Shown in pieces: positions 1-64,000 of a stretch of 64,000 nt of DNA (within the stretch, counting starts at the first letter, position 1; every line of letters starts with the position of its first letter). The translations under genes and the position numbers were made by a program. The notes beneath the pieces are model-generated. The model saw nothing but the letters and a program-made list of their open reading frames with translations, did not search any database and had not been told where the DNA came from. This DNA is from Kaistia geumhonensis. Lineage in GTDB: Bacteria; Pseudomonadota; Alphaproteobacteria; Rhizobiales; Kaistiaceae. The stretch spans positions 2,542,001 through 2,606,000 of the forward strand of contig NZ_JAUSWJ010000001.1 in assembly GCF_030815145.1 (NCBI RefSeq), read 5' to 3'.

Positions 1-963
<963 letters not shown>

Positions 964-966
964 CGT

Positions 967-1881
967 CTATCCCTTGATTGCGCCCGAGGTGATGCCCTGG
1001 ACGAAGAAGCGGCCGAGAGCGAAGTAGACGACGAGCGGGGGAACCGCCGTGAGCAGCGCGGCGGCCATGTTGACGTTGTAGATCGCCTCGCCGCGCGAGG
1101 TGATCACCGAGTTGGCGAGGATGACGGTCATCGGCTTCGCCGAAATGCCGCCGAAGGTCAGGCCGACGAGATAGTCGTTCCACACCGTCGTGATCATCAG
1201 GATCAGCACGACGACCATGATGTTGCCGGACATCGGCAGGACGATCTCGCGGAAGATCCGCCAGAAGCTTCCCGAATCCATGATCGCGGCATTGATCAGT
1301 TCGCGCGGGATGTCCTTGTAGAAATTGCGGAATATCAGCGTCAGCAGCGGCATCGACAGCACCGCGTGCACCAGCGCGATCGCCCAGACCGTGCCGAAGA
1401 TGCCGAGGCTCGCCACGATGATGATGAGCGGGATCATGATGATCTGGAACGGCACGAAGGCGCAGATGAAGAGGACGAACAGGAAGCCGTTCGCCCAGCG
1501 CACGTTCCAGAGCGCGAGCGCGTAGCCGGTGACCGCGGAAATGGCGATCGAGAACACGAGGCTCGGGAACAGGATCGCGACCGAGTTGAAGAAGCCCTGC
1601 TTGATGCCGTCGCAGGCGAGCCCGGTGCAGAGTTCGTTCCACGCCTTCATCCAGGGCTGGATCGTCCAGCGCACCGGCAGGTTGAAGATCTCGCCGAGCG
1701 TGATCTCCTCGATCGGCTTGAACGAGGTGACGACGACGACATAGAGCGGGATCGCCACGAACAGCGCCACCATCGTCAGGAAGACGAAGACGGCGATCGA
1801 CGAGCCGCGGATGCGGCGCCGGCGCCTCGGGATGGCGATCGGCGGCAGCGCGGCGGCCGGGGTTCCTGCGTGCGCGCTCAT
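967..1881 (-). CDS. Carbohydrate ABC transporter permease, MalG/GtsC type
   Basis: This is an inner-membrane permease subunit of 304 aa with about six membrane segments. The EAA loop, which contacts the ATPase, reads roughly ELINAAIMDSGSFWRIFREI. The cysteine-containing periplasmic stretch around residues 85-100 (CTGLACDGIKQGFF) resembles permeases annotated as glucose/mannose importers (GtsC), so a glucose- or mannose-like substrate is the best guess. The ATG at 1881 overlaps the stop of the partner permease (ATGA), which indicates translational coupling. The N-terminus is rich in Arg (PRRRRRIRG), as expected for a cytoplasmic side. No binding protein is visible in this operon; it may lie beyond base 1. 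Family is certain and substrate is tentative. Confidence 0.9.
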   Translation of the reverse strand: MSAHAGTPAAALPPIAIPRRRRRIRGSSIAVFVFLTMVALFVAIPLYVVVVTSFKPIEEITLGEIFNLPVRWTIQPWMKAWNELCTGLACDGIKQGFFNSVAILFPSLVFSIAISAVTGYALALWNVRWANGFLFVLFICAFVPFQIIMIPLIIIVASLGIFGTVWAIALVHAVLSMPLLTLIFRNFYKDIPRELINAAIMDSGSFWRIFREIVLPMSGNIMVVVLILMITTVWNDYLVGLTFGGISAKPMTVILANSVITSRGEAIYNVNMAAALLTAVPPLVVYFALGRFFVQGITSGAIKG

Positions 1882-2774
1882 CCGCGGACCGCCTCGCTGC
1901 GACGCGCCTGCCAGGCGGTGATGACGACGAGCGGCAGGAAGATCGCGAGCGTGATCAGCAGCATGATGACGGCGGCCGCCGAGGCGAAGCCGATATTGCT
2001 GCGGGTCGAATAGGCGTTGATCGCGAAATAGGCCGGGGTCCAGGTCGAGGTGCCTGGGCCGCCATTGGTCATCGCGACCACGATGTCATAGGCCTTGACG
2101 ACGCCGAGCGAGAGCAGGATCGCGCAGGTGAGGAAGGTGAACTTCATCATCGGCACGATGATCTCGACATAGAGGCGCATCACGCCGACGCCGTCGAGGC
2201 GGGCCGCGCTCCAGATCTCGGTGTTGATGGATTTGAGGCCGGCCAGCATCAGCGCCATGTAGAAGCCGAGCCCGTGCCAGATCGAGGCGAGGATGATCCC
2301 GTACATCGCCGTCTCCGGCGCGGCGAGCCAGTTGAAGCTGGCATCCGGGAAGCCGTTGGCCCGCAGGAACGCCTCGACGCCGAGCGAGGGATTGAAGATC
2401 CAGCGCCAGACGAGGCCGGTGACGATCAGCGAGACGGCGAGCGGATAGAGAAGGATCGTCCGGAAGACGCCCTCGCCGAACTTCTCGCGCTCGACCAGCG
2501 CCGCGAGGATGAAGCCGAACACGATCGCCAGCGCGCTGCCGATGGCGAGCACGAGCAGGTTCTGCAGCGCCGTCCACCAGGTGTCGTTGGCGAATAGCCG
2601 CTCGTATTGCGAAAGCCACCGGGCGGGGTCGATCGCGTATTCCGGAAACCGCCGGCTCTGGGTGAAGGACTGGAAAATCGTCCAGCCGATCGAACCCGCG
2701 AAGCCGACGAGAGTGATCGCGAGGGCCGGCACCAGCGCGATGCGCGGTGCAGCCCAGCTCCAGCGGAGCGCCAT
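1878..2774 (-). CDS. Carbohydrate ABC transporter permease, MalF/GtsB type
   Basis: This is the second permease of the importer, 298 aa with six predicted membrane segments and the EAA loop WSAARLDGVGVMRLYVEI. It forms a heterodimer with the 967-1881 product. An in-frame GTG at 2780 is possible. However, the ribosome binding site GGGAGG (2782-2787 on the minus strand) lies only 1 nt from that GTG and 7 nt from the ATG at 2774, so the ATG is preferred. It is the first gene of the minus-strand transporter operon. Two 11-base direct repeats lie just upstream (2806-2837). Glucose/mannose-type substrate is inferred from resemblance of the permease pair to GtsBC. Confidence 0.9.
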   Translation of the reverse strand: MALRWSWAAPRIALVPALAITLVGFAGSIGWTIFQSFTQSRRFPEYAIDPARWLSQYERLFANDTWWTALQNLLVLAIGSALAIVFGFILAALVEREKFGEGVFRTILLYPLAVSLIVTGLVWRWIFNPSLGVEAFLRANGFPDASFNWLAAPETAMYGIILASIWHGLGFYMALMLAGLKSINTEIWSAARLDGVGVMRLYVEIIVPMMKFTFLTCAILLSLGVVKAYDIVVAMTNGGPGTSTWTPAYFAINAYSTRSNIGFASAAAVIMLLITLAIFLPLVVITAWQARRSEAVRG

Positions 2775-2805
2775 CGCCACGCCTCCCTAGCGTCTGACCA
2801 GTTCT

Positions 2806-2837
2806 TATTTGAACTTCTTGTTTTTCTATTTGAACTT
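2806..2837. promoter_or_regulatory. Two 11-bp direct repeats, probable operator of the sugar importer
   Basis: TATTTGAACTT occurs at 2806-2816 and again at 2827-2837, exactly 21 bp apart (two helical turns), in an AT-rich island between the divergent importer and epimerase genes. The near copy begins 32 bp upstream of the importer start codon. Equal spacing on one face of the helix is typical of repressor or activator sites. The cognate regulator is unknown. Confidence 0.5.
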
Positions 2838-2942
2838 TAGTCGGAGGGTGTCTTTTCGTCAACCGCGCCATCGTGCATGGTCCGGCGCGCGGCGGGCCGG
2901 CATCGGCCACGCGCGACAGCATCGGCCGAGGAGGAATGTGCG

Positions 2943-3839
2943 ATGGCGAAACGAATCCTGTTCACGGGCGGCGCGGGGAAGGCCGGCCGCCATGTCGTGC
3001 CCTATCTCGTGTCCCGCGGGCATCGGGTGCTGAATGTCGACCGCGTGCCGCTCGTGGCCGAGGGGGTCGACAACCTCATCGCCGACATCACCGACAGCGG
3101 CCAGATGTTCAATGCGATGACGAGCTATGCCGGCTTCGACGAGCTCGAGCCCGGCACCGGCGTTCCTCGCTTCGACGCGGTGGTGCATTTCGCCGCCGTG
3201 CCGCGCATCCTGCTCAACCCCGACAACGAGATGTTCCGCGTCAACACGCAGGGCACCTACAATGTCATCGAGGCGGCGGTGAAGCTCGGCATCCGCAAGA
3301 TCGTCATCGCCTCGTCGGAGACGGTCTATGGCGTCTGCTTCGCCGACGGCAAGGTCGACCCGGCCGAGCTGCCGCTCGACGAGGCGTGCGAGACCGATCC
3401 GATCGACAGCTATGCGCTGTCCAAGGTCCTGAACGAGAAGACGGCCCGCGCCTTCCAGAAGCGCTCCGGCTTCGACATCTATGCGCTGCGGATCGCCAAT
3501 GTCATCGAGCCGCACGAATATGACCGCGTGCCGGACTGGATCGCCCGCCCGTCCACGCGTCGCCGCAACCATTTCTCCTATGTCGACGCGCGCGACCTCG
3601 GCCAGATCGTCGATCTCTGCCTGGCGAAGGACGGCCTCGGCTTCCAGGTCTTCAACGCCGGCAACGACGAGAACACGCAGGACCGGCCGAGCGAGGGGCT
3701 GGCGCGCGAGTTCTTCCCGACCTCGGCGCTGAAGCGGCCGCTCGAAGGCAACGAGGCGCTGCTCTCCAACCGCAAGGCGCGCGAGATGCTCGGCTTCCGC
3801 GAGCAGTTTCCCTGGCGCAAGGCCGTCGCCGCGCGCTGA
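2943..3839 (+). CDS. NAD-dependent epimerase/dehydratase family protein (extended SDR)
   Basis: This 298-aa cytoplasmic Rossmann-fold oxidoreductase belongs to the extended short-chain dehydrogenase family. The N-terminal nucleotide-binding motif is TGGAGKAGRHV, the NAD ribose-contacting Asp is in VLNVDRVP, and the catalytic YALSK (YxxxK) follows a serine-containing SSETVYG segment. The start ATG at 2943 is chosen because GAGGA precedes it and the Rossmann beta strand begins directly after it. A longer reading from 2877 would add a basic non-coding-like tail. It is divergent from the sugar importer and may act on a sugar or sugar acid. It resembles in architecture the truncated epimerase at 63241-64000. 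The substrate (uronate, nucleotide sugar or other) cannot be assigned. Confidence 0.85.
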   Translation: MAKRILFTGGAGKAGRHVVPYLVSRGHRVLNVDRVPLVAEGVDNLIADITDSGQMFNAMTSYAGFDELEPGTGVPRFDAVVHFAAVPRILLNPDNEMFRVNTQGTYNVIEAAVKLGIRKIVIASSETVYGVCFADGKVDPAELPLDEACETDPIDSYALSKVLNEKTARAFQKRSGFDIYALRIANVIEPHEYDRVPDWIARPSTRRRNHFSYVDARDLGQIVDLCLAKDGLGFQVFNAGNDENTQDRPSEGLAREFFPTSALKRPLEGNEALLSNRKAREMLGFREQFPWRKAVAAR

Positions 3840-3856
3840 AGCCTGCGATAGTGAAG

Positions 3857-3879
3857 GGGCGGGGCGAATCGCCCCGCCC
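3857..3879 (+). terminator. GC-rich hairpin after the epimerase gene
   Basis: This is a perfect 10-bp stem, GGGCGGGGCG / CGCCCCGCCC, with a 3-nt loop (AAT), located 17 nt after the epimerase stop and ahead of the anion transporter. No T-run follows, so it may act as an RNA-stabilising or attenuating hairpin rather than a full intrinsic terminator. Confidence 0.5.
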
Positions 3880-3908
3880 GGACACCAGAGAACGGCAGCG
3901 ATTACGCC

Positions 3909-5147
3909 ATGGACCTGACGCTCACGATCTTCGTCCTCGTCTATGTGGCGATGGGCGTCGGCCACCTGCCCTTCTTCCGGCTCGACCGGACGGGCGCCGC
4001 CATGGTCGGCGCGATGCTGCTCATCGCGCTCGGCCAGATCGCGCCGCAGGACGCCTGGGCGGCGATCGACTACAGGACCATCGGCCTCTTGTTCGGCCTC
4101 ATGGTCATCTCGGCCGCCTTCGGCGTCGCCGGCTTCTACGATTTCGCGGCGCGGAAGGTCGGCGCCCTCGATGTCGGGCCGAAGACGCTGCTCGCCGTCA
4201 TCATCGGCTTCTCCGGCATTTTCTCGGCGCTGCTGACCAACGACGTCGTCGCCGTCGCGATGACGCCGATCTTCTGCCAGATCTGCCTTGCACGGCGGCT
4301 CAATCCGCTGCCCTTCCTGCTCGGCTTCTGCTTCGCCGCCAATGTCGGCTCCAGCGCGACGCTGATCGGCAGCCCGCAGAACATGATCGCCGCCGAAGCG
4401 CTGAACCTCTCCTTCAACGGCTTCCTGCGCGTCGCGGCGCTGCCCTCGCTCATCGGCCTGCCGGTCGTGTGGCTGGTGCTCGTCGCCGTCTATCGCGGGC
4501 GCTGGACGCTCGCGACGCCGCAGAAGACGGCGACCGCGACGGCCCTGCCGGCATCGGAGGATCTCGACCGCGTCGAGGCCCTCAAGGCGGGGCTGGTGAC
4601 GCTGGCCGTGCTCGTCGCCTTCGTCGCCACCGACCGGCCGCACATGCTGGTGGCTCTGCTCGGCGCCAGCTTCCTTCTGGTCAGCCGCAGCGTCGAATCC
4701 GAGAAGCTGATCCGCCGGGTCGACGGCGACCTTCTCCTCCTGCTGATCGGCCTCTTCATCGTCAATGCGGCGGTCGCGGCGACCGGGCTGCCGCAGCAGC
4801 TGCTCTCGGCCCTCGGCGATATCGGCCTCGATCTCAACCAGCCGCTGTCGATGCTGGTCGTGATGTCGGTGCTGTCCAACATCGTCGGCAACAATCCGGC
4901 GGTGATGCTCGTCGAGCCCTTCATCCGCAATGCCGCCCATCCCGAGGCGCTCGGCGCCGCGATCGCGCTCGGCACGGGCTTCTCGTCCAACGCCGTCATC
5001 TTCGGCAGCCTCGCCGGCATCATCGTCGCCGAGCAGGGCGGGCGGCGCGGGATCGTCGTCGGCTTCGCCGAGTTCGCCCGCGCCGGCGTGCCGGTGGCGC
5101 TGGCGACGCTCCTCCTCGCCGCCGGCTGGATCGTCTGGCTCGGCTAA
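3909..5147 (+). CDS. SLC13/ArsB-type anion transporter
   Basis: This is an integral membrane protein of 412 aa with about ten to twelve hydrophobic segments, of the ion-transporter superfamily that includes ArsB, CitT and SLC13 carriers. Typical family motifs are visible: NDVVAVAMTPI (around residues 115-125), the re-entrant loop SSATLIGSPQNM (around 149-160), and the repeated-half counterpart SNIVGNNPAVMLV (around 324-336). The substrate is probably an anion (dicarboxylate, sulfate, arsenite or similar) moved by secondary transport. It follows the epimerase gene by 69 nt, with a hairpin between them, and converges on the Ntn hydrolase gene. Nothing adjacent points to arsenic resistance, so a narrow arsenite label is not justified. 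Confidence 0.85.
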   Translation: MDLTLTIFVLVYVAMGVGHLPFFRLDRTGAAMVGAMLLIALGQIAPQDAWAAIDYRTIGLLFGLMVISAAFGVAGFYDFAARKVGALDVGPKTLLAVIIGFSGIFSALLTNDVVAVAMTPIFCQICLARRLNPLPFLLGFCFAANVGSSATLIGSPQNMIAAEALNLSFNGFLRVAALPSLIGLPVVWLVLVAVYRGRWTLATPQKTATATALPASEDLDRVEALKAGLVTLAVLVAFVATDRPHMLVALLGASFLLVSRSVESEKLIRRVDGDLLLLLIGLFIVNAAVAATGLPQQLLSALGDIGLDLNQPLSMLVVMSVLSNIVGNNPAVMLVEPFIRNAAHPEALGAAIALGTGFSSNAVIFGSLAGIIVAEQGGRRGIVVGFAEFARAGVPVALATLLLAAGWIVWLG

Positions 5148-5170
5148 GCGCCGTCAGCCCGCCGTCGCGC

Positions 5171-6283
5171 TCACCCCGCCTTGCCGATCAGCTGCGCCGA
5201 GCCGTCGTCGCCGCCGGCTGCGAAATGCGCGAGCGGCATCGATGCCGGGCGCTTGCCGGCCGCGATGGCGGCAAGGTCGAAGCCGACATAGTTCAGCGCG
5301 CGGTAGTCGCGCACGAAGAAGCGCCGGCGATCAAGATCGGAGAGGCTGGTCCAGCAGGTGAACTCGGTCGCGTAGGGGGTGTTGCCGGTCTCGGCGAGGC
5401 CCTCGACCTCGAGATGCCCGCCCGAGCCGTCCGGATAGTCGATCGAGGCGCCGCGCGGCCGGTCGAAGGTGTTGAGGATATGGGCGAGGGTCTGCACCGC
5501 GAGGTCGGGCGTCGCCGCCTTTTCGGTGAACTCGGCATAATAGGCGGCGCGCACGAAGCGGCCGACCGAGGTGCTCGACGAGGGCAGGCCCTGCGTGGCG
5601 ATGCCGGAATCGGGCTGCCTCACCTTGAGGCCGCCGAAGGCGCCAGCCGATTTGTCGACATTGGTGAGGAAGCTGTAGTTCGAGAGATTGGTCAGGTGCC
5701 AGTCGAATTTCGGCCCGTTGGTCATGACGCCGACCGGGTTGTCGTAGACGGTCATCGCGCCATGGTCGAACTCGACGACGACCGAGGCCCCGGTCGCGTC
5801 ATGCACGACATAGTGGAACGGCGACACGACACCGCCGAGCAGCGCCAGCGGCTGCAGCATCACCGGCTGCGCCTCCAGCGCCGCCTTCACCTCGGCGGCG
5901 GTCGCGAACTGGCCGAGCGCCCAGAGGCCGAGATCGGAGGCCGAGAGCACGGCCTTGGTCATCTCCACCGGCTTCTGGCTGCCGCCGGATTCCGGATAGG
6001 AGAGAAGGCTGAAGGTGAGGCCCTTGTCGTTCAGCCCCTCCAGCACCTTGAGATCGGCGAGGCCGAGCGGCGCCTCCGCGGTCGGCAGGCGATAGGGCAT
6101 GGTGACGGCGATGACGTCGTGGCGGCTGGTCAGCGTCAGCTTCGGATGGCCCTCGACCTCCGAGACGCTTTCGAATCCGGCCGGGAAGAAGGTCACCTGA
6201 TAGGGCAGGTCGGTGGTGAGTTCGAGCGTGCGGCCGTAATAGGCCTTGCCGGCGGCGTCCCGGTAGCCGAGCGAGGTGCACAT
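5171..6283 (-). CDS. Choloylglycine hydrolase / penicillin V acylase family (Ntn amidase)
   Basis: This 370-aa enzyme hydrolyses linear amide C-N bonds. The N-terminal nucleophile Cys2 becomes residue 1 after Met removal. Arg18 follows, and the position usually occupied by Asp (here residue 21) is Glu. The family block NPVGVMTNGPKFDWHLTNL carries the oxyanion-hole Asn, and SVGRFVRAAYY carries the second conserved Arg. No signal peptide is seen, so it is likely cytoplasmic. Its start is preceded by GGGGAGAA. It begins 34 nt after the TolC-family gene on the same strand, so it is probably the last gene of the efflux operon. Substrates could be bile-salt-like conjugates, penicillin V or N-acyl-homoserine lactones; none can be chosen from sequence. 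Confidence 0.88.
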   Translation of the reverse strand: MCTSLGYRDAAGKAYYGRTLELTTDLPYQVTFFPAGFESVSEVEGHPKLTLTSRHDVIAVTMPYRLPTAEAPLGLADLKVLEGLNDKGLTFSLLSYPESGGSQKPVEMTKAVLSASDLGLWALGQFATAAEVKAALEAQPVMLQPLALLGGVVSPFHYVVHDATGASVVVEFDHGAMTVYDNPVGVMTNGPKFDWHLTNLSNYSFLTNVDKSAGAFGGLKVRQPDSGIATQGLPSSSTSVGRFVRAAYYAEFTEKAATPDLAVQTLAHILNTFDRPRGASIDYPDGSGGHLEVEGLAETGNTPYATEFTCWTSLSDLDRRRFFVRDYRALNYVGFDLAAIAAGKRPASMPLAHFAAGGDDGSAQLIGKAG

Positions 6284-6317
6284 TGCCTTCGGTTCTCCCC
6301 TGTTGATCTGAAAGCTG

Positions 6318-7805
6318 CTAGCGCGCGCCCGCGGCGTCGGCGGAGGTCATGGCGCCGAGCACGAAGGCGAGATTGGCGGCCGCCACCATCGAGGCGGTGT
6401 AGGCGTCGATCTCCGAGAGCCGCGCCGTCATCAGCCCGCTGTCGGCGGCGGTCGCCGTCGTGATGTCGCCGACGCCGGCCTTGTAGGCGTCGAAGGCCGC
6501 GTCGTAGGTGACCCCGGCGGCGCGCGTCAGCGCCGCCGCGGCGCGCCAGGAGGCGAGCGCCGAGCGCAGCGCGTCGGCACCAACCACGATCTCGCGGGCG
6601 GCGGTGTCGCGCGTCTTCTGGAAGGTCGCGGCGCTGGCGGCGGCCAGCGATTTCGCCGTCTCGAGCTGCGCCTTGCGGAGCCCGCCGTCGAAGAGCGGCA
6701 TGGTGGCGCCGACCACGACGCCGGTCGCCGAGGCCTGCTGGCCGATGGTCGGCAGCCCGCTCGCGGAAAGGTCGTTGTCGCCCGTCGCCGCGATGGCGCC
6801 GAGATAGACCTTGGGCAGGAACTCCGCCTGAGCCGCCGCGATGCCGGCCTCGCTCGCCTTCATCGCCGAATAGCTGGCGAGGACGTCCGGGCGCCGGGCG
6901 AGCGCGGTCCGGATCGCCTCCTCGGTCGGCCGGCCGAGATCGGCGGGCAGTTGCCGGCCCGATGGCTCGCGGACCTTGATCACGGTCGTCGGCGAGAGGC
7001 CGATGGCGGCGAGCAGCGCCTGATAGGCGTCCTTCTCCGCGCCCTCGGCCTGGACATGGCCGAAGCGCGCCTGCGCCACCGCCTGGCGGGCCTGCGCCAG
7101 CTCGACGGTCGTGCCGACGCCCTTGTCGACACGAGCCGTCGCCGCAGCCTCGATGGCGACGCTGTTGGCGAGGTTGCGGGCGGTGATGCGCACGCGGCTG
7201 CGCGCGGCGCCATAGAGCAGATAGGTGCGCGTGACGTCGTAGATGATCTTCTGATGCGCGCCGTTGAAGAGCACGTTGGCGGCGTCGGCATTGAGCTTCG
7301 CCGCCTTGTGCAGCGCGCCGCGCTGCCCGAAGTCGAACAGCAGCCATTGCAGCGCGATCTGCGGCGACACGCCCTCGACGGTGGTCGTCACCGAGTCCTG
7401 GCTGCCGATCGAGACCGGCAGGGGCTGCGCCACCTGCTGCTGGCCCGCGATGACATTCGCCGCGATGAACGGGAGATAGGTCGCCTCGACCATGCCCGCC
7501 GCGAGCGCCGCCTGCCGCGCCTGCTGCCAGGCGAGGCGGGTCAGCGGGTTCTCGCTCTGCGCGATGTCGATCAGCTCGGCGAGGCCATAGGTCTTCTTCG
7601 CATCGATGCCGGGCGTCGGCTGCAGCACCGCCACTTCCGGGCGCGGCGCGACACCATAGCCGTCGACGGGCGCGGCGCCCGCGCTCGCAGGCGGCGTCCA
7701 GGGCCGCGACGGATCGGCCGGCGCCTCGGCCAGCATGTGCGAGGTGCAGGCGGAGAGCGCCAGCGCCAGCGCGAGGACGGACGCAAGGGGTGCCTGATGC
7801 CTCAT
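6318..7805 (-). CDS. RND/MFP-type outer-membrane efflux protein (TolC family lipoprotein)
   Basis: This is a 495-aa outer-membrane channel protein of the OprM/MdtP class. It begins with a lipoprotein signal whose lipobox is LSAC (Cys20), followed by two TolC repeats of long alpha-helical coiled coil rich in Ala, Arg and Gln. It would form the exit duct for the pump encoded just upstream. Its ATG at 7805 overlaps the stop of the FUSC gene (ATGA), showing translational coupling. Gene order ytcA-like, hlyD, fusC, tolC on the minus strand matches the ytcA-mdtN-mdtO-mdtP arrangement known from enterobacteria. Confidence 0.92.
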   Translation of the reverse strand: MRHQAPLASVLALALALSACTSHMLAEAPADPSRPWTPPASAGAAPVDGYGVAPRPEVAVLQPTPGIDAKKTYGLAELIDIAQSENPLTRLAWQQARQAALAAGMVEATYLPFIAANVIAGQQQVAQPLPVSIGSQDSVTTTVEGVSPQIALQWLLFDFGQRGALHKAAKLNADAANVLFNGAHQKIIYDVTRTYLLYGAARSRVRITARNLANSVAIEAAATARVDKGVGTTVELAQARQAVAQARFGHVQAEGAEKDAYQALLAAIGLSPTTVIKVREPSGRQLPADLGRPTEEAIRTALARRPDVLASYSAMKASEAGIAAAQAEFLPKVYLGAIAATGDNDLSASGLPTIGQQASATGVVVGATMPLFDGGLRKAQLETAKSLAAASAATFQKTRDTAAREIVVGADALRSALASWRAAAALTRAAGVTYDAAFDAYKAGVGDITTATAADSGLMTARLSEIDAYTASMVAAANLAFVLGAMTSADAAGAR

Positions 7806-9682
7806 GCGAGCCCCGCTGCGAGCGTTTCGATGCGGCCGATGGGTCCGCCCGGTGCGTCCGCCTCACCATCAGGCGCGTGCATTTCGGGACGGTCCCTGCC
7901 GCCGAGCCGGGCCGAGACCGCCGCGAGCCGCGCCGCGGCGGCTTCGTCGGCGGCCGGCGCGACCATCAGTTGCGGCAGCAGCGCGCGCGCCTCGGCGAGG
8001 AGGTCGAGCGCGGCGGCGATACGGCCCGCGTCCGGGCGGCGCGAGGCCGGCTCGAACGGCAGCAGCGCCAGCTGTTCCCGCGCCTTCTCCGCCTCGATTG
8101 CCACCATCTCGGCCTCGGCGAGGGCCGCGCCGCGCGCCGCGGGATCGAGGGCGGTGAGGCGGGAGAGCGCCGCGAACAGGCGGGCGAGCCGCTCGCGCGC
8201 CTCGTCGGCGGCGCTCTTCGACCAGAGCCCCGTGAAATAGAGATAGACGACGAGATTGCCGAGCAGAATGCCGATGATGCGGTCGCGGCCCGAGTCCATG
8301 CTGAGATCGGGGCCGAAGCCGTTCAGGATCGTCAGCAGGAAGGCGAGACCGATCTGCACGCCGGCATAGGAGATGCGCTCGTTGCCGGTCGAGACCCAGG
8401 CCGCCGGCAGGATGGCGCAGAAGACCAGCGCCATCAGCCCGCCGACCGATTCGAGATGCGGGATGATGAAGAGGATCGACAGGAAGCCCATCGCGGCGCC
8501 GATGAGGCAGCCGCCGATGCGCAGCGCCAGCTTGTGCACCGTCTCGGCCGTGGTGCCGAGCGCCGCGACGAAGCAGGTCACCATCGCCGTGCTGATGCCC
8601 GGCCAGTCGAGCAGCGAATAGATGAGATAGCAGGTCATCGCCGCCGCCGCCGTCTTCAGCGCATAGCGCTGGTAGTCCGGATTGGTGAAGGCGTCGGGTG
8701 CGAGGAAGGGCGGCGCCAGCGGCCGCGCCGCGGTCCCGCCATCGTCCCTGGCGAAGCCATCGAGCGAGGCCTCGATCATCCGCGCGACGCCGTCGCCCTC
8801 GGCAAGAGGCGGCGCAGGGTCGGGCCGCCCGCCGGAGCGAATCGCGTCGGCCGCGGCGCGGCAGCGGGCGGCGAGGCTCTCGCGGATCGCCCCGCCGGCC
8901 TCGCGCGGCAGCGCGGCGACGAGTAGCAGCAGGCGATAGCCGTTCATCGCCGCGCCGGAGAGCCAGCGCACCCGCGCGCGCGGCGCGGTGTGAAAGAGGC
9001 CGGCGAGCTGGGCACGCTTGGCCACCTCGGCATTGCCCTCGGCGAGTTCCTCGTCGAGCGCCTCGCCCTCCCCGTCCAGCGCGGAGGCGGCGGCGCGGAG
9101 GCGGCGCTCGGTCATCTCCTGCAGCAGCCGGTGCGGCGAGGCGCCGAGCACGAGATTGAAGGCGATCATCATGGCCATCGGCACGCAGGCCATCTGCCAG
9201 GCATAGAGCAGGCCGCGCGTCACGATCTCGCCGGCCGGCACACGGTCGACCAGCGACAGGATGTAGACGATGACGAGCCCGACGATGGAGCCCTGCTCGC
9301 CGAGCTGCGTCGCGGCCCCGAGAAAGACGAACAGGAACGCCATCGCCGCCATGATGACGAGGCGCAGCAGCGCCGATTCCGCCGAGAACTGGATGAGCGG
9401 CGCCATGGCGACGACGACGATGCTGGCGAGGACGATGATGCCGATCGCCTGCGCCACGCCTTCGGCACCGTTCGGCCGGGCGAGGAAGATGATGAGATAG
9501 CAGCCGATCGCCGATTCCGGGATCCGGTAGAGCATCGCGACGCCGGCGACGAGCGCGACCAGCAGTGCCACCCGCCAGGTGAGCGCGAGGCGGCCCGGCA
9601 TCGGCATCAGGTCGGCGATCACCTGCCGGCCGATGGGCGCCCAGCCGATGGGCGGCGCGGCGGCCTCAGCAGCTCTGGCCAT
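7802..9682 (-). CDS. FUSC family transporter (aromatic acid exporter / MdtO type)
   Basis: This is an inner-membrane protein of 626 aa with two hydrophobic blocks: about residues 25-190, and about 345-490 following a soluble stretch. That is the duplicated FUSC/AaeB/MdtO layout. These proteins export aromatic acids or toxic compounds together with an HlyD-type adaptor and an outer-membrane channel, which are the two genes flanking it here. Its start overlaps the end of the HlyD gene by 17 nt and its stop overlaps the TolC-family start by 4 nt, so the three are translated as a block. The exported compound is unknown. Confidence 0.9.
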   Translation of the reverse strand: MARAAEAAAPPIGWAPIGRQVIADLMPMPGRLALTWRVALLVALVAGVAMLYRIPESAIGCYLIIFLARPNGAEGVAQAIGIIVLASIVVVAMAPLIQFSAESALLRLVIMAAMAFLFVFLGAATQLGEQGSIVGLVIVYILSLVDRVPAGEIVTRGLLYAWQMACVPMAMMIAFNLVLGASPHRLLQEMTERRLRAAASALDGEGEALDEELAEGNAEVAKRAQLAGLFHTAPRARVRWLSGAAMNGYRLLLLVAALPREAGGAIRESLAARCRAAADAIRSGGRPDPAPPLAEGDGVARMIEASLDGFARDDGGTAARPLAPPFLAPDAFTNPDYQRYALKTAAAAMTCYLIYSLLDWPGISTAMVTCFVAALGTTAETVHKLALRIGGCLIGAAMGFLSILFIIPHLESVGGLMALVFCAILPAAWVSTGNERISYAGVQIGLAFLLTILNGFGPDLSMDSGRDRIIGILLGNLVVYLYFTGLWSKSAADEARERLARLFAALSRLTALDPAARGAALAEAEMVAIEAEKAREQLALLPFEPASRRPDAGRIAAALDLLAEARALLPQLMVAPAADEAAAARLAAVSARLGGRDRPEMHAPDGEADAPGGPIGRIETLAAGLA

Positions 9683-10715
9683 GATGCACCGTGACGGTCG
9701 CTGAGGCGCCGACGCGCATCAGCGCGTCCGGCGGATCGAGGAGGCGGATGCGGACCGGGAAGCGCTGGGCGATGCGCACCCAGTCGAGGCTCTTCGGCAC
9801 GATCGGCAGCGCGATCGGCAGGTTGACGACCTGTTCCGAGGCGACGCCCCAGCTCGTGCCCTCGACGCGGCCGCGGATCGGCAGCGTGCGGTCGGCCAGC
9901 GCATAGACGGTCGCGCAGTCGCCGGTCGCGATCGAGGGCAGCTCCGTCTCGACGAAGGAGGCCGAGGCGAACCAGGCGCCGCTGTCGATCAGCGTGAACA
10001 CCGATTGCCCGGTCAGGAGATAGTCGCCCGGCGACACGGTGAGCCCGACCACCTTGCCGTTGAAGGGCGCGCGGATCTCGGTATCGGCCAGCGCCCGCTC
10101 GGCGATGGCGAGCGCCGCCTCGCGCGCCGCGACGAGCGCCGCGGCGGCCGCCGGATTGCCGACCAGCCGCTCCGCCGCCTCCTGCTGCAGCTTCGCCTGG
10201 CGCAGGCTGACCTCGGCGTCGCGCCGCGCCGTCGCGGCGTCGTCCACCTGCTGGGCGCTGACATAGCCTTTCGGGCGCAGCTGTTGCAGCCGCGCCAGCG
10301 TCTGCGTCGCGAGGTCGAGATTCTGCGCGGCGCGCGTCACCTGCTCCGAGGCGATAACGGCATTCGTCCGCTCCGCAGCCTCGGTGCGCTGCTGGTCGGC
10401 GAGGCCGGCCTCGGCGATCGCGAGATCGGCGCGCGCCTGCGCCACGGCGAGGCGGTAGGGCTCGGCGTCCAGCGAGAACAGGACATCGCCCTTCTTCACC
10501 GACCCGTTCTCGGCGACGTCGATGCGCGCGATGCGACCGGGGACCGCCGAGGCGATGCGCGCGACATTGGCGGTGAGGATCGCGTCCTGCGACAGCGGAT
10601 TGCGGTCGGCGCGCTGGAGATAGTCGCGGCCGAGAACCAGCGCCGCGACGATCACGGCGAGCGAGACGGCGATGCCGACGATCCGCTTCGCGAGGCTGAA
10701 GCCCTTTCCCTGCAC
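9666..10715 (-). CDS. HlyD family periplasmic adaptor (MdtN/AaeA type)
   Basis: This 349-aa membrane-fusion protein has one N-terminal membrane anchor (about residues 10-28), a barrel-sandwich lipoyl half at about 45-85, a coiled-coil hairpin at about 90-190 with Ala/Gln/Arg-rich heptads, and a second lipoyl half IRAPFNGKVVGLTVSPGDYL. It bridges the FUSC pump and the TolC-type channel. The start is GTG at 10715, with GGGAGA about 8 nt upstream inside the end of the preceding gene. Only 3 nt separate it from that gene. Confidence 0.92.
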   Translation of the reverse strand: MQGKGFSLAKRIVGIAVSLAVIVAALVLGRDYLQRADRNPLSQDAILTANVARIASAVPGRIARIDVAENGSVKKGDVLFSLDAEPYRLAVAQARADLAIAEAGLADQQRTEAAERTNAVIASEQVTRAAQNLDLATQTLARLQQLRPKGYVSAQQVDDAATARRDAEVSLRQAKLQQEAAERLVGNPAAAAALVAAREAALAIAERALADTEIRAPFNGKVVGLTVSPGDYLLTGQSVFTLIDSGAWFASASFVETELPSIATGDCATVYALADRTLPIRGRVEGTSWGVASEQVVNLPIALPIVPKSLDWVRIAQRFPVRIRLLDPPDALMRVGASATVTVHHGQSC

Positions 10716-10718
10716 CCG

Positions 10719-11045
10719 CTATCTCCCGAAGCCGAGCAGCGAGACCAGGAAGCCGATCGCCGCCGCGATCGCGACATAGACCGGCAGGCGAACCGGCAGC
10801 ATGTCGTCCACCCCGAGCGGGATGAAGATCAGGCGGACGAGCACGGCACCGAGGATCCCCGCCAGCGCACAGGCGAGCCAGGACGGGAAATAGGCCCCGA
10901 ACAGCGCAATCGACGGCGCGCCGGCCGAGACCGTGCAGCCTGACAGCAGCAGGCTCATGGCCGCCGGCGGGCCGAACTGCCTGAGCAGCCTCGCGCCGGG
11001 CGATATGGCTTTGGAGAAATGGCTGGCAGTCGCGGCGTCGCGCAT
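10719..11045 (-). CDS. YtcA-family small lipoprotein, membrane-associated
   Basis: This small protein of about 108 aa has a lipobox LLSGC preceded by a basic segment (GARLLRQFG) and followed by two hydrophobic helices (SIALFGAYFPSWLACALAGIL and a C-terminal LPVYVAIAAAIGFLVSLLGF). This fits YtcA proteins, which accompany HlyD/FUSC/TolC efflux operons; their function is not established. The ATG at 11045 is chosen because an Arg-containing n-region is needed before the lipobox. The inner ATG at 10958 leaves almost no signal peptide, and a longer frame to 11195 reads like non-coding sequence. No clear ribosome binding site supports any choice. Confidence 0.7.
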   Translation of the reverse strand: MRDAATASHFSKAISPGARLLRQFGPPAAMSLLLSGCTVSAGAPSIALFGAYFPSWLACALAGILGAVLVRLIFIPLGVDDMLPVRLPVYVAIAAAIGFLVSLLGFGR

Positions 11046-11561
11046 CGGCGGGGTCCGGTGTGTGGCCGCTGGACCCGATCGGCGGTCGGCTGGGCGCCTC
11101 AGCTTCCGCCCGGAGCGCACTGGACCAACCCACCACGCCACTTCCGCCTCAGGCCCAACAACAATCCTGAGCTTGGACCTTCTAGCACGCGCCATGCTGG
11201 CATGGGTAGCAGGGAGGCGGCAGGCGGCCTGGCACCGTTAACGAAGCGATCCGACGCAACGACGACGCCGATCGCGGTCGGGCTCGCACCTGCCCTCCCC
11301 CTCGCGGGAGGACAAAGAACGAAGCGAACCCTGCTCTTCGGCTGCGGCCTCTTCGGAATTCGGCAATCGGAGACTGCTCGTGACCGACACTTTGCGGGGA
11401 TGAAGTCCCCAGGGCTCCAGGGCGGCGGCCTGTCCTCCCGCCAACCTCCCGGTCGCTCGCCACCCCACGCCCGTCGGAGACCGAACGCCTCGCCGCCCGC
11501 CCTGTCAGCGCCGCCCCGGACGATCCCAATCGTCAACAGGGCTTCCAAAACGGCACTTAAG
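11046..11561. other. Non-coding stretch with short inverted repeats
   Basis: About 500 bases lie between the divergent efflux and importer operons. Open frames here lack ribosome binding sites and have proline/arginine-rich, family-less translations. Two short inverted repeats are visible: CCTCCC/GGGAGG at 11294-11311 and GGGGA/TCCCC at 11396-11410. The efflux-operon promoter should lie here, but I see no convincing -35/-10 pair. The segment may be decayed repeat or gene material. Confidence 0.5.
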
Positions 11562-11577
11562 TTGATAACGATTCATT
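11562..11577. promoter_or_regulatory. Candidate LacI-type operator, site 1
   Basis: TTGATAACGATTCATT, centred on CG, lies 60 bp upstream of the binding-protein start. Its left half matches 7 of 8 bases of the perfect palindrome TTGATATCGATATCAA found at 20236-20251; the right half is degenerate. The LacI-family gene of this cluster (16903-17946) is the likely binder. Confidence 0.45.
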
Positions 11578-11621
11578 TTGGTTGGTGACGCCACCGGCCG
11601 AAAGGATTCTTGGGAGGAATC

Positions 11622-12917
11622 ATGATGTGGAGCATGAAGCCCGTGATCGGGCGGAACCTGCTTGCCCTCGGCGCGGGCATCGCCCTTTCGGCGGCGCTCG
11701 TTCCCGGCGTGCAGGCTGAGGAAGTGAGCGGCGATCTCGTCCTGCTCAACTGGGCATCGGGCTCGGAACTCGAGCTGATCAAGGACCTCGAGGCGGGCTT
11801 CACCGCCAAATATCCGAAGGTCACCTTCAAGAACGCCGATCTCACCGTCCAGGGCGACCAGCGCGGCGCGATCCGCACGGCGCTGCTCGGCGGCGAGAAG
11901 GCGGACCTGCTCGTCAACACCTGGCCGGCCTTCCGCAAGGAACTCGCGGATTCCGGCATGCTGCGCCCCCTCGACAAGCAGTGGGACGACGGCAAGTGGG
12001 GCGAGAATATCGGCGACGGCTGGCGCCAGCTCGGCCAGCTCGACGGCGTCACCTATGGCGTGACCTATACCTTCGGCGACCGCAGCGCGATCTTCTATCG
12101 CCCCGACACGCTGAAGAAGGCCGGCATCGAGGCGCCGGCCACGAGCTGGGACGACTTCAAGGCCGGCTTCGCCAAGCTGAACGGCGTCAGCGTGGTGCCG
12201 ATCGCGGTCCCGGCCAAGGTCTGGGCCCACACCGAGTGGTTCGAGACGCTCCTGCTGCGCACCGCTGGCACCGAGACGGCAGCCAAGCTCGCACGGCACG
12301 AGATCCCGTGGACCGACCCGGTCGTGAAGACGGCGCTCAAGAAGTATGCCGAGCTGCTGCAGGCCAATTGCTGCGGCGAGGCGACGCTCATGCTCGCCAC
12401 CGACTGGGACAACGCCGCCGAGCGCGTCCTCAAGAGCGGAACGGCCGGCTACGAGCTGATCGGCATGTGGGTCAACACCGTCGCCAAGACGGATTACGGC
12501 CTCACCGAGGGCACCGACTATTCGATCTTCCAGTTCCCGGCCCTCGGCATGGGCCATGACGACACGACCAGCGTCGATTCCAAGGAATTCGTCTCGCTCT
12601 CCTCGGGTGGCAACCCGGCGGCGGCCGACGCCTTCCTCGGCTGGCTCGGCACCGCCGAGGCGGCGAACATCGTCGCCAAGCACGGCCTCGCCTCGTCGAG
12701 CAACAAGGTCGACCCGTCGCTCTACGGTCCGGTGACCAAGATCGCCGTCGACGCGGTCATGAAGTCGAAGCCGCAATTCGTGCTCGGCGATCTGCTGCCC
12801 GGCGATCTCGTCGACGAGTATCGCGTGCAGCTGCAGAAGTTCCTGCAGGATCCGAGCGACGCCAATATCGACGCGGTCACGGCCGCCATCGAGGCGAAGG
12901 CGGCGGAAAGCTACTGA
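11622..12917 (+). CDS. Sugar ABC transporter substrate-binding protein (family 1, UgpB/MalE-like)
   Basis: This is a periplasmic solute-binding protein of 431 aa. The signal peptide (about residues 1-33) has a basic start, a hydrophobic core LLALGAGIALSAALV and a cleavage-like AQ/VQA-E region. The mature part begins EEVSGDLVLLNWASGSELELI, typical of family 1 carbohydrate-binding proteins. ATG 11622 is preceded by GGGAGG at 11612-11617 (spacing 4), with a second ATG directly after it. It overlaps the first permease by 1 nt. Given the downstream glycosidases, the ligand is probably an L-fucose- or L-galactose-containing oligosaccharide or the free sugar. The ligand is inference only. The operon carries no ATPase. 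Confidence 0.9.
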   Translation: MMWSMKPVIGRNLLALGAGIALSAALVPGVQAEEVSGDLVLLNWASGSELELIKDLEAGFTAKYPKVTFKNADLTVQGDQRGAIRTALLGGEKADLLVNTWPAFRKELADSGMLRPLDKQWDDGKWGENIGDGWRQLGQLDGVTYGVTYTFGDRSAIFYRPDTLKKAGIEAPATSWDDFKAGFAKLNGVSVVPIAVPAKVWAHTEWFETLLLRTAGTETAAKLARHEIPWTDPVVKTALKKYAELLQANCCGEATLMLATDWDNAAERVLKSGTAGYELIGMWVNTVAKTDYGLTEGTDYSIFQFPALGMGHDDTTSVDSKEFVSLSSGGNPAAADAFLGWLGTAEAANIVAKHGLASSSNKVDPSLYGPVTKIAVDAVMKSKPQFVLGDLLPGDLVDEYRVQLQKFLQDPSDANIDAVTAAIEAKAAESY

Positions 12918-13891
12918 TGCCGTCTTCCGCCCCGTCCGAGGGAGTCCTGCCCGGCGCCGGGCTCCCGAACGGCCGGAATGGCACGAGCGGTCGGCGCAAG
13001 CCGGCCGCCACGGCCAGGAGGCCGATGCCGGAATCGGCCGCCGGCCTCATTCTCATCGCGCCCGTGCTCGTGCTCTTCGCGGTCTCGGTCGTCTATCCAC
13101 TGTTCGACACGATCCGCCTGTCCTTCTACGACATCAAGGGACTCGGCGCCCCGCGCTGGATCGGCATCGGCAACTATCTGAAACTGTTCGCCGATCCCGC
13201 CTTCCGCAAGACGATCTGGACCACCGTCATCTGGACGCTCGCCACCACCTCGATCTCGGTCGGGCTCGGCTGGCTGCTCGCGATGATGTGCTCCTTCGCG
13301 CCGAGGGCGACGCTGCCCTTCCGCGTCATGATCTTCGCGGCCTTCGGCATCTCGGAGGCGGTGAGCGCCTTCATGTGGCTCGGCATCCTGCGCCCCGACC
13401 AGAGCGGCCTGCTCAACGCGCTGCTCGGCGCCATCGGTCTCGGCCAGTTCCAGCATGCCTGGCTCGGCGACCCCAACACCGCCCTCTGGGGCCTCATCGT
13501 CGCGGCGTCATGGGCGCAGGTCGGCCTGCCGCTGATGCTCTGCTTCGCCTCGGTGCAGTCGATCCCGAAGAACGTGCTCGAGGCGGCCGCCATGGACGGC
13601 GCCGGCCCGCGCGCCATGATGCGCTACATCATGATGCCGCTCTCGATGCCCGGCGTGCGCGTCGCGGTGTTCATCAACCTGCTCGGGAGCCTGCGCGCCT
13701 TCGACATCATCTATGTCCTGACGGGCGGCGGCCCCGTCCGCTCGACCGAGACGGTCGGCTTCTTCATGTACCGGGAGTCGATGACGCAGTTCAAACTCGG
13801 CTACGGCGCCGCGGCGACCGTCATCCTGCTCGTCGCCGTGTTCGTCATCTCGGCTCCGGCCATCATCCAGCGCACGGCAGGTGCACGATGA
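12917..13891 (+). CDS. Sugar ABC transporter permease, MalF/UgpA type
   Basis: This is an inner-membrane permease of 324 aa. A Pro/Arg/Gly-rich cytoplasmic N-terminus of about 40 residues precedes six membrane segments. The EAA loop reads NVLEAAAMDGAGPRAMMRYI near residues 218-240. Its ATG shares one base with the stop of the binding-protein gene (TGATG), and its own stop overlaps the next permease start (ATGA). It pairs with the 13888-14709 product. Confidence 0.92.
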   Translation: MPSSAPSEGVLPGAGLPNGRNGTSGRRKPAATARRPMPESAAGLILIAPVLVLFAVSVVYPLFDTIRLSFYDIKGLGAPRWIGIGNYLKLFADPAFRKTIWTTVIWTLATTSISVGLGWLLAMMCSFAPRATLPFRVMIFAAFGISEAVSAFMWLGILRPDQSGLLNALLGAIGLGQFQHAWLGDPNTALWGLIVAASWAQVGLPLMLCFASVQSIPKNVLEAAAMDGAGPRAMMRYIMMPLSMPGVRVAVFINLLGSLRAFDIIYVLTGGGPVRSTETVGFFMYRESMTQFKLGYGAAATVILLVAVFVISAPAIIQRTAGAR

Positions 13892-14709
13892 GCGGACGCG
13901 CGCGCTTCCTCATCACCGCCATCGTGGGCGTGATCGCGGTCATCTGGATGATCCCGGTGATCGGCATCATCGTCCTTTCCATCCGCCCGCCGGCCGAGGT
14001 CGTGCTCGGCTGGTGGCGGCTCGACCATGTGACGCTGACGCTCGACGCCTGGCGCAATGTCTGGTCGAAATATCCGCTGCTCCAGTCGCTGATCACGACC
14101 ATCAAGCTCGCTGGCCTCGCGACGCTGGCCTCGATGCTTCTGACGCCGGCGGCCGCCTATGCATTCCACTTCCTGAAGTTCCCGTTCCGCCGCACGCTGC
14201 TCATCATCATCATCAACGCCTTCGTGCTGCCGCAGCAGGTCGTGGTCATCCCGCTGTTCCAGCTCTGGCGGCAGACGGGGCTGCTCGACAACATCCTCGC
14301 GGTGCTGATCCCCTATGTCGGGCTTTCCTTCGCCTGGTCGATCTTCCTCGTGAAGAACTTCCTGGAGGACTTCCCGAAGGAGCTGATCGAGGCGGCCAAG
14401 ATCGACGGCGCCGGCCCGATCCAGGTCTTCTTCTTCGTGGTCTTGCCGAATTCGGTGACCTCGATCATCGCGGTCGGCATCCTGCAGTTCCTGTGGTGCT
14501 GGAACGCGCTGTTCCTGCCGCTGCTCTTCCTCAGGAGCGACGTGCCGCTGCCCGTCCTGCTCGCCCGTATCGCCGGCACCTATGATCTCAACTGGGACAT
14601 GCGCTCGGTGGCCGCCCTCGTCACGACGATCGTGCCGCTCGCCGTCTTCGTCATCTTCCAGCGCCATTTCGCAGCCGGGGCGCAGACGCGCTCGGGCACC
14701 AAAGAGTGA
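13888..14709 (+). CDS. Sugar ABC transporter permease, MalG/UgpE type
   Basis: This is the partner permease, 273 aa with six predicted membrane segments and EAA loop ELIEAAKIDGAGPIQVFFFV. The ATG at 13888 begins within the stop of the upstream permease (ATGA). A much longer upstream frame exists but only reads the antisense-like shadow of the previous gene. The operon continues into a glycosidase rather than an ATPase, so the importer must borrow an ATPase from elsewhere. Confidence 0.92.
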   Translation: MSGRARFLITAIVGVIAVIWMIPVIGIIVLSIRPPAEVVLGWWRLDHVTLTLDAWRNVWSKYPLLQSLITTIKLAGLATLASMLLTPAAAYAFHFLKFPFRRTLLIIIINAFVLPQQVVVIPLFQLWRQTGLLDNILAVLIPYVGLSFAWSIFLVKNFLEDFPKELIEAAKIDGAGPIQVFFFVVLPNSVTSIIAVGILQFLWCWNALFLPLLFLRSDVPLPVLLARIAGTYDLNWDMRSVAALVTTIVPLAVFVIFQRHFAAGAQTRSGTKE

Positions 14710-14726
14710 CTGCCGAAAGGTCCATC

Positions 14727-16781
14727 ATGTCCGACATCAAGCCGAAGCCGCTCCGCTACCGCCAGATCCATCTCGACTTCCATACCTCGGAGCATATCCC
14801 CGGGATCGGCTCCGCCTTCGACGCCGAGGACTTCGCCAATACGCTGAAGGCGGCGCATGTCGATTCGGTCACGATCTTCGCCAAGTGCCATCACGGCTGG
14901 TCCTATTACCCCACCAATGTCGGCAAGCCGCATCCCCACCTCGCCAAGCCCGACCTGATGGGCGCGATGATCGAGGCCTGCGCCGCGGTCGATATCGAGA
15001 CGCCGGTCTATATCTCGGTGCAATGGGACGAGAATTCCGTCCGCGAGCATCCCGAATGGCGCGCGATGAGCGCGACCAACCGCTTCCAGCATGCGCTGCC
15101 CGGCGATCCGTCGAGCCTCAAGCAATTGTCGCCAGCCTGGCACACACTCTGCCTCAACCATCAGGGCGTGAAGGACTATATCCTCGACCAGGCCCGCGAG
15201 GTCGCCTCGCGCTATGGCAGCAAGGTGCCCGGCCTCTTCTTCGACATCGTGCTGACGCCGGACTGCGTCTGCTCGGCCTGCACGCAGCGCATGCTCGCCG
15301 AGGGTCTCGACCCGGAGAACCCGGCCGACCGGCTGAAGAACGACGAGGCGGTCAACGAGGAGTTCCGCCGCTATGTCTCGGATGCGCTCTTCGCGGAATA
15401 TCCGGCGCTGCGCGTCTTCTACAATTGCGGCCACATCCACAAGCAGGGCCGCCAGCGCTTCCGGACCTACACCCATCTGGAGCTCGAAAGCCTGCCGACC
15501 GGCGGCTGGGGCTATGACCATTTCCCGTCCAGCGCCCGCTATGCCGCGACGCTCGGCATGGATTTCCTCGGCCAGACCGGCAAGTTCCACACGTCATGGG
15601 GCGAGTTCGGCGGCTTCAAGCATCCCGAGGCGCTGATCTACGAGGTCGGCCAGATGGCGGCGCTCGGCGCCAAGTGCCTGGTCGGCGACCAGCTGCATCC
15701 GAACGGCGCGATCAATCACGACACCTATGCCACGATCGCGCCGGCCTATGAGCGGCTCGAGCGGCTGGAGCCCTATCTGAAGGGCGCCAAGCAGGTGTCC
15801 GAGATCGCGATCCTCGCCGCCGAGTTCTTCCATCCCGTGGGGGCGCGCAACAATCCGAGCGACGATGGCGCGGCGCAGATGCTTCAGGAACTGAAGCTGC
15901 CCTTCGACGTGCTCGATGGAACGGCTCCCTTCGACGGCTATCGCCTGCTGATCCTTCCCGATGCGATCACCGTCGATGCCGCGCTGGCGAAGCGGCTCGA
16001 GGCCTTCGTCGCCGGCGGAGGCAAGCTGCTGCTCTCGGGCACGTCCGGGCTGACGGAGACGGGTTTCGCGCTCGACATGGGCCTTGAGAAGTCGAGCGGG
16101 CCGGTTGCGTTCAACCCGTCCTATCTCGTCGCCGATCCGGCGGCGCTCGACGCCAGCCTGCCGAAGGCGCCCTTCGTCATGTATGCCACCGGGCAGACGA
16201 TCAAGCCGGGCGCCGCGACCGTGCTCGCCTCGATCGTGCCGTCCTATTTCAACCGCAGCTACAAGCATTACTGCTCGCACCAGCACACGCCGGACGATCC
16301 GGCGGCGGACACGCTCGGCGCCGGTGTCACCGAGCACAAGGGGATCGGCTACATCGCCTTCCCGATCTTCTCGATGTACCACGACTACGGTCAGCCGCTT
16401 TACAAGTATGTCGTGCGCGGGCTGATCCGCCGCCTGATTCCCGATCCGGTGCTGGCAACCGATCTCCCTTCGGCCGGCCGCGCCACGCTGGCCCGCCAGG
16501 AAACGGAGAAGCGACATGTGCTGCATCTCCTCTATGGCGCCCCGCAGGTGCGCGGCAAGGCGGTGCCCACCGACACCGGAACGCGCGTGCTCGAGATGAT
16601 CGAGGACATCCCGGCGATCGGGCCGGTCACCGCCAGCGTCAAGCTCGCCGGCACGCCGAGCCGCGTCTATGACGCGCTCAGCGGCGAGGATGTCGCCTGG
16701 AAGGCGGAGGAGGACGGCCGCATCGCCGTGACGCTGCCGCGCCTGCACATCCACAGCGCCGTCGTCATCGAAGGCGTCTAG
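14727..16781 (+). CDS. GHL6/GH151-like glycoside hydrolase with beta-galactosidase trimerisation-like domain (putative alpha-L-fucosidase)
   Basis: This 684-aa cytoplasmic protein has no signal peptide. The N-terminal (beta/alpha)8-type region (about 1-360) begins RQIHLDFHTSEHIPGIGSAF and contains FAKCHHGWSYYPT and GLFFDIVLTPDCVCSAC, which I associate with 'hypothetical glycosyl hydrolase 6' proteins. The middle (about 365-460) looks like the GH42 trimerisation, GATase-like fold (AILAAEFFHPVG ... GGKLLLSGTSGLT). GH151 alpha-L-fucosidases share this architecture as far as I recall; that link is from memory, not a search. ATG 14727 has AAAGG 7-8 nt upstream; a GTG at 14706 overlapping the permease stop is the alternative. 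Co-transcription with the importer suggests hydrolysis of imported oligosaccharide. Confidence 0.6.
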   Translation: MSDIKPKPLRYRQIHLDFHTSEHIPGIGSAFDAEDFANTLKAAHVDSVTIFAKCHHGWSYYPTNVGKPHPHLAKPDLMGAMIEACAAVDIETPVYISVQWDENSVREHPEWRAMSATNRFQHALPGDPSSLKQLSPAWHTLCLNHQGVKDYILDQAREVASRYGSKVPGLFFDIVLTPDCVCSACTQRMLAEGLDPENPADRLKNDEAVNEEFRRYVSDALFAEYPALRVFYNCGHIHKQGRQRFRTYTHLELESLPTGGWGYDHFPSSARYAATLGMDFLGQTGKFHTSWGEFGGFKHPEALIYEVGQMAALGAKCLVGDQLHPNGAINHDTYATIAPAYERLERLEPYLKGAKQVSEIAILAAEFFHPVGARNNPSDDGAAQMLQELKLPFDVLDGTAPFDGYRLLILPDAITVDAALAKRLEAFVAGGGKLLLSGTSGLTETGFALDMGLEKSSGPVAFNPSYLVADPAALDASLPKAPFVMYATGQTIKPGAATVLASIVPSYFNRSYKHYCSHQHTPDDPAADTLGAGVTEHKGIGYIAFPIFSMYHDYGQPLYKYVVRGLIRRLIPDPVLATDLPSAGRATLARQETEKRHVLHLLYGAPQVRGKAVPTDTGTRVLEMIEDIPAIGPVTASVKLAGTPSRVYDALSGEDVAWKAEEDGRIAVTLPRLHIHSAVVIEGV

Positions 16782-16799
16782 ACGATCCACCGAGACGTC

Positions 16800-16831
16800 A
16801 TGCGGCGGGCGGGACGCCCGTTCCGCCGCAT
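16800..16831. terminator. Inverted repeat between glycosidase and LacI genes
   Basis: A 9-bp perfect stem, ATGCGGCGG (16800-16808) / CCGCCGCAT (16823-16831), lies 19 nt after the glycosidase stop with an inner GGG/CCC pairing. There is no T-run. It probably separates the importer operon transcript from the regulator gene or stabilises the upstream mRNA end. Confidence 0.4.
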
Positions 16832-16902
16832 GGCACGTGCCGGCTGCTTGGGCTAGAAGGACAGCATCCCTGTCGTTCAGGGAAAGGAGCCGCCGCCTGA
16901 TC

Positions 16903-17946
16903 ATGACAGACGAGGAGTTTCCGGCCGCCGGGCCGCGGCGCAAGGCGGCCACCATCGCCGATGTTGCCGAAGTTGCCGGTGTCGCCATCGGCACGGTGTC
17001 GCGCTTCCTGAACGGACGGGAGATTCGCCGCGGCAACCGGCAGCAGATCGAGGCGGCGATCGAAAAGCTCTCCTACCGCCGCAACGCGGTCGCGGCGGCG
17101 ATGAAGACCGACCGCACGCATATGATCGGCGTGCTGATTCCGACCTTCGACGAGTTCCATGCCCAGATGGTGGAGCGCCTTTCGGCGCAGCTCCGGTCCA
17201 CGGGCCGCGCCCTCGTCATGTATTTCCACGGCCACGAGCCGCAGGTCTTTGCCGACGCGCTCGATTTCTTCACCCAGCAGCGCGTCGACGGCCTCATCAT
17301 GGACAGCGTGCAGGGCATGCGCCAGCGCGTCGAGGCCGTGATCGCCGAGGGCATCCCCGTGGTGCTCTACAACAACGACATCACCGGCGTCGTCGCCGAC
17401 CGCGTCGCGGTCGAGAACGCCGCCGTCAGCCAGCGCGTGGTCGGCCATCTGCTCGATCTCGGCCATGAGCGCGTCGCGATGATCAGCGGCGACCTCGTCG
17501 ATTCCTCGGCGCGCCAGCGCCTGGACGGCTACGAGGCGGCGCTGCGCGAGTGCGGCATCGCCGTCGATCCGGCCTATATCGTCGGCGGCTACTGGCGGGC
17601 GGAGGGCGGCTACGAGGCGGCGCGCCAGCTGATGCAGCTGCCGAAACCGCCGACCGCCATCTTCGCCGCCAATTACGGCATGGCGATCGGCGTCCTGATG
17701 TGGATGAAGAACAACGGCCTCCACCTGCCGGCCGATCTTTCGCTGATCAGCTTCGACGACGTGCCGCTGTTCCGCCTGCACGAGCCGGGCATCACCGCGA
17801 TCGCGCAGCCGATCAACGGCATCGCGGATTCGATCGCCAACCTGCTCGTCGCCCGGCTCGGGCCGGGCGAGACCCGGCCGTTCCGCTCGATCACGCTCGG
17901 CTGCGACATCATCCTGCGCGGCTCCGCCGGCCGGCCGCGTCGCTGA
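16903..17946 (+). CDS. LacI family transcriptional regulator
   Basis: This is a DNA-binding repressor of 347 aa. The N-terminal HTH reads ATIADVAEVAGVAIGTVSRFLNG (about residues 14-36), with the typical hinge region containing AVAAAMKT, followed by a periplasmic-binding-protein-like effector domain (IGVLIPTFDEFHAQMV ... LISFDDVPLF). ATG 16903 has GGAAAGGAGC upstream; a longer frame from 16837 has no domain support. It lies between the glycosidase and, convergently 3 nt away, the GH95 gene. Three candidate operators (11562, 20236, 22499) precede the importer, the GH95 gene and the dehydrogenase/isomerase pair, so it probably represses all of them until the sugar effector binds. Confidence 0.92.
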   Translation: MTDEEFPAAGPRRKAATIADVAEVAGVAIGTVSRFLNGREIRRGNRQQIEAAIEKLSYRRNAVAAAMKTDRTHMIGVLIPTFDEFHAQMVERLSAQLRSTGRALVMYFHGHEPQVFADALDFFTQQRVDGLIMDSVQGMRQRVEAVIAEGIPVVLYNNDITGVVADRVAVENAAVSQRVVGHLLDLGHERVAMISGDLVDSSARQRLDGYEAALRECGIAVDPAYIVGGYWRAEGGYEAARQLMQLPKPPTAIFAANYGMAIGVLMWMKNNGLHLPADLSLISFDDVPLFRLHEPGITAIAQPINGIADSIANLLVARLGPGETRPFRSITLGCDIILRGSAGRPRR

Positions 17947-17949
17947 GCC

Positions 17950-20172
17950 CTACAGCAGCCGGCGTGTCTCGCCGGCGGCGAGCGTCACGGGCATGAGCGC
18001 GCCGCCGAAGCGGACATCGAGCGCGATCGCCTTCGCCGCATGGAGGACGATCCCGGTCGGGACGCCGTCCGCCCAGTCGAGATCGACGGTCAGGCCGCCC
18101 CGCGCGCCGACACCGGCGACCTTTCCCTTCGGCCAGGCCGGCGGCAGCGCCGGCAGCAGCAGCAATTCGCCCGGCTTCGACTGCACGATCATCTCGATGA
18201 TACCGGCGGCGCCGCCGAAATTGCCGTCGATCTGGAAGGGCGGATGCGCATCGAAGAGATTGGGATAGCTGCGCTCGGGATGGAGCAGCAGCGCCAGCAC
18301 GTCATGGGCATGCGCGCCGTCGCGCAGCCGCGCCCAGAGATTGATGCGCCAGCCGATGCCCCAGCCGGTCGCATCGTCGCCGCGGATCTCCAGCGAGCGC
18401 CGCGCCGCGGCGGCGCGTTCCGGCGTCGTGTCGGGATCGATCTGCCAGGACGGATAGACCGCGTAGAGATGCGAGACATGGCGGTGATGGATCTCCGGGA
18501 CATCGAGGTCCCAGTCCTCCAGCCATTCCTGCAACTGGCCGGCGGCGCCGATGCGGTCGGCGGGAAGCCGGGGGAGCAGCGCCTCCAGTTCGGCGGCGAA
18601 GGCCTCGTCGCGGCCGAGCCGCCGCGCGGTCGCGGCGGTCCGCGAGAAGAGGTCGCGCGCGATCTGGCTGTCCATGGCCGGCCCGGCGCAGATGCTGGCG
18701 CCGTTCGGATGCACGTTCTCGGGCGAGACGGAGGGGTTGGTGACGAGAAGATCGGTGCCCGGCAGCGGCACCAGAACGGCGCGCAGGAACTCGGCCGCGC
18801 CCTTCATCAGGGGGTAGATGCGCCCGAGGACCGCATCGTCCCCGCGATAATCGGCGTGGTCGTGCAACTGGACGCAGAGCCAGGCGCCGCCCGTCGGCCA
18901 GAGGCCCCATTGCGCGCCGTCGATCGGCCCGGTGGCCCGCCACAGGTCGGTGTTGTGGTGCAGCACCCAGCCCGGCGCGTCGTAATGCGCGCGCGCCATG
19001 ACGGCGCCGGTCTCGGAGAGATCCTCGACCATGGCGATCAGCGGCTCGAAGCACGCGCCGAGACCGGCGAGGTCCGGCAGCCAGTAGTTCATCTGCAGGT
19101 TGATGTTGGCGGTGTACTTGCTGTCCCAGGGCGGCTGGACCTCCTCGTTCCAGAGTCCCTGCAGATTGGCCGGCTGCGTTCCAGGGCGGGACGACGACAC
19201 CATGAGATAGCGGCCATACTGGACATAAAGCGCCGCGAGCGCCGCATCGCCGCCCTCGGCGAAGCCGGCGATGCGCTCGTCCGTCGGCAGTTCCGCCGCC
19301 GCGCTCGTGCCGAGATCGATCGCGAAGCCGCCGAAGAGCCGCCGATGCTCGGCCACATGGCGGGCCCTGAGGTCTGCCCAGCGTCCGGCGGAGAGGTCCA
19401 TCAGACCGGCATCGACGCGCGCCATCGGATCGCCGTCGACCCGGTCGAAGCGCACGAAGCTGGTCGCCGCATTGATGGCGACGAGCGCCTCGGTCGCGCC
19501 CTCGACGCGGATGCCGTCGGCGCCGACCATGCAGTCGCCGCCCTCCGTCAGCACGCGCGCCTTGACGGCGAAGCGGAGCACGCCGGCGATGCCGTGCGCA
19601 TCCGGTCCTTTGCCGGCAAATCCGATCCAGTCGCGGCCGGGCGGCATCATCGCGCCCTGCTGCGGGCTCTCGAGGGTCAGGCGGAAGGCAAGCGCGCCCG
19701 GCCGGTCGGAGGCAACCCGCATCAGGATCACGTCGTCCGCCGGAGAGGCGATGAGCTCGCGGGTGTAGGTGACGCCGCCGGCGCGGTAGCGCGTCGTCGC
19801 CGCCGCGTCGTCCAGCGACAGGCCGCGGCGATAGTCCTCCGCGCCGTCATGGCCGAAGTCGATAAAGACATCGCCGATCGGCTGGTAGGACATCTGCTTG
19901 ATCGGCTTCGCCATCAGGCAGCGATTGGCGAGCGCCTCCGCCTCGGCATGCCGGCCGGCGAAGATCAGGCCGCGCACCTCTTCCAGATGCGGCAGAGCTT
20001 CAGGATTGACCGGCTGGTAGGGACCGCCCGCCCAGAAGGTGCTCTCGTTCAGCTGCAGCCGCTCGCGCCCGACGCCGCCGAACACCATGGCGCCCAATCG
20101 CCCGTTGCCGACCGGCAGCGCCTCGGTCCACGCCACCGCCGGCCGACGATACCAGAGATCCCACGGAGCCAT
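17950..20172 (-). CDS. GH95 family glycoside hydrolase (alpha-L-fucosidase or alpha-L-galactosidase)
   Basis: This 740-aa cytoplasmic enzyme has no signal peptide. The N-terminal beta domain starts WYRRPAVAWTEALPVGNGRLGAMVFGG and contains LNESTFWAGGPY, diagnostic of GH95. The (alpha/alpha)6 catalytic domain has NLQGLWNEE, KYTANINLQMNYW (N356, N358), NPSVSPEN (E485), HHRHVSHLYAVYP and FQIDGNFGG (D649). By family knowledge these blocks carry the general acid Glu and the Asn/Asp catalytic set of inverting 1,2-alpha-L-fucosidases; my residue assignment is approximate. Some GH95 members are alpha-L-galactosidases, and the neighbouring L-galactonate-type enzymes make that a real possibility. AAGGGG precedes the ATG at 20172. 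A perfect palindromic operator sits 64 bp upstream. Confidence 0.9.
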   Translation of the reverse strand: MAPWDLWYRRPAVAWTEALPVGNGRLGAMVFGGVGRERLQLNESTFWAGGPYQPVNPEALPHLEEVRGLIFAGRHAEAEALANRCLMAKPIKQMSYQPIGDVFIDFGHDGAEDYRRGLSLDDAAATTRYRAGGVTYTRELIASPADDVILMRVASDRPGALAFRLTLESPQQGAMMPPGRDWIGFAGKGPDAHGIAGVLRFAVKARVLTEGGDCMVGADGIRVEGATEALVAINAATSFVRFDRVDGDPMARVDAGLMDLSAGRWADLRARHVAEHRRLFGGFAIDLGTSAAAELPTDERIAGFAEGGDAALAALYVQYGRYLMVSSSRPGTQPANLQGLWNEEVQPPWDSKYTANINLQMNYWLPDLAGLGACFEPLIAMVEDLSETGAVMARAHYDAPGWVLHHNTDLWRATGPIDGAQWGLWPTGGAWLCVQLHDHADYRGDDAVLGRIYPLMKGAAEFLRAVLVPLPGTDLLVTNPSVSPENVHPNGASICAGPAMDSQIARDLFSRTAATARRLGRDEAFAAELEALLPRLPADRIGAAGQLQEWLEDWDLDVPEIHHRHVSHLYAVYPSWQIDPDTTPERAAAARRSLEIRGDDATGWGIGWRINLWARLRDGAHAHDVLALLLHPERSYPNLFDAHPPFQIDGNFGGAAGIIEMIVQSKPGELLLLPALPPAWPKGKVAGVGARGGLTVDLDWADGVPTGIVLHAAKAIALDVRFGGALMPVTLAAGETRRLL

Positions 20173-20235
20173 CGGTCCAACCCCTTCTGAATGACCCGGC
20201 GACCATGCGGAACGGTCGGCCGCCCGTCAACGAAA

Positions 20236-20251
20236 TTGATATCGATATCAA
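20236..20251. promoter_or_regulatory. Perfect 16-bp LacI-type palindromic operator, site 2
   Basis: TTGATATCGATATCAA is its own reverse complement, is centred on CG as usual for LacI-family sites, and sits 64 bp upstream of the GH95 start within a 120-bp gap after the reductase gene. Related sequences occur at 11562-11577 and 22499-22514. Confidence 0.7.
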
Positions 20252-20292
20252 CTACCGTCGATATCTCCCCGTTTCCGCGCGCGCGGCCAGCT

Positions 20293-21399
20293 TCAGCCGG
20301 CAATGTCGGGAAATGTCGCGCCGAGCATGGGAAATGTTGAAGAATGTCCGGTCGATGTTGCGAAGCGGACAAGCCCGCCGGCGCGCCTGTCGATCTTGGC
20401 GGCGTGGTTCTGCGCGATGTCGGCGAGGCGGTGATCGAGGAACGGATTGGCGAAACGGTCGAGTGTCACCGCGAAATAGGCCGCGATTTCGTCCTGCCGG
20501 TCGCCGAAGGCCGGGATCACCTCGCTGCGCATGATCGTCTCCAGCCAGGCCCGGACGGCCGGATCGGCGATGATCTCGCGCACCGTCTCGTCCTGCCGCC
20601 GGCCCTCGCGCAGCCAGCGATCGGCCAGCAGAGTATGGCCGAGATTGAGCACGAAGAGCTTGCGCCGCTCGATGAAATCGAGGTCGTCGACCACCTGGAT
20701 GTCGGTGTGCCGACAGGGCGGAACCAGCCCCGGCATCGCCCGGATCGCCCACAGCGCATAGGGTTCGGCGACGGCGCCGACCGGCTCGATGGGCGCCGAG
20801 ACGATGCGGTCGACCAGCGAATCGACGAAGCGGCATTCGGCGGCGAGCCAGCTGCGAAAGGCCTGCGGCAGCCCGCCCCGGACCGCTAGGGCGTCGACCA
20901 GCGCCGCAAGCCGCGCCCCGTTGCGCTCGACGAGTTCGCAGGGGAACAGTGTCATGCCGCCGCCGCCCGCCTCGAAGCGATGAAAGAGCAGCGCGGTCAG
21001 CAGCTCCGGAAAGGTGCTCCAGCCCTCCAGCGTCGGGACGGGCGTTTCGGGGACGTCATAGCCACGGTCGCCGGTATTGCTGACCACCGTCGACACTGGC
21101 CCGGCGAAGAGCGCCGCCAGCCGCGCCGCATCCTCGCGCGCCGACAGCCCGTCCGAAATGACTGAAACCTGCCGTTCCTCGTCGACCGGCTTGCCGTCGA
21201 CGAGGCCGCGGATGCGCACCGGATAGGGCTTCCCTTCGCGGAAGGCGGCGATGCGGGCGCGGGAGGCCGGCGAGCCGGTCGTCTCGACCACCGTGACGCG
21301 GCCGACATCCTGGCCCGCCGCGGCGGCCTCCGAGAGCATCAGGTCGACATGGGCCTGCAGGAAGCGGCTGGTCCCGAACTGGATGATCGGCGCGGCCAT
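20293..21399 (-). CDS. Mannitol dehydrogenase family oxidoreductase (tagaturonate/fructuronate reductase-like)
   Basis: This 368-aa NAD(P)-dependent polyol/hexonate dehydrogenase belongs to the long-chain mannitol dehydrogenase family (UxaB, UxuB). The N-terminal nucleotide-binding motif is IIQFGTSRFLQAHVDLM, the internal VVSNTGDRGY matches the family VTLTITEKGY region, and the catalytic block is RRKLFVLNLGHTLLAD with the Lys/Asn/His signature. It is shorter than enterobacterial UxaB (about 480 aa), with a reduced C-terminal domain. ATG 21399 shares one base with the stop of the dehydrogenase gene upstream (TGATG), so the pair is coupled. With an LgoD-like partner, the likely reaction is tagaturonate to altronate; this is inferred. 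Confidence 0.82.
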   Translation of the reverse strand: MAAPIIQFGTSRFLQAHVDLMLSEAAAAGQDVGRVTVVETTGSPASRARIAAFREGKPYPVRIRGLVDGKPVDEERQVSVISDGLSAREDAARLAALFAGPVSTVVSNTGDRGYDVPETPVPTLEGWSTFPELLTALLFHRFEAGGGGMTLFPCELVERNGARLAALVDALAVRGGLPQAFRSWLAAECRFVDSLVDRIVSAPIEPVGAVAEPYALWAIRAMPGLVPPCRHTDIQVVDDLDFIERRKLFVLNLGHTLLADRWLREGRRQDETVREIIADPAVRAWLETIMRSEVIPAFGDRQDEIAAYFAVTLDRFANPFLDHRLADIAQNHAAKIDRRAGGLVRFATSTGHSSTFPMLGATFPDIAG

Positions 21400-22406
21400 C
21401 ACGAGACGCTCACCATGGCCTTGATCAGGCTGCTGCGGTCGCGGGCCCATTCGGCCATCACCGCCGGGAAATCCTCCATCGTCGTGCGATGGGTGATCAG
21501 CTTGCGATGGTCGATGCTGCCGTCTGCGAGCGCGGCGACCACGGTCGCGAAATCCTCCGATGTGGCGTTGCGACTCGCCAACAGCGTGGCCTCGCGCTTG
21601 TGGAATTCGGCATCGTTGAAGGTGATGTCGTCCGGGACGACCCCGACCATGACATAGCTGCCGCCATGCGCCAGATAGCCGAAGCTCGCCTGCATGGCGC
21701 GCGGATTGCCGGTGGCGTCGAAGACGGTATCGAAGCCGTCGCCTTCGGTCGCGGCTGCGACCAGTGCCGCAGGATCGCCGGCGACATGCGTGTTGGCGAA
21801 GCCGAAGCGGTCCGCCACCATGGCCAGCCGTTCCGCGCTCGCATCGACGAGATGCAGTTCCGCGCCCCGCCGGCGGGCAAAGAGCGCAGCCCCGAGGCCG
21901 ATCGGGCCTGCGCCGACCACCAGCACGCGGTCGGCCGCACCGAGGCCGGAACGGCGCACCGCATGGGCCCCGATCGCCAGGAACTCGACGGTTGCCGCGG
22001 CCTCCTCGTCGAGATCGCCGGCCGCGATCAGGTTGATCGCCGGCACGTTGATCCGCTCGCACAGCCCGCCGTCGCGATGCACGCCGAGCACGCCGATGCG
22101 CATGCAGCAATTGGGCTTGCCGCGCATGCAGGCATGGCAGGTGCCGCAGGCGACATAGGGATTGATGATGACGCGCGTCCCCGCCTTCCAGCCCTCGCTA
22201 TCGGAGGCGACGACGCCGGACAGCTCGTGGCCGATCACCCGGGGATAGACGAGGAAGGGATGCTTGCCTTCGAAGATGTGGTAGTCGGTGCCGCAGATCC
22301 CGACCCGCGCGATATCGATCGCCACCCAGCCCGGTGCCGGCGCCTCGGCAGCCGGCCGCTCGGCAAGGCTGATTGAGCCCGGTTTCTCCACCACGATGGC
22401 ACGCAT
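21399..22406 (-). CDS. Zinc-dependent alcohol dehydrogenase, LgoD-like (L-galactonate 5-dehydrogenase type)
   Basis: This 335-aa medium-chain dehydrogenase has the catalytic zinc ligands Cys38 (GICGTD), His60 and Glu61, the structural zinc Cys87, Cys90, Cys93 and Cys101 (ACGTCHACMRGKPNCC), and the NAD motif VVGAGPIGLGAA. Segments such as IGVLGVHRDGG, EFHKREATLLASRNA and YPRVIGHE resemble E. coli LgoD (YjjN), which oxidises L-galactonate to D-tagaturonate. Together with the downstream tagaturonate-reductase-like enzyme this forms a plausible two-step route from L-galactonate to D-altronate, or the 6-deoxy analogue from L-fuconate. The ribosome binding site AGGAAGGAG precedes the ATG at 22406; longer frames upstream are non-coding. 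A LacI-type operator lies 93 bp upstream. Confidence 0.82.
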   Translation of the reverse strand: MRAIVVEKPGSISLAERPAAEAPAPGWVAIDIARVGICGTDYHIFEGKHPFLVYPRVIGHELSGVVASDSEGWKAGTRVIINPYVACGTCHACMRGKPNCCMRIGVLGVHRDGGLCERINVPAINLIAAGDLDEEAAATVEFLAIGAHAVRRSGLGAADRVLVVGAGPIGLGAALFARRRGAELHLVDASAERLAMVADRFGFANTHVAGDPAALVAAATEGDGFDTVFDATGNPRAMQASFGYLAHGGSYVMVGVVPDDITFNDAEFHKREATLLASRNATSEDFATVVAALADGSIDHRKLITHRTTMEDFPAVMAEWARDRSSLIKAMVSVS

Positions 22407-22498
22407 CGACGTCGCTCCTTCCTGCCCGAATCCGGCCCTCGATGTCCCGAGGAGAGGCCGGCGTTCCCACTGCAATGACAGCGACAAAGCATGCAAGT

Positions 22499-22514
22499 TT
22501 GATATCGTTGTCAA
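22499..22514. promoter_or_regulatory. LacI-type operator, site 3, in the divergent promoter region
   Basis: TTGATATCGTTGTCAA matches 14 of 16 positions of the perfect palindrome at 20236-20251. It lies between the divergent LgoD-like gene (start 22406) and the AGE isomerase gene (start 22658), so one site could control both directions. Confidence 0.6.
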
Positions 22515-22657
22515 CTCGTGATCGGCCGGTTCGTGGGCGCCTTTCGAAAGGCGAAGGAAAGGCCGCGCATCGGCTAGGCGATGCCGACGCGATCCCTTAT
22601 GTCTGTCGGCGGGAAGAACAATCGACGCGGCCCGGCCGCGACAGGGAGAGAACGACG

Positions 22658-23926
22658 ATGGCGGTTGAGACAGCAACCTGGATCGGCACCGGCGGCAGCG
22701 ATTTGGTGGCGCGCCCCGGCCATCGCGACTGGCTGAAGAGCCAGGCCGGCGATCTGATCGCCTTCTTCCAGAAATCCGCGCTCAACCCGGCCGGCGGCTT
22801 CTTCGCGCTCGACGATGCCGGTCAGCCGCTGCCCCCGCCCGGCCCCGGCGGCACGGTGCGCTATCTGCACGAGACGACGCGCATGGTGCACTGCTTCGCC
22901 ATCGCCCATCTCATCGGCCTGCCGGGCGCCGACCGCATGGTCGACCATGGCATGGCCTTCCTGCGCAGCCATCACGAGGACAAGAAGGAGGGCGGCTGGT
23001 TCTGGGGCGTCGATGACCATGGCCCGACCAATGCCACCAAGCAGGCCTATGGCCATGCCTTCGTGCTGCTGGCCGGCTCGTCGGCCAAGGTCGTCGGTCA
23101 TCCCGGCGCCGACAGCCTGATCGCCGACGCGACCGAAGTGCTCCTCAGCCACTTCTGGGACGACGCCGCCGGCGCGACGACCGAGGAATACACCGCCGAC
23201 TGGCAGCCGCTCGGCCCCTATCGCGGCCAGAACTCCAACATGCACCTCACCGAGGCGCTGATGGCGGCCTTCGAGGCGACCGGCCAGCAGCGCTATCTCG
23301 ACATGGCCGGCCGCATCGCTGCGCTGATCATCGGCAAGCATGCCCGCGCCGAAGGCTGGCGGGTGGCCGAGCATTTCCGCGCCGACTGGAGCGTCGACCG
23401 CGACTATGAGGGCGATCCGATGTTCCGCCCGGCAGGAACGACACCCGGCCATGCGCTGGAATGGAGCCGGCTGCTGGTGCAGCTCTGGGAGTTCGGCGGG
23501 CGCCGCGAGGAATGGCTGATCGAGGCGGCGCGGTCGCTGTTCCTGCGCACCTGCGAGATCGGCTGGGACGGGTCGCGCGGCGGCTTCTACTACACTCTCG
23601 ACTGGCAGGATCGGCCGGCCCGTTCGGATCGTTACTGGTGGCCCTGCGCGGAAGGGATCGGCGCGGCCGCCGTCCTGCGCCAGACCGGCGGCGATGCGCG
23701 GTTCGAGGAATGGTATCGCCGCATCTGGGACTTCACCGCTCGTCACCTGATCGATCCGCGCCACGGCGGCTGGTATCCGGAGATCGACGACGAGCTGAAG
23801 CCGGTCTCGCGCGTCTTCGTCGGCCGGCCGGACCTCTATCATTCGCTGCAGGCCTGCCTCATCCCGCTGCTGCCGGCGAGCGGCAGCATCACACGCGGTC
23901 TCGCCGCCGAAGCCGGCCAGCTCTGA
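22658..23926 (+). CDS. AGE family epimerase/isomerase (YihS / mannose isomerase type)
   Basis: This 422-aa cytoplasmic (alpha/alpha)6-barrel enzyme belongs to the N-acylglucosamine 2-epimerase superfamily. Motifs typical of YihS/mannose isomerase proteins are visible: RYLHETTRMVH, KEGGWFWGVDDHG, QNSNMHLTEALMAAFEAT, WRVAEHF, GTTPGHALEWSRLL, RYWWPCAEG and GGWYPEID. The His and Glu/Arg residues in these blocks normally catalyse aldose-ketose isomerisation at C2 (mannose/fructose, lyxose/xylulose or sulfoquinovose). ATG 22658 has AGGGAGAG upstream. It is the first gene of the plus-strand run to 27714 and shares a control region with the LgoD-like gene. No sulfoquinovose transporter or sulfoquinovosidase is nearby, so a neutral aldose is more likely. 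Confidence 0.87.
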   Translation: MAVETATWIGTGGSDLVARPGHRDWLKSQAGDLIAFFQKSALNPAGGFFALDDAGQPLPPPGPGGTVRYLHETTRMVHCFAIAHLIGLPGADRMVDHGMAFLRSHHEDKKEGGWFWGVDDHGPTNATKQAYGHAFVLLAGSSAKVVGHPGADSLIADATEVLLSHFWDDAAGATTEEYTADWQPLGPYRGQNSNMHLTEALMAAFEATGQQRYLDMAGRIAALIIGKHARAEGWRVAEHFRADWSVDRDYEGDPMFRPAGTTPGHALEWSRLLVQLWEFGGRREEWLIEAARSLFLRTCEIGWDGSRGGFYYTLDWQDRPARSDRYWWPCAEGIGAAAVLRQTGGDARFEEWYRRIWDFTARHLIDPRHGGWYPEIDDELKPVSRVFVGRPDLYHSLQACLIPLLPASGSITRGLAAEAGQL

Positions 23927-23942
23927 CGGGACGTTGACGGCG

Positions 23943-23967
23943 GCCGTCCGGCGCCGAGCCGGACGGC
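23943..23967 (+). terminator. Hairpin between AGE isomerase and aldo/keto reductase genes
   Basis: This is a perfect 10-bp stem, GCCGTCCGGC / GCCGGACGGC, with a 5-nt loop, 16 nt after the isomerase stop and 21 nt before the next start. There is no T-run. It is more likely a processing or attenuating hairpin inside the operon than a full stop. Confidence 0.4.
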
Positions 23968-23988
23968 TCGGCGATGAGGACGACCGGC

Positions 23989-24975
23989 ATGAGCGAACCC
24001 GCTGCCCCCACCATCGATGCTTCCATCCGCAGGCTGCGGATCGGCGGCTCGCCGCCGCTGCTGCCGGTCGCCTTCGGCGGCTCCCTCTACACGCCGGCCT
24101 CGGCCGGCGGCACGCAGGAAGCAGATTTCGCCGGCGCCATCGCCGCCGCCTATGAGGCCGGAATCCGCCATTTCGACACGGCCGCCGGCTATGCCGGCGG
24201 GCGCTCGGAAAAGATCTATGGCGATTTCGTCGCCGGGCGGCGCGGCGAGATCTTCCTGGCATCCAAGGCCAACCCCGCCGACCCGGGCGGCGCCGCGATG
24301 GCGGCGGCGGTCGACGACAGCCTCAGGCGGCTGAAGACCGACCATATCGACCTCTTCTACATCCATTGGCCGCGCGGCGGCGCCGACATGCGGCCGCGCA
24401 TGGAGGCGCTGGAAGCGGCGCGCCGCGCCGGGAAGATCGGCGCGGTGGGCGTCAGCAATTTCTCCGTCGCAGAAATGCAGCAGGTGCAGGAGGTTGGCCG
24501 CATCGACGCGCACCAGCTCGGCTACAACCTCCTCTGGCGCCACGCCGAAGGGGACGTCATCCCCTATTGCGCCGCGAACGGCATCGCCGTCGTCGCCTAT
24601 TCGACGCTCGCCCACGGCATCCTGACCGGCAAGTTCGGCCCGACGCCCGACCTTTCCGGTGACGACCAGCGCCATCGCGTTCTGCCGTTCCGCGCCGATA
24701 TCTGGCCGCATGTGCATGCCGGCGTCGAGGAGCTGAAGGGCGTGGCGCGCGAGGCCGGGCGACCGCTGGCGCATCTTGCGATCCGCTGGAGCCTCGCCCG
24801 CCCCGGCATCGACGCCGTCGTCGTCGGCGCCCGCAGCCGCGCGCAATGCGAGGCCAATCTCGCCGCGCTCGGCGGCGCTGTCGACCCGGCGGTCTTCGAG
24901 CGGATGACCGCGATCAGCGACATGATCGCCGCGCATGTGCCGGACGAGGGAAATCTCTTCGACTATCGTCCCTGA
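23989..24975 (+). CDS. Aldo/keto reductase
   Basis: This 328-aa (beta/alpha)8 NAD(P)H-dependent oxidoreductase has catalytic-tetrad blocks: Asp and Tyr in GIRHFDTAAGYAGG, Lys in FLASKANP, and His in LFYIHWPRGG. The C-terminal cofactor region is VVVGARSRAQCEANL. ATG 23989 fits family N-termini; an in-frame ATG at 23974 is possible. In this context it could oxidise an aldose at C1 to the lactone, as L-galactose and L-fucose dehydrogenases of this family do, or reduce a keto sugar. No sequence feature decides between them. Confidence 0.88.
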   Translation: MSEPAAPTIDASIRRLRIGGSPPLLPVAFGGSLYTPASAGGTQEADFAGAIAAAYEAGIRHFDTAAGYAGGRSEKIYGDFVAGRRGEIFLASKANPADPGGAAMAAAVDDSLRRLKTDHIDLFYIHWPRGGADMRPRMEALEAARRAGKIGAVGVSNFSVAEMQQVQEVGRIDAHQLGYNLLWRHAEGDVIPYCAANGIAVVAYSTLAHGILTGKFGPTPDLSGDDQRHRVLPFRADIWPHVHAGVEELKGVAREAGRPLAHLAIRWSLARPGIDAVVVGARSRAQCEANLAALGGAVDPAVFERMTAISDMIAAHVPDEGNLFDYRP

Positions 24976-25027
24976 CCGGCCTCGGGAGGAGCCACCGGTC
25001 GCCGGGAACCAGGACGGGAGGACCGCC

Positions 25028-25849
25028 ATGGCCGAGGCCATCACGCTTTTCGACGGATCGACCCTCAAGGGCTGGCGGGCCGCGCCGCGCCTGCCGACGC
25101 CGGTGCGCGCCGACGATCCACCGCTTCCGACCAACACCGACGCTTATCGGAGGGCGCTTGGCCATCTCGGGCGCTGGACCGTCGAGGACGGCGCGATCTG
25201 CGGACGGCAGGACCCGCCGGGGAGCGGCCTCGGCGCCTATCTCGTCAGCGAAGGGGCGTTCGGCGATTTTGAGCTCGAGCTGGAGGCGCGGCCCGACTGG
25301 CCGGCCGATACCGGCATCATGCTGCGCGCCACAGCCGAGGGCACCACCGGCTATCAGGTGCTCGTCGACCACCGGAAGTCCGGGAATATCGGCGGCTTCT
25401 ACGGCAACGGCATCGGGCGTTTCCACGCCATCAACTTCAATGTCGATGTCGAGCGCGACGACGCCGGCAGGCCGCTTCGCCTCAGGATCGAGGATCTGTC
25501 GACGACCATCGAGCCGATCCACGACTGGAAGCCGGCGCTTCTCGCGCGCAAGGCCACGGGCGAGGAGTTCCTGAAGGCGTGGAAGTGGGGCGACTGGAAC
25601 GCCTTCCGCATCCGCATGGTCGGCGCGCTGCCGACGATCACCGTCTGGATCAACGGGCTGCTTGTCGCCGAACTCGATACCGCCACGATGACCTATCCGG
25701 ATTTCGACGGCGCCGCGGTGTTGCGCAAGCTCGGCACTGCCGGGCACATTGCCTTCGAGGTCCACGACAACGATCCGCGCATGGGCGCGGAGCGCTGGGC
25801 GCCGGAGGCGGCCTGCCGCTGGCGCAACATCCGCGTCACGCCGCTCTGA
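25028..25849 (+). CDS. DUF1080 (3-keto-disaccharide hydrolase type) protein
   Basis: This 273-aa protein without a signal peptide has the concanavalin-like DUF1080 fold. The hallmark start is ITLFDGSTLKGWRA, followed by WTVEDGAICG, FGDFELELEARP, DTGIMLRA and the closing CRWRNIRV (residue ~263-270). Proteins of this family hydrolyse 3-keto-glycosides or bind sugars, but many members are uncharacterised. GGGAGG precedes the ATG at 25028; a frame extending to 24935 lacks domain support. Most relatives I know are exported, so a cytoplasmic form fits a pathway that oxidises imported glycosides. It is followed directly by a truncated isomerase remnant. Confidence 0.82.
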   Translation: MAEAITLFDGSTLKGWRAAPRLPTPVRADDPPLPTNTDAYRRALGHLGRWTVEDGAICGRQDPPGSGLGAYLVSEGAFGDFELELEARPDWPADTGIMLRATAEGTTGYQVLVDHRKSGNIGGFYGNGIGRFHAINFNVDVERDDAGRPLRLRIEDLSTTIEPIHDWKPALLARKATGEEFLKAWKWGDWNAFRIRMVGALPTITVWINGLLVAELDTATMTYPDFDGAAVLRKLGTAGHIAFEVHDNDPRMGAERWAPEAACRWRNIRVTPL

Positions 25850-25856
25850 GCCGCCA

Positions 25857-26099
25857 CTGAAGCACTGGAAGGACCGGCTCTATGCCATCCAGGTCAAGGA
25901 CACCGCGCCGCCCGGCACCACGGCCGAAGGCGGCTGGACCCCGATGGGCGATGGCATCGTCGACTGGGCGGCGCCGTGGCCGCTGTTCCCCGAGACGCCG
26001 GCCGATCATCTCGTCGTCGAGCACGACGAACCGGCGGACTGGCGGACCCTTGCACAGCGCTCCTACGACACTCTCGTCAAGCTCGGCGCGCGCGGCTGA
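25857..26099 (+). pseudogene. C-terminal remnant of a sugar phosphate isomerase/epimerase (TIM barrel)
   Basis: Directly after the DUF1080 stop, in a different frame, 80 codons read LKHWKDRLYAIQVKDTAPPG ... ADHLVVEHDEPADWRTLAQRSYDTL and end at a TGA. This matches the end of xylose-isomerase-like TIM-barrel sugar isomerases: the last barrel strand with its metal-ligand region, and the usual 'VEHDxPxDW' C-terminus. No in-frame start with a ribosome binding site precedes it, and the first three quarters of the gene are missing. A deletion that fused the end of the DUF1080 gene to this remnant is the simplest explanation. Confidence 0.75.
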
Positions 26100-26141
26100 C
26101 GCCGGCACGCCTCCCGTCCCCTCGAAGCAAGGAGCCGCATC

Positions 26142-27050
26142 GTGGCCCTCGAAGTTCGATCCATCTTCACCCGCAAGGGCCGCAGCCTGCTGCCCGGCCA
26201 GAGCGCGAAGCTCGTCACCTTCGACCTCGCCAGCGGCGCTCCGACGGTCGTCCTCGAAGCCGACGAGGTGATCGAGGCGCCGAACTGGACGCCGGACGGC
26301 AAATGGCTGATCTTCAATGCCGGCGGCGAGATCTGGCGGATCGCGGCCGAGGGCGGATCGCTGCCCGAGAGGATCGAGACCGGCACCATCCGCGATCTCA
26401 ACAACGACCATGTCCTCTCGCCGGACGGCCAGACGATCTATCTCAGCAACAATGACGGCCATCTCTATGCCGTGGCGATCACCGGCGGCGAGCCGCGCCG
26501 CGTCTCCAACGACCATGCGAGCCCGCATCACTATTACCTGCATGGCATATCGCCCGACGGGCTGACGCTCGCCTATGTGGCCGTCGAGGGGCCGGCAGGG
26601 GCGAAGCGGATCAACCTCTTCACGATCCCCGCCGCCGGCGGACCGGACACGCGGCTCAGCGATGTCGCCTATCCCAATGACGGGCCGGAATATTCGCCCG
26701 ACGGCGCCTGGATCTATTTCAACGCCGAGCGCGCGGCGACCATTCCGGGCCATGCGCAGTGCTTCCGCATGCGCCCGGACGGCACGGGCATCGAGCAGCT
26801 GACCTTCGACGAGAGGGTCAACTGGTTCCCGCATGTCTCCCCAGACGGCAAGGCGGTCGTCTATATCAGCTATCCGCCCGGCACCACGGGGCATCCGGCC
26901 AACAAGGACGTCGTCCTGCGGCTGATGAACCCGGACGGCAGTGGCCAGCGCGATCTCGTTGCCTTCTTCGGTGGCCAGGGCACGATCAACGTCAACAGCT
27001 GGGCACCGGACAGCCGCCGCTTCGCCTATGTCGCCTATCCGACCGGCTAG
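26142..27050 (+). CDS. TolB-like PD40 beta-propeller protein
   Basis: This protein of about 302 aa is made of repeated WD40-like (PD40) blades, each with an SPDG or TPDG turn: NWTPDGKWLIFN, LSPDGQTIYLSN, ISPDGLTLAYV, YSPDGAWIYFN, VSPDGKAVVYIS and WAPDSRRFAYV. It lacks a signal peptide, unlike periplasmic TolB, and lacks the peptidase domain of related propeller proteins. The start is GTG at 26142, preceded by AAGGAG. Such proteins are often found in carbohydrate clusters; their role (sugar binding, lactonase-like or regulatory) is not known. Confidence 0.85.
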   Translation: MALEVRSIFTRKGRSLLPGQSAKLVTFDLASGAPTVVLEADEVIEAPNWTPDGKWLIFNAGGEIWRIAAEGGSLPERIETGTIRDLNNDHVLSPDGQTIYLSNNDGHLYAVAITGGEPRRVSNDHASPHHYYLHGISPDGLTLAYVAVEGPAGAKRINLFTIPAAGGPDTRLSDVAYPNDGPEYSPDGAWIYFNAERAATIPGHAQCFRMRPDGTGIEQLTFDERVNWFPHVSPDGKAVVYISYPPGTTGHPANKDVVLRLMNPDGSGQRDLVAFFGGQGTINVNSWAPDSRRFAYVAYPTG

Positions 27051-27081
27051 GCCGGCACCATTCCCTTCGAAGGAGAGCCCC

Positions 27082-27714
27082 ATGCGCATCGCCGTCCTCG
27101 GAACCGGCCAGGTGGGGAGCGCGCTCGCCGGCAAGCTCGCCGCCCTCCGCCATGACGTCGTCCTCGGCAGCCGCGATCCGGCCAGCGCGCGGGCGCAATC
27201 CGTCGCGTCGGCGGCCGGGGCGCGGGTCGCGTCCTATGCCGAGGCCGCGGCGCATGGCGAGTGGCTGGTGAATGCCCTGCCCGGCGAGGAAGCCATCGGC
27301 ATCCTTTCCGCCTGCGCCGTGGACGGCAAGATCATGGTCGACATCGCGAACTACAACAGCGCCGTCGACCAGCCGATCCTGATCCCGATCGGCGAGGCGA
27401 TCCAGGCGGCGTTCCCGAAGCTGAGGCTCGTCAAGGCGCTGAACAGCGTCAGCGCGCATCTGATGGTCGATCCTGTCGCGCTCGGCCGGCCGCACAGCGT
27501 CTTCGTGGCCAGCAACGACCTGTCGGCGAAGGCGGAGGTGGTGGAGCTTCTGCGAAGCTTCGGCTGGCAGGACATCATCGATCTCGGTCCGCTCGCCGAA
27601 GCGCGGGCCATGGAGCAACTGATCCCGCTCTGGATGGCGCTGGAACGGCGCTTCGGCCATCCCGGCTTCAACCTCGCCGTCATCCGGGAGGATGGTCCGG
27701 CGGGAGGGGCCTGA
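27082..27714 (+). CDS. NADPH-dependent F420 reductase-like NAD(P)-binding protein
   Basis: This 210-aa protein has an N-terminal Rossmann motif, MRIAVLGTGQVGSALAGKL, then VVLGSRDP with an Arg positioned for NADP 2'-phosphate contact, and the KALNSVSAHLMVDP stretch typical of the F420-dependent NADP reductase family. Alphaproteobacterial members usually act as NADP-binding reductases without F420. ATG 27082 has AAGGAGAG upstream. It is the last gene of the plus-strand run and ends just before a terminator hairpin. The substrate is unknown. Confidence 0.82.
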   Translation: MRIAVLGTGQVGSALAGKLAALRHDVVLGSRDPASARAQSVASAAGARVASYAEAAAHGEWLVNALPGEEAIGILSACAVDGKIMVDIANYNSAVDQPILIPIGEAIQAAFPKLRLVKALNSVSAHLMVDPVALGRPHSVFVASNDLSAKAEVVELLRSFGWQDIIDLGPLAEARAMEQLIPLWMALERRFGHPGFNLAVIREDGPAGGA

Positions 27715-27734
27715 GCCTCCAGCCCGCCGGACCT

Positions 27735-27757
27735 GCGCGCCGCCCCCGACGGCGCGC
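27735..27757. terminator. Terminator hairpin between convergent genes
   Basis: GCGCGCCG (27735-27742) pairs perfectly with CGGCGCGC (27750-27757) around a 7-nt loop, and CTTTTC follows 5 nt later on the plus strand. It lies between the convergent F420-reductase-like and DUF1254 genes and could serve both. Confidence 0.6.
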
Positions 27758-29184
27758 TATACCTTTTCGACCTTCGGGATCGCCCAGGTCGCATTGATGA
27801 TCGACGGCGAACTTTCCGTCGGCCAGTAGAGCCGCAGCATGAGGTGGAACTTGCCCTTGGGCGCGGGAAGCCAGTTGGCCTCCTTGTCGGCGCCGGGGCT
27901 CTCGTTCTGGATGTAGATGGTCAGCGATCCGTCCTCGCCATAGACGGGATTGGTGCGGATGCTCATCGAATAGCGGTTGATCGGATTGGCGACGAAAAAC
28001 AGCTGCTCGTCATACATGGTCAGCGACCAGAACCCCTGGACGGGCGGCAGCTGGCCCTTCGGGAAGCGCAAGACATAGCGATGCTCGCCGCTGTAGTTCT
28101 CGAGCGCATTCGGCTTCAGCGAGGTCGGGTAGATGGCATCCTGCGGCCGGTTTGCGCCGAGGCCGATGGCGGTGACCAGCGCGCGCTGCAGATAGTCGGT
28201 GCCGTAGATGCCGGCCTTGGTGGTGAAGGACCAGCCGTTCTCGCGCGTGATGTCGCCGTCCGAATCGACGAAATGCAGCATGATCTTGTCGTAGCCGACC
28301 GAGGGAATGCGGCGATCGGCGCGCTTGTCGAGCTTCGAGGCATCGAACCGGCCGGGCGCGAGGCCGATCGTCGCGAAACGCTCCATCGCCGGCGCATCGG
28401 CGGCGGCGGGCGGGTTGCGCTTCATGAGCTCGGCGAGCAGCGTGAAATAGTCGGCCGCCGGGAGGGCGTTGACCTGGTCGCGGGTCGGCGTCTTCATGTC
28501 GATCGCGGGATCGACCTTGCCGGCGGGCGGCGTCCATTCCTTGCCCCAGCTGCTGAGCGGCTGGAGCTTGAAGGCGTCCTGCAGCGCATGGACGGCGGCA
28601 TAGTCCTCCGGCGTGCCGGTGCAGTAGATGCGCCCGAGCAGCCAGACCATGCTTGTCGGCGACTTGAGCTCGGTCATGCCCTCGGGCACCGTCCCGCTCC
28701 AGCCCGGCCCGGTGACGAGGAAGGTCTTCGCGGCGCCGCCGGTGGTGCGCTTGCCAGGCACCTCGAAGACGTCGGTCCAGCCCGAGAGCAGCGGCAGCAG
28801 GAAGTAGCGATCGCCCATATCGGGCTGCGCCAGCACCCAGGGCTCGTCGCCGACATCGAACCAGGCGGTCGTGTAGAGCGTGTCCGCATTCGGCGCGGTG
28901 ACGTCGCGGAAGCTGGCATCGGGATATTCGCGCAGCTTGATGAGGGCGCCCATCGGACCGCGGGTCCCCTCCCCGGCCGCCACATTGGTCATGATGCGGC
29001 GGGTATATTCCATCGTGACAAGCGGATAGCCGTAGACATAGGCATCGACCGCCGTCCGGAACTCGTCCGTGCCCTCGACGAGATCCGCCAGCGGCCCCTC
29101 GAAGGCGAGCGCATGGCCAGTTCCGGCCGCAAGCGCCAGCAGACTGGCTCCACCGAGACCGAAGCCGCGTCGGGTGAGGTTCAT
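27757..29184 (-). CDS. DUF1254/DUF1214 domain protein, Tat-exported
   Basis: This 475-aa protein starts with a twin-arginine signal (NLTRRGFGLGGASLLALAAG). DUF1254 follows (DAYVYGYPLVTMEYTRRIM ... PNADTLYTTAWFDVGDEPWVL), and the C-terminal DUF1214 contains FWSLTMYDEQLFFVANPINRYS and WLPAPKGKFHLMLRLYWP. The biochemical function of these paired domains is not established. ATG 29184 has GGAG upstream; a longer frame to 29427 crosses the regulatory region. It is divergent from an AraC-type regulator that may control it. Confidence 0.88.
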   Translation of the reverse strand: MNLTRRGFGLGGASLLALAAGTGHALAFEGPLADLVEGTDEFRTAVDAYVYGYPLVTMEYTRRIMTNVAAGEGTRGPMGALIKLREYPDASFRDVTAPNADTLYTTAWFDVGDEPWVLAQPDMGDRYFLLPLLSGWTDVFEVPGKRTTGGAAKTFLVTGPGWSGTVPEGMTELKSPTSMVWLLGRIYCTGTPEDYAAVHALQDAFKLQPLSSWGKEWTPPAGKVDPAIDMKTPTRDQVNALPAADYFTLLAELMKRNPPAAADAPAMERFATIGLAPGRFDASKLDKRADRRIPSVGYDKIMLHFVDSDGDITRENGWSFTTKAGIYGTDYLQRALVTAIGLGANRPQDAIYPTSLKPNALENYSGEHRYVLRFPKGQLPPVQGFWSLTMYDEQLFFVANPINRYSMSIRTNPVYGEDGSLTIYIQNESPGADKEANWLPAPKGKFHLMLRLYWPTESSPSIINATWAIPKVEKV

Positions 29185-29263
29185 GGCGATCTCCGCTATG
29201 GTGACGAAAGGGCCGGCACGATAGCGTCCCGGCCGGATCGCCGTTTCGGTTGAAAGGTCAAAC

Positions 29264-30298
29264 TTGAGCGAAACCGTCGTGAACCCCGAGGCAACGCAGC
29301 GGATCGGAGTCGCAGCCGAGCTGCCGGACCTCCTGGCCGGCTTCGGCGTGGACGTCCCGGCGCTGTTCGCCGCCTTCGGCCTCGACCCCGGCGCGTTCGA
29401 GCCGGACAGGCGCCTTCCCTTCCGCATCGTCCTCCCGCTGCTCGACCGCGCCGCCGCGCTCTCGGGCTGCGAGCATCTCGGCGTGCTCTGCGGCCTTCGC
29501 TTCCGGCTCGACCATCACGGACGGGTCGGCGCCTTGATGAAGAGCTGCGCGACGCTCAGGCAGGCGCTCGAGGATTTCGTGACCTGGCAGCCGGGCTATT
29601 CCAGCGGCGCGATCGTCTATCTGCATCGCCGGGGACCGGACAACGCCTTCGGCTATGGCTGCTATGCTGGGACGGCACCGGGCACACGCGTCCTCTACGA
29701 CATCATCCTCGGCGTCGGCATCCGCATGGTGCGCGAACTGACCGGCACACGCGCCGATGCGCTCGAGTTCCACCTCTCGCATCGTCCACCGGCCGACCCG
29801 GCGATCTATGCCCGGCTGCTCGGAGCGCCCGTGCGCTTCAACCGCCATGAGACCTGCATGATCCTCGACGATGCGGTGCTCGATACCCGCCTGCCCGGAT
29901 CGGATCCGGCGGCGCGGCGGCGGATGCTCGACCTGGCCCGCCAGGACGGCCGCTGGGCCGGCGCGAGCTTCTCGATGCGGGTGCGCCACGAATTGCGGCG
30001 CGCGCTCGTCGCCGAGGAACCGCTGATGACGCAGGTCGCCGGCGAGATCGGCATCAGCGCGCGGACGCTGCGGCGCCGTCTCGAAGAGGAAGGAACGACC
30101 TTCGAGGCGCTGCGCGACGAGGTGCGGCGCGCCGTCGCCCGCGAACTGCTGGAACTCACCGACATTCCCCTCGGCGAGATCGCCACCATCCTCGGCTTCG
30201 CCTCGCCGGGCGTCTTCTCCGAGGCGTTCCGGCGGGCCGCGGGCACGACGCCGTCTCACTGGCGCAGGGAGCGCCGCCCCGCCGCCGCGCCGGCCTGA
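29264..30298 (+). CDS. AraC family transcriptional regulator (arabinose-binding-like N-terminal domain)
   Basis: This 344-aa regulator has an N-terminal ligand-binding region of the AraC-bind type (ELPDLLAGFGVDVPALFAAFGLD ... LGVLCGLRFRLDHHGRVGAL). The C-terminal double HTH includes GEIGISARTLRRRLEEEGTTF and the second-helix block IATILGFASPGVFSEAFRRAAGTTPSHWR. The start is taken as TTG 29264 with GAAAGG upstream; GTG 29279 is the in-frame alternative. Its divergence from the DUF1254 gene, separated by 79 bp, suggests it regulates that gene and itself. Confidence 0.9.
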   Translation: MSETVVNPEATQRIGVAAELPDLLAGFGVDVPALFAAFGLDPGAFEPDRRLPFRIVLPLLDRAAALSGCEHLGVLCGLRFRLDHHGRVGALMKSCATLRQALEDFVTWQPGYSSGAIVYLHRRGPDNAFGYGCYAGTAPGTRVLYDIILGVGIRMVRELTGTRADALEFHLSHRPPADPAIYARLLGAPVRFNRHETCMILDDAVLDTRLPGSDPAARRRMLDLARQDGRWAGASFSMRVRHELRRALVAEEPLMTQVAGEIGISARTLRRRLEEEGTTFEALRDEVRRAVARELLELTDIPLGEIATILGFASPGVFSEAFRRAAGTTPSHWRRERRPAAAPA

Positions 30299-30345
30299 AC
30301 CACAACCGCGGCCCGGACGTATAAGCTCCATCGAAGGGAGCGAAC

Positions 30346-31083
30346 ATGGCCGCGGCGGATCCCAGTCACATCCTCATCTATGGCGGCACGGGCGGGATCG
30401 GCTCGGCTCTCGCGCGGCGGCTCGCCGCCGAGGGACACCGCTTGCATCTCGTCGGACGCGATGCCGACCGGCTGGCTGGCCTCGCCGCCGCCACCGGCGC
30501 GACCTGGACGGCGGGCGACGTTCGCGACGCGGCACTGTTCGAGCGCGTCAGCGAGGAAGCGGGCACGACGATCGACGGGCTCGCCTATCTGGTCGGCACG
30601 ATCAATCTCAAGCCGCTCGGCCGCATCGGTGCCGAGGAGGCGCTGGACGATTTCCGCGTCAACGCGCTCGGCGCCATGCTGGCGGTCAAGGCGGCGCTGC
30701 CCGCACTGAAGCGCTCGAGCGCGGCCTCGGTGCTCCTGGTCTCGAGCATAGCCGCCCGCCAGGGCTTCTCCGCCCATGCTTCCGTCGGCATGGCGAAGGC
30801 GGCGGTCGAGGGCCTGACACTGTCGCTCGCTGCCGAACTCGCGCCCCGCATCCGCGTCAATTGCATTGCGCCGTCGCTGGTGCGCACCCCGCTCGCCGCT
30901 CCTCTCACGCAGTCCGAGAGCATGGCGGCCGCGATCGCGCAGCTCCACCCCATGCAGCGGCTCGGCGAGGCGGAGGATGTCGCGAGCCTCGCGGCGTTCC
31001 TGCTGTCGCCGGAGGCGGCGTGGATGACCGGACAGGTGATCGGCGTCGATGGCGGCCGCTCCACGCTGCGCGCGAAGGGCTGA
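30346..31083 (+). CDS. SDR family protein with atypical active site
   Basis: This 245-aa Rossmann-fold protein has the cofactor motif ILIYGGTGGIGSALA and the C-terminal family block GQVIGVDGGRS. The serine block VLLVSSIAA is present, but the usual YxxxK is replaced: the segment reads HASVGMAKAAVEG, with Val at the Tyr position and the Lys kept. Classical SDR chemistry is therefore doubtful; it may bind cofactor, work by another residue, or act on a different substrate. It is the first of three tightly spaced genes with DUF2256 and the FeS-photolyase, suggesting a role linked to light or DNA repair. Confidence 0.85.
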   Translation: MAAADPSHILIYGGTGGIGSALARRLAAEGHRLHLVGRDADRLAGLAAATGATWTAGDVRDAALFERVSEEAGTTIDGLAYLVGTINLKPLGRIGAEEALDDFRVNALGAMLAVKAALPALKRSSAASVLLVSSIAARQGFSAHASVGMAKAAVEGLTLSLAAELAPRIRVNCIAPSLVRTPLAAPLTQSESMAAAIAQLHPMQRLGEAEDVASLAAFLLSPEAAWMTGQVIGVDGGRSTLRAKG

Positions 31084-31087
31084 GCGC

Positions 31088-31261
31088 ATGCCGCCGTTGC
31101 GCCGCAAGGGCGATCTGCCGGTGAAGACCTGCACCGTCTGCGCGCGGCCCTTCGCGTGGCGCAAGCGCTGGTCGCGGGTGTGGGACACGATCGAGACCTG
31201 TTCGGACCGCTGCCGCGAGGAAGCACGCCGCCGCAGGAGGGCGAGCGGCCGTGGCGAGTGA
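31088..31261 (+). CDS. DUF2256 small zinc-ribbon-like protein
   Basis: This 57-aa basic protein has two cysteine pairs, TCTVCARPFAWRKRW and ETCSDRCREEARRRR, as in DUF2256. It starts 4 nt after the SDR stop, and its end overlaps the photolyase start by 11 nt. DUF2256 genes commonly accompany cryptochrome/photolyase genes. Function is unknown; the Cys pairs suggest metal binding. Confidence 0.85.
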   Translation: MPPLRRKGDLPVKTCTVCARPFAWRKRWSRVWDTIETCSDRCREEARRRRRASGRGE

Positions 31262-32846
31262 GGGCATCCGCAACCTCGTCCTGCTGCTCGGCGATCAGCT
31301 GACCCGCGGCATCAGCGCGCTGCAAGGCTTCGATCCGGAGCGCGACCGCATCCTGATGGCCGAGCTCGCGGAGGAGACGAGCTATGTGCCGCATCATGTG
31401 CAGAAGATCGTGCTGGTGCTCTCGGCGATGCGCCACTTCGCCGAGGAACTGCGCAACGAGGGCCTGCCGCTCGATTATGTCGCCCTGGAGGACGACGGCA
31501 ACAGCGGCTCCTTCACCGGCGAACTCGCCCGTGCGGTGAAGCGTCTCGACCCCGAGCGGATCATCGTCACCGAGCCCGGAGAGTGGCGGCTGCGCGAGGT
31601 CATGGAGGGGTGGACGGAGCGGTTCGCGCGGCCGGTCGAGATCCGGCCCGATACGCGCTTCTTCGCCAGCCGCGAGCGGTTCGCTTCATGGGCGAAGGGG
31701 CGCCGCTCCTTCAGGATGGAACATTTCTACCGCGAGATGCGGCGCGAGACGGGCATCCTGATGGAGGGCGAAACACCGTCCGGCGGACGCTGGAACTTCG
31801 ATGCCGAGAATCGCAAGGCGCTGCCGAAGGGCGAGCGCGTGCCACGCCGCCACCGCGTCGAGCCGGACGCGGTCACGCGCGCCGTCATCGACATGGTGCG
31901 CCGCCGCTTTCCCGACAATTTCGGCGATCTCGACGGTTTCGGCTGGGCCGTGACGCGGAAGGATGCGCTCGACGCGCTCGATCGCTTCGTCGCCGAGCTG
32001 CTGCCGCGCTTCGGCGATTATCAGGATGCGATGAAGCGCGGTGCGCCCTTCCTCTTCCACGCCGTGCTCTCGCCCTATCTCAATATCGGCCTCTTGACGG
32101 CCGGAGAGGTCTGCACCGCCGCCGAAACCGCCTGGCGCGACGGCCGCGCGCCGCTCAACGCCGTCGAGGGCTTCGTCCGCCAGATCCTCGGCTGGCGGGA
32201 ATATGTCCGCGGCGTCTACTGGCTGCGCATGCCGGACTATCCCGAGAGCAACGTCCTGGGCGCGGACCGTCCTCTGCCGGACTTCTACTGGACGGGCGAG
32301 ACCGACATGGCCTGCATGGCCGAGGCGGTCGCGGCGACGCGGCGCCACGCCTATGCGCATCACATCCAGCGCCTGATGGTGACCGGAAACTTCGCGCTGC
32401 TCGCCGGCATCCGCCCCGCCGAGGTCGAGGCGTGGTATCTCGTCGTCTATGCCGATGCGTTCGAATGGGTCGAACTGCCGAATGTCCACGGCATGGCATT
32501 GTTCGCCGATGGCGGGCTGCTCGCGTCGAAGCCCTATGCCGCCTCGGGGGCCTATATCGACCGCATGTCGGACTACTGCGCCGGCTGCGCCTATGATCCG
32601 AGGGCGAAGACCGGCGCGAAGGCCTGCCCGTTCAATGTGCTCTACTGGCGCTTCCTGAGCGTCAACCGCGACCGCCTCGCCGGCAACCCGCGTATGGCGA
32701 TGCCCTATCGGACGCTGGACGCGATGGAGGCGGGCCAGCGCGCAGAAGTCCTCCGCGCCGCCGAGGCGTGGCTGGAAAAGCTCGATGCCGCCGGCTCGAC
32801 CTATGCCGCCCCCCGTCAGGCCGAGCAGGGCGATCTTTTCGGCTGA
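31251..32846 (+). CDS. phrB: FeS-containing bacterial cryptochrome/photolyase (PhrB type)
   Basis: This 531-aa flavoprotein is a (6-4) photolyase-like enzyme. The N-terminal antenna domain starts NLVLLLGDQLTRGISAL. The C-terminal FAD domain has GWREYVRGVYW, YAHHIQRLMVTGNFALL and DAFEWVELPNVHGMALF. The four [4Fe-4S] ligands are visible at Cys355, Cys443, Cys446 and Cys459, spaced exactly as in Agrobacterium PhrB (350, 438, 441, 454). Start is GTG 31251, inside the DUF2256 gene. Expected function is light-driven repair of (6-4) photoproducts or photoreception, with a lumazine-type antenna. Confidence 0.93.
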   Translation: MASEGIRNLVLLLGDQLTRGISALQGFDPERDRILMAELAEETSYVPHHVQKIVLVLSAMRHFAEELRNEGLPLDYVALEDDGNSGSFTGELARAVKRLDPERIIVTEPGEWRLREVMEGWTERFARPVEIRPDTRFFASRERFASWAKGRRSFRMEHFYREMRRETGILMEGETPSGGRWNFDAENRKALPKGERVPRRHRVEPDAVTRAVIDMVRRRFPDNFGDLDGFGWAVTRKDALDALDRFVAELLPRFGDYQDAMKRGAPFLFHAVLSPYLNIGLLTAGEVCTAAETAWRDGRAPLNAVEGFVRQILGWREYVRGVYWLRMPDYPESNVLGADRPLPDFYWTGETDMACMAEAVAATRRHAYAHHIQRLMVTGNFALLAGIRPAEVEAWYLVVYADAFEWVELPNVHGMALFADGGLLASKPYAASGAYIDRMSDYCAGCAYDPRAKTGAKACPFNVLYWRFLSVNRDRLAGNPRMAMPYRTLDAMEAGQRAEVLRAAEAWLEKLDAAGSTYAAPRQAEQGDLFG

Positions 32847-32932
32847 ACCGGGCATGCGCCGAGGCGACTTCAACCGTGATTTGCGCCCTTGCCTTGATTG
32901 ACTTCCGACGCGCGAGCGGCAGTAGATGAGCA

Positions 32933-34300
32933 ATGGACCTCAAACACACATTTGGCTGGGTGCCGGAGCAGAGACGGCGGCGCCGGGTGCAGCTTTTGCT
33001 GCTGTTTGGCAGTCTCGTGGTCCTGCTGCTCGGCATTGGATGGGGGATCCTCTATATTTTTCAAGACAGGTGGCTGCTCGCTGCCTTGCATCTTTCTCTG
33101 GCTTCGCTTTCAATTCCGGTCCTCTCGCTGGTTTGGAAGCATAAGCTGCGTACAGCGACGATCGTATTGGCGCATGGACTTTTGTTCATGGTCATACTTC
33201 TCTGCATGCTCGATGTACCTGTCGGAGACATTCCCCGATCCACGCATATGTATTTCCTTCCCATCGCAGCCGGATTGTTCTTTATCCTTGAAAAGGACAA
33301 GTTATACCTAAGGATTTTTATCCCGTTTTTGTATGCCGTAGCCTTTCTGGTCTTCGCGTCGACGGATGTCGGCTTTCTCGATCCGGATCTGACGGCGCCC
33401 ATGGATGTCCGTGCTCCCGGCGTGTGGATCAACAACGTCACGGCCGTAATCTCTCTGTTCGTCGTACTGGCTTTGATGCAGGCTGATTTCGCGGCGCGCC
33501 ATGCCCTCGAACGCGAGATGCGCAAGTCATTGGCGCGCGGTGATTTTCGCCTTTATTACCAGCCTCAGATCGATAATTCCGGCAATGTGTTCGGCGTGGA
33601 GGCGTTGCTCCGTTGGCAGCATCCGCAGCAGGGCATGATCTCGCCGCAGACGTTTATCGGGCTTGCCGAGGAGACGGGCCTGATCCTGCCGCTCGGCGAA
33701 TGGGTGATCAAGACGGCTTGCGCGCAGCTCGTCGCCTGGGCCGACAATCCGGCCGTCGCGCACCTCACCATGTCGGTGAACATCAGCGCCTCGCAGTTCA
33801 GGCAGCCCGACTTCGTACAGCTCGTCACCGAGATCGTGCGGCGAAGCGCCGTCCGGCCCGCGAAGTTGAAGCTTGAACTGACGGAGGGCGTTCTGGTCCG
33901 GGACATCGATGGCGTCGCCAACCGGATGCACGCCCTGCGCAGGCTTGGAATCTCCTGGTCGATCGACGATTTCGGAACTGGCTTCTCCTCGCTCAATGTC
34001 CTCAAGCGCCTTCCCTTCGACCAGATCAAGATCGACCAGACCTTCGTTCGGGACGTCCTGCGGGACGAGCGCGATCAGGGCATTGTCCGGGCAGTGATCG
34101 ACCTTGGCCGGAGCCTCGGCATGACGCTGATCGCCGAGGGCGTCGAGACCGAAGAACAGCGGGAGTGGCTCGGCGCATGCGGGTGCGAGGCCTATCAGGG
34201 CTATCTGTTCAGCAAGCCGGTCCCGGCCGATGACCTCGTCGCGTGGATTTCGTCACGTTCCGGACGCCTGGAGCTTCGACCAGTCCACGCCGCCGGCTGA
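32933..34300 (+). CDS. Membrane-anchored EAL domain c-di-GMP phosphodiesterase
   Basis: This 455-aa protein has an N-terminal membrane sensor region with about six hydrophobic segments (residues ~18-184), followed by a full EAL domain. Catalytic motifs are intact: EAL at 223-225, NIS with Asn283, LELTEG, DDFGTGFSS starting at 345, KID with Lys366, and AEGVE with Glu402. Active hydrolysis of cyclic-di-GMP is therefore likely. There is no GGDEF domain. The membrane half is visibly lower in GC and uses codons rare elsewhere in the window (TTA, many TTT), while the EAL half matches the genome. This suggests a domain swap or transfer. Confidence 0.92.
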   Translation: MDLKHTFGWVPEQRRRRRVQLLLLFGSLVVLLLGIGWGILYIFQDRWLLAALHLSLASLSIPVLSLVWKHKLRTATIVLAHGLLFMVILLCMLDVPVGDIPRSTHMYFLPIAAGLFFILEKDKLYLRIFIPFLYAVAFLVFASTDVGFLDPDLTAPMDVRAPGVWINNVTAVISLFVVLALMQADFAARHALEREMRKSLARGDFRLYYQPQIDNSGNVFGVEALLRWQHPQQGMISPQTFIGLAEETGLILPLGEWVIKTACAQLVAWADNPAVAHLTMSVNISASQFRQPDFVQLVTEIVRRSAVRPAKLKLELTEGVLVRDIDGVANRMHALRRLGISWSIDDFGTGFSSLNVLKRLPFDQIKIDQTFVRDVLRDERDQGIVRAVIDLGRSLGMTLIAEGVETEEQREWLGACGCEAYQGYLFSKPVPADDLVAWISSRSGRLELRPVHAAG

Positions 34301-34469
34301 TCCGAACAAATTGGCACACGCGCGACGAACAGGCGACAACCAGCGGTCGCTGCGCAATCGCGTTCCCGAATTCGGTCAAATCTGGAATGTGGTTCTCTGA
34401 ATCGCCATCGCAACGCACGGCCATGCGTGGACGACCGCCTTCGGCATGAGCAGACTAGCTCAATCTTCA

Positions 34470-34486
34470 GGCACCCGCGGGGTGCC
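34470..34486 (+). promoter_or_regulatory. Leader hairpin ahead of the importer/methylthioribose kinase operon
   Basis: GGCACCC (34470-34476) pairs with GGGTGCC (34480-34486) around a 3-nt loop, 26 nt before the binding-protein ATG and just ahead of its GGGGAGAG ribosome binding site. It could influence translation or mark a transcript end. I could not fit a known SAM riboswitch to this leader. Confidence 0.4.
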
Positions 34487-34512
34487 CGGTCGCTTACGGG
34501 GAGAGTTCCAGA

Positions 34513-35844
34513 ATGGCCATCAACGACAACGGGGCAAGGCGTGGCCTCAGCCGCCGGCATTTCCTGCAGACCGCCGCCGCGGGCGCGGCCCTGCCGTTCC
34601 TCGCCGGTGCCGGCGCCGCCTTCGCTGCGGACAAGCCGCTGGCCGGCCAGTCGCTCAACCTCCTCATCATCCAGTCGCATGCCGTCACCGGCAAGAAGCT
34701 CGCGGAAGACTTCGAGGCCGCCACCGGCGCCAAGGTCAATGTGACGATCGTCCCCTATGACCAGGTCGGCGCCAAGGCGACGCTGGACGTGCAGTCGGGC
34801 GTCAACGAATTCGACGTGCTCGACTACTGGTACACGAATATCGGCCAGTTGGCCGAGGACGGCATCGCCGAGGACGTGACCGAGTGGATCGAGCGCGACA
34901 AGGCCGAGATCAAGCCGGAAGACTACATCCCGCTGATCTACGACACCTATACGCTCTATGACGGCAAGCGCTACGGCCTGCCCTATGACGGCGACTCCCA
35001 TCTCCTCTTCTACAACAAGGAGATTCTCGACCGGAACGGCGTCTCCGTGCCGACGACCTGGGAAGAATATCTCGCCGCGATCCAGAAGATCACCGAGGCC
35101 GAGTCCAAGAACGGCATCTATGGCGCGGCGGTGCTCGGCGGAAAGGCGCCGATCATCATCGGCTCCAGCTATGCCAATCGCCTCGCCGGCTACGGCGGCA
35201 AGTTCCTCGACGAGGACGGCAGCTCGGCGCTCGACAGCCCCGCCGCCCTCGAAGCCGCCAAGGCGCTGGTCGCGACCAATCCCTATGCGCTGCCGACGCC
35301 GCTCGAGACCCGCTTCGAAGAGGGCCTCCCCGCCTTCCTCGGCGGCAAGGTCGGCTTCATCGAGTTCTGGTCCGATCTCGGCGTCTATGCACAGGATCCG
35401 AAGGGCTCGCAGATCGTCGACAAGTGGGGCGTCACGCGCATCCCGGTCGGCGGCGCCAACAAGGATCCGCGTCTCGCCCTCAATGCCGGCTTCGCCTTCG
35501 CGGTCTCGTCGGGATCCAAGAAGAAGGAAGCCGCCTGGGAGCTCATCAAGTTCGCGGCCAGCCCGAAATATCAGGAGGAGCTGATCACGCTGACGGGCTC
35601 GGGCATTGATCCGGACCGCACCTCGCTGCTCTATTCCGAGAAGTACAAGGCTTTCGCCCCGCAGGTGCAGGCGGCGCTGGCCGGCGCGCTCGAGAACGCG
35701 CTGCCCTGGCCGACGACGCCCGAGACGCCGAAGTTGCAGCAGACGCTGGCCGACGAGCTGGCGCTGGCGCTGGCCGGCTCCAAGACGCCGGAACAGGCGA
35801 TCAAGGATGCGCATGCCGCCTGGGTCGAGATCATCGGTTCCTGA
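34513..35844 (+). CDS. ABC transporter substrate-binding protein (family 1), Tat-exported
   Basis: This 443-aa periplasmic solute-binding protein has a twin-arginine signal (GLSRRHFLQTAAAGAALPFLAGAGAAFAA). The mature protein has the family 1 layout with KKLAEDFEAATGAKVNVTIVPYDQ, FDVLDYWYTNIGQLAEDG and RYGLPYDGDSHLLFYNKEIL. GGGGAGAG lies about 8 nt before the ATG. It opens a seven-gene run with an aldo/keto reductase, two permeases and methionine-salvage genes. The ligand may therefore be methylthioribose or a related pentose; this is inferred from context only. A strong hairpin follows the stop. Confidence 0.9.
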   Translation: MAINDNGARRGLSRRHFLQTAAAGAALPFLAGAGAAFAADKPLAGQSLNLLIIQSHAVTGKKLAEDFEAATGAKVNVTIVPYDQVGAKATLDVQSGVNEFDVLDYWYTNIGQLAEDGIAEDVTEWIERDKAEIKPEDYIPLIYDTYTLYDGKRYGLPYDGDSHLLFYNKEILDRNGVSVPTTWEEYLAAIQKITEAESKNGIYGAAVLGGKAPIIIGSSYANRLAGYGGKFLDEDGSSALDSPAALEAAKALVATNPYALPTPLETRFEEGLPAFLGGKVGFIEFWSDLGVYAQDPKGSQIVDKWGVTRIPVGGANKDPRLALNAGFAFAVSSGSKKKEAAWELIKFAASPKYQEELITLTGSGIDPDRTSLLYSEKYKAFAPQVQAALAGALENALPWPTTPETPKLQQTLADELALALAGSKTPEQAIKDAHAAWVEIIGS

Positions 35845-35865
35845 GCCGGTTTCGTGATATCTGTG

Positions 35866-35903
35866 CCCGCCCGCTCCGAGGTCTGATCCTTCGAGCGGGC
35901 GGG
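35866..35903 (+). terminator. Terminator-like hairpin after the binding-protein gene
   Basis: CCCGCCCGCTC (35866-35876) pairs perfectly with GAGCGGGCGGG (35893-35903), an 11-bp stem with a 16-nt loop, followed by TTCGCTTTT. Lying between the binding protein and the rest of its operon, it probably stops or protects part of the transcript, keeping binding protein in excess over permease. Confidence 0.65.
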
Positions 35904-35929
35904 TTCGCTTTTGTGCGTTTCGGAGCGCC

Positions 35930-36949
35930 ATGATGACCGCAACCGCCCTTCCCACCGTCGCCCTCGGCCGCACCGGATTCGCCATCACGCGGGTCGGCTT
36001 CGGTGCCTGGGCGGCCGGCGGCGACTGGATCTTCGGCTGGGGCCATCAGGACGACGAGCAGTCGATTACCGCCATCCGCCGGGCGGTGGAGCTCGGCATC
36101 AACTGGATCGATACCGCGCCGACCTACGGCCTCGGCCATTCCGAAGAGCTGGTCGGTGCGGCGCTCGCCGACATCCCCCGTTCCGAGCGGCCCTATGTCT
36201 TCACCAAATGCGGGCTCGACTGGGGAACGGGCGAGCGCGCGATGCCGAAATTCGTCGGCCGCCGCGATGCGCTGCAGAAGGAACTCGACGCGTCCCTGCG
36301 CCGTCTTCGCGTCGAGGCAATCGACCTCTGGCAGGTGCACTGGCCGGCACATGACGTCGGCATCGAGGATTACTGGCAGACGCTGGTCGATGCCCGTGCG
36401 GCCGGCAAGGTGCGCGCCATCGGCCTTTCCAATCATGGCGTCGAGGCGCTGGAACGCGCCGAGGCGATCGGCCATGTCGACACGCTGCAGCCGCCCTTCT
36501 CGGCCATCGCGCGCGGCGCAGCCGCCGATGTCATCCCCTGGGCCGAGGCGCACGGGACCGGCGTCATCGTCTACAGCCCGATGCAGTCCGGCCTCCTGAC
36601 CGGCAGCTTCACGGCCGAGCGCGCCGCGGCGCTTTCCGATCTCGACTGGCGCAAGGCGGACGAGGAGTTCAACGGCGACAGGCTGAAGCGCAACCTCGCG
36701 CTCGCGGCGGCGCTGGCGCCGATCGCCGAGCGGCACGGCGTCACGGTCGGCACGGTCGCCATCGCCTGGACGCTTGCCTTCCCCGGCGTCACCGCCGCCA
36801 TCGTCGGCGCCCGCTCGCCGGCGCAGGTCGACGGCTGGGCGGCCGCCGCGCGCTTCGCGCTGTCGGCGGACGAGGTCGCCGAGATCGGGCGCGCCATCGA
36901 AGCGACCGGCGCCGGCAGCGGCCCGCTTGGCGCCGATCACGCGCGATGA
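35930..36949 (+). CDS. Aldo/keto reductase
   Basis: This 339-aa NAD(P)H-dependent (beta/alpha)8 oxidoreductase has catalytic blocks INWIDTAPTYGLGHSEE (Asp and Tyr), YVFTKCGLDW (Lys) and DLWQVHWPAHD (His). The C-terminal cofactor region is AAIVGARSPAQVDG. It sits inside an importer operon: its stop overlaps the first permease start (ATGA). It may reduce an aldehyde or ketose from the imported compound, or remove a methylthio-aldehyde by-product; neither role is shown by sequence. Confidence 0.9.
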   Translation: MMTATALPTVALGRTGFAITRVGFGAWAAGGDWIFGWGHQDDEQSITAIRRAVELGINWIDTAPTYGLGHSEELVGAALADIPRSERPYVFTKCGLDWGTGERAMPKFVGRRDALQKELDASLRRLRVEAIDLWQVHWPAHDVGIEDYWQTLVDARAAGKVRAIGLSNHGVEALERAEAIGHVDTLQPPFSAIARGAAADVIPWAEAHGTGVIVYSPMQSGLLTGSFTAERAAALSDLDWRKADEEFNGDRLKRNLALAAALAPIAERHGVTVGTVAIAWTLAFPGVTAAIVGARSPAQVDGWAAAARFALSADEVAEIGRAIEATGAGSGPLGADHAR

Positions 36950-37896
36950 CCAGCGTGCCCTATTCCGACGCGATCGTTTCGCCGGCCGCGAGAGCCAAGC
37001 CCCGCGCAGACGTATCCCCGCGGCGTGACCGGATCGTCGGCGCCCTGTTCGTGGCGCCGCTCGTCGTCGCGCTCATTGTCACGACGCTCTATCCGACGCT
37101 GTTCCTCATCGCGCTCGCCACCAGCAAGAGCACGCTCGGCAAGCCCTTCCGCAAATTCGTCGGCACCGACCAGATCGTCGCCACGCTGACCGACGGCAAT
37201 TTCCAGATCGCCGTCGCGAAGAGCATCGCGTTTGCCTTCGCCTCCGCCACCGCCGAAGTCGCGGTCGGCTTTTTCGTGGCGCTCGCCTTCGTGACGCTGC
37301 TGAAGCTCGGGCGGACGCTGCTCGTCATCGCGCTGCTGCCGCTGATGACGCCGCCGGTGATGGTCGCCGTCGCCTGGAAGCTGATCCTCGCGCCCGCCGG
37401 CGGGCTGTTGAACGGCGTGCTGATGAAGGCCGGGATCATCGACGCGCCGCTGTCCTTCCTCGCGACGCCGTTCCTCGCCTGGCTCTCGATCGGCGTCGCC
37501 GATCTCTGGCAATGGGTACCCTTCGTCGCGATCCTCTCCTTCGCCGCGCTCCTCAGCCTTCCCGACGGGGTGCAGGAGGCCGCGATGGTCGACGGCGCCT
37601 CGCCGCTGCAGCGCCTTCGCCACATCACGCTGCCGCTGGTCGCGGCGCCGCTTGCCTCGATCTTCCTCCTGAAGCTCATCATCGGCTTCAAGCTGTTCGA
37701 CCTCGTCTATGTTCTGACCTTCGGTGGCCCCGGCTTCGCCACGACGACCGCGACCTTCGGCATCTGGCGTCTCGCGCTCGAACAGTTCGATGTCGGCAAC
37801 GCGGCCGCGCAGACGCTCGTCTATGCGATCGTCATCGGCATCGTGACCATTCCCGTCGTCCGGCTGCACCGCTTCGCCTCGGAGAACCAGCCGTGA
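36946..37896 (+). CDS. Sugar ABC transporter permease, MalF type
   Basis: This 316-aa inner-membrane permease has six predicted membrane segments after a cytoplasmic N-terminus of about 25 residues. The EAA loop is GVQEAAMVDGASPLQRLRHI. Its ATG overlaps the aldo/keto reductase stop and its stop overlaps the next permease start (GTGA). It pairs with 37893-38738; no ATPase is encoded in this operon. Confidence 0.92.
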   Translation: MTSVPYSDAIVSPAARAKPRADVSPRRDRIVGALFVAPLVVALIVTTLYPTLFLIALATSKSTLGKPFRKFVGTDQIVATLTDGNFQIAVAKSIAFAFASATAEVAVGFFVALAFVTLLKLGRTLLVIALLPLMTPPVMVAVAWKLILAPAGGLLNGVLMKAGIIDAPLSFLATPFLAWLSIGVADLWQWVPFVAILSFAALLSLPDGVQEAAMVDGASPLQRLRHITLPLVAAPLASIFLLKLIIGFKLFDLVYVLTFGGPGFATTTATFGIWRLALEQFDVGNAAAQTLVYAIVIGIVTIPVVRLHRFASENQP

Positions 37897-38738
37897 CGGC
37901 CCGCGTCCTTTCCGGCCTCGAGTTCGGCCGCAATCCGCTGCGCGTCCTCGCGCTCGGAGGCGCGCTGGTCTCGCTCGCCTTCTTCCTGCTGCCGATCGCC
38001 TATCTGCTTTCCGTCTCGTTCAAGCGGAAGGACGACGTCCTCGCCGGCAACTTCCTGCCCGTCGACCCGACGCTCGACAACTGGCCGGGCGCCTTCGCCG
38101 CGACCTCGCTGACGACCTTCATCGCCAATTCGGTGATCGTCTCGGTGCTGGCCGGCATCCTCACCATCGCCATCACGCTGCCCGCCGCCTATGCGATGAT
38201 CCGCATGGGCGTCTTCCGCCGCTTCCTGCCGCAGGCGACGCTGGCGAGCTATATCGCGCCGCCGGTCGTCGGGCTGATCCCGTTCTTCTTCCTCCTGAAG
38301 ACGATCGGCCTCCTCAACACCCATGCCGGCCTCATCCTCGTCTACGGCCTCCTCAACATCCCGGTCGCCTTCTGGCTGATCGGCCCGTTCCTGAGGCGCG
38401 TTCCGGTCGAGATCGAGGAGGCGGCGGCGCTCGACGGCGCTGGCCGGTTCCGGACGCTGGTCTCGGTCGTGGCGCCGATCATCGCGCCCGGCATCGCCGC
38501 CACGACGATCATCGTCGTCATCCTCTCCTTCAACGAGTTCCTGCTCGCCTCGGGGCTGACGCTCACCGACGGGATGCGCACGCTCACCGTCGGCATCTCG
38601 CTGTTCCAGGGCGACCGGCTGGTCAATTTCGGCCAGATGGCCGCCGCCTCGCTCGCCGGCATCGTGCCGATCTATCTCATCGCCTTCCTGATGCAGAAGC
38701 ACCTCGTCGAGGGGCTTGCGAAGGGCGGCGTAAAATGA
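37893..38738 (+). CDS. Sugar ABC transporter permease, MalG type
   Basis: This 281-aa permease has six predicted membrane segments and EAA loop EIEEAAALDGAGRFRTLVSV. GTG 37893 is chosen from the GTGA overlap with the previous stop. A longer frame from 37512 only shadows the upstream permease. It is followed 40 nt later by the methylthioribose kinase gene on the same strand. Confidence 0.92.
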   Translation: MTARVLSGLEFGRNPLRVLALGGALVSLAFFLLPIAYLLSVSFKRKDDVLAGNFLPVDPTLDNWPGAFAATSLTTFIANSVIVSVLAGILTIAITLPAAYAMIRMGVFRRFLPQATLASYIAPPVVGLIPFFFLLKTIGLLNTHAGLILVYGLLNIPVAFWLIGPFLRRVPVEIEEAAALDGAGRFRTLVSVVAPIIAPGIAATTIIVVILSFNEFLLASGLTLTDGMRTLTVGISLFQGDRLVNFGQMAAASLAGIVPIYLIAFLMQKHLVEGLAKGGVK

Positions 38739-38778
38739 TGTTCAGGCGGCGCGTTCCGTTCTGATTTCCGGAGTTCCC

Positions 38779-40101
38779 ATGTCTGCCGCGACCACGTCCG
38801 CCGTGACCATCTCGACACCCGGCTACCGCGTCCTCAGCCAGGCCGACATCATCGCCGAGATCGAGCGGCTGCCGGACGTGGCGGCGATCCTCGGCGGCAC
38901 GGCATCCGACTGGCGCATCCGCGACGTCGCCGACGGCTACATGAACGCCGTCTTCATCGTCGAGGGACCGGATGGCGGCGTCTGCGCCAAGCAGTCGCTG
39001 CCCTGGGTGCGCTATCACGGCGAGAGCTGGCCGCTCTCGGAGAACCGCGCCTCCTTCGAGGCGAGCTACATGAAGCGGCTCGGAGGCGTCGTCGGAGAAC
39101 TCGCGCCGAAGCTCTATCACTTCGATCCGTCGCTGCAGTTTATCGTCATGCAGCAGCTGACGCCGCATATCATCCTGCGCGGCGGGCTGATCGAAGGCCG
39201 GCGCTTCCCGAAGGTCGCCGGCGATGTCGGCCGCTATGTCGCGACCGCCGCCTTCCACACCTCCGATCTCGGCGTGCCCTTCGAGACGAAATTCGAGGAC
39301 GTCTCGCTGTTCGCCAGGAACCACGCGGTGCTCAGGATCAGCGTCGACCTCATCTTCATCGATCCCTATGTCGAGGTGTGGCGCAACCGCTTCATCCCGG
39401 AGATCGGGGCCTGGGCCAGGGCCTTCCGCGAGGACGTGGCGCTGAAGACCGCCGTCGCGCGCCACCGCAACGCCTTCCTCTCCAACCGCCAGGCGCTGCT
39501 GCATGGCGACCTGCATTCCGGTTCGGTGATGGTGACCGAGGACGAGACGCGGGTCATCGACGGCGAGTTCTCGACCTTCGGGCCGATCGGATTCGATCTC
39601 GGTGCCTTCGTCGCCAATCTCGTCATCGCCTGGTATGCGCAGGGCGGCTACGACCGCGATCCGGCGGAGCGCGACGCTTTCCGCGCCTTCATCCTCGACC
39701 AGATCGCGACGCTGTGGACCACCTTCCGCCGCGAGTTCCTCGCGCTGTGGGAGGCCAATCCCGCCGCCGGTGACGGCTATCCGGCCACGCATTTCGCCGA
39801 TGCCGCCGGCGCGGCCCGGCTTTCGACGATCCGGTCCGACTTCGTCGACGCGATCTTCCGCGACCTCGTCGCCTTCGCGGCGATCAAGATGATCCGCCGC
39901 GTCATCTCCTACGCGCAGGTCGCCGACTTCATGGTCATCGAGGACACCGTCCGCCGCGCCGAGGCGCAGGCCGGTACGCTCGCTCTCGCCCGCTCGCTGC
40001 TGAAGCATCCCGAGCGCTATCCGGATCTCGGCGCCCTGCTCGATGCCATTCCCCGCTTCGAGCGGGCCGGCCTCGACCCCGACGCGCCCTCGGCTCGCTG
40101 A
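38779..40101 (+). CDS. mtnK: S-methyl-5-thioribose kinase
   Basis: This 440-aa cytoplasmic kinase phosphorylates 5-methylthioribose to methylthioribose-1-phosphate in the methionine salvage pathway. It has the APH/choline-kinase-like fold: the catalytic loop LLHGDLHSGSVMV (about residues 240-252) and the metal-binding DGEF (about 261-264), each characteristic of MtnK. N-terminal segments DGYMNAVFIVEG and AKQSLPWVRYHGESWPL are also typical. CCGGAG precedes the ATG. It is placed directly after an importer and before acireductone synthase, which suggests that external methylthioribose is taken up and phosphorylated. Confidence 0.92.
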   Translation: MSAATTSAVTISTPGYRVLSQADIIAEIERLPDVAAILGGTASDWRIRDVADGYMNAVFIVEGPDGGVCAKQSLPWVRYHGESWPLSENRASFEASYMKRLGGVVGELAPKLYHFDPSLQFIVMQQLTPHIILRGGLIEGRRFPKVAGDVGRYVATAAFHTSDLGVPFETKFEDVSLFARNHAVLRISVDLIFIDPYVEVWRNRFIPEIGAWARAFREDVALKTAVARHRNAFLSNRQALLHGDLHSGSVMVTEDETRVIDGEFSTFGPIGFDLGAFVANLVIAWYAQGGYDRDPAERDAFRAFILDQIATLWTTFRREFLALWEANPAAGDGYPATHFADAAGAARLSTIRSDFVDAIFRDLVAFAAIKMIRRVISYAQVADFMVIEDTVRRAEAQAGTLALARSLLKHPERYPDLGALLDAIPRFERAGLDPDAPSAR

Positions 40102-40105
40102 GATC

Positions 40106-40819
40106 ATGACCGACCGCCTCGCCTTCACGCCCGCCGCCGTGCTGCTCGACATCGAGGGCACCATCACGCCGAATTCCTATGTGAACGAGGTGATGTATCC
40201 CTGGCTCGCCGAGCATCTGCCGCCCTATGTCGACGCGCACCGGGACGATGCCGAGGTGCGCGAGATTCTCGCCGACACGATGGCGCTCGACGGAACCGGC
40301 GCCGAGCCGGTCGGCGTGCTGCTCGCCTGGCTCGCCGAGGATCGCAAGGCGCCGCCGCTGAAGCGGCTGCAGGGCCTGGTCTGGGACGCCGGCTATCGGT
40401 CGGGCGCCTTTCAGGGCCAGATCTATGATGATGCGCTCGCGGCGCTGGAGGGATGGAAGGCCGAGGGGCTGCCCGCCTATATCTTCTCCTCCGCCTCCGT
40501 GCAGACGCAGACCGAGTTCTTCCGCTACAGCCGCGTCGGCGACATTCGCCCGCTCTTTGCCGGCCATTTCGACACCCGCGTCGGCGCCAAGGTCGACACC
40601 GATTCCTACCGCGCCATCGCGGCGGCGATCGGCGTCGCGCCCGAACGGCTCCTGTTCTTCACCGACAATCCGCGCGAGGTCACGGCCGCGCTCGCCGCCG
40701 GCGTCGCGGTGATCCATGTGCTGCGCGAGGATACGTCGTCCGACCCGCGCGTTCCGGAGATCCGCTCCTTCGCCGAGATCGACGTCACCCGCCGGCCCGA
40801 GGCGCCAGAGGCACCATGA
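40106..40819 (+). CDS. mtnC: Acireductone synthase (enolase-phosphatase E1)
   Basis: This 237-aa HAD-superfamily enzyme converts 2,3-diketo-5-methylthiopentyl-1-phosphate to acireductone in methionine salvage. HAD motif I is LLDIEGT with nucleophile Asp15 and Glu17; motif II is SSASVQTQ; motif III Lys is in RVGAKVDTDSY; motif IV is FFTDNPREV. It begins 4 nt after mtnK, and its stop overlaps the following oxidoreductase start (ATGA). The other salvage genes (mtnA, mtnB, mtnD) are not in this window. Confidence 0.93.
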   Translation: MTDRLAFTPAAVLLDIEGTITPNSYVNEVMYPWLAEHLPPYVDAHRDDAEVREILADTMALDGTGAEPVGVLLAWLAEDRKAPPLKRLQGLVWDAGYRSGAFQGQIYDDALAALEGWKAEGLPAYIFSSASVQTQTEFFRYSRVGDIRPLFAGHFDTRVGAKVDTDSYRAIAAAIGVAPERLLFFTDNPREVTAALAAGVAVIHVLREDTSSDPRVPEIRSFAEIDVTRRPEAPEAP

Positions 40820-42429
40820 CGACGGCCGCTCCGCCGCTCGACCGGGCGCGGATGCTGGCCGAGATCGCCGCGCGGCCGGATTTCGACGTCGTCGTTGTCG
40901 GCGGCGGCATCACCGGCGCCGGCACTTTCCGCGACCTCGCGCTGCAGGGGCTGCGCGTCCTCCTCGTCGAGCGCAGCGATTTCGCGAGCGGCGCCAGCGG
41001 CGCGCTGACCCGCATCGCCCATGGCGGCTTCCGCTATCTCGAGCGGGGCGACATCGCGCTTGTCCGCGACTCCGTGATCGAGCGCGACCGGTTGCTGGCC
41101 AACGCGCCGCATGCAGTGAAACCGATCCGCGTCGTGCTGCCACTCTCCGCGCGCCTCAAAGGCCTCGTCACGGCGCCGCTCGGCTTCCTTCGCCTCGCGA
41201 AGATGAGCGGCCTTCCCGGCACGCTGGCCATGCGCCTTGCCGGCCTCCTCTATGACGGTCTCGCGCCGCGCCCTCGCGCCCTGCCGCGCACGCGGCTCGT
41301 GGCGCGCGCCGGCTTTCCGCCACGGCTCCGCCCGCTCGCGCCCCGCTACCGCGCGCTGCTCACGATGGGCGAGGGGCGCATCCATATGCCGGAGCGGGTG
41401 GCGGTCGAGCTCGTCGAGGACGGAGTCGTCGCCGGCAGCGGCTCCGTGGCGCTCAACCACTGCCCGCTGGTCGAAGCCGATGGCGGCCGGTTGACGATCG
41501 AGGACAGGCTCGGCGGCACCCTCCATGTCGTCACCGCGCGCGCCGTGGTCAACGCGGCGGGGGCGCATGCCGACGCGGTGGCGGCTCTGTTCGGCCCCGC
41601 CGAGCCGATGACCGGTGGCGTCGCGGGCATCCACCTCCTCGTCGATGCGCCCGAGGCCGCGGCGGCGCTCGGCGACGACCTGCTCTTCTTCGAGGATGCC
41701 GCGCGGCGCCGGCTCTGCGTCACCTACCAAATCGCGCCGGGGCGGCTGCTGCTCGGCACCACCGAAGCGCCCGTCGCCGACCCCGACGCCGCATCCGCCA
41801 CGCCGGACGACGAAGCCTATCTGCTCGCGGCGCTCGCGGCCGCCCTGCCGGACCTGCCGCCGCCTTCGGTCGTCGAGCGGATCGTCGGGGTGAGGCCGCT
41901 GCTCCGCTCGTCGGATGCGCAGCTCTCGGCGCGCAGCCGCGATCATGCCGTTCTCACCCGCGCGATCGGCGAGGCCACTCTGGTCACGGTGATCGGCGGC
42001 AAGTGGACAACGTTCCGCCGTATGGCCGCCGACGCCGCCGACGCGGTTCTCTCGGCGCTCGGCCGGTCGCGCGCGATCGACACGGCCGCGCTGCCGATTG
42101 GCGGCGGGCGGAATTATCGGCGCAGCGATACGGAACGGACCGCCGCGGAGGCTGCGCTCGTCGCAACCGGCGTTGGTCCCCGCCTCGCGGCAAGACTGGT
42201 CGAGACCTATGGCAGCCGCGCGCCGCGCGTCGCCGCGAGCATCCTCGCCCACGGCGCCGATGCGATCTCGGACGACGGCCGCCTCACCCATGGCGAGGTC
42301 GTCTTCTTCGCGCGCGAAGAGATGGCCGCGACGGCGGACGACATCATCCGACGCCGCACCGACCAGTTCTTCACAACCGCCGACCGCGCCGCGCTGGCGC
42401 GCCGGATCGACGGCATGCTCAAGGACTGA
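40816..42429 (+). CDS. GlpD-like FAD-dependent oxidoreductase (glycerol-3-phosphate dehydrogenase family)
   Basis: This 537-aa flavoprotein has the N-terminal FAD motif VVVVGGGITGAG (residues ~25-36). The GlpD-type blocks are DFASGASGALTRIAHGGFRYLE, VNAAGAHAD and the C-terminal VIGGKWTTFRRMAADAAD, and the GlpD C-terminal helical domain is present. Canonical GlpD oxidises glycerol-3-phosphate to DHAP at the membrane. Here it is translationally coupled to mtnC, not to glycerol genes, so a related phosphorylated substrate from the same pathway, or DHAP/glycerol-phosphate balance, is conceivable. The 'GTSSRSSKL' seen in standard GlpD is here GASGALTRI, a divergence worth noting. Confidence 0.85.
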   Translation: MTTAAPPLDRARMLAEIAARPDFDVVVVGGGITGAGTFRDLALQGLRVLLVERSDFASGASGALTRIAHGGFRYLERGDIALVRDSVIERDRLLANAPHAVKPIRVVLPLSARLKGLVTAPLGFLRLAKMSGLPGTLAMRLAGLLYDGLAPRPRALPRTRLVARAGFPPRLRPLAPRYRALLTMGEGRIHMPERVAVELVEDGVVAGSGSVALNHCPLVEADGGRLTIEDRLGGTLHVVTARAVVNAAGAHADAVAALFGPAEPMTGGVAGIHLLVDAPEAAAALGDDLLFFEDAARRRLCVTYQIAPGRLLLGTTEAPVADPDAASATPDDEAYLLAALAAALPDLPPPSVVERIVGVRPLLRSSDAQLSARSRDHAVLTRAIGEATLVTVIGGKWTTFRRMAADAADAVLSALGRSRAIDTAALPIGGGRNYRRSDTERTAAEAALVATGVGPRLAARLVETYGSRAPRVAASILAHGADAISDDGRLTHGEVVFFAREEMAATADDIIRRRTDQFFTTADRAALARRIDGMLKD

Positions 42430-42432
42430 GCC

Positions 42433-42618
42433 TCAGCGGCGGAGCTTCTTCGCTTCGGCCTCGAGCGTCGCGCGGTCGTTGCCGTGATCGGCGATCAGCC
42501 GGCGCGCCTCATCCATCGAGACGCCGTTCTGCTCGGCGAAATAGCGCACTTCGTGATCTTCGGAGCCCGAGACCTGACGCCGGTCCTGGGCGCCGCGCTT
42601 CATCGGATCGTCTGCCAT
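42433..42618 (-). CDS. DUF3606 small protein
   Basis: This 61-aa charged protein reads as a short linker plus one helix-turn-helix-like unit (VSGSEDHEVRYFAEQNGVSM DEARRLIADHG), matching DUF3606. GGAGG precedes the ATG at 42618. It converges on the GlpD-like gene with 3 nt between stops. Function is unknown; relatives are often stress-associated in alphaproteobacteria. Confidence 0.85.
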   Translation of the reverse strand: MADDPMKRGAQDRRQVSGSEDHEVRYFAEQNGVSMDEARRLIADHGNDRATLEAEAKKLRR

Positions 42619-42677
42619 GGCTTGCCTCCATCATGGTCCATGAAGGCAATGCGGGACCGGACTCCGGGTTGCAGGCG

Positions 42678-44219
42678 TCAGTGTCCGGTCGCGACGGGCG
42701 CCCCGTCCTTGTCGTGCAGGGCGAAGCGGTCGACCATGGTCGCACTTGCCTCGTTGAGGCCGATCACCTCGACCTCGGCACCGAGCTTGCGCAGCCGCAT
42801 CACTGCCTTGTCGAGCGCCCCGATGGCCGTGATGTCCCAGAAATGGGCATGGGTGAGGTCGATCACGACGCGTCGCGCCGTCTCCTCGAAATCGAAGCCG
42901 CGCAGGAATGCCTCCGCCGAGGCGAAGAAGATCTGCCCGGCGACGACATAGGTGACCTGGCCCTCGCCGTCTTCCGCGCGGCCGACGGAGACGAGCTTCG
43001 ACACCTTGCCTGCGAAGAAGATGCCGGAGAGCAGCACGCCGACCAGCACGCCGATCGCCAAATCATGCGTCGCGACGACGGTGATCACGGTCGCCAGCAT
43101 GACGATCGACGAGGAGCGCGGATTGCGGCGCAGGTCGATGATCGAGCGCCAGGAAAAGGTGCCGATCGAGACCATGATCATCACGGCGACGAGCGCCGCC
43201 ATCGGGATGATGCGCACGACGTCGTCGAGGACGAGGATCAGGAAGAGCAGGAACGCGCCCGCGACGAAGGTCGAGAGGCGGCCGCGGCCGCCCGAGGTGA
43301 CGTTGATGACCGACTGGCCGATCATGGCGCAGCCGCCCATGCCGCCGATGAAGGCCGAGGCGATGTTGCTGGCGCCCTGGCCGACGCATTCCTGGCTCTT
43401 GCTGCTCGACGTATCGGTCATGTCGTCGACGATCTGCGCGGTGAGCAGGGATTCGAGCAGGCCCACGGCGGCGAGCGTCAGCGAATAGGGCAGGATGATC
43501 CTGAGCGTCTCCAGCGTGAAGGGTACGTTGGGAATCCCGAATTGCGGCAGGCTGGATGGGAGCGCGCCGAGATCGCCGACGGTCCTGAGATCCATGCCGG
43601 TGGCGACGGCGAAGAGCGTCAGCACGGCGATGGCGACCAGCGGCGAGGGGATGACCCGGGTGAGGCGCGGAAAGAGATAGATGATGGCAAGGCCGGCCGC
43701 GATCATCGGATAGGTCGCGATCGGCACGCCGATCAGCTCGGGCAGCTGCGCCATGAAGATGAGAATGGCGAGCGCATTGACGAAGCCGGTGATCACCGAG
43801 CGCGAGACGAAGCGCATGACGCGGCCGAGCTTCAGGAAGCCGGCGACGATCTGGATCAGCCCCATCAGGATGGTGGCAGCGAAGAGATAGTCGAGGCCGT
43901 GGTCGCGGACGAGGCTCACCATGACGACCGCCGTGGCGGCGGTGGCGGCCGAGATCATGCCAGGCCGCCCGCCGACGATGGCGGAAACGCAGGCGATTGC
44001 GAAGGAGGCGTAGAGGCCGACCTTGGGATCGACGCCGGCGATGGCCGAGAAGCCGATGGCTTCCGGAATGAGCGCGAGGGCGACGACGATGCCGGCGAGG
44101 ATGTCGGCGCGAATGTTGGAAGTCCACTCGCGGATGTAGCGGGACGGGAACGACATGGGGGATGTGGCAACGATCTGACGCACGCCGAGCAGGCGGTCGA
44201 GAAGGCTCGGGCTGTGCAT
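42678..44219 (-). CDS. SulP family inorganic anion transporter with STAS domain
   Basis: This 513-aa membrane protein has the SulP core beginning [35 protein letters not shown] (about residues 39-73). The second half contains [31 protein letters not shown]-terminal STAS domain occupies about residues 420-513 ([23 protein letters not shown]). SulP members carry sulfate, bicarbonate or organic anions. ATG 44219 is used; an inner ATG at 44156 is possible and neither has a strong ribosome binding site. An FNR/FixK-type box lies 63-76 bp upstream, so low-oxygen control is likely. Confidence 0.92.
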
Positions 44220-44281
44220 GGTCCGGCGGATCGGCGGCCGGAAGAGCCACCCGGGCTTTCACCGGGTCCAGGCGGATGAGC

Positions 44282-44295
44282 TTGACCTAAATCAA
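44282..44295. promoter_or_regulatory. FNR/FixK-type box
   Basis: TTGACCTAAATCAA matches the TTGAT-N4-ATCAA consensus at 9 of 10 defined bases. It lies between the divergent SulP and peptide-binding-protein genes, 63 bp upstream of the SulP start, which would place a class II transcription start about 28 nt before that ATG. Oxygen- or redox-responsive activation of the SulP gene is the simplest reading. Confidence 0.65.
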
Positions 44296-44463
44296 TCCCG
44301 CCCGCGACGCAACACGCCTCGCTCGCGCCTGCCCGGTAAAACGTCTCGATGCCATCCCTTTGAGCGAGCGGGGCGCTTGTGCTCCGCCACCAACTTTGTC
44401 AGTCATATGTCATTGGGCAACGGGACGGGAACACCCGGCGCCCAGGCCAACAAGGAGGATTTG

Positions 44464-46074
44464 ATGAACGCGCTGAAGAGATGGCTCGGTGCGGCGCTCG
44501 TGGCTTCGAGCCTCGCGATACCGGGGGCCGCCCTCGCCGACAGCACCGTGACCGGCCCGGGCGGGACGACGAGCGGCACCTACATGGACTACATGAAGAC
44601 GGTCTATGACCGCGCCGGCGCGCCCGAGATCACGTCGCTGCCGCTCACCGAGTTCGACGGCGAGTTCAAGCTCAATCCGATGGGTGCCAAGAGCTGGACC
44701 CAGTCCGCCGACGGCCTGACCTGGACCTTCAAGCTGCAGGACGGCCTCGTCTGGAGCGATGGCGAGCCGCTCACGGCGGAAGACTATGTCTTCGCGCTGC
44801 AGCGCGCCGCCAAGGAAGGCTACGACTTCAACTGGTACTGGTCCTTCGCCGGCGGCATCAAGGGCTGGTCGGACGTCACCGACAAGGGCGCCGACCCCTC
44901 GACGCTCGGCATCAAGGCGCTCGACGCCACGACGCTCGAAGTCACCACCGATGCGCCGAAATCCTATTTCCCCGGCGTCGCCAGCCTCTGGTACCCGGTG
45001 CCGAAGCATGTCGTCGACAAGATCGGCGACGACTACGCGCTCAATGTCGACACGCTCGTTGCTTCCGGCCCCTTCATGGTGAAGAGCTGGGAGAAGTCGA
45101 ACAACACGATGACGCTGGTCAAGAACCCGAAATATAACGGGCCCTGGCAGGCGCAGATCGACACGCTCGTGCTCGACACGCAGATCGGACCGCCGGAAGT
45201 CGGCTTCCCCGCCTTCATGGCCGGTGAAGCGGACTGGACCTCGCTGAATGCCGGCCAGGTGCCGGTCGTTCAGGCGCAGTTCCCCGATGCGATCCGCAAG
45301 AATGCGGTGTTCGCGCTCTACTATCTCGCCTTCGACCTCAACAAGCCGCCTTTCGACAACGTCCATGTCCGCAAGGCCTTCCAGGCCGCGGTCAATCGCG
45401 AGCAGCTCACCTCGACGGTCCTGAAGGACACCGCCGTTCCGGCCAACTCGATCCTGGCACCGAGCTATCCCGGCTACCAGCAGTCGATCGCCGACCAGGC
45501 GAAGTTCGATGCGGATCTCGCCAAGAAGGAAATGGCCGAGGCCGGTTATCCGGACGGCAAGGGCTTCCCGCCGATCGAGATCTGGTATCGCGAGCAGGGC
45601 GGCTACAACGCGGCGATCGCCGCGCCGATGCTCCAGTATCTGCAGGCGCAGTTCAAGGACATCCTCGGCGTCGACATGCAGATCAAGTCGATGCCGACCA
45701 AGGACTGGACGGCGGCGCTCAAGGCCCGTTCGAACGGCCTGTTCCTGGCGCCCTACGAGTATGACTATCTCGACCCGTCGAACTTCTACGACCTGTTCAA
45801 GTCCGGCGGCCGCCATCACTACGAGTTCGCCGACTATGACGCGCTGGTGAATGCCGGCGACGCCGGCGCCGACTGGGACAAGCGCCTGCAGGACTATGCC
45901 AAGGCCGAGCAGATCCTGATCGACAACGCGGCCCTCGTGCCGCTCGTCCATCCGGTGACCATCGCCGCCGTCAGCGACAAGCTGAAGGGCGAGGGCGTGA
46001 CCCCCAATTCCAAGGGCTTCACGCCGCTCGACCGCCTGTCCGGCTATCTCTACACGCACGTCACCAAGGAGTGA
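44464..46074 (+). CDS. Oligopeptide-type ABC transporter substrate-binding protein (OppA/DppA family)
   Basis: This 536-aa periplasmic protein has a signal peptide (LKRWLGAALVASSLAIPGAALA) and family 5 binding-protein motifs: SADGLTWTFKLQDGLVWSDGEPLTAEDYVFAL, SGPFMVKSWEKSNNTMTLVKNPKY, PPFDNVHVRKAFQAAVNRE. AAGGAGGA lies just before the ATG. It heads a complete importer operon. Ligands of this family include peptides, nickel and some sugars; the adjacent PLP enzyme favours an amino-acid or peptide ligand. A strong hairpin follows the stop. Confidence 0.93.
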   Translation: MNALKRWLGAALVASSLAIPGAALADSTVTGPGGTTSGTYMDYMKTVYDRAGAPEITSLPLTEFDGEFKLNPMGAKSWTQSADGLTWTFKLQDGLVWSDGEPLTAEDYVFALQRAAKEGYDFNWYWSFAGGIKGWSDVTDKGADPSTLGIKALDATTLEVTTDAPKSYFPGVASLWYPVPKHVVDKIGDDYALNVDTLVASGPFMVKSWEKSNNTMTLVKNPKYNGPWQAQIDTLVLDTQIGPPEVGFPAFMAGEADWTSLNAGQVPVVQAQFPDAIRKNAVFALYYLAFDLNKPPFDNVHVRKAFQAAVNREQLTSTVLKDTAVPANSILAPSYPGYQQSIADQAKFDADLAKKEMAEAGYPDGKGFPPIEIWYREQGGYNAAIAAPMLQYLQAQFKDILGVDMQIKSMPTKDWTAALKARSNGLFLAPYEYDYLDPSNFYDLFKSGGRHHYEFADYDALVNAGDAGADWDKRLQDYAKAEQILIDNAALVPLVHPVTIAAVSDKLKGEGVTPNSKGFTPLDRLSGYLYTHVTKE

Positions 46075-46080
46075 CCGTCC

Positions 46081-46110
46081 GGGCGGGCGCTCCCCCAAGC
46101 GCGCCCGCCC
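46081..46110 (+). terminator. Hairpin after the peptide-binding-protein gene
   Basis: This is a perfect 10-bp stem, GGGCGGGCGC / GCGCCCGCCC, with a 10-nt loop, 7 nt after the binding-protein stop and 33 nt before the ATPase start. There is no clear T-run. It probably sets a higher level of binding protein than of the other subunits. Confidence 0.55.
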
Positions 46111-46142
46111 GCCTCCACCATACCGGTCAGAGAAGGCAGCCG

Positions 46143-47123
46143 ATGGCGCTTGTCGAAATCGAGGATCTCGCGGTCAGCTTCCGCCAGCATGAGGGCCTGG
46201 TCCAGGCGGTGCGCGGCGTCAGCTTCCATCTCGAACGCGGCGAAAGCCTCGGCATCGTCGGCGAATCCGGCTCGGGAAAATCCGTCACCTGCCAGGCGCT
46301 GATGCGCCTCCTGCGCGAGCCGCCGGCGCGCATCACGGCGAAGCGCATGGCGCTCGGCGGCACCGATATGCTCAGCGCCGACAAGCGCAGCATCGCCTCG
46401 ATCCGCGGCCGCGTCGCGGCGATGGTCTTCCAGGACCCGATGACCTCGCTCGATCCCGTCTTCACCATCGGCCACCAGATCGTCGAGACGATCCGCGCCC
46501 ATCGCTCGGTCACCAAGGGCGAGGCGCTGCGCCGCGCGGTCGAACTGCTGAAGCGCGTCGAGATCAAGAATGCCGAGGCGGTCGTCCGCTTCTATCCCCA
46601 CCAGCTCTCGGGCGGCATGCTTCAGCGCGTGATGATCGCGATGGCGCTGTCCTGCGAGCCGGCGGTGCTCATCGCCGACGAGCCGACCACCGCGCTCGAT
46701 GTCACTATCCAGGCGCAGATCCTGCAGCTCATCAAGGATATCCAGGCCGAGACCGGCATGGGCCTCGTCATGATCACGCATGACCTCGGCGTCATTGCCG
46801 AGACGGTCGATCGCGTCGTCGTCATGTATGGCGGCCGTGTCATGGAGACCGGACCGGTCGAGGACATCTTCGCGAACGCGCTGCATCCCTATACGCGCGC
46901 GCTGCTCGGCAGCATTCCGGGGCAGACGCCGGGCAAGCAGCGCCTCACCGAGATTCCCGGCGCCTCGCCCAATCCCATCGCGCCGCCGCCGGGCTGTCCC
47001 TTCCATCCGCGCTGCCCGCTCGCGGTCGAAGCATGCCGCCAGACGGTGCCGCCGCTCGAAGCTTATGCCGGCGGCCGGACTGCGGCCTGCATCCGCATCG
47101 AGGCCGGGAGGATGGCGGCATGA
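46143..47123 (+). CDS. Oligopeptide ABC transporter ATP-binding protein (OppD/DppD type)
   Basis: This 326-aa ATPase has Walker [10 protein letters not shown], signature LSGGMLQRV, Walker [13 protein letters not shown] and H-loop MITHDLGV. The C-terminal oligopeptide-transporter extension contains [18 protein letters not shown], the Cys-rich part that binds an iron-sulfur cluster in some Dpp/Opp ATPases. ATG 46143 follows AGAAGG. Its stop overlaps the OppF-type start (ATGA). Confidence 0.95.
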
Positions 47124-48061
47124 GCGCGAAGGACGGCGCGCCCGCGCTCGAACTGAAGGGCATCACCAAGCGCTACGACGCGCAGACGGTCGTCGACCGG
47201 GTCGATCTCCGCGTGCGCCCGAATGCGACCGTCGCGCTGGTCGGCGAGTCCGGCTCCGGCAAGACGACGACCGGTCTGATGGCGCTCAGGCTCATCGAGC
47301 CGTCCGACGGACGGATCATCCTCGGCGGCGAGGATGTCACCACACTGTCGCAGAAGGACCTTCGGCCGTTCCGCCGCCGCATGCAGGTCGTCTTCCAGGA
47401 CAGCTACGCCTCGCTTGATCCGATGATGACGCTGGGCGAGATCATCGCAGAGCCGCTCGCCATTCACGGCATCGGCACGCGTGCCGAGCGGGGCGAGCGG
47501 GCGCGCGACTGGCTGGCGCGGGTCGGTCTCGACGGCAGCTATGCGACACGCTACCCGCACGAGCTCTCCGGCGGCCAGCGGCAGCGTGTGTCCGTGGCGC
47601 GGGCGCTGATCCTCGGTCCGTCAGTGCTCGTCGCCGACGAGCCGACCTCGGCGCTCGACGTCTCGGTCAAGGCGCAGATCGTCAACCTCCTTCAGGATCT
47701 CCAGGCCGATATGGGCCTCTCGATGCTGTTCATCAGCCACGATCTCTCCGTCGTGCGCTCGCTGGCCGACGAGGTCGTGGTGATGCTGCGCGGGCGGGTC
47801 GTCGAGCGCGGTCCGACCGAGCGCATCTTCACCCATGCCCATCATCCCTATACGCGGTCCCTGCTCGATGCCGTGCCGGTGATCGATCCCAAGGCGCGGC
47901 GGCGGCGCAGCTTCCTCTCGTCGGCGGAGATCAGCGCGGCGACGCCGCGTCTCAGGCCTTCCGACATCGAGCCGCAGCCGCTGCTCGACACCGCCGATCC
48001 GCAGCTCGTCGCGCTGGTCGGCAGTCATTTCGTCGAAGCGATCGTGAGCGAGCGAGGCTGA
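47120..48061 (+). CDS. Oligopeptide ABC transporter ATP-binding protein (OppF/DppF type)
   Basis: This 313-aa partner ATPase has Walker A GESGSGKTT, signature LSGGQRQRV, Walker B VLVADEPTSALDVSVKAQ and H-loop FISHDLSVV. GGGAGG lies 8 nt before the ATG inside the preceding gene. The usual C-terminal CPF/CP motif of OppF proteins is not evident, and the tail is short (QLVALVGSHFVEAIVSERG). It forms the ATPase heterodimer with the OppD-type protein. Confidence 0.94.
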   Translation: MSAKDGAPALELKGITKRYDAQTVVDRVDLRVRPNATVALVGESGSGKTTTGLMALRLIEPSDGRIILGGEDVTTLSQKDLRPFRRRMQVVFQDSYASLDPMMTLGEIIAEPLAIHGIGTRAERGERARDWLARVGLDGSYATRYPHELSGGQRQRVSVARALILGPSVLVADEPTSALDVSVKAQIVNLLQDLQADMGLSMLFISHDLSVVRSLADEVVVMLRGRVVERGPTERIFTHAHHPYTRSLLDAVPVIDPKARRRRSFLSSAEISAATPRLRPSDIEPQPLLDTADPQLVALVGSHFVEAIVSERG

Positions 48062-48064
48062 TCC

Positions 48065-48997
48065 ATGCTCTCCTTCATCATCCGCCGCACGCTCTCGATG
48101 CTCGCCACCTTCATCGTGGTGTCGATCGTCATCTTCCTGATGATGCACTCGATCCCCGGCGGGCCCTTCGACGGCTACGACATGCCGCTGCCCGACAATA
48201 TCAAGGCACGGCTGATGGCCGATCTCGGCCTCGACAAGCCGCTGTGGGAACAGTACCTGCGCTACATGTGGGGCGTGTTCCGGCTCGATTTCGGCGTGCC
48301 CTATCAGAGCCCCGGCGAGACGGTGATGGGCCTCATTGCCCATGCCTGGGTGCCGAGCCTCGTGCTCGGCGGGCTCGGGGTGCTGATCGGCGCGCCGCTC
48401 GGCATCCTGCTCGGCATGGCCGCCGCGCTGAAGCGCAACAGCTGGATCGACTATGTCGCCTCGACCATCGCGACGCTCGGCCTCACCATTCCGGTCTTCG
48501 TGATCTCCACCCTGCTGATCCTCGTCTTCGCCGTCTGGCTGAAATGGACGCCGGCGAGCGGCTGGGGCGAGCCGAAGCGCTGGATCCTGCCGATCGCCGC
48601 CTATGCCGCCGTGCCGATGGCGACCTATGCGCGCTATGCCCGCTCGGCCATGCTCGACACGCTCAACAAGCCGTTCGTGACGGTCCTGCGGGCCAAGGGC
48701 CTCAGCGAGCGGCGGATCGTCTTCCAGCATGTGCTGCGCAACTCGGCGATCCCGATGATCACCATCTTCCTGCCGATGTTCGTCGGCATCGCCACCGGCT
48801 CGATCTTCGTCGAGAAGATCTTCCGCGTGCCGGGGCTCGGCGCCTATTTCGTCTCGTCGATCGAGAAGCGCGACTACCCGCTCGAGATGGCGCTGATGCT
48901 CCTGATCAGCGCGTTGTTCTGCATCTCCTACCTGGTCTCGGACATTCTCTACGCGCTGCTCAACCCGCGCATCCGCCTCGGAGGGAAGGACCAGTGA
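48065..48997 (+). CDS. Oligopeptide ABC transporter permease (OppB/DppB type)
   Basis: This 310-aa inner-membrane permease has six membrane segments. The N-terminus LSFIIRRTLSMLATFIVVSIVIFLMMHSIPGGPFD is characteristic of OppB/DppB, and the EAA loop contains VTVLRAKGLSERRIVFQHVLRNS. It begins 3 nt after the OppF-type gene and overlaps the next permease by 4 nt (GTGA). Confidence 0.95.
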   Translation: MLSFIIRRTLSMLATFIVVSIVIFLMMHSIPGGPFDGYDMPLPDNIKARLMADLGLDKPLWEQYLRYMWGVFRLDFGVPYQSPGETVMGLIAHAWVPSLVLGGLGVLIGAPLGILLGMAAALKRNSWIDYVASTIATLGLTIPVFVISTLLILVFAVWLKWTPASGWGEPKRWILPIAAYAAVPMATYARYARSAMLDTLNKPFVTVLRAKGLSERRIVFQHVLRNSAIPMITIFLPMFVGIATGSIFVEKIFRVPGLGAYFVSSIEKRDYPLEMALMLLISALFCISYLVSDILYALLNPRIRLGGKDQ

Positions 48998-49896
48998 CCG
49001 ATCTCGCCACGGCCCCTCCCGCCATCGCAAGGCCCGACGCCGCGCGGCGGCGCAGCCCGCTCTATCTCGCCTGGCGCCGCTTCGCCGCCAACCGGGCCGC
49101 GCTCGGCGCCGGTATCGTCCTCGCCGTCATCATCCTGATGGCGATCTTCGCTCCGCTCGTCAGCAAGACCGGCCCCAACGACCAGGCCTTCCTCACGACC
49201 TCGCTCGCCTTCCCATCGGCAGAGCACTGGTTCGGCGTCGACGATCTGGGCCGCGATTTCTTCACCCGCATCGTCTATGGCGCGCGCGTCTCGCTCGGCA
49301 TCGGCCTCTCGGCGGCGCTGTTCAGCCTCCTGCTCGGCATGCCGCTCGGCGCGCTCGCCGGCTATCTCGGCGGCCGGTTCGACTGGTTGATCATGCGCAT
49401 CATCGAGCTGTTCTCGGTGGTGCCGCCGCTGCTCGCCGCGCTGCTGCTCGCGACGCTGACGCGCGGCGGCGTCTGGGCGATCGTGCTGATCTCGGGCCTG
49501 TTCGGCTGGGTCAATGTCTGCCTTCTGGTGCGGGCGCAGGTGAAGTCCTTCCGAGAGAAGGAGTTCATCATGGCGGCGCGCGCGCTCGGCGCCTCGCCTT
49601 GGCACATCGTCTGGCGCCACCTCCTGCCGAACTCCGTGTCGCCGGTCATCGTCGGCTTCGTGCTCGCCATCCCGCTCGCCATGATGCTGGAAGCGTCGCT
49701 GTCCTTCCTCGGCATCGGCGTGCAGCCGCCGACGCCGAGCTGGGGCCAGATGATCAATGTCGGCATGAATTTCATGTATTTCTACTGGCACATGGCCGTC
49801 TTCCCCACCGCCGCGCTCGCGCTCACCATCCTCTCCGCCTCCCTCCTCGGAGACGGGCTGCGCGATGCCCTCGATCCGACCCTGAAAGGGCGCTGA
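48994..49896 (+). CDS. Oligopeptide ABC transporter permease (OppC/DppC type)
   Basis: This 300-aa permease has the OppC-type N-terminal segment SPLYLAWRRFAANRAALGAG, then HWFGVDDLGRDFFTRIVYGARVSL and EAA loop FIMAARALGASPWHIVWRHLLPNS. GTG 48994 is chosen from the overlap with the previous stop. It completes the importer. The next gene starts 1 nt after its stop. Confidence 0.95.
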   Translation: MTDLATAPPAIARPDAARRRSPLYLAWRRFAANRAALGAGIVLAVIILMAIFAPLVSKTGPNDQAFLTTSLAFPSAEHWFGVDDLGRDFFTRIVYGARVSLGIGLSAALFSLLLGMPLGALAGYLGGRFDWLIMRIIELFSVVPPLLAALLLATLTRGGVWAIVLISGLFGWVNVCLLVRAQVKSFREKEFIMAARALGASPWHIVWRHLLPNSVSPVIVGFVLAIPLAMMLEASLSFLGIGVQPPTPSWGQMINVGMNFMYFYWHMAVFPTAALALTILSASLLGDGLRDALDPTLKGR

Positions 49897-49897
49897 C

Positions 49898-51106
49898 GTG
49901 ACCTCCAATCTCGCCGAGCAATTCCTGCTCGATCCGGACGTCGTCTTTCTCAATCACGGCTCGTTCGGAGCCTGCCCGAAGCCGGTCTTCGAGGATTACC
50001 AGCGCTGGCAGCTGAAGCTGGAGCGCCAGCCGGTGGCGTTCCTCGATTCACGGCGCGGCCTCGAGGCCAATCTCCGCGCCGCGCGGCTCGCACTCGCCGC
50101 CGAGCTCGGCAGCGCGCCGGAGAACATCGCGCAGGTCACCAACGCGACGACCGGGCTCAACATCGCGCTGCAGTCGCTGCCGCTCGCCGAGGGCGACGAG
50201 ATCCTGACGACCGATCACGAATACAGCGCGCTGGAGAAGACGCTCGTCTTCGTCGCGCGGCGGACCGGCGCGCGGATCGTCGTCGTCAAGGTGCCGATGC
50301 CCTTCGTCTCGGCCGAAGCCTTTCACGAGGCGGTCCTCGCCGGCATCACGCCGCGCACGCGCGTGCTCTTCCTCAGCCACATCACCTCGCCGACCGCGCT
50401 GCTCTTCCCGATCGAGCGGCTGATCGCCGAGGCGCGGGCGCGGGGCATCTTCAGCGTCATCGACGGCGCCCATACGCCGGGCCATATCCCGCTTTCGCTC
50501 GATGCCCTCGGCGCCGACGTCTATTCCGGCAACTGCCACAAATGGATGATGTCGCCGAAGGGCTCCGCCTTCCTGCATGTGCGGCCGGACCTGCAGACGA
50601 TGATCGACCCGTTGGTGGTCAGCCATGGCTGGACGGCGGACAACAAGGAGCCGGGCGTGCGCGGCCCGCTCGGAAACTCCGCCTTCATCGACGAGATCGA
50701 GATGCAGGGGACGCGCGATCCCTCACCGTGGCTCGCCGTGCCGTCGGCGATCGCCTTCCGCCATGCGCATGACTGGTGGCGCGTCGCCGCGGAATGCCGG
50801 AACCTCGCGCAGGAGACGGCCGAGCGGGTCCGCGGCCAGTTCGGCCTGGATGCGCTCTCGAGCCCGGAATTCTCGGCCCCGCAGATGGTGGCGATCCCGA
50901 TCCCGCCCTGCGATCCGCTCGCCATCCACGACGCGCTCCTCGCCGATTACGGCATCGAGATTCCCGTCTTCGCGTGGCAGGATCGCCATATCGCGCGGCT
51001 GTCCTGTCAGGGCTATAACACACGCGGCCAGATGGACGTGCTGGTGGAGGCGCTGGCCGAGCTGTTCGGCCTCAGGCAGCGGCACAGGAAGCTCAACACG
51101 GCGTGA
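49898..51106 (+). CDS. Class V aminotransferase-fold PLP enzyme (isopenicillin N epimerase-like)
   Basis: This 402-aa PLP-dependent enzyme has the N-terminal substrate-binding start VVFLNHGSFGACPKPV, the cofactor Asp189 in SVIDGAH, and Schiff-base Lys215 in SGNCHKWMMSPKG. These features place it in the group annotated isopenicillin N epimerase, which in most bacteria act as lyases, epimerases or cysteine-desulfurase-like enzymes on amino acids. GTG 49898 starts 1 nt after the permease stop, and its own stop overlaps the GntR gene (GTGA). It likely processes the amino acid or peptide brought in by the importer. Real antibiotic synthesis is unlikely. Confidence 0.9.
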   Translation: MTSNLAEQFLLDPDVVFLNHGSFGACPKPVFEDYQRWQLKLERQPVAFLDSRRGLEANLRAARLALAAELGSAPENIAQVTNATTGLNIALQSLPLAEGDEILTTDHEYSALEKTLVFVARRTGARIVVVKVPMPFVSAEAFHEAVLAGITPRTRVLFLSHITSPTALLFPIERLIAEARARGIFSVIDGAHTPGHIPLSLDALGADVYSGNCHKWMMSPKGSAFLHVRPDLQTMIDPLVVSHGWTADNKEPGVRGPLGNSAFIDEIEMQGTRDPSPWLAVPSAIAFRHAHDWWRVAAECRNLAQETAERVRGQFGLDALSSPEFSAPQMVAIPIPPCDPLAIHDALLADYGIEIPVFAWQDRHIARLSCQGYNTRGQMDVLVEALAELFGLRQRHRKLNTA

Positions 51107-51864
51107 CCCCGATCGACGATCTCCTTCTCGGCCCGGCCCCGCGCGATGCGGTCGACTATCTCGAGCGCATCGACACCACCACGCGCGGCGCCGCGGTGCT
51201 CGACGCGCTCGCCGAGATGATCGACCGCGCCGGCCTTGGCGTCGGCGACCGCATTCCGCCGGAGATCTCGCTCGCCGAACGTCTCGGCGTCGGCCGGACG
51301 ACGATCCGCGAGGCGCTGAACCGCTGGGAAGGGCTCGGCATCATTCGCCGCCGCCGCGGCGCGGGCACGTTCCTCGTTGCGCGGCCGCCCTCCTCGAAGG
51401 GCCTCGTGCCGACCATGATCCGCCTCGAGGGCGAGGCGCTGCTGCGCCTCATCGAGGTGCGCCGCTCGCTGGAAAGTACTGTCGTCGGCAAGGCGACGGC
51501 GAATGCCCGGCCGGCGCAGCGGCGCGAGATCTCGCGGCTTTGCGATATCCTCCTCGTCGAGGTGAACGGCGGCCGCCCCTGGCGCAAGGCCGACGCGGCC
51601 TTCCACGCCGCCATCTACGAGGCGTCGGGCAACCCGATGTTCGGCCAGATCCTGCTCCGGCTCGACCACGCGCTGGAGCGATCGGCCGAATCACCGTTCG
51701 GCCGCGACGGCTTCGGCATCGCCTCCTTCCCGCCCCACCGGACGCTCGCCGACGCGATCCTCGCCGCCGACGTCGCGGCCGCGGTCGCCGCGATCAACCA
51801 CATCCTCGACGTGGTCGAAGGCGAGATCCGCGCCATCATCGCGCTCGACCCCGCCGCCGCCTGA
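51103..51864 (+). CDS. GntR family (FadR/FCD) transcriptional regulator
   Basis: This 253-aa regulator has a winged HTH (GVGDRIPPEISLAERLGVGRTTIREALNRWEGLG, about residues 46-80) followed by RRRRGAGTFLV, and a C-terminal all-helical FCD domain with metal-ligand-like DAAFHAAIYEASGNP and HRTLADAI ... INHIL. The N-terminal 40 residues before the HTH are longer than usual; the GTG at 51103 is set by overlap with the PLP gene stop. It is the last gene of the importer operon and the probable local repressor. The next operon begins 293 bp later. Confidence 0.9.
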   Translation: MTPIDDLLLGPAPRDAVDYLERIDTTTRGAAVLDALAEMIDRAGLGVGDRIPPEISLAERLGVGRTTIREALNRWEGLGIIRRRRGAGTFLVARPPSSKGLVPTMIRLEGEALLRLIEVRRSLESTVVGKATANARPAQRREISRLCDILLVEVNGGRPWRKADAAFHAAIYEASGNPMFGQILLRLDHALERSAESPFGRDGFGIASFPPHRTLADAILAADVAAAVAAINHILDVVEGEIRAIIALDPAAA

Positions 51865-52056
51865 CGACCAGGCCGCGCCGCGGCGACACCACCCCTTCAC
51901 GAAGCACGGCGCCGCCACCGCGACGCGCCGATCCGGCCGCCGCGCGCCCTCGCGCGCGAGCGTTCCGGCATCACATCGCCAGCACTTCCTCCGACTTCGA
52001 CAATGCTTTTGACCGACACCCGAACATTTGTACGGGAACCATCGCGGAGACGCGCG

Positions 52057-52085
52057 TTGACAGGCCACACAGAACGCGCAATTAT
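52057..52085 (+). promoter_or_regulatory. Sigma-70-type promoter of the ribose-type importer
   Basis: TTGACA at 52057-52062 and AATTAT at 52080-52085 are separated by 17 bp, a good housekeeping promoter match (6/6 and 4/6). The 5' leader to the ATG at 52158 is about 65 nt and contains the short palindromes GCTCGTCGAGC and GCGCTCAAGCGC, possible regulator sites. The rest of the 293-bp gap from 51865 shows no gene. Confidence 0.65.
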
Positions 52086-52157
52086 TCGCTCGTCGAGCAA
52101 TTGATTGAGACAAGAAGCGCTCAAGCGCCGCCCGTTCGAGAACCCTGGAGGACGTCC

Positions 52158-53204
52158 ATGAAACTGATAATGGGACTGGCAGCCGCCGCGCTGCTGGCTT
52201 CGGCCACGTTCGTCGTCGGCGAGGCCCATGCCCAGGCGCTGGCCGGCAAGAAGGTCGGCATCGCCGCGCGCGAGATCACCAACGACTACAATCGCGACAT
52301 CATCGCCGGGGCTACCTCGGTGCTGAAGGACAACGGCGCCGAGGTCGTGGTGACCGATGGCGGCACCGATCCGCGCAAGCACAACGAGAATATCGAGAGC
52401 CTGATCAATTCCGGCGTCGCCGGCATCATCGTGCAGCTCGGCGATCCGCAGCAGCTGGCGCCCGTCGTCGCCAAGGCCAACGCGGCCGGCATTCCGGTCA
52501 TCACGACCTCGATCGGCTCCAAGACCGAGGGCGCGATCGCCGATGTCGGCGGCGACGAGGCGCTGATGGCCGCCATGCTCGCCCGCTCGCTGCTCTCCAG
52601 CATCGACTACAAGGGCACGGTGATCGGCTTCTGGGTGCCGGGTGCGCCGCTGCTCGAGACGCGCAAGCGCGTGTTCGAGGCGGTCCTCGCCGACTATCCC
52701 AACGTCAAGGTGCAGTGGGTCCCGACCGAGCACAGCGCCGCCAAGGTGCAGACGCAGATGGAAGACCTTCTCACCGCCAATCCCGAGAAGGGCAGCATCG
52801 CCGGCGTCTGGGGCGCCTATGACCTGCTCGTCTCCGGCGCCACCGAGGCGGTGCGTCGTTCGGGCCGCGACGAGATCAAGATCGCGTCGATCGACGGCGA
52901 CAAGATCGGCTTCCAGATGCTGCTCGACGAAGGCAGCCCCTTCGTCGCCACCATCGTCCAGGACGTTCCGGCCATCGGCAAGCTCGCGGCCGAGAACATC
53001 ACCGCCGCGATCGGCGGCAAGAAGGACTTCCCGAGCGCAATCTTCACCGAGGTCTATGTCGCCACGCACAACAACGGCGTCGCGGCGACCGAGAAGCGCT
53101 GGGGCGAAGGCTTCTGGGAGGACAGCGGCATCGCCAAGGCGGATGTCGAGCAGCGCTGGCCGCAGGACGCGCCGCTCGTGGTTGTCCGTCCCGTGCTTCC
53201 CTAA
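52158..53204 (+). CDS. Sugar ABC transporter substrate-binding protein (RbsB type)
   Basis: This 348-aa periplasmic binding protein has a signal peptide (MKLIMGLAAAALLASATFVVGEAHAQA). The Peripla_BP_4 fold follows, with KKVGIAAREITNDYNRDIIAGA, DPRKHNENIESLINSGVAGIIVQLGDPQ and VPGAPLLETRKRVFEAVLADYP. GGAGG precedes the ATG. It belongs to the type that serves RbsA/RbsC importers, encoded directly downstream. The ligand is unknown; the amidohydrolase and SorC regulator of the operon suggest a cyclic, lactone-like or amide-containing carbohydrate. Confidence 0.92.
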   Translation: MKLIMGLAAAALLASATFVVGEAHAQALAGKKVGIAAREITNDYNRDIIAGATSVLKDNGAEVVVTDGGTDPRKHNENIESLINSGVAGIIVQLGDPQQLAPVVAKANAAGIPVITTSIGSKTEGAIADVGGDEALMAAMLARSLLSSIDYKGTVIGFWVPGAPLLETRKRVFEAVLADYPNVKVQWVPTEHSAAKVQTQMEDLLTANPEKGSIAGVWGAYDLLVSGATEAVRRSGRDEIKIASIDGDKIGFQMLLDEGSPFVATIVQDVPAIGKLAAENITAAIGGKKDFPSAIFTEVYVATHNNGVAATEKRWGEGFWEDSGIAKADVEQRWPQDAPLVVVRPVLP

Positions 53205-53219
53205 GCCAATATCGACGAT

Positions 53220-53251
53220 GCAGGGGCGCGCGACCGCGCCCCTGCCCTTTT
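53220..53251 (+). terminator. Intrinsic-terminator-like hairpin after the binding-protein gene
   Basis: GCAGGGGCGCG (53220-53230) pairs perfectly with CGCGCCCCTGC (53235-53245) around a 4-nt loop, followed by CCTTTT. It lies between the binding protein and the fused ATPase-permease gene and should reduce read-through. Confidence 0.7.
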
Positions 53252-53269
53252 CCAGCCAGGAATTGCCGC

Positions 53270-55795
53270 ATGTCCCTGACCGGCTCCGCGAGCGACGCGG
53301 CCCGCGCCGCACCGGCGGTCGAGTGCCGCTCGATCCGCAAGACCTTTCCCGGCGTGGTGGCGCTCGACGACGTCTCGCTCTCCGTCGCCCGCGGCGAAAT
53401 CCACGCCTTGCTCGGCCAGAACGGCGCCGGCAAGTCGACGCTGGTCAAGATCCTGACCGGCATCTACCAGCCCGACAGCGGCCAGATCTTCGTCGGCGGC
53501 CGCGAGGTGCGGCTGCGTGACGGCCGCGACGCCGAGGCGAACGGCATCGCCATCGTCCATCAGGACCAGCAGCTCGTCGCGCAGTTCGACGTCGTCAGCA
53601 ACGCGCTGCTCGGCAACGAGACGGTCACGGCCGGCGGCTTCCTCGACCGCGCCGCGATGCGGCGGTCGGTCCAGTCGGCGCTCGACCGGGTCGCCGCCAC
53701 CTTCTCCCCCGACACGCTGGTGCGCGACCTCTCGGTCGCCCAGCGCGCGCAGGTGGCGATCGCCGCCGCGCTGCTGCGCAACCCGACCGCCCTCATCCTC
53801 GACGAACCGACCGCGTCATTGAGCGAGCAGGAGGCCGAGCAGCTGTTCGGCATCATCCGTGCGCTCCGCGACCAGGGCGTCACCATCATCTACATCTCGC
53901 ACTACATCGACGAGGTGCTGAACCTCGTCGACCGCGTGACGGTGCTGCGCGACGGGCGCCTCGTCGCGACCACGGCGGTCGGCGAGGTCTCGCGCGCCGA
54001 AGTCGTGCGCATGATCGTCGGCCGCGAGGTCGCACAGCTCTATCCGAAGGAGACCGTGACGATCGGCGAGCCGCTGCTCGAGGTGCGCGGGCTCACCGAG
54101 GGCCGGGCGCTGAGGGGCATCGACCTCACCGTCCGCCGCGGCGAGATCCTCGGCATCGCCGGCCTCGTCGGGGCCGGCCGCTCCGAGCTCGCGATGACGC
54201 TGGTCGGCGCGCTGCCGCGCACGGGGGGAACGGTCACCGTGGCCGGCAAGCCCTCCCGGCCCTCCGATCCGCGCCATGCCAAGCGCGACGGCTTCGCGCT
54301 CATCCCCGAAGACCGGCGACACGAGGGCCTCATCACCGATCTCTCGGTGCGCGAGAACCTGACGCTGCCCAACATCTCGCGCTGGGCGCGCTTCGGCCTG
54401 CTCAATCTCGGCCGCGAAAAGGCGGCGGCGCAGGAGCTGGTCGGCCGGCTCAACATCCAGCCGCCGTCGCTGAAGCCGCGCACGCGCAACCTCTCCGGCG
54501 GCAACCAGCAGAAGATCGTCGTCGGCCGCTGGCTGACCGGCGACGCGAAGGTGTTCCTCTTCGACGAGCCGACGACCGGCGTCGATGTCGGCTCGAAGAT
54601 CGAGATTTATCGCCAGATGGTCGAGCTGGCGCGGGAAGGCGCGGCGGTCATCTTCATCTCCTCAGATTTCGAGGAGGTCGCGGCGATGTGCGACCGCACG
54701 GTGGTCATGCGCCGCGGCCGCATCGTGCACGAGATCACCGACCGCAGCGAGATGACGCCGGAGACGCTGCTCTACTGGGCGTCGGGCAGCGGCGACGGCA
54801 GCACGGCCGCCGAAGCGCCGCCGACGCAGAGCCGGCAATCGGCGACGACCGACTTCCTCGCCCGCTGGGGCACGGTGATCGGCATGCTGGTCGTGCTCGC
54901 GATCATCGCGGCGATGGCGCCGCAATTCCTCTCCATCAACAACGTGTTCGACGTGCTGAAGCAGGGCAGCGTGCTCGCCTTCATCGCGCTGGGGCTCACG
55001 GTCGTGCTCATCGCCGGCGGCTTCGACATGTCGGCCGGCGCGACCAGCCAGTTCGCGGCCAATGTCGCGGCGGGAACGCTGATCGGCGGCTCCGGCGCCG
55101 CCGCCGCGGTGGCGCTCGGCGGCGCGCTCGGCCTCGCGGTCGGCGCCGTCAACGCGGCGTTGATCCTCGTGCTCAGGATTCCCGCCTTCGTGGCGACGCT
55201 CGGCATGATGTTCGTCATCATGGGCGCGACGCTGCTCTACAATGGCGGCCAGGCGCTGACGCTTTCCAACCAGCCGGGCTTCTTCTTCATCGGCCAGGGC
55301 TATGTCGGGCCGGTGCCCTTCGTCTTCATCCTGCTGGTCGCGGTCACCTTCGTGCTCCATGTCATCCTGCGCCGCACCCGGCTCGGGCTCAGGATGTATG
55401 CCGTCGGCCAGAACGAGGCGGCGGCGATGCTGCGCGGCATCGGCCGCTCGCGCTATGCCTTCGCCTCCTGCGCGCTCGGCGGCCTCGTGCTCGGCATCGC
55501 CGGCGTGGTGCTCGCCTCCTACAGCTATGGCGCCTCGGCGCTCGCCTCGGGCGTCGACTTCCTGATCAGCGCGCTCGCCGCCACCTTTCTCGGCTCGACG
55601 ATGTCGCGCGCCGGCGAACTGACGGTGATCGGGACGGTGATCGCGGCGATCTTCCTCGCCTCGCTCTCGAACGGGCTGATCCTGATGGGCATCTCCAACC
55701 AGGCCCTGCCGGGCGTTCAGGGCATCGTGCTGGTGCTCTCCATCTCACTCGGCCTGCTGCGTCGGCGCAGCATCGGCCAGATCCTGATCTTCTGA
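53270..55795 (+). CDS. Fused ribose-type ABC ATPase and permease (RbsA-RbsC fusion)
   Basis: This single 841-aa polypeptide contains two complete parts. Residues 1-~503 form a double-ATPase RbsA-type protein: first Walker A GQNGAGKST at 49-57 and LILDEPTASL; second half GIAGLVGAGRSELAM, LSGGNQQKIVVGRWL and LFDEPTTGVDVGS. As usual in this family, the first signature (LSVAQRAQV) and second Walker A are degenerate. A linker of about 25 residues (GDGSTAAEAPPTQSRQSATT) leads to a full RbsC-type permease (~530-841) starting WGTVIGMLVVLAIIAAM, with GLTVVLIAGGFDMSAGA. Normally these are separate genes. The frame is uninterrupted. Confidence 0.93.
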   Translation: MSLTGSASDAARAAPAVECRSIRKTFPGVVALDDVSLSVARGEIHALLGQNGAGKSTLVKILTGIYQPDSGQIFVGGREVRLRDGRDAEANGIAIVHQDQQLVAQFDVVSNALLGNETVTAGGFLDRAAMRRSVQSALDRVAATFSPDTLVRDLSVAQRAQVAIAAALLRNPTALILDEPTASLSEQEAEQLFGIIRALRDQGVTIIYISHYIDEVLNLVDRVTVLRDGRLVATTAVGEVSRAEVVRMIVGREVAQLYPKETVTIGEPLLEVRGLTEGRALRGIDLTVRRGEILGIAGLVGAGRSELAMTLVGALPRTGGTVTVAGKPSRPSDPRHAKRDGFALIPEDRRHEGLITDLSVRENLTLPNISRWARFGLLNLGREKAAAQELVGRLNIQPPSLKPRTRNLSGGNQQKIVVGRWLTGDAKVFLFDEPTTGVDVGSKIEIYRQMVELAREGAAVIFISSDFEEVAAMCDRTVVMRRGRIVHEITDRSEMTPETLLYWASGSGDGSTAAEAPPTQSRQSATTDFLARWGTVIGMLVVLAIIAAMAPQFLSINNVFDVLKQGSVLAFIALGLTVVLIAGGFDMSAGATSQFAANVAAGTLIGGSGAAAAVALGGALGLAVGAVNAALILVLRIPAFVATLGMMFVIMGATLLYNGGQALTLSNQPGFFFIGQGYVGPVPFVFILLVAVTFVLHVILRRTRLGLRMYAVGQNEAAAMLRGIGRSRYAFASCALGGLVLGIAGVVLASYSYGASALASGVDFLISALAATFLGSTMSRAGELTVIGTVIAAIFLASLSNGLILMGISNQALPGVQGIVLVLSISLGLLRRRSIGQILIF

Positions 55796-55816
55796 GAGCG
55801 AGGCAAGGGCAAACGC

Positions 55817-56800
55817 ATGAACGCCATCGCATCCAGGCGCCAGAGCCATGGCGGCATCGCCGACCAGCTGCGCGATTTCGGGCCCGCCTTCGGCATGCTC
55901 GCCGTGCTGGTCATCTTCGCGATCATCAAGCCGAGCTTCGCCTCGCCGGCCAATATCGCCAATGTGCTGCACCAGTCGGTCGTGCTGGTGATCATGGCCT
56001 TCGGCCTCGGCATCGTGATGGCGATGCGCGGCGTCGATCTCTCGGTGGCGCAGATCGCCGATTGCGCCGGCCTGATCGCGGCGGTGCTCATGCTGCATCG
56101 CGAGCCGCTCTGGGTCGTGCTGCTCGTGCCGCTCGCCTTCGGCCTCGTCGTCGGCCTCGTCAACGGCCTGCTCGCCGCCTATGCCGGCATCCCGGCCATC
56201 ATCGGCACGCTCGGCATGATGTTCGTCATCCGCTCGGGCGAACTGCTGATGACCAACGGCGCCGAACCGCAGATCCTGTTCACGCTGCCGCGCGGCTTCA
56301 CCAAGCCGTTCTTCTTCATCGGCCAGGGCTGGATCGGTCCCGTCTCGACGCTGATCCTGCTCGGCCTCGCCGTGTTCCTGATCATGATCGTGGTGACGGG
56401 CTATACGAGCTTCGCCCGGCGCGCGCGGGCGGTGGGCGGCAATTTCCGCGCCGCCTATCTCGCCGGCGTCGACGTGCGCGGCGTGTTCGCCGGCGGCTTC
56501 GTCCTCTCCGGCGTGCTCGCCTCGATCGCCGGTGTCGCGCTGGTCTCGCGCACCTCGATCGCCATGCCGCGCGGCGCCGAGCCCTATCTCCTCGACGCCT
56601 TCGCCGCCGTCTATCTCGGAACGCTGCTGTCGCGGCGGGGCGAGATCACGATCGCCGGCACGCTGGTCGGCGCGCTGTTCATCACCTTTCTCGGCAACGG
56701 GCTGACCCTGCTCGGGCTCGGCGCGCCCTATCGCTATGCGCTCAACGGCGGCTTCATCCTGCTCGCTATGGCTGTCGGCGCTCTCAAGAAGAACCAGTAG
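55817..56800 (+). CDS. Ribose-type ABC transporter permease (RbsC type)
   Basis: This 327-aa inner-membrane permease has eight to ten hydrophobic segments. It has MAFGLGIVMAMRGVDLSVAQIADCAGL and AGIPAIIGTLGMMFVIRSGELL, typical of the BPD_transp_2 family. It begins 21 nt after the fusion gene. Because the fusion already carries one permease, this second one would make a heterodimeric pore, two different permease halves on a double ATPase. Confidence 0.92.
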   Translation: MNAIASRRQSHGGIADQLRDFGPAFGMLAVLVIFAIIKPSFASPANIANVLHQSVVLVIMAFGLGIVMAMRGVDLSVAQIADCAGLIAAVLMLHREPLWVVLLVPLAFGLVVGLVNGLLAAYAGIPAIIGTLGMMFVIRSGELLMTNGAEPQILFTLPRGFTKPFFFIGQGWIGPVSTLILLGLAVFLIMIVVTGYTSFARRARAVGGNFRAAYLAGVDVRGVFAGGFVLSGVLASIAGVALVSRTSIAMPRGAEPYLLDAFAAVYLGTLLSRRGEITIAGTLVGALFITFLGNGLTLLGLGAPYRYALNGGFILLAMAVGALKKNQ

Positions 56801-56811
56801 GAGGAACCGCC

Positions 56812-57531
56812 ATGAGCCTCGTCATCGACGCCCACAACCATCTCGGCGACCGGCCGGGCGCACGGCAGACCGGCGCCGAACTCGTCGCCAAGATCGACGC
56901 CGCCGGCGTCGACAAGGCGGTGGTCTTTCCCTTCGTCGAGGGCAATTTCACCAATGATTTCGTGCGCGACGCCTACCAGCAGTTCCCGGACCGGCTGATC
57001 CCCTATTGCGCCGTCAATCCGTGGGAACGCGACGCCGCCGCGATCGTGCGCACCTGCATTGCGGACTGGGGCTTCAAGGGACTGAAGCTGCATCCGACGA
57101 TCAACGGCTATCATCTCGCCGATCCGGAGCTGGTCGATCCCCTGTTCAGGATCGCCGAGGAGCTCGATTTCCCGATCATCGTGCACGGCGCCAGCGACCT
57201 CTACAACAGCCCGCCGGAATTCGCGCTGATGGCGAAGCGCTTCCCGCGCGTCAGGCTGATGATGGCGCATATGGGCTTCTTCTGGTCGGTCGACCAGGCG
57301 ATCGACTTCGCCGGCGAGTTCGAGAATCTCTATCTCGAGACGTCGCGGGCGCCGATCTTCGAGATCCAGACGGCGGTGAAGCGGATCGGCGCGCATAAGG
57401 TGATCTGGGGCACGGATTCGCCTTTCGTCGACTACGAGTTCGAGTTCCAGAAAATGGAGCGTGCGACACCCGACCGCTCCGGCTATGAGGCGATCGTCGG
57501 CGGCAACATCGCCCGCCTCCTCAAGCTCTGA
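56812..57531 (+). CDS. Amidohydrolase 2 family metal-dependent hydrolase
   Basis: This 239-aa TIM-barrel protein has the N-terminal metal motif VIDAHNHLGDRPG. GFKGLKLHPTINGYHLADPE contributes a Lys/His face, FPIIVHGAS and MMAHMG carry further His ligands, and VIWGTDSPFVDYE carries the terminal Asp. This is the pattern of amidohydrolase-2/PDC hydrolases and lactonases (for example sugar-lactone or 4-sulfomuconolactone hydrolases). TAGGAGGAA precedes the ATG, which lies 11 nt after the permease stop. It probably acts on the imported compound, as lactonase, decarboxylase or amide hydrolase. Confidence 0.88.
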   Translation: MSLVIDAHNHLGDRPGARQTGAELVAKIDAAGVDKAVVFPFVEGNFTNDFVRDAYQQFPDRLIPYCAVNPWERDAAAIVRTCIADWGFKGLKLHPTINGYHLADPELVDPLFRIAEELDFPIIVHGASDLYNSPPEFALMAKRFPRVRLMMAHMGFFWSVDQAIDFAGEFENLYLETSRAPIFEIQTAVKRIGAHKVIWGTDSPFVDYEFEFQKMERATPDRSGYEAIVGGNIARLLKL

Positions 57532-57563
57532 CTGTTTCGCCGGCATCGCGGAGACGGCATTTC

Positions 57564-58535
57564 GTGTCCACCACCATCGATCGGCCCGATCCACCCGGCG
57601 ACCGCCGCCTCGATCTCGCGGCCCGCGCGGCCTGGCTGTACTATTTCAAGAGCCGCACGCAGGAGCAGATCGCCGTCGAGCTCAACATCTCGCGGCAGAT
57701 CGTGCAGCGGCTGATCGCGCTCGCCAATTCCGAGCGGCTGATCCGCTTCCAGCTCATCCATCCGCTCGCCGAATGCATCGAGCTGTCGGACCGCCTCAAG
57801 GACCGCTTCGGGCTGATCTATTGCGACATCTGCCCCAACGAGCGCGGCAATACCGAGGACATCCCCTCGGTCGCCTCGCTCGCCACCTTCTATCTGGAGA
57901 ACATCATCCAGCAGAAGGCGCCGCTGACCATCGGCATGGGCTCGGGCGGGGCGATGCGGGAGGTGTCCCGCCGCCTGCCGCCGATCGACCGGCCGCAGCA
58001 TCACTGCGTCTCGCTGATGGGCAACCTCACCCGCGACGGCCGCGCGACGCATTACGACGTCGTGACCCGCCTCGCGGAACGGCTCAACGCGCAGTGCTAT
58101 CCGCTGCCGGTGCCGGTCGTCACCAACACCGTCGAGGAGCGCGAGGTTCTCCAGGCGCAGCCCGGCTATGGCGTGCTGCGCGGCCTCGTCGAGGAAGCGA
58201 CACTGCTCATCATGGGCATCGGCTTCTGGGGGCCGGAGGCGACGCTCTACCGCGACGGCTTCATCACGGCGGCCGAGACGGCCCAGGCCATGGAGGCGGG
58301 CGGCGTCGGCGAACTGCTCGGCTGCGCCATCTCCGCCGACGGGCACATCGTCGACGCGGCCTATCACGACCGCCTGACCTCGTTCATCCGCACCGGCCCG
58401 GCCGACCGGCCGACCACCATCGTCGCATCCGGTGTCTACCGCGCGCCTGCGATCCGCGCGGCGCTGAAGGGGCGGCTCGCCAACTCGCTCATCACCGACG
58501 AGAACACCGCCCGTCTCGTGCTCCAGATGGACTGA
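57564..58535 (+). CDS. SorC/DeoR family sugar-binding transcriptional regulator
   Basis: This 323-aa regulator has an N-terminal sigma-factor-like HTH (RAAWLYYFKSRTQEQIAVELNISRQIVQRLIALANSE, about residues 21-57). The C-terminal SorC effector domain contains GMGSGGAMREVSRRLPP and LLIMGIGFWGPEATLYRDGFIT; these are phosphosugar-isomerase-like folds that bind a sugar phosphate. GTG 57564 lies 32 nt after the amidohydrolase stop with CGGAGA upstream. It ends the importer operon and is its probable regulator. Confidence 0.92.
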   Translation: MSTTIDRPDPPGDRRLDLAARAAWLYYFKSRTQEQIAVELNISRQIVQRLIALANSERLIRFQLIHPLAECIELSDRLKDRFGLIYCDICPNERGNTEDIPSVASLATFYLENIIQQKAPLTIGMGSGGAMREVSRRLPPIDRPQHHCVSLMGNLTRDGRATHYDVVTRLAERLNAQCYPLPVPVVTNTVEEREVLQAQPGYGVLRGLVEEATLLIMGIGFWGPEATLYRDGFITAAETAQAMEAGGVGELLGCAISADGHIVDAAYHDRLTSFIRTGPADRPTTIVASGVYRAPAIRAALKGRLANSLITDENTARLVLQMD

Positions 58536-58681
58536 GGCGGGCTCATCTCGGGCCTCCCCACGTCAGAAGGAGGCGGGATATCGAGCGGCCTGAAAGGCAG
58601 AGTGTCCCGTCGATTTTCAGCAGCGGCGCAGCTTCGGCCGGACCAATATCTAGGGCGCCAGGCTGCGAAACCCGCAGATTG

Positions 58682-58993
58682 TCACTGCGCAGCCGGCGTG
58701 CTCGTGTCGCTCGGCAAAGCGGGTGTTTCGATGAAGGTGGAATCCGGGGACTCCTGGCTGCGAGTCGTCAAGGCGCCCGATGCCTTGACACTCCCGCAAG
58801 CCGGTCCGCCCTTCTTGCAGACATAGGTTGTGGATCCCAGAGTCCGGTCCTTCGTGACAGTTCCGCACGCCGTGCCGAGTTTACACGCGCTACCTGCGTC
58901 GCTCTCCGTATAGCTGGTTATCGCCAGGCTGCTTCCACACATAGATATGGAACAAATACAAAATACGGCCGCGCCAATAAATCCACGGATCAT
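58682..58993 (-). CDS. Small secreted cysteine-rich protein, hypothetical
   Basis: This 103-aa protein has a clear signal peptide (MIRGFIGAAVFCICSISMCGSSLA). The short mature domain has four cysteines in a visible internal duplication: ACKLGTACGTV (Cys37, Cys43) and VCKKGGPACGSV (Cys59, Cys66), suggesting two disulfides. The tail is low-complexity, rich in Ser, Thr and Pro. GGAGGAG lies just before the ATG, which supports translation. Base composition is lower in GC than the neighbours, and the upstream 60 bases are AT-rich, suggesting recent arrival. I recognise no family. It is a lone gene between two sugar operons. Confidence 0.65.
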   Translation of the reverse strand: MIRGFIGAAVFCICSISMCGSSLAITSYTESDAGSACKLGTACGTVTKDRTLGSTTYVCKKGGPACGSVKASGALTTRSQESPDSTFIETPALPSDTSTPAAQ

Positions 58994-59128
58994 ATCGCTC
59001 CTCCATTTATATTATGATTGGACATTCAAGACTATACTCTGTGATCCTGAATGCCAGCTGAATGGGCCGAGGCGCGAATGTCCTCCTATCCGGAGGCGTC
59101 CGGCGAGGCAGCGCGCTGCCAGCACATC

Positions 59129-60058
59129 CTAAGGCGCGGCGCCGGTCGCGTTCACGCGGCAGGAATAGACTGACGTGGTCGCCGTGATCATCAGCGTGTC
59201 GCGCGCTGCGCCGCCGAAAGTGAGGTTCGACGCACGCTCCGGCAGCAGGACCCGGCCGATCAGCGTCCCGTCGGGCAGATGGCAGCGGATGCCCTGGTCG
59301 TCGGCGAGCCAGAGGCGCCCCTCGGTATCGACGCGCAGCCCGTCGAAATGCCCGCCATCGGCATCGACCAGCACCTCGCCACCGCCCAGCGGACCATCGG
59401 TCGCGACCGTGAAGCGTCGGAGATGGTTGGGCCCGTCCGCCCGCTCGGTGCTGCCGGTGTCGACGATGTAGAGAAGGCGTTCGTCAGGCGAGAAGGCGAG
59501 GCCGTTCGGCATGACGAAGTCATGCGTCATCTGCCGAACCGTGCCGCTCGCCGGATCGAAGCGGTAGACGTGGCAGCCGCTGACCCCATCATCATCCCGC
59601 CGTGAGCGGTCGCGGCCATAGGACGGGTCGCTGAACCAGATCACGCCGTCCCGCGTCACCACGACATCGTTGGGCGAGTTGAACGGCCGCCCGTCGATGC
59701 GGTCGACGAGCGGGGTCATCGTGCCGTCCGGTTCGGTCCGCGCGATGCGGTGTGGCGTCTGCTCGCAGGTGACGAGCCGGCCCTGGCGATCGACCGTGTT
59801 GCCGTTGGGGCTCTGCGCCGGCGCGCGGAAGGTGGCGATGCGCCCGGTTGCCGGTTCAAAGGAGAGCATGCGATCGCCGGGGATGTCCGACCAGACGAGG
59901 AGGCCGCGATCCGGCAACCAGGCCGGCCCCTCCGTCCAGCGGCTGCCCGTCCAGATGCGCTCGACCGCCGCGCCCTCCACCATGCAGGCGGCGAAGCGCG
60001 GATCGACGATCTCGAAGGCGGGGCCGGCGAGCGGCCCCAGCGGCTTTCCCTCTACCAA
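59129..60058 (-). CDS. SMP-30/gluconolactonase family lactonase
   Basis: This 309-aa six-bladed propeller has metal-ligand Glu in RWTEGPAWLPDRGLLVWSDIPGD, Asn in FNSPNDVVVTRDGVIWFSDPSYG and FVMPNGLAFSPDE, and Asp in DGLRVDTEGRLWLADDQG. It hydrolyses sugar lactones to sugar acids. The start is taken as TTG 60058 because the N-terminus FEIVDPRFAACMVEGAAVERIW is family-like; ATG 59983 is the conservative alternative. It overlaps the upstream dehydratase gene by 7 nt and closes the minus-strand sugar-acid operon. Confidence 0.85.
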   Translation of the reverse strand: MVEGKPLGPLAGPAFEIVDPRFAACMVEGAAVERIWTGSRWTEGPAWLPDRGLLVWSDIPGDRMLSFEPATGRIATFRAPAQSPNGNTVDRQGRLVTCEQTPHRIARTEPDGTMTPLVDRIDGRPFNSPNDVVVTRDGVIWFSDPSYGRDRSRRDDDGVSGCHVYRFDPASGTVRQMTHDFVMPNGLAFSPDERLLYIVDTGSTERADGPNHLRRFTVATDGPLGGGEVLVDADGGHFDGLRVDTEGRLWLADDQGIRCHLPDGTLIGRVLLPERASNLTFGGAARDTLMITATTSVYSCRVNATGAAP

Positions 60059-61203
60059 TTCGTCACCGAGCCGTCATGGCGCTTCAGATGCGGGGCTTCC
60101 CAGAACTTGAAGCTCTGCTTCTGGATCAGCGCCTCGTTGACCTCGACGCCGAGACCGGGCGCGTCCGAGACCGGATAGTGCGCGTTCTCGATGCGCGGCT
60201 GGACCGGGAAGAACTCGGAATTGTCGAAGCCGAGCTGCTCGGCCGTCGAGGTGCGCGTCTCCAGCCAGGAGAAGTTCGCCACCGCGGCCGCGAAATGCAC
60301 CGTCGCCGCCGTGCAGACCGGCCCGAGCGGATTGTGCGGCATCATGTCGACGTAATGCGCCTCGCTCCAGCCGGCGACCTTCATCGATTCCGTGAGGCCG
60401 CCGACATTGCAGACATCGATGCGGTTGAACTGGTGGATGTCGCGTTCGATGTACGGCAGGAACTGCCATTTGGAGGCGAATTCCTCGCCGATCGCGAAGG
60501 GAATGTCGACCATCCGCCTGAGCGCCTCATAGGCTTCCGGCGTCTCGTCGCGGATCGGCTCCTCGAGGAAGTCGAGCGTGCCGGTCGGCATCTTCTGGCA
60601 GAAGCTCGCCGCCTCGGCGACCGACAGGCGGTGGTGATAGTCGACGCCGAGCACGACGTCCTCGCCCAGTTCCTCGCGGGCTCTGACGCACCATTTCGCC
60701 GTCGCGGCGATGTGCTCGCGCGGCTCGTAGGTGGTGGGATGGCCATGGCCGGACGGGGAGAGGCGCATGCAGTTCCAGCCCGCGGCGATCAGGGCCTTCG
60801 CCTGCTCGATCATCTCCTCGCCGGGCGGGGCCGAGGTCGAGGCGAAGGTCGGGATGCGGTCGCGATGCTTTCCGCCGAGCAGTTCGTAGACCGGCACGCC
60901 CAGCGCCTTGCCCTTGATGTCGTAGAGGGCGATGTCGATCGCCGAGATCGCCGCCTGCAGCACGCGGCCGCCCTCGAAATACTGGCTGCGATACATCTCC
61001 TGCCAGAGGCCGCCGATCCTGAACGGATCGCGGCCGATGAGGAACTCGCGATAGTGCTCGAGAGCGCCGACGACGGCCTTCTCGCGGCCCGAGAGCCCAC
61101 TCTCGCCCCAGCCGAAAACGCCGTCGTCGGTCTCGATCTTGACGAGAAGCTGGTTGCGCGTGCCGACCCAGACGGGATAGGCGCGGATTTCCGTGATCTT
61201 CAT
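60052..61203 (-). CDS. Acid-sugar dehydratase, enolase superfamily (galactonate dehydratase-like)
   Basis: This 383-aa enzyme has a capping domain (1-~115) and a barrel with metal ligands in GVDYHHRLS (Asp188, His190), FLEEPI (Glu214) and AIGEEF (Glu240), plus His290 in MMPHNPLGP, the pattern of DgoD/gluconate dehydratase-type enzymes. It removes water from a hexonate or aldarate to give a 2-keto-3-deoxy acid. ATG 61203 matches the family start MKITEIRAYPVWV; a longer frame to 61266 is not needed. It lies 29 nt after the RraA-like gene. The exact acid (galactonate, gluconate, other) is not decidable. Confidence 0.88.
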   Translation of the reverse strand: MKITEIRAYPVWVGTRNQLLVKIETDDGVFGWGESGLSGREKAVVGALEHYREFLIGRDPFRIGGLWQEMYRSQYFEGGRVLQAAISAIDIALYDIKGKALGVPVYELLGGKHRDRIPTFASTSAPPGEEMIEQAKALIAAGWNCMRLSPSGHGHPTTYEPREHIAATAKWCVRAREELGEDVVLGVDYHHRLSVAEAASFCQKMPTGTLDFLEEPIRDETPEAYEALRRMVDIPFAIGEEFASKWQFLPYIERDIHQFNRIDVCNVGGLTESMKVAGWSEAHYVDMMPHNPLGPVCTAATVHFAAAVANFSWLETRTSTAEQLGFDNSEFFPVQPRIENAHYPVSDAPGLGVEVNEALIQKQSFKFWEAPHLKRHDGSVTNW

Positions 61204-61232
61204 GATGGTCCCGTCGGGTTGCTTCTCGGCCG

Positions 61233-61979
61233 TCAGCCGTTCTTGAGCGGGTTCAGCTTGCGCCATGCCTCATATTCGGGGCGCGCCTCGTCGGACAGCG
61301 GGTAATAGCGCTGCAGCGAGCCGCCCTGCAGCAGCATCGCCTTGGAGAAGTCCTCCCAGTCGTGATGCGTGCCGGCATGCTCCAGCACCTGCCAGCCGAG
61401 CGCCGCCGGCACCACGCAGGCGCCGTCGTCGTCGGCGACGATGATGTCGCCCGGCATCACCGTCACGCCGCCGCAGGCGATCGGCGTGTTGACGGCGAAG
61501 GGCATCAGCCTGGTTTGGGTGTGGAAGTTCGGCGTCACGCCGCGCAGCCAGTAGCCGAGATCGATCGTCTTGGCATGCGGGAAGTCGCGGATGCAGCCGT
61601 CGATCACGACGCCGGCACCGCCGCGGCCCTTGAAGTAGGTCAGCATCATCTCGCCGAAGATGCCCGAGCGCATGTCGCCGCGCGCATCGACGACGACGAT
61701 GTCGCCGGGCTGCGTGTGATAGAGCACGTGCCGGTGCAGCTGCTTCTCCGGGTCGAGATATTCGCCGTCGCCGTAGAGGTCCTCGCGCTTCGGCATGAAC
61801 TGCAGCGTCAGCGCCGGCCCGGCCACCGCGCGGCCCGGCGTCCAGGCGACCGGGCCCTCGATGAAGGTGTCGCGCACGCCCATGTGGTGCAGCGTGCTGC
61901 AGGCCGTCGCGCAGCCGAGCGCCTGCAGCTTCTCCACGAGTTCGCGGGGCGGGCGGACGATGTCCTTGGTCTCGATCAT
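61233..61979 (-). CDS. RraA-like protein (possible HMG-type aldolase / oxaloacetate decarboxylase fold)
   Basis: This 248-aa RraA/MenG-fold protein contains the class II aldolase-like catalytic motif GVVIDGCIRDF (Gly-x-x-Arg-Asp) and PGDIVVVDARGDMRSGIFGEMM. RNase E inhibition by true RraA concerns a shorter protein; in catabolic operons these longer homologues usually act as metal-dependent aldolases or decarboxylases on keto acids. Here it sits between two acid-sugar dehydratase genes, so it may cleave or decarboxylate their keto-acid product. The N-terminus has SDR-independent extension ETKDIVRPPRELVEKLQAL. Confidence 0.82.
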   Translation of the reverse strand: MIETKDIVRPPRELVEKLQALGCATACSTLHHMGVRDTFIEGPVAWTPGRAVAGPALTLQFMPKREDLYGDGEYLDPEKQLHRHVLYHTQPGDIVVVDARGDMRSGIFGEMMLTYFKGRGGAGVVIDGCIRDFPHAKTIDLGYWLRGVTPNFHTQTRLMPFAVNTPIACGGVTVMPGDIIVADDDGACVVPAALGWQVLEHAGTHHDWEDFSKAMLLQGGSLQRYYPLSDEARPEYEAWRKLNPLKNG

Positions 61980-62007
61980 GGCTTCCTCCGGGGATTCGTG
62001 AGTCGGC

Positions 62008-63219
62008 TCACCAGTGCCAGATCGTGCCGTCCTCGAGACGGTTCACGGGCAGATAGGCGCGCTCGTAGGGGTATTTGGCGGCGAGCTCCTCGTCGATGTC
62101 GACGCCATGGCCTGGGGCCTCGCCGGGATGCAGATAGCCGCCGTCCTGCCGCCAGGCATGCGGGAACACCTCGTGCATCAGCGGCGTGTAGCCGGAGAAT
62201 TCCTGGATGCCGAAATTGGGCACCCAGAGGTCGATATGCAAATTGGCGCCCATGGCGACCGGCGACACGTCCATCGGACCGTGGCAGGCGGTGCGGATAT
62301 GGTAGACGGAGGCGAAGTCGAACATCCGCCTGAGGCCGGTGACGCCGCCGGCATGCACCGTCGTCGCGCGGATATAGTCGATCAGCTGCTCCTCCATGAG
62401 GAGCTTCGCGTCCCAGATCGTGTTGAACACCTCGCCGAGCGCGATCGGCGTCGTCGTGTGCTGGCGGATGAGGCGGTAGCCTTCCTGCAGCTCGGCCGGC
62501 ACCGGGTCCTCCAGCCAGAACAGGCGGTAGGGCTCGAGATCCTTGCCGAGCCGCGCCGCCTCGATCGGGGTGAGGCGGTGATGCGTGTCGTGCAGCAGAT
62601 GCGGCTCGTCGCCATAGGTGTCGCGCAGCTTCGCGAACAGCTTCGGGATGTGCACCATGTATTTGGAGGTCGACCAGACCTCCTCGTTCGGCAGCGTGTC
62701 GACCATGCCGCCGGTCCCCTGCACCGAGCCCTTGCCGGTGCCGTAGATCGCGGGGAGTCCTGGAATGCCGACCTGCGCGCGGATCGCGACATAGCCCTGG
62801 TCGCGCTTGGCGCCGACCGCCTCGACGCATTCCTCGATGGTCATGCCCTGCGCGTGGGAATAGACCATGACCTTCTCGCGCGAGGCGCCGCCGAGCAGCT
62901 GGTAGAGCGGCATGTTCGCCGCCTTGCCCTTGATGTCCCAGAGCGCCATGTCGACGGCCGAGATCGCCGCCATGGTGATCGGGCCGCGCCGCCAGTAGGC
63001 ACCCCGATAGAGATATTGCCAGATGTCCTCGATCTGGGCCGAGTCGCGTCCGATCAGCAGCGGCGCGACATGGTCCTTCAGATAGCTGACGACCGCCAGC
63101 TCGCGGCCGTTCACCGTGCCGTCGCCGATGCCGTAGACGCCTTCGTCGGTGACGATCTTCACCGTGACGAAGTTACGCCCCGGCGAGCAGACGATGACTT
63201 TGACTTCCGTGATCTTCAT
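62008..63219 (-). CDS. manD: D-mannonate dehydratase, ManD/RspA type (enolase superfamily)
   Basis: This 403-aa enzyme dehydrates D-mannonate (or D-gluconate) to 2-keto-3-deoxy-D-gluconate. Its residues align with the characterised ManD set: Arg147 and Tyr159 ([16 protein letters not shown]), Asp211 and His213 (LLHDTHHR), Glu237 (WLEDPV) and Glu263 (LGEVF), within one position of the published NaManD numbering as I recall it. The N-terminal capping domain begins [20 protein letters not shown]. High-efficiency ManD is therefore likely rather than a low-activity RspA. It lies 21 nt after the epimerase gene. Confidence 0.9.
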
Positions 63220-63240
63220 GGAGGCGAAATCCTGGCGGGG

Positions 63241-64000
63241 CTATTCGGCGTCGTGGCGCCAGCCGAGCATCCGCTCGGCCTTGGCGGAGGAGAAGAAGCT
63301 GCGTCGGCCCGAAAGGTCGCCGCGGACGGGCACATCGGGGAAGAAGCGCGCTGCGAGCTCCAGCGTGGGCATGTCGAGCAGCGTGTCGGGCGCGGCGATG
63401 TAGAACACCTCGTGTCCGACAAAGGGCGCGTCGAGCGCCTGGATGCAGGCCCGCGCCGCGGCATTGGCGAGCGTATAGGCCCACAGATGCTTGGCGATGT
63501 CCGGACGCGCCTCGCCATAGACCGCGACGGCCTGCGCACGTTCCTCGACGACGAGATGGAAGCGCATCGAGGCGATGCGGATATCCTCGTAGCGGCGGGC
63601 GAAGGCGTCGGCCTGCTGCTCGCAGATCCATTTCGACAGGCTGTAGGGCTCCTCGCTGTAGTTCGCGTGGAGTTCGTCGACCGGGAAATAGTCGAAATGC
63701 GCCTCGCGGCTGAAGGAGAGGCCGATGGCGTTGACGCTTGACGCCTGCGCGATGCGGCGGATGCCGAGTTCGGCAGCGGCGGCGAGCGCGTTGTAGCTGC
63801 CGACGACATTGTTGTTGTGCACGACATGGCCGGGATGGCGACCGGGCGAGGGAATGGCCGCCATGTGGATCAGCGCGTCGCAGCCCGCGAAGGCCGCGAC
63901 CAGGGCGTCGTAGTCGGCGACGTCGGCCTCGACGAAGCGGAGGCCTTCGTCGGTCGCCGGCTCGGCCGGCGCGACGCGATCGATGCTGACGACGCGGTGG
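63241..64000 (-). CDS. NAD-dependent epimerase/dehydratase (extended SDR), N-terminus cut by window edge
   Basis: The last 250 or so residues of an extended SDR are visible. The reading frame continues beyond base 64000, so the Rossmann glycine motif is missing. Present are VVSIDRVAPAEPATDEGLRFVEADVADYDALVAAF (cofactor half), the serine-like SSVNAIGLS, the catalytic YSLSK (YxxxK) and a C-terminal SAKAERMLGWRHD, as in uronate dehydrogenase and sugar epimerases. As first gene of the visible operon before ManD, uronate oxidation would fit a hexuronate/hexonate pathway, but this is inference. Confidence 0.85.
   Translation of the reverse strand, partial: HRVVSIDRVAPAEPATDEGLRFVEADVADYDALVAAFAGCDALIHMAAIPSPGRHPGHVVHNNNVVGSYNALAAAAELGIRRIAQASSVNAIGLSFSREAHFDYFPVDELHANYSEEPYSLSKWICEQQADAFARRYEDIRIASMRFHLVVEERAQAVAVYGEARPDIAKHLWAYTLANAAARACIQALDAPFVGHEVFYIAAPDTLLDMPTLELAARFFPDVPVRGDLSGRRSFFSSAKAERMLGWRHDAE

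Follow-up and report, generated by a model that had tools for sequence, protein, structure and literature searches.

The window, a 64,000-nucleotide stretch of Kaistia geumhonensis DNA, contains a compact block of carbohydrate-related genes (Table 1). The sequence-only reading had placed an importer without ATPase, a GHL6/GH151 glycosidase, a LacI regulator, a GH95 glycosidase, a UxaB-like reductase and an LgoD-like dehydrogenase in this one block, and this description is confirmed, every gene that it named being intact and where it had been placed. No ATPase gene was found among the block genes at 11562-22514. In related loci, an ABC ATPase gene lies between the LacI and GH95 genes (identified with Pfam in genome G222, and with BLAST and by eye in G179); it has the same position in the core loci of R. 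johnstonii and Sinorhizobium, where it is annotated ugpC. The block as delimited in that reading, 11562-22514, starts exactly where an operator-like half-site starts and stops exactly where an operator-like palindrome stops. A promoter scan returned 0 sites against 1.1 expected.

Table 1. Genes and candidate operators of the block, in window coordinates
Feature	Position	Strand	Basis or remark
Degenerate LacI operator candidate TTGATAACGATTCATT	11562..11577	.	Upstream of importer; good fit in left half only
ABC importer solute-binding protein (SBP_bac_1)	11622..12917	+	Pfam PF01547, 63.8 bits; signal-peptide-like N-terminus by eye
ABC permease 1	12917..13891	+	Pfam PF00528, 49.6 bits
ABC permease 2	13888..14709	+	Pfam PF00528, 68.2 bits (scored on longer ORF)
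GH151 (GHL6) glycosidase, alpha-L-fucosidase family	14727..16781	+	PF14871, 99.1 bits; no signal peptide by eye
LacI-family regulator	16903..17946	+	PF00356 and PF13377
GH95 glycosidase	17950..20172	-	PF22124, 532 bits; no signal peptide by eye
Operator candidate, perfect 16-bp palindrome TTGATATCGATATCAA	20236..20251	.	63 bp upstream of GH95 start
UxaB-like reductase, short (368 aa)	20293..21399	-	NF002969 (tagaturonate reductase) at 197.6 bits; cutoff 359
LgoD-like Zn-dependent dehydrogenase (MDR)	21399..22406	-	PF08240 and PF00107
Second operator candidate TTGATATCGTTGTCAA	22499..22514	.	92 bp upstream of dehydrogenase start; 143 bp upstream of divergent epimerase-family gene

The candidate operators would tie the two halves of the block together. 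The palindrome upstream of the GH95 gene is the sole exact copy in the 4.59-Mb genome, and with up to 2 mismatches the 16-mer occurs at two places only, before the GH95 gene and before the LgoD/UxaB-like pair, while its reversed control at that level had none in the genome. With up to 3 mismatches, 2 sites were found in the window against 0.02 expected (100 shuffles); these occurrences are not due to chance. The 14-mer TGAYAWCGWTRTCA is present exactly only at the 20236 and 22499 sites (zero-order expectation 0.026). The loci proposed elsewhere in this genome for the AKR, the amidohydrolase and the dehydratase have no copy of it, either exact or with 1 mismatch. Allowing up to 2 mismatches gave 87 genome sites versus 2 for the reversed control, a level that is uninformative; among the sites listed, which reach to 2.96 Mb, the one at 451416 lies about 2 kb before the AKR-amidohydrolase pair of this genome. 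The candidates at 20236 and 22499 are both conserved in the sister genome G130. Upstream of the solute-binding protein gene, the half-site TGATAACG[AT]T is also present in G130, G222, G179, R. johnstonii 3841 and Sinorhizobium sp. B11, and G222 has a full palindrome there, TGATAACGTTGTCA. LacI relatives share 48-95% identity in five core loci and 66% in G099. The putative operators are strong at two transcription units and degenerate at the importer, and their sharing by the GH95 gene and the LgoD/UxaB-like pair supports the earlier proposal of a regulon, here a predicted LacI regulon.

The importer-GH151-LacI-GH95 core was found in four (this genome included) of the eight genomes with GH151 matches, among 249 genomes of the order, as well as on R. 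johnstonii 3841 pRL12 and Sinorhizobium p1 (two records), and it is frequent on Rhizobium plasmids. Our literature search found no paper describing it. The pRL12 locus (RL_RS33490-RS33520) has the solute-binding protein, two permeases, GH151, LacI and GH95 in the order seen here, with identities of 71-72% for GH151, 62% for GH95 and 58% for LacI. In contrast to the Kaistia locus, it includes the UgpC ATPase gene and its GH95 gene is co-directional with the rest; an LgoD/UxaB-like pair is not annotated in that 30-kb stretch, and the AKR that follows the core is not of the L-galactose-dehydrogenase type. The core loci of G179, G222, R. johnstonii and Sinorhizobium are all without a UxaB-like gene. 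In G130 the operators, the dehydrogenase and GH95 are kept and the UxaB-like gene is lost except for a start-like remnant, with no other UxaB-like match in that genome at E<=1e-30. In G099 a GH151 gene (79%) and a dehydrogenase gene (56% identical) lie about 6.6 kb apart, and in G179 a GH29 L-fucosidase gene stands beside the core locus.

Both glycosidases belong to fucosidase families and are apparently cytoplasmic. GH151 aligns with ALfuk2 (PDB 6TVK) over residues 9-683 of 685 (505 bits), and its D173, E254 and H518 correspond to ALfuk2 D154, E235 and H503, which the available part of the source names as nucleophile, acid/base and partner residue, respectively. For GH95, the best PDB match was 7kmq (924 bits), which we infer to be XacAfc95; the alpha-L-galactosidase BACOVA_03438 (4ufc, 634 bits) scored far below it. 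Domain architecture, catalytic residues and the Thr at the disputed position are common to all three proteins, but BACOVA_03438 is periplasmic whereas no signal peptide is visible here. GH95 retains its catalytic domain, the two Asn of the active site and the general acid: T354, N356, N358 and E485 (the last counted by hand) align to BACOVA_03438 T370, N372, N374 and E501. This active-site comparison, suggested in the sequence-only reading, finds the catalytic residues kept and Thr instead of His at the disputed specificity position, T370 of BACOVA_03438. We do not take Thr354 as proof of L-galactose specificity; the residue is not diagnostic, because XacAfc95 is a fucose-specific alpha-1,2-L-fucosidase although it carries Thr. 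The closest characterised relatives of both enzymes are L-fucosidases; L-galactose is a plausible candidate for the released sugar.

It is a serious possibility, if not a probable one, that this is an alpha-L-fucoside locus. Both glycosidases would then be plain L-fucosidases (acting on xyloglucan oligosaccharides, for example), L-fucose would be degraded by a non-phosphorylating pathway whose genes lie elsewhere, and the task of the LgoD/UxaB-like pair would be another residue of the same oligosaccharide or a side product. The fucose-specific best match of GH95 fits this, as do the GH29 gene adjoining the G179 core locus, the lack of the UxaB-like gene in core loci elsewhere and its loss in G130. 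For GH151, the portion of the review available describes alpha-L-fucosidase activity only (EC 3.2.1.51). Moreover, the genome encodes a GD_AH dehydratase of two subunits, the large one sharing 72% identity with a counterpart encoded next to a Caulobacter GH95 gene, and the Campylobacter L-fucose cluster, in the part of its description available, also has a two-gene GD_AH set, a likeness by architecture alone (PMC9100392). A search of the genome for GH29 gave a single match, below cutoff, which is the GH151 gene itself, and an MR_MLE_C search for L-fuconate dehydratase gave 16, 15 of them above cutoff, too many to assign. What the fucoside explanation leaves unaccounted for is that the pair and GH95 share the same candidate operator; to our knowledge, no L-fucose pathway includes an LgoD/UxaB-like pair.

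The pair itself would fit a route for L-galactose acids. Compared with six E. coli MDR paralogues, in a tree without a resolved LgoD branch, the dehydrogenase is closest to LgoD (41%, 239 bits), followed by RspB (31%, 152 bits), YdjJ (121 bits), IdnD (96), YdjL (79) and Ahr (57). Its best NCBIfam model, NF007489, named only Zn-dependent oxidoreductase, scores 195.7 bits, below the cutoff of 376. The reductase matches E. coli UxaB at 29.7% identity and 120 bits versus 66 bits for UxuB; E. coli UxaB is 115 residues longer, and the NF002969 match stops at profile position 370 of 482. Since the 11 relatives called as genes likewise have 365-388 aa, we regard the reductase as a member of a short subfamily and not as a broken gene. 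The proposed LgoD-like and UxaB-like identities are supported insofar as these are the nearest of the E. coli proteins compared and relatives of the pair keep company with pathway genes; they are weakened by scores below both NCBIfam cutoffs and by the 30% identity to UxaB. In E. coli, where LgoD, UxaB and UxaA form the L-galactonate route, the genes are apart, and lgoD has lgoR and lgoT, which encodes a symporter, as neighbours.

Neighbours of 21 further UxaB-like loci, within some 9 kb on either side, were counted by tblastn, since automatic gene calls included wrong-strand ORFs; ORF unk351 in locus L107, for instance, was discarded as an antisense artefact of an amidohydrolase on the opposite strand. 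The dehydrogenase, at a threshold of at least 45% identity, is present in 15 of the 21, compared with 1 of 80 GH95 loci, and missing from the other 6. None of the 21 has GH95, GH151 or GH29; a GD_AH (UxaA/GarD) dehydratase occurs in 5, an AKR of L-galactose-dehydrogenase type (assigned from the best PDB matches of the one in L107) in 4 and an amidohydrolase in 3. Candidates for the aldose dehydrogenase, lactonase and dehydratase are absent from the window block and accompany the pair in L107 and L191. Pairs with an AKR, an amidohydrolase and a UxaA-family dehydratase are predicted to form an L-galactose pathway. In the Kaistia genome, candidates lie at separate loci, a dehydratase at about 3.086 Mb (70% identity to that of G218) and an AKR adjoining an amidohydrolase at about 0.454 Mb. 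Two AKRs in the window were rejected as the missing L-galactose dehydrogenase: that at 23974-24975 has General stress protein 69 as best PDB match and no L-galactose dehydrogenase among 23 PDB matches at E<=1e-20, and that at 35930-36949 is only 23-25% identical to that group (Pfam, NCBIfam, BLAST).

The pair might instead act on another aldonate, but we consider this quite unlikely. One option is L-gluconate, which Paracoccus 43P converts by way of 5-keto-L-gluconate and D-idonate; the other is L-gulonate, in an RspB-type route that passes through D-fructuronate to D-mannonate, with ManD. In 43P, LgnH/LgnI carry out this chemistry on the epimer at C4, according to the available portion of the source (PMC12632266). 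The best PDB match of the dehydrogenase is RspB, and a ManD gene above cutoff lies at 62008-63219. However, LgoD is nearer than RspB and UxaB nearer than UxuB, which also opposes the L-gulonate/ManD route, and a GD_AH dehydratase accompanies the pair in 5 of the 21 relatives (a count that covers GD_AH alone). We know of no GH95 or GH151 enzyme that releases L-glucose or L-gulose.

The chemistry proposed here, in which L-galactonate would be converted to D-altronate, has a counterpart in the LguA-E pathway for L-glucose and L-galactose of Luteolibacter LG18. In the available part of that paper, it comprises an L-galactose-dehydrogenase-group enzyme, an aldonate 5-dehydrogenase, a tagaturonate reductase and an altronate dehydratase; the genes lie together, their regulator is interpreted as an activator, complete sets of orthologs are reported in Luteolibacter only and, unlike the window locus, the cluster legend lists no glycosidase or importer (PMC12632266). 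Two recurrent modules, the glycosidase core and the LgoD/UxaB-like pair, are joined in the window, a combination that looks new. The novelty claimed for a bacterial L-galactoside regulon stands in this narrower sense, as publications on the breakdown of L-galactose and L-galactonate by bacteria already exist and the core is common on Rhizobium plasmids.

From the gene content, catalytic residues, operator-like sites and recurrence of both modules established above, we infer the substrate, transport specificity, repression and all enzyme activities as follows. The ABC importer, driven by an ATPase encoded elsewhere, would take up a short oligosaccharide that ends in an alpha-linked sugar of L-galacto configuration. 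In the cytoplasm, GH151 and GH95 would cut off this terminal alpha-L-fucosyl or alpha-L-galactosyl group. LacI, freed by the substrate or by a product, would cease to repress the GH95 gene, the operon of importer and GH151, and that of the LgoD/UxaB-like pair. The pair would then invert C5 of the L-galactose aldonate, turning L-galactonate into D-tagaturonate and this into D-altronate, while other chromosomal loci would provide the aldose dehydrogenase, the lactonase and the UxaA-family dehydratase. On balance, we hold a LacI-type regulon for an L-galacto-terminal oligosaccharide with such a C5 inversion to be somewhat probable. Of what was first suggested, glycosidases of fucosidase families that are apparently cytoplasmic and an LgoD/UxaB-like pair are supported; an L-galactose-specific assignment is not, the nearest characterised glycosidases being L-fucosidases. 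More doubtful is the narrower idea of a dedicated alphaproteobacterial alpha-L-galactoside regulon, in which LacI would sense a plant oligosaccharide that carries L-galactose, one or both of GH151 and GH95 would be cytoplasmic alpha-L-galactosidases and L-galactose would itself enter the route through L-galactonate.

Little published work on the use of L-galactose by soil or root bacteria is known to us. The sugar occurs in some glycans of plant cell walls, such as rhamnogalacturonan II, and in mucilages. It is also present in complex cereal xylan (PMC4491172). If the narrower idea were true, alpha-L-galactosidase would be a new activity for GH151, and the stand-alone AKR-amidohydrolase-LgoD-UxaB-UxaA-type operons of relatives would be L-galactose pathways without L-glucose epimerase, which the Luteolibacter authors, in the part of their paper available, state were not found (PMC12632266). 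The locus also has a sister in R. johnstonii 3841, a model strain in which the glycosidase half would be readily accessible. One candidate operator would link two glycosidase families, one of debated specificity, to an oxidative route for L-galactose acids.

The block at 11562-22514 has the composition claimed for it by the sequence-only reading: importer, GHL6/GH151 glycosidase, LacI regulator, GH95 glycosidase, UxaB-like reductase and LgoD-like dehydrogenase were all confirmed. The window (G+C 68%) spans positions 2,542,001-2,606,000 of a single-contig genome of 4,587,821 bases. No signal peptide was seen by eye in GH151 or GH95, so that both enzymes should act in the cytoplasm.

Features of the window and their positions
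Position	Strand	Feature
6318-7805	-	gene adjoining the three following genes (region 6318-11195)
7802-9682	-	FUSC-type efflux pump (by eye)
9666-10715	-	HlyD-type adaptor (by eye)
10719-11195	-	DUF1656-like small protein (by eye)
11562-22514	+	in order: solute-binding protein, two permeases, GHL6/GH151, LacI regulator
11562-22514	-	in order after LacI: GH95, UxaB-like reductase, Zn-dependent dehydrogenase
11562-11577		candidate operator, importer
20236-20251		candidate operator, GH95
22499-22514		candidate operator, dehydrogenase
22658-27714		AGE epimerase-family, AKR (aldo-keto reductase), DUF1080, PD40 and F420/NADP-oxidoreductase-like genes, divergent from the dehydrogenase operator
34513-38738		second ABC block, without a visible ATPase: binding protein, then an AKR gene, and two permeases
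59129-63219		acid-sugar cluster: ManD (695 bits, above cutoff), second galactonate-dehydratase-like enolase, RraA-type aldolase, SMP-30 lactonase family gene

The LacI-type operator candidate TTGATATCGATATCAA lies 63 bp upstream of the GH95 start, and TTGATATCGTTGTCAA lies 92 bp upstream of the dehydrogenase start, between this gene and a divergent epimerase-family gene. With up to three mismatches, the 16-mer has two sites in the window versus 0.02 expected (100 shuffles); with up to two, the two sites of the whole genome are those of GH95 and the dehydrogenase (reversed control, 0). The looser 14-mer TGAYAWCGWTRTCA is found exactly at these two genome sites only, and one mismatch adds a single further site, at 2188903. 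Such candidate operators, common to GH95 and the LgoD/UxaB-like pair, strengthen the earlier proposal of a single regulon. The site upstream of the importer is degenerate, and its left half alone fits well. A similar half-site precedes the importer in the sister genome G130, G179, Rhizobium johnstonii 3841 and Sinorhizobium sp. B11, and in G222 the corresponding element is a full palindrome, TGATAACGTTGTCA. Since no 14-mer site with up to two mismatches was found in the core operon or its upstream gap in R. johnstonii and Sinorhizobium, the operator footprint there rests on the half-site. The LacI of G099, 66% identical to that of the window, adjoins this genome's own dehydrogenase-reductase pair; the 19.9-kb stretch contains a single 16-mer match, with four mismatches, and the distance from it to the LacI gene is about 4 kb; there is no nearer match. 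The divergent genes at 22658-27714 may belong to the same LacI regulon. Their order is the same in G130; the epimerase-family gene scored 393 bits against a D-mannose-isomerase model (under the cutoff of 600), and DUF1080 is a 3-keto-disaccharide hydrolase family.

Against E. coli LgoD the dehydrogenase scored 239 bits (41% identity), versus 152 bits for RspB (31%), 121 for YdjJ, 96 for IdnD, 79 for YdjL and 57 for Ahr; the reductase scored 120 bits with UxaB (29.7%) and 66 bits with UxuB. The affinity to LgoD and UxaB rests on these scores, because the E. coli branches are long and unresolved in the trees. UxaB-like genes occur in 16/249 genomes of the order at E<=1e-30 and in 5/385 of the class at E<=1e-60, our own counted in both. 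Outside the window, 21 UxaB-like loci were compared (15 from the order set, 4 from the class set and 2 from 53 plasmid records): 15 of them have a dehydrogenase with 45% identity or more to that of the window, which was not found in L103, L108, L109, L110, L167 and L190. The background was 1 of 80 GH95 loci, some of them short; with the limit relaxed, two more GH95 loci come in, L023 through a dehydrogenase of 43% identity and L027 through a reductase of 30%. The 21 loci also contain a GntR regulator (10), a ribose-type sugar-binding protein (9), a UxaA/GarD-family dehydratase, GD_AH (5), an AKR of the type found in locus L107 (4) and an amidohydrolase (3). Importer, dehydrogenase, dehydratase, DUF4432, amidohydrolase, reductase and AKR genes stand together in L107 (G058), while L191 (G299) has importer, AKR, amidohydrolase, dehydrogenase, reductase and dehydratase. 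The best four PDB matches of the L107 AKR are L-galactose dehydrogenases. Read most simply, such operons would import L-galactose or a near relative and oxidise it through steps of the LgoD and UxaB type. E. coli UxaA and GarD lie at much the same distance from the GD_AH proteins, so altronate is their presumed substrate.

Other genomes carry the core as well. GH151 has a match at E<=1e-30 in 8 of the 249 genomes of the order (own counted), and the complete set of importer, GH151, LacI and GH95 is found in four: our own, G130, G179 and G222. An ABC ATPase gene lies between LacI and GH95 in G179 and G222, and a GH29 gene adjoins the importer in G179. In the plasmid collection, GH151 has matches in 27 records and GH95 in 77; for both proteins, 26 records fall at 60-80% identity. 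Among named records, Rhizobium and Sinorhizobium plasmids have the core locus nearest to ours. R. johnstonii 3841 pRL12 and Sinorhizobium sp. B11 p1 carry importer, GH151, LacI, UgpC and GH95. Because related core loci carry an ABC ATPase or UgpC, the window block seems to have lost its ATPase gene; the importer would presumably be powered by an ATPase borrowed from elsewhere. In G099, the GH151 gene (79% identical) is separate from GH95 and LacI, beside another importer and about 6.6 kb from a dehydrogenase 56% identical to ours. The pRL12 locus (106131-115827) places the importer-GH151-LacI-UgpC-GH95 arrangement in a model strain, where GH151 is annotated merely as a beta-galactosidase trimerization domain protein; PMC11406972 mentions a different L-fucosidase gene of R. 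leguminosarum, pRL100274, on another replicon.

The window GH151 matches PDB 6TVK, named alpha-L-fucosidase, over its whole length (505 bits). Its D173, E254 and H518, counted on the alignment, correspond to the nucleophile D154, the acid/base E235 and H503 from the neighbouring subunit, as given for ALfuk2 in the review PMC10154630. GH95 scored 924 bits against 7kmq, which we infer to be the fucosidase XacAfc95, and 634 bits against 4ufc, the alpha-L-galactosidase BACOVA_03438. Its T354, N356 and N358 equal T370, N372 and N374 of BACOVA_03438, and E485 equals E501 (counted on the alignment); the active-site motif is identical across the six GH95 sequences compared, including ours. The active-site comparison proposed earlier matched the catalytic residues, and Thr354 gave no guide to L-galactose specificity: this Thr had been proposed as a marker of GH95 L-galactosidases, yet XacAfc95 has it and is fucose-specific, so that the GH95 sequence leaves L-galactose versus L-fucose undecided.

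Several observations count against L-galactose. The G130 proteins of the block are 90-98% identical to those of the window, but between the dehydrogenase and GH95 a gap of some 200 bp (L134:6657-6863) contains only a start-like reductase remnant (FGxGRFLQ motif), and at E<=1e-30 no UxaB-like match was found anywhere in G130; this reductase absence is evidence against L-galactose. Likewise, the dehydrogenase after GH95 in G222 is more distant (34% identical), the pair is not annotated in the R. johnstonii pRL12 and Sinorhizobium p1 loci, and tblastn found GH95, GH151 and GH29 in 0/21 UxaB-like loci. In Caulobacter sp. 602-2, a 17.6-kb locus (L015) combines GH95 with a 48-50% identical LgoD-like dehydrogenase, an L107-type AKR, an amidohydrolase, GD_AH, an SDR-like gene and, by eye, a FucP-like transporter; the contig ends at this locus. 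The set is compatible with L-fucose no less than with L-galactose, because the L-fucose cluster of Campylobacter includes GD_AH as two genes, a likeness of gene content; Cj0483 is reported there as not essential for L-fucose use (PMC9100392).

Elsewhere in the genome, a GD_AH near 3.086 Mb has a ribokinase-family gene and a ribose-type importer as neighbours; it is 70% identical to the G218 protein, whose gene has an LgoD/UxaB-like dehydrogenase and reductase within some 6 kb. An AKR at about 0.454 Mb adjoins an amidohydrolase, and its best five PDB matches are L-galactose dehydrogenases (top 76.9 bits). Neither place has a 14-mer copy, exact or with one mismatch. A second, two-subunit GD_AH at about 1.91 Mb (L189), with another sugar importer (by eye), could possibly form a separate operon for L-fucose or another acid sugar; an RraA-type aldolase and a GntR regulator were seen alongside by eye.

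Bacterial L-galactose catabolism is known from Luteolibacter LG18 and, by a citation in the same paper, from Phocaeicola vulgatus (PMC12632266). Luteolibacter LguA is reported there to have no activity on L-fucose, and the authors found no organism that has every orthologue except lguG. Among the open-licence matches listed, judged by title and start of abstract, none dealt with a GH151/GH95 locus of rhizobia or with an L-galactoside regulon of Alphaproteobacteria. To conclude, use of an L-galacto-configured glycoside is likely from sequence; between the two sugars, we lean towards L-galactose over L-fucose, solely because the LgoD/UxaB-like pair appears to be co-regulated.
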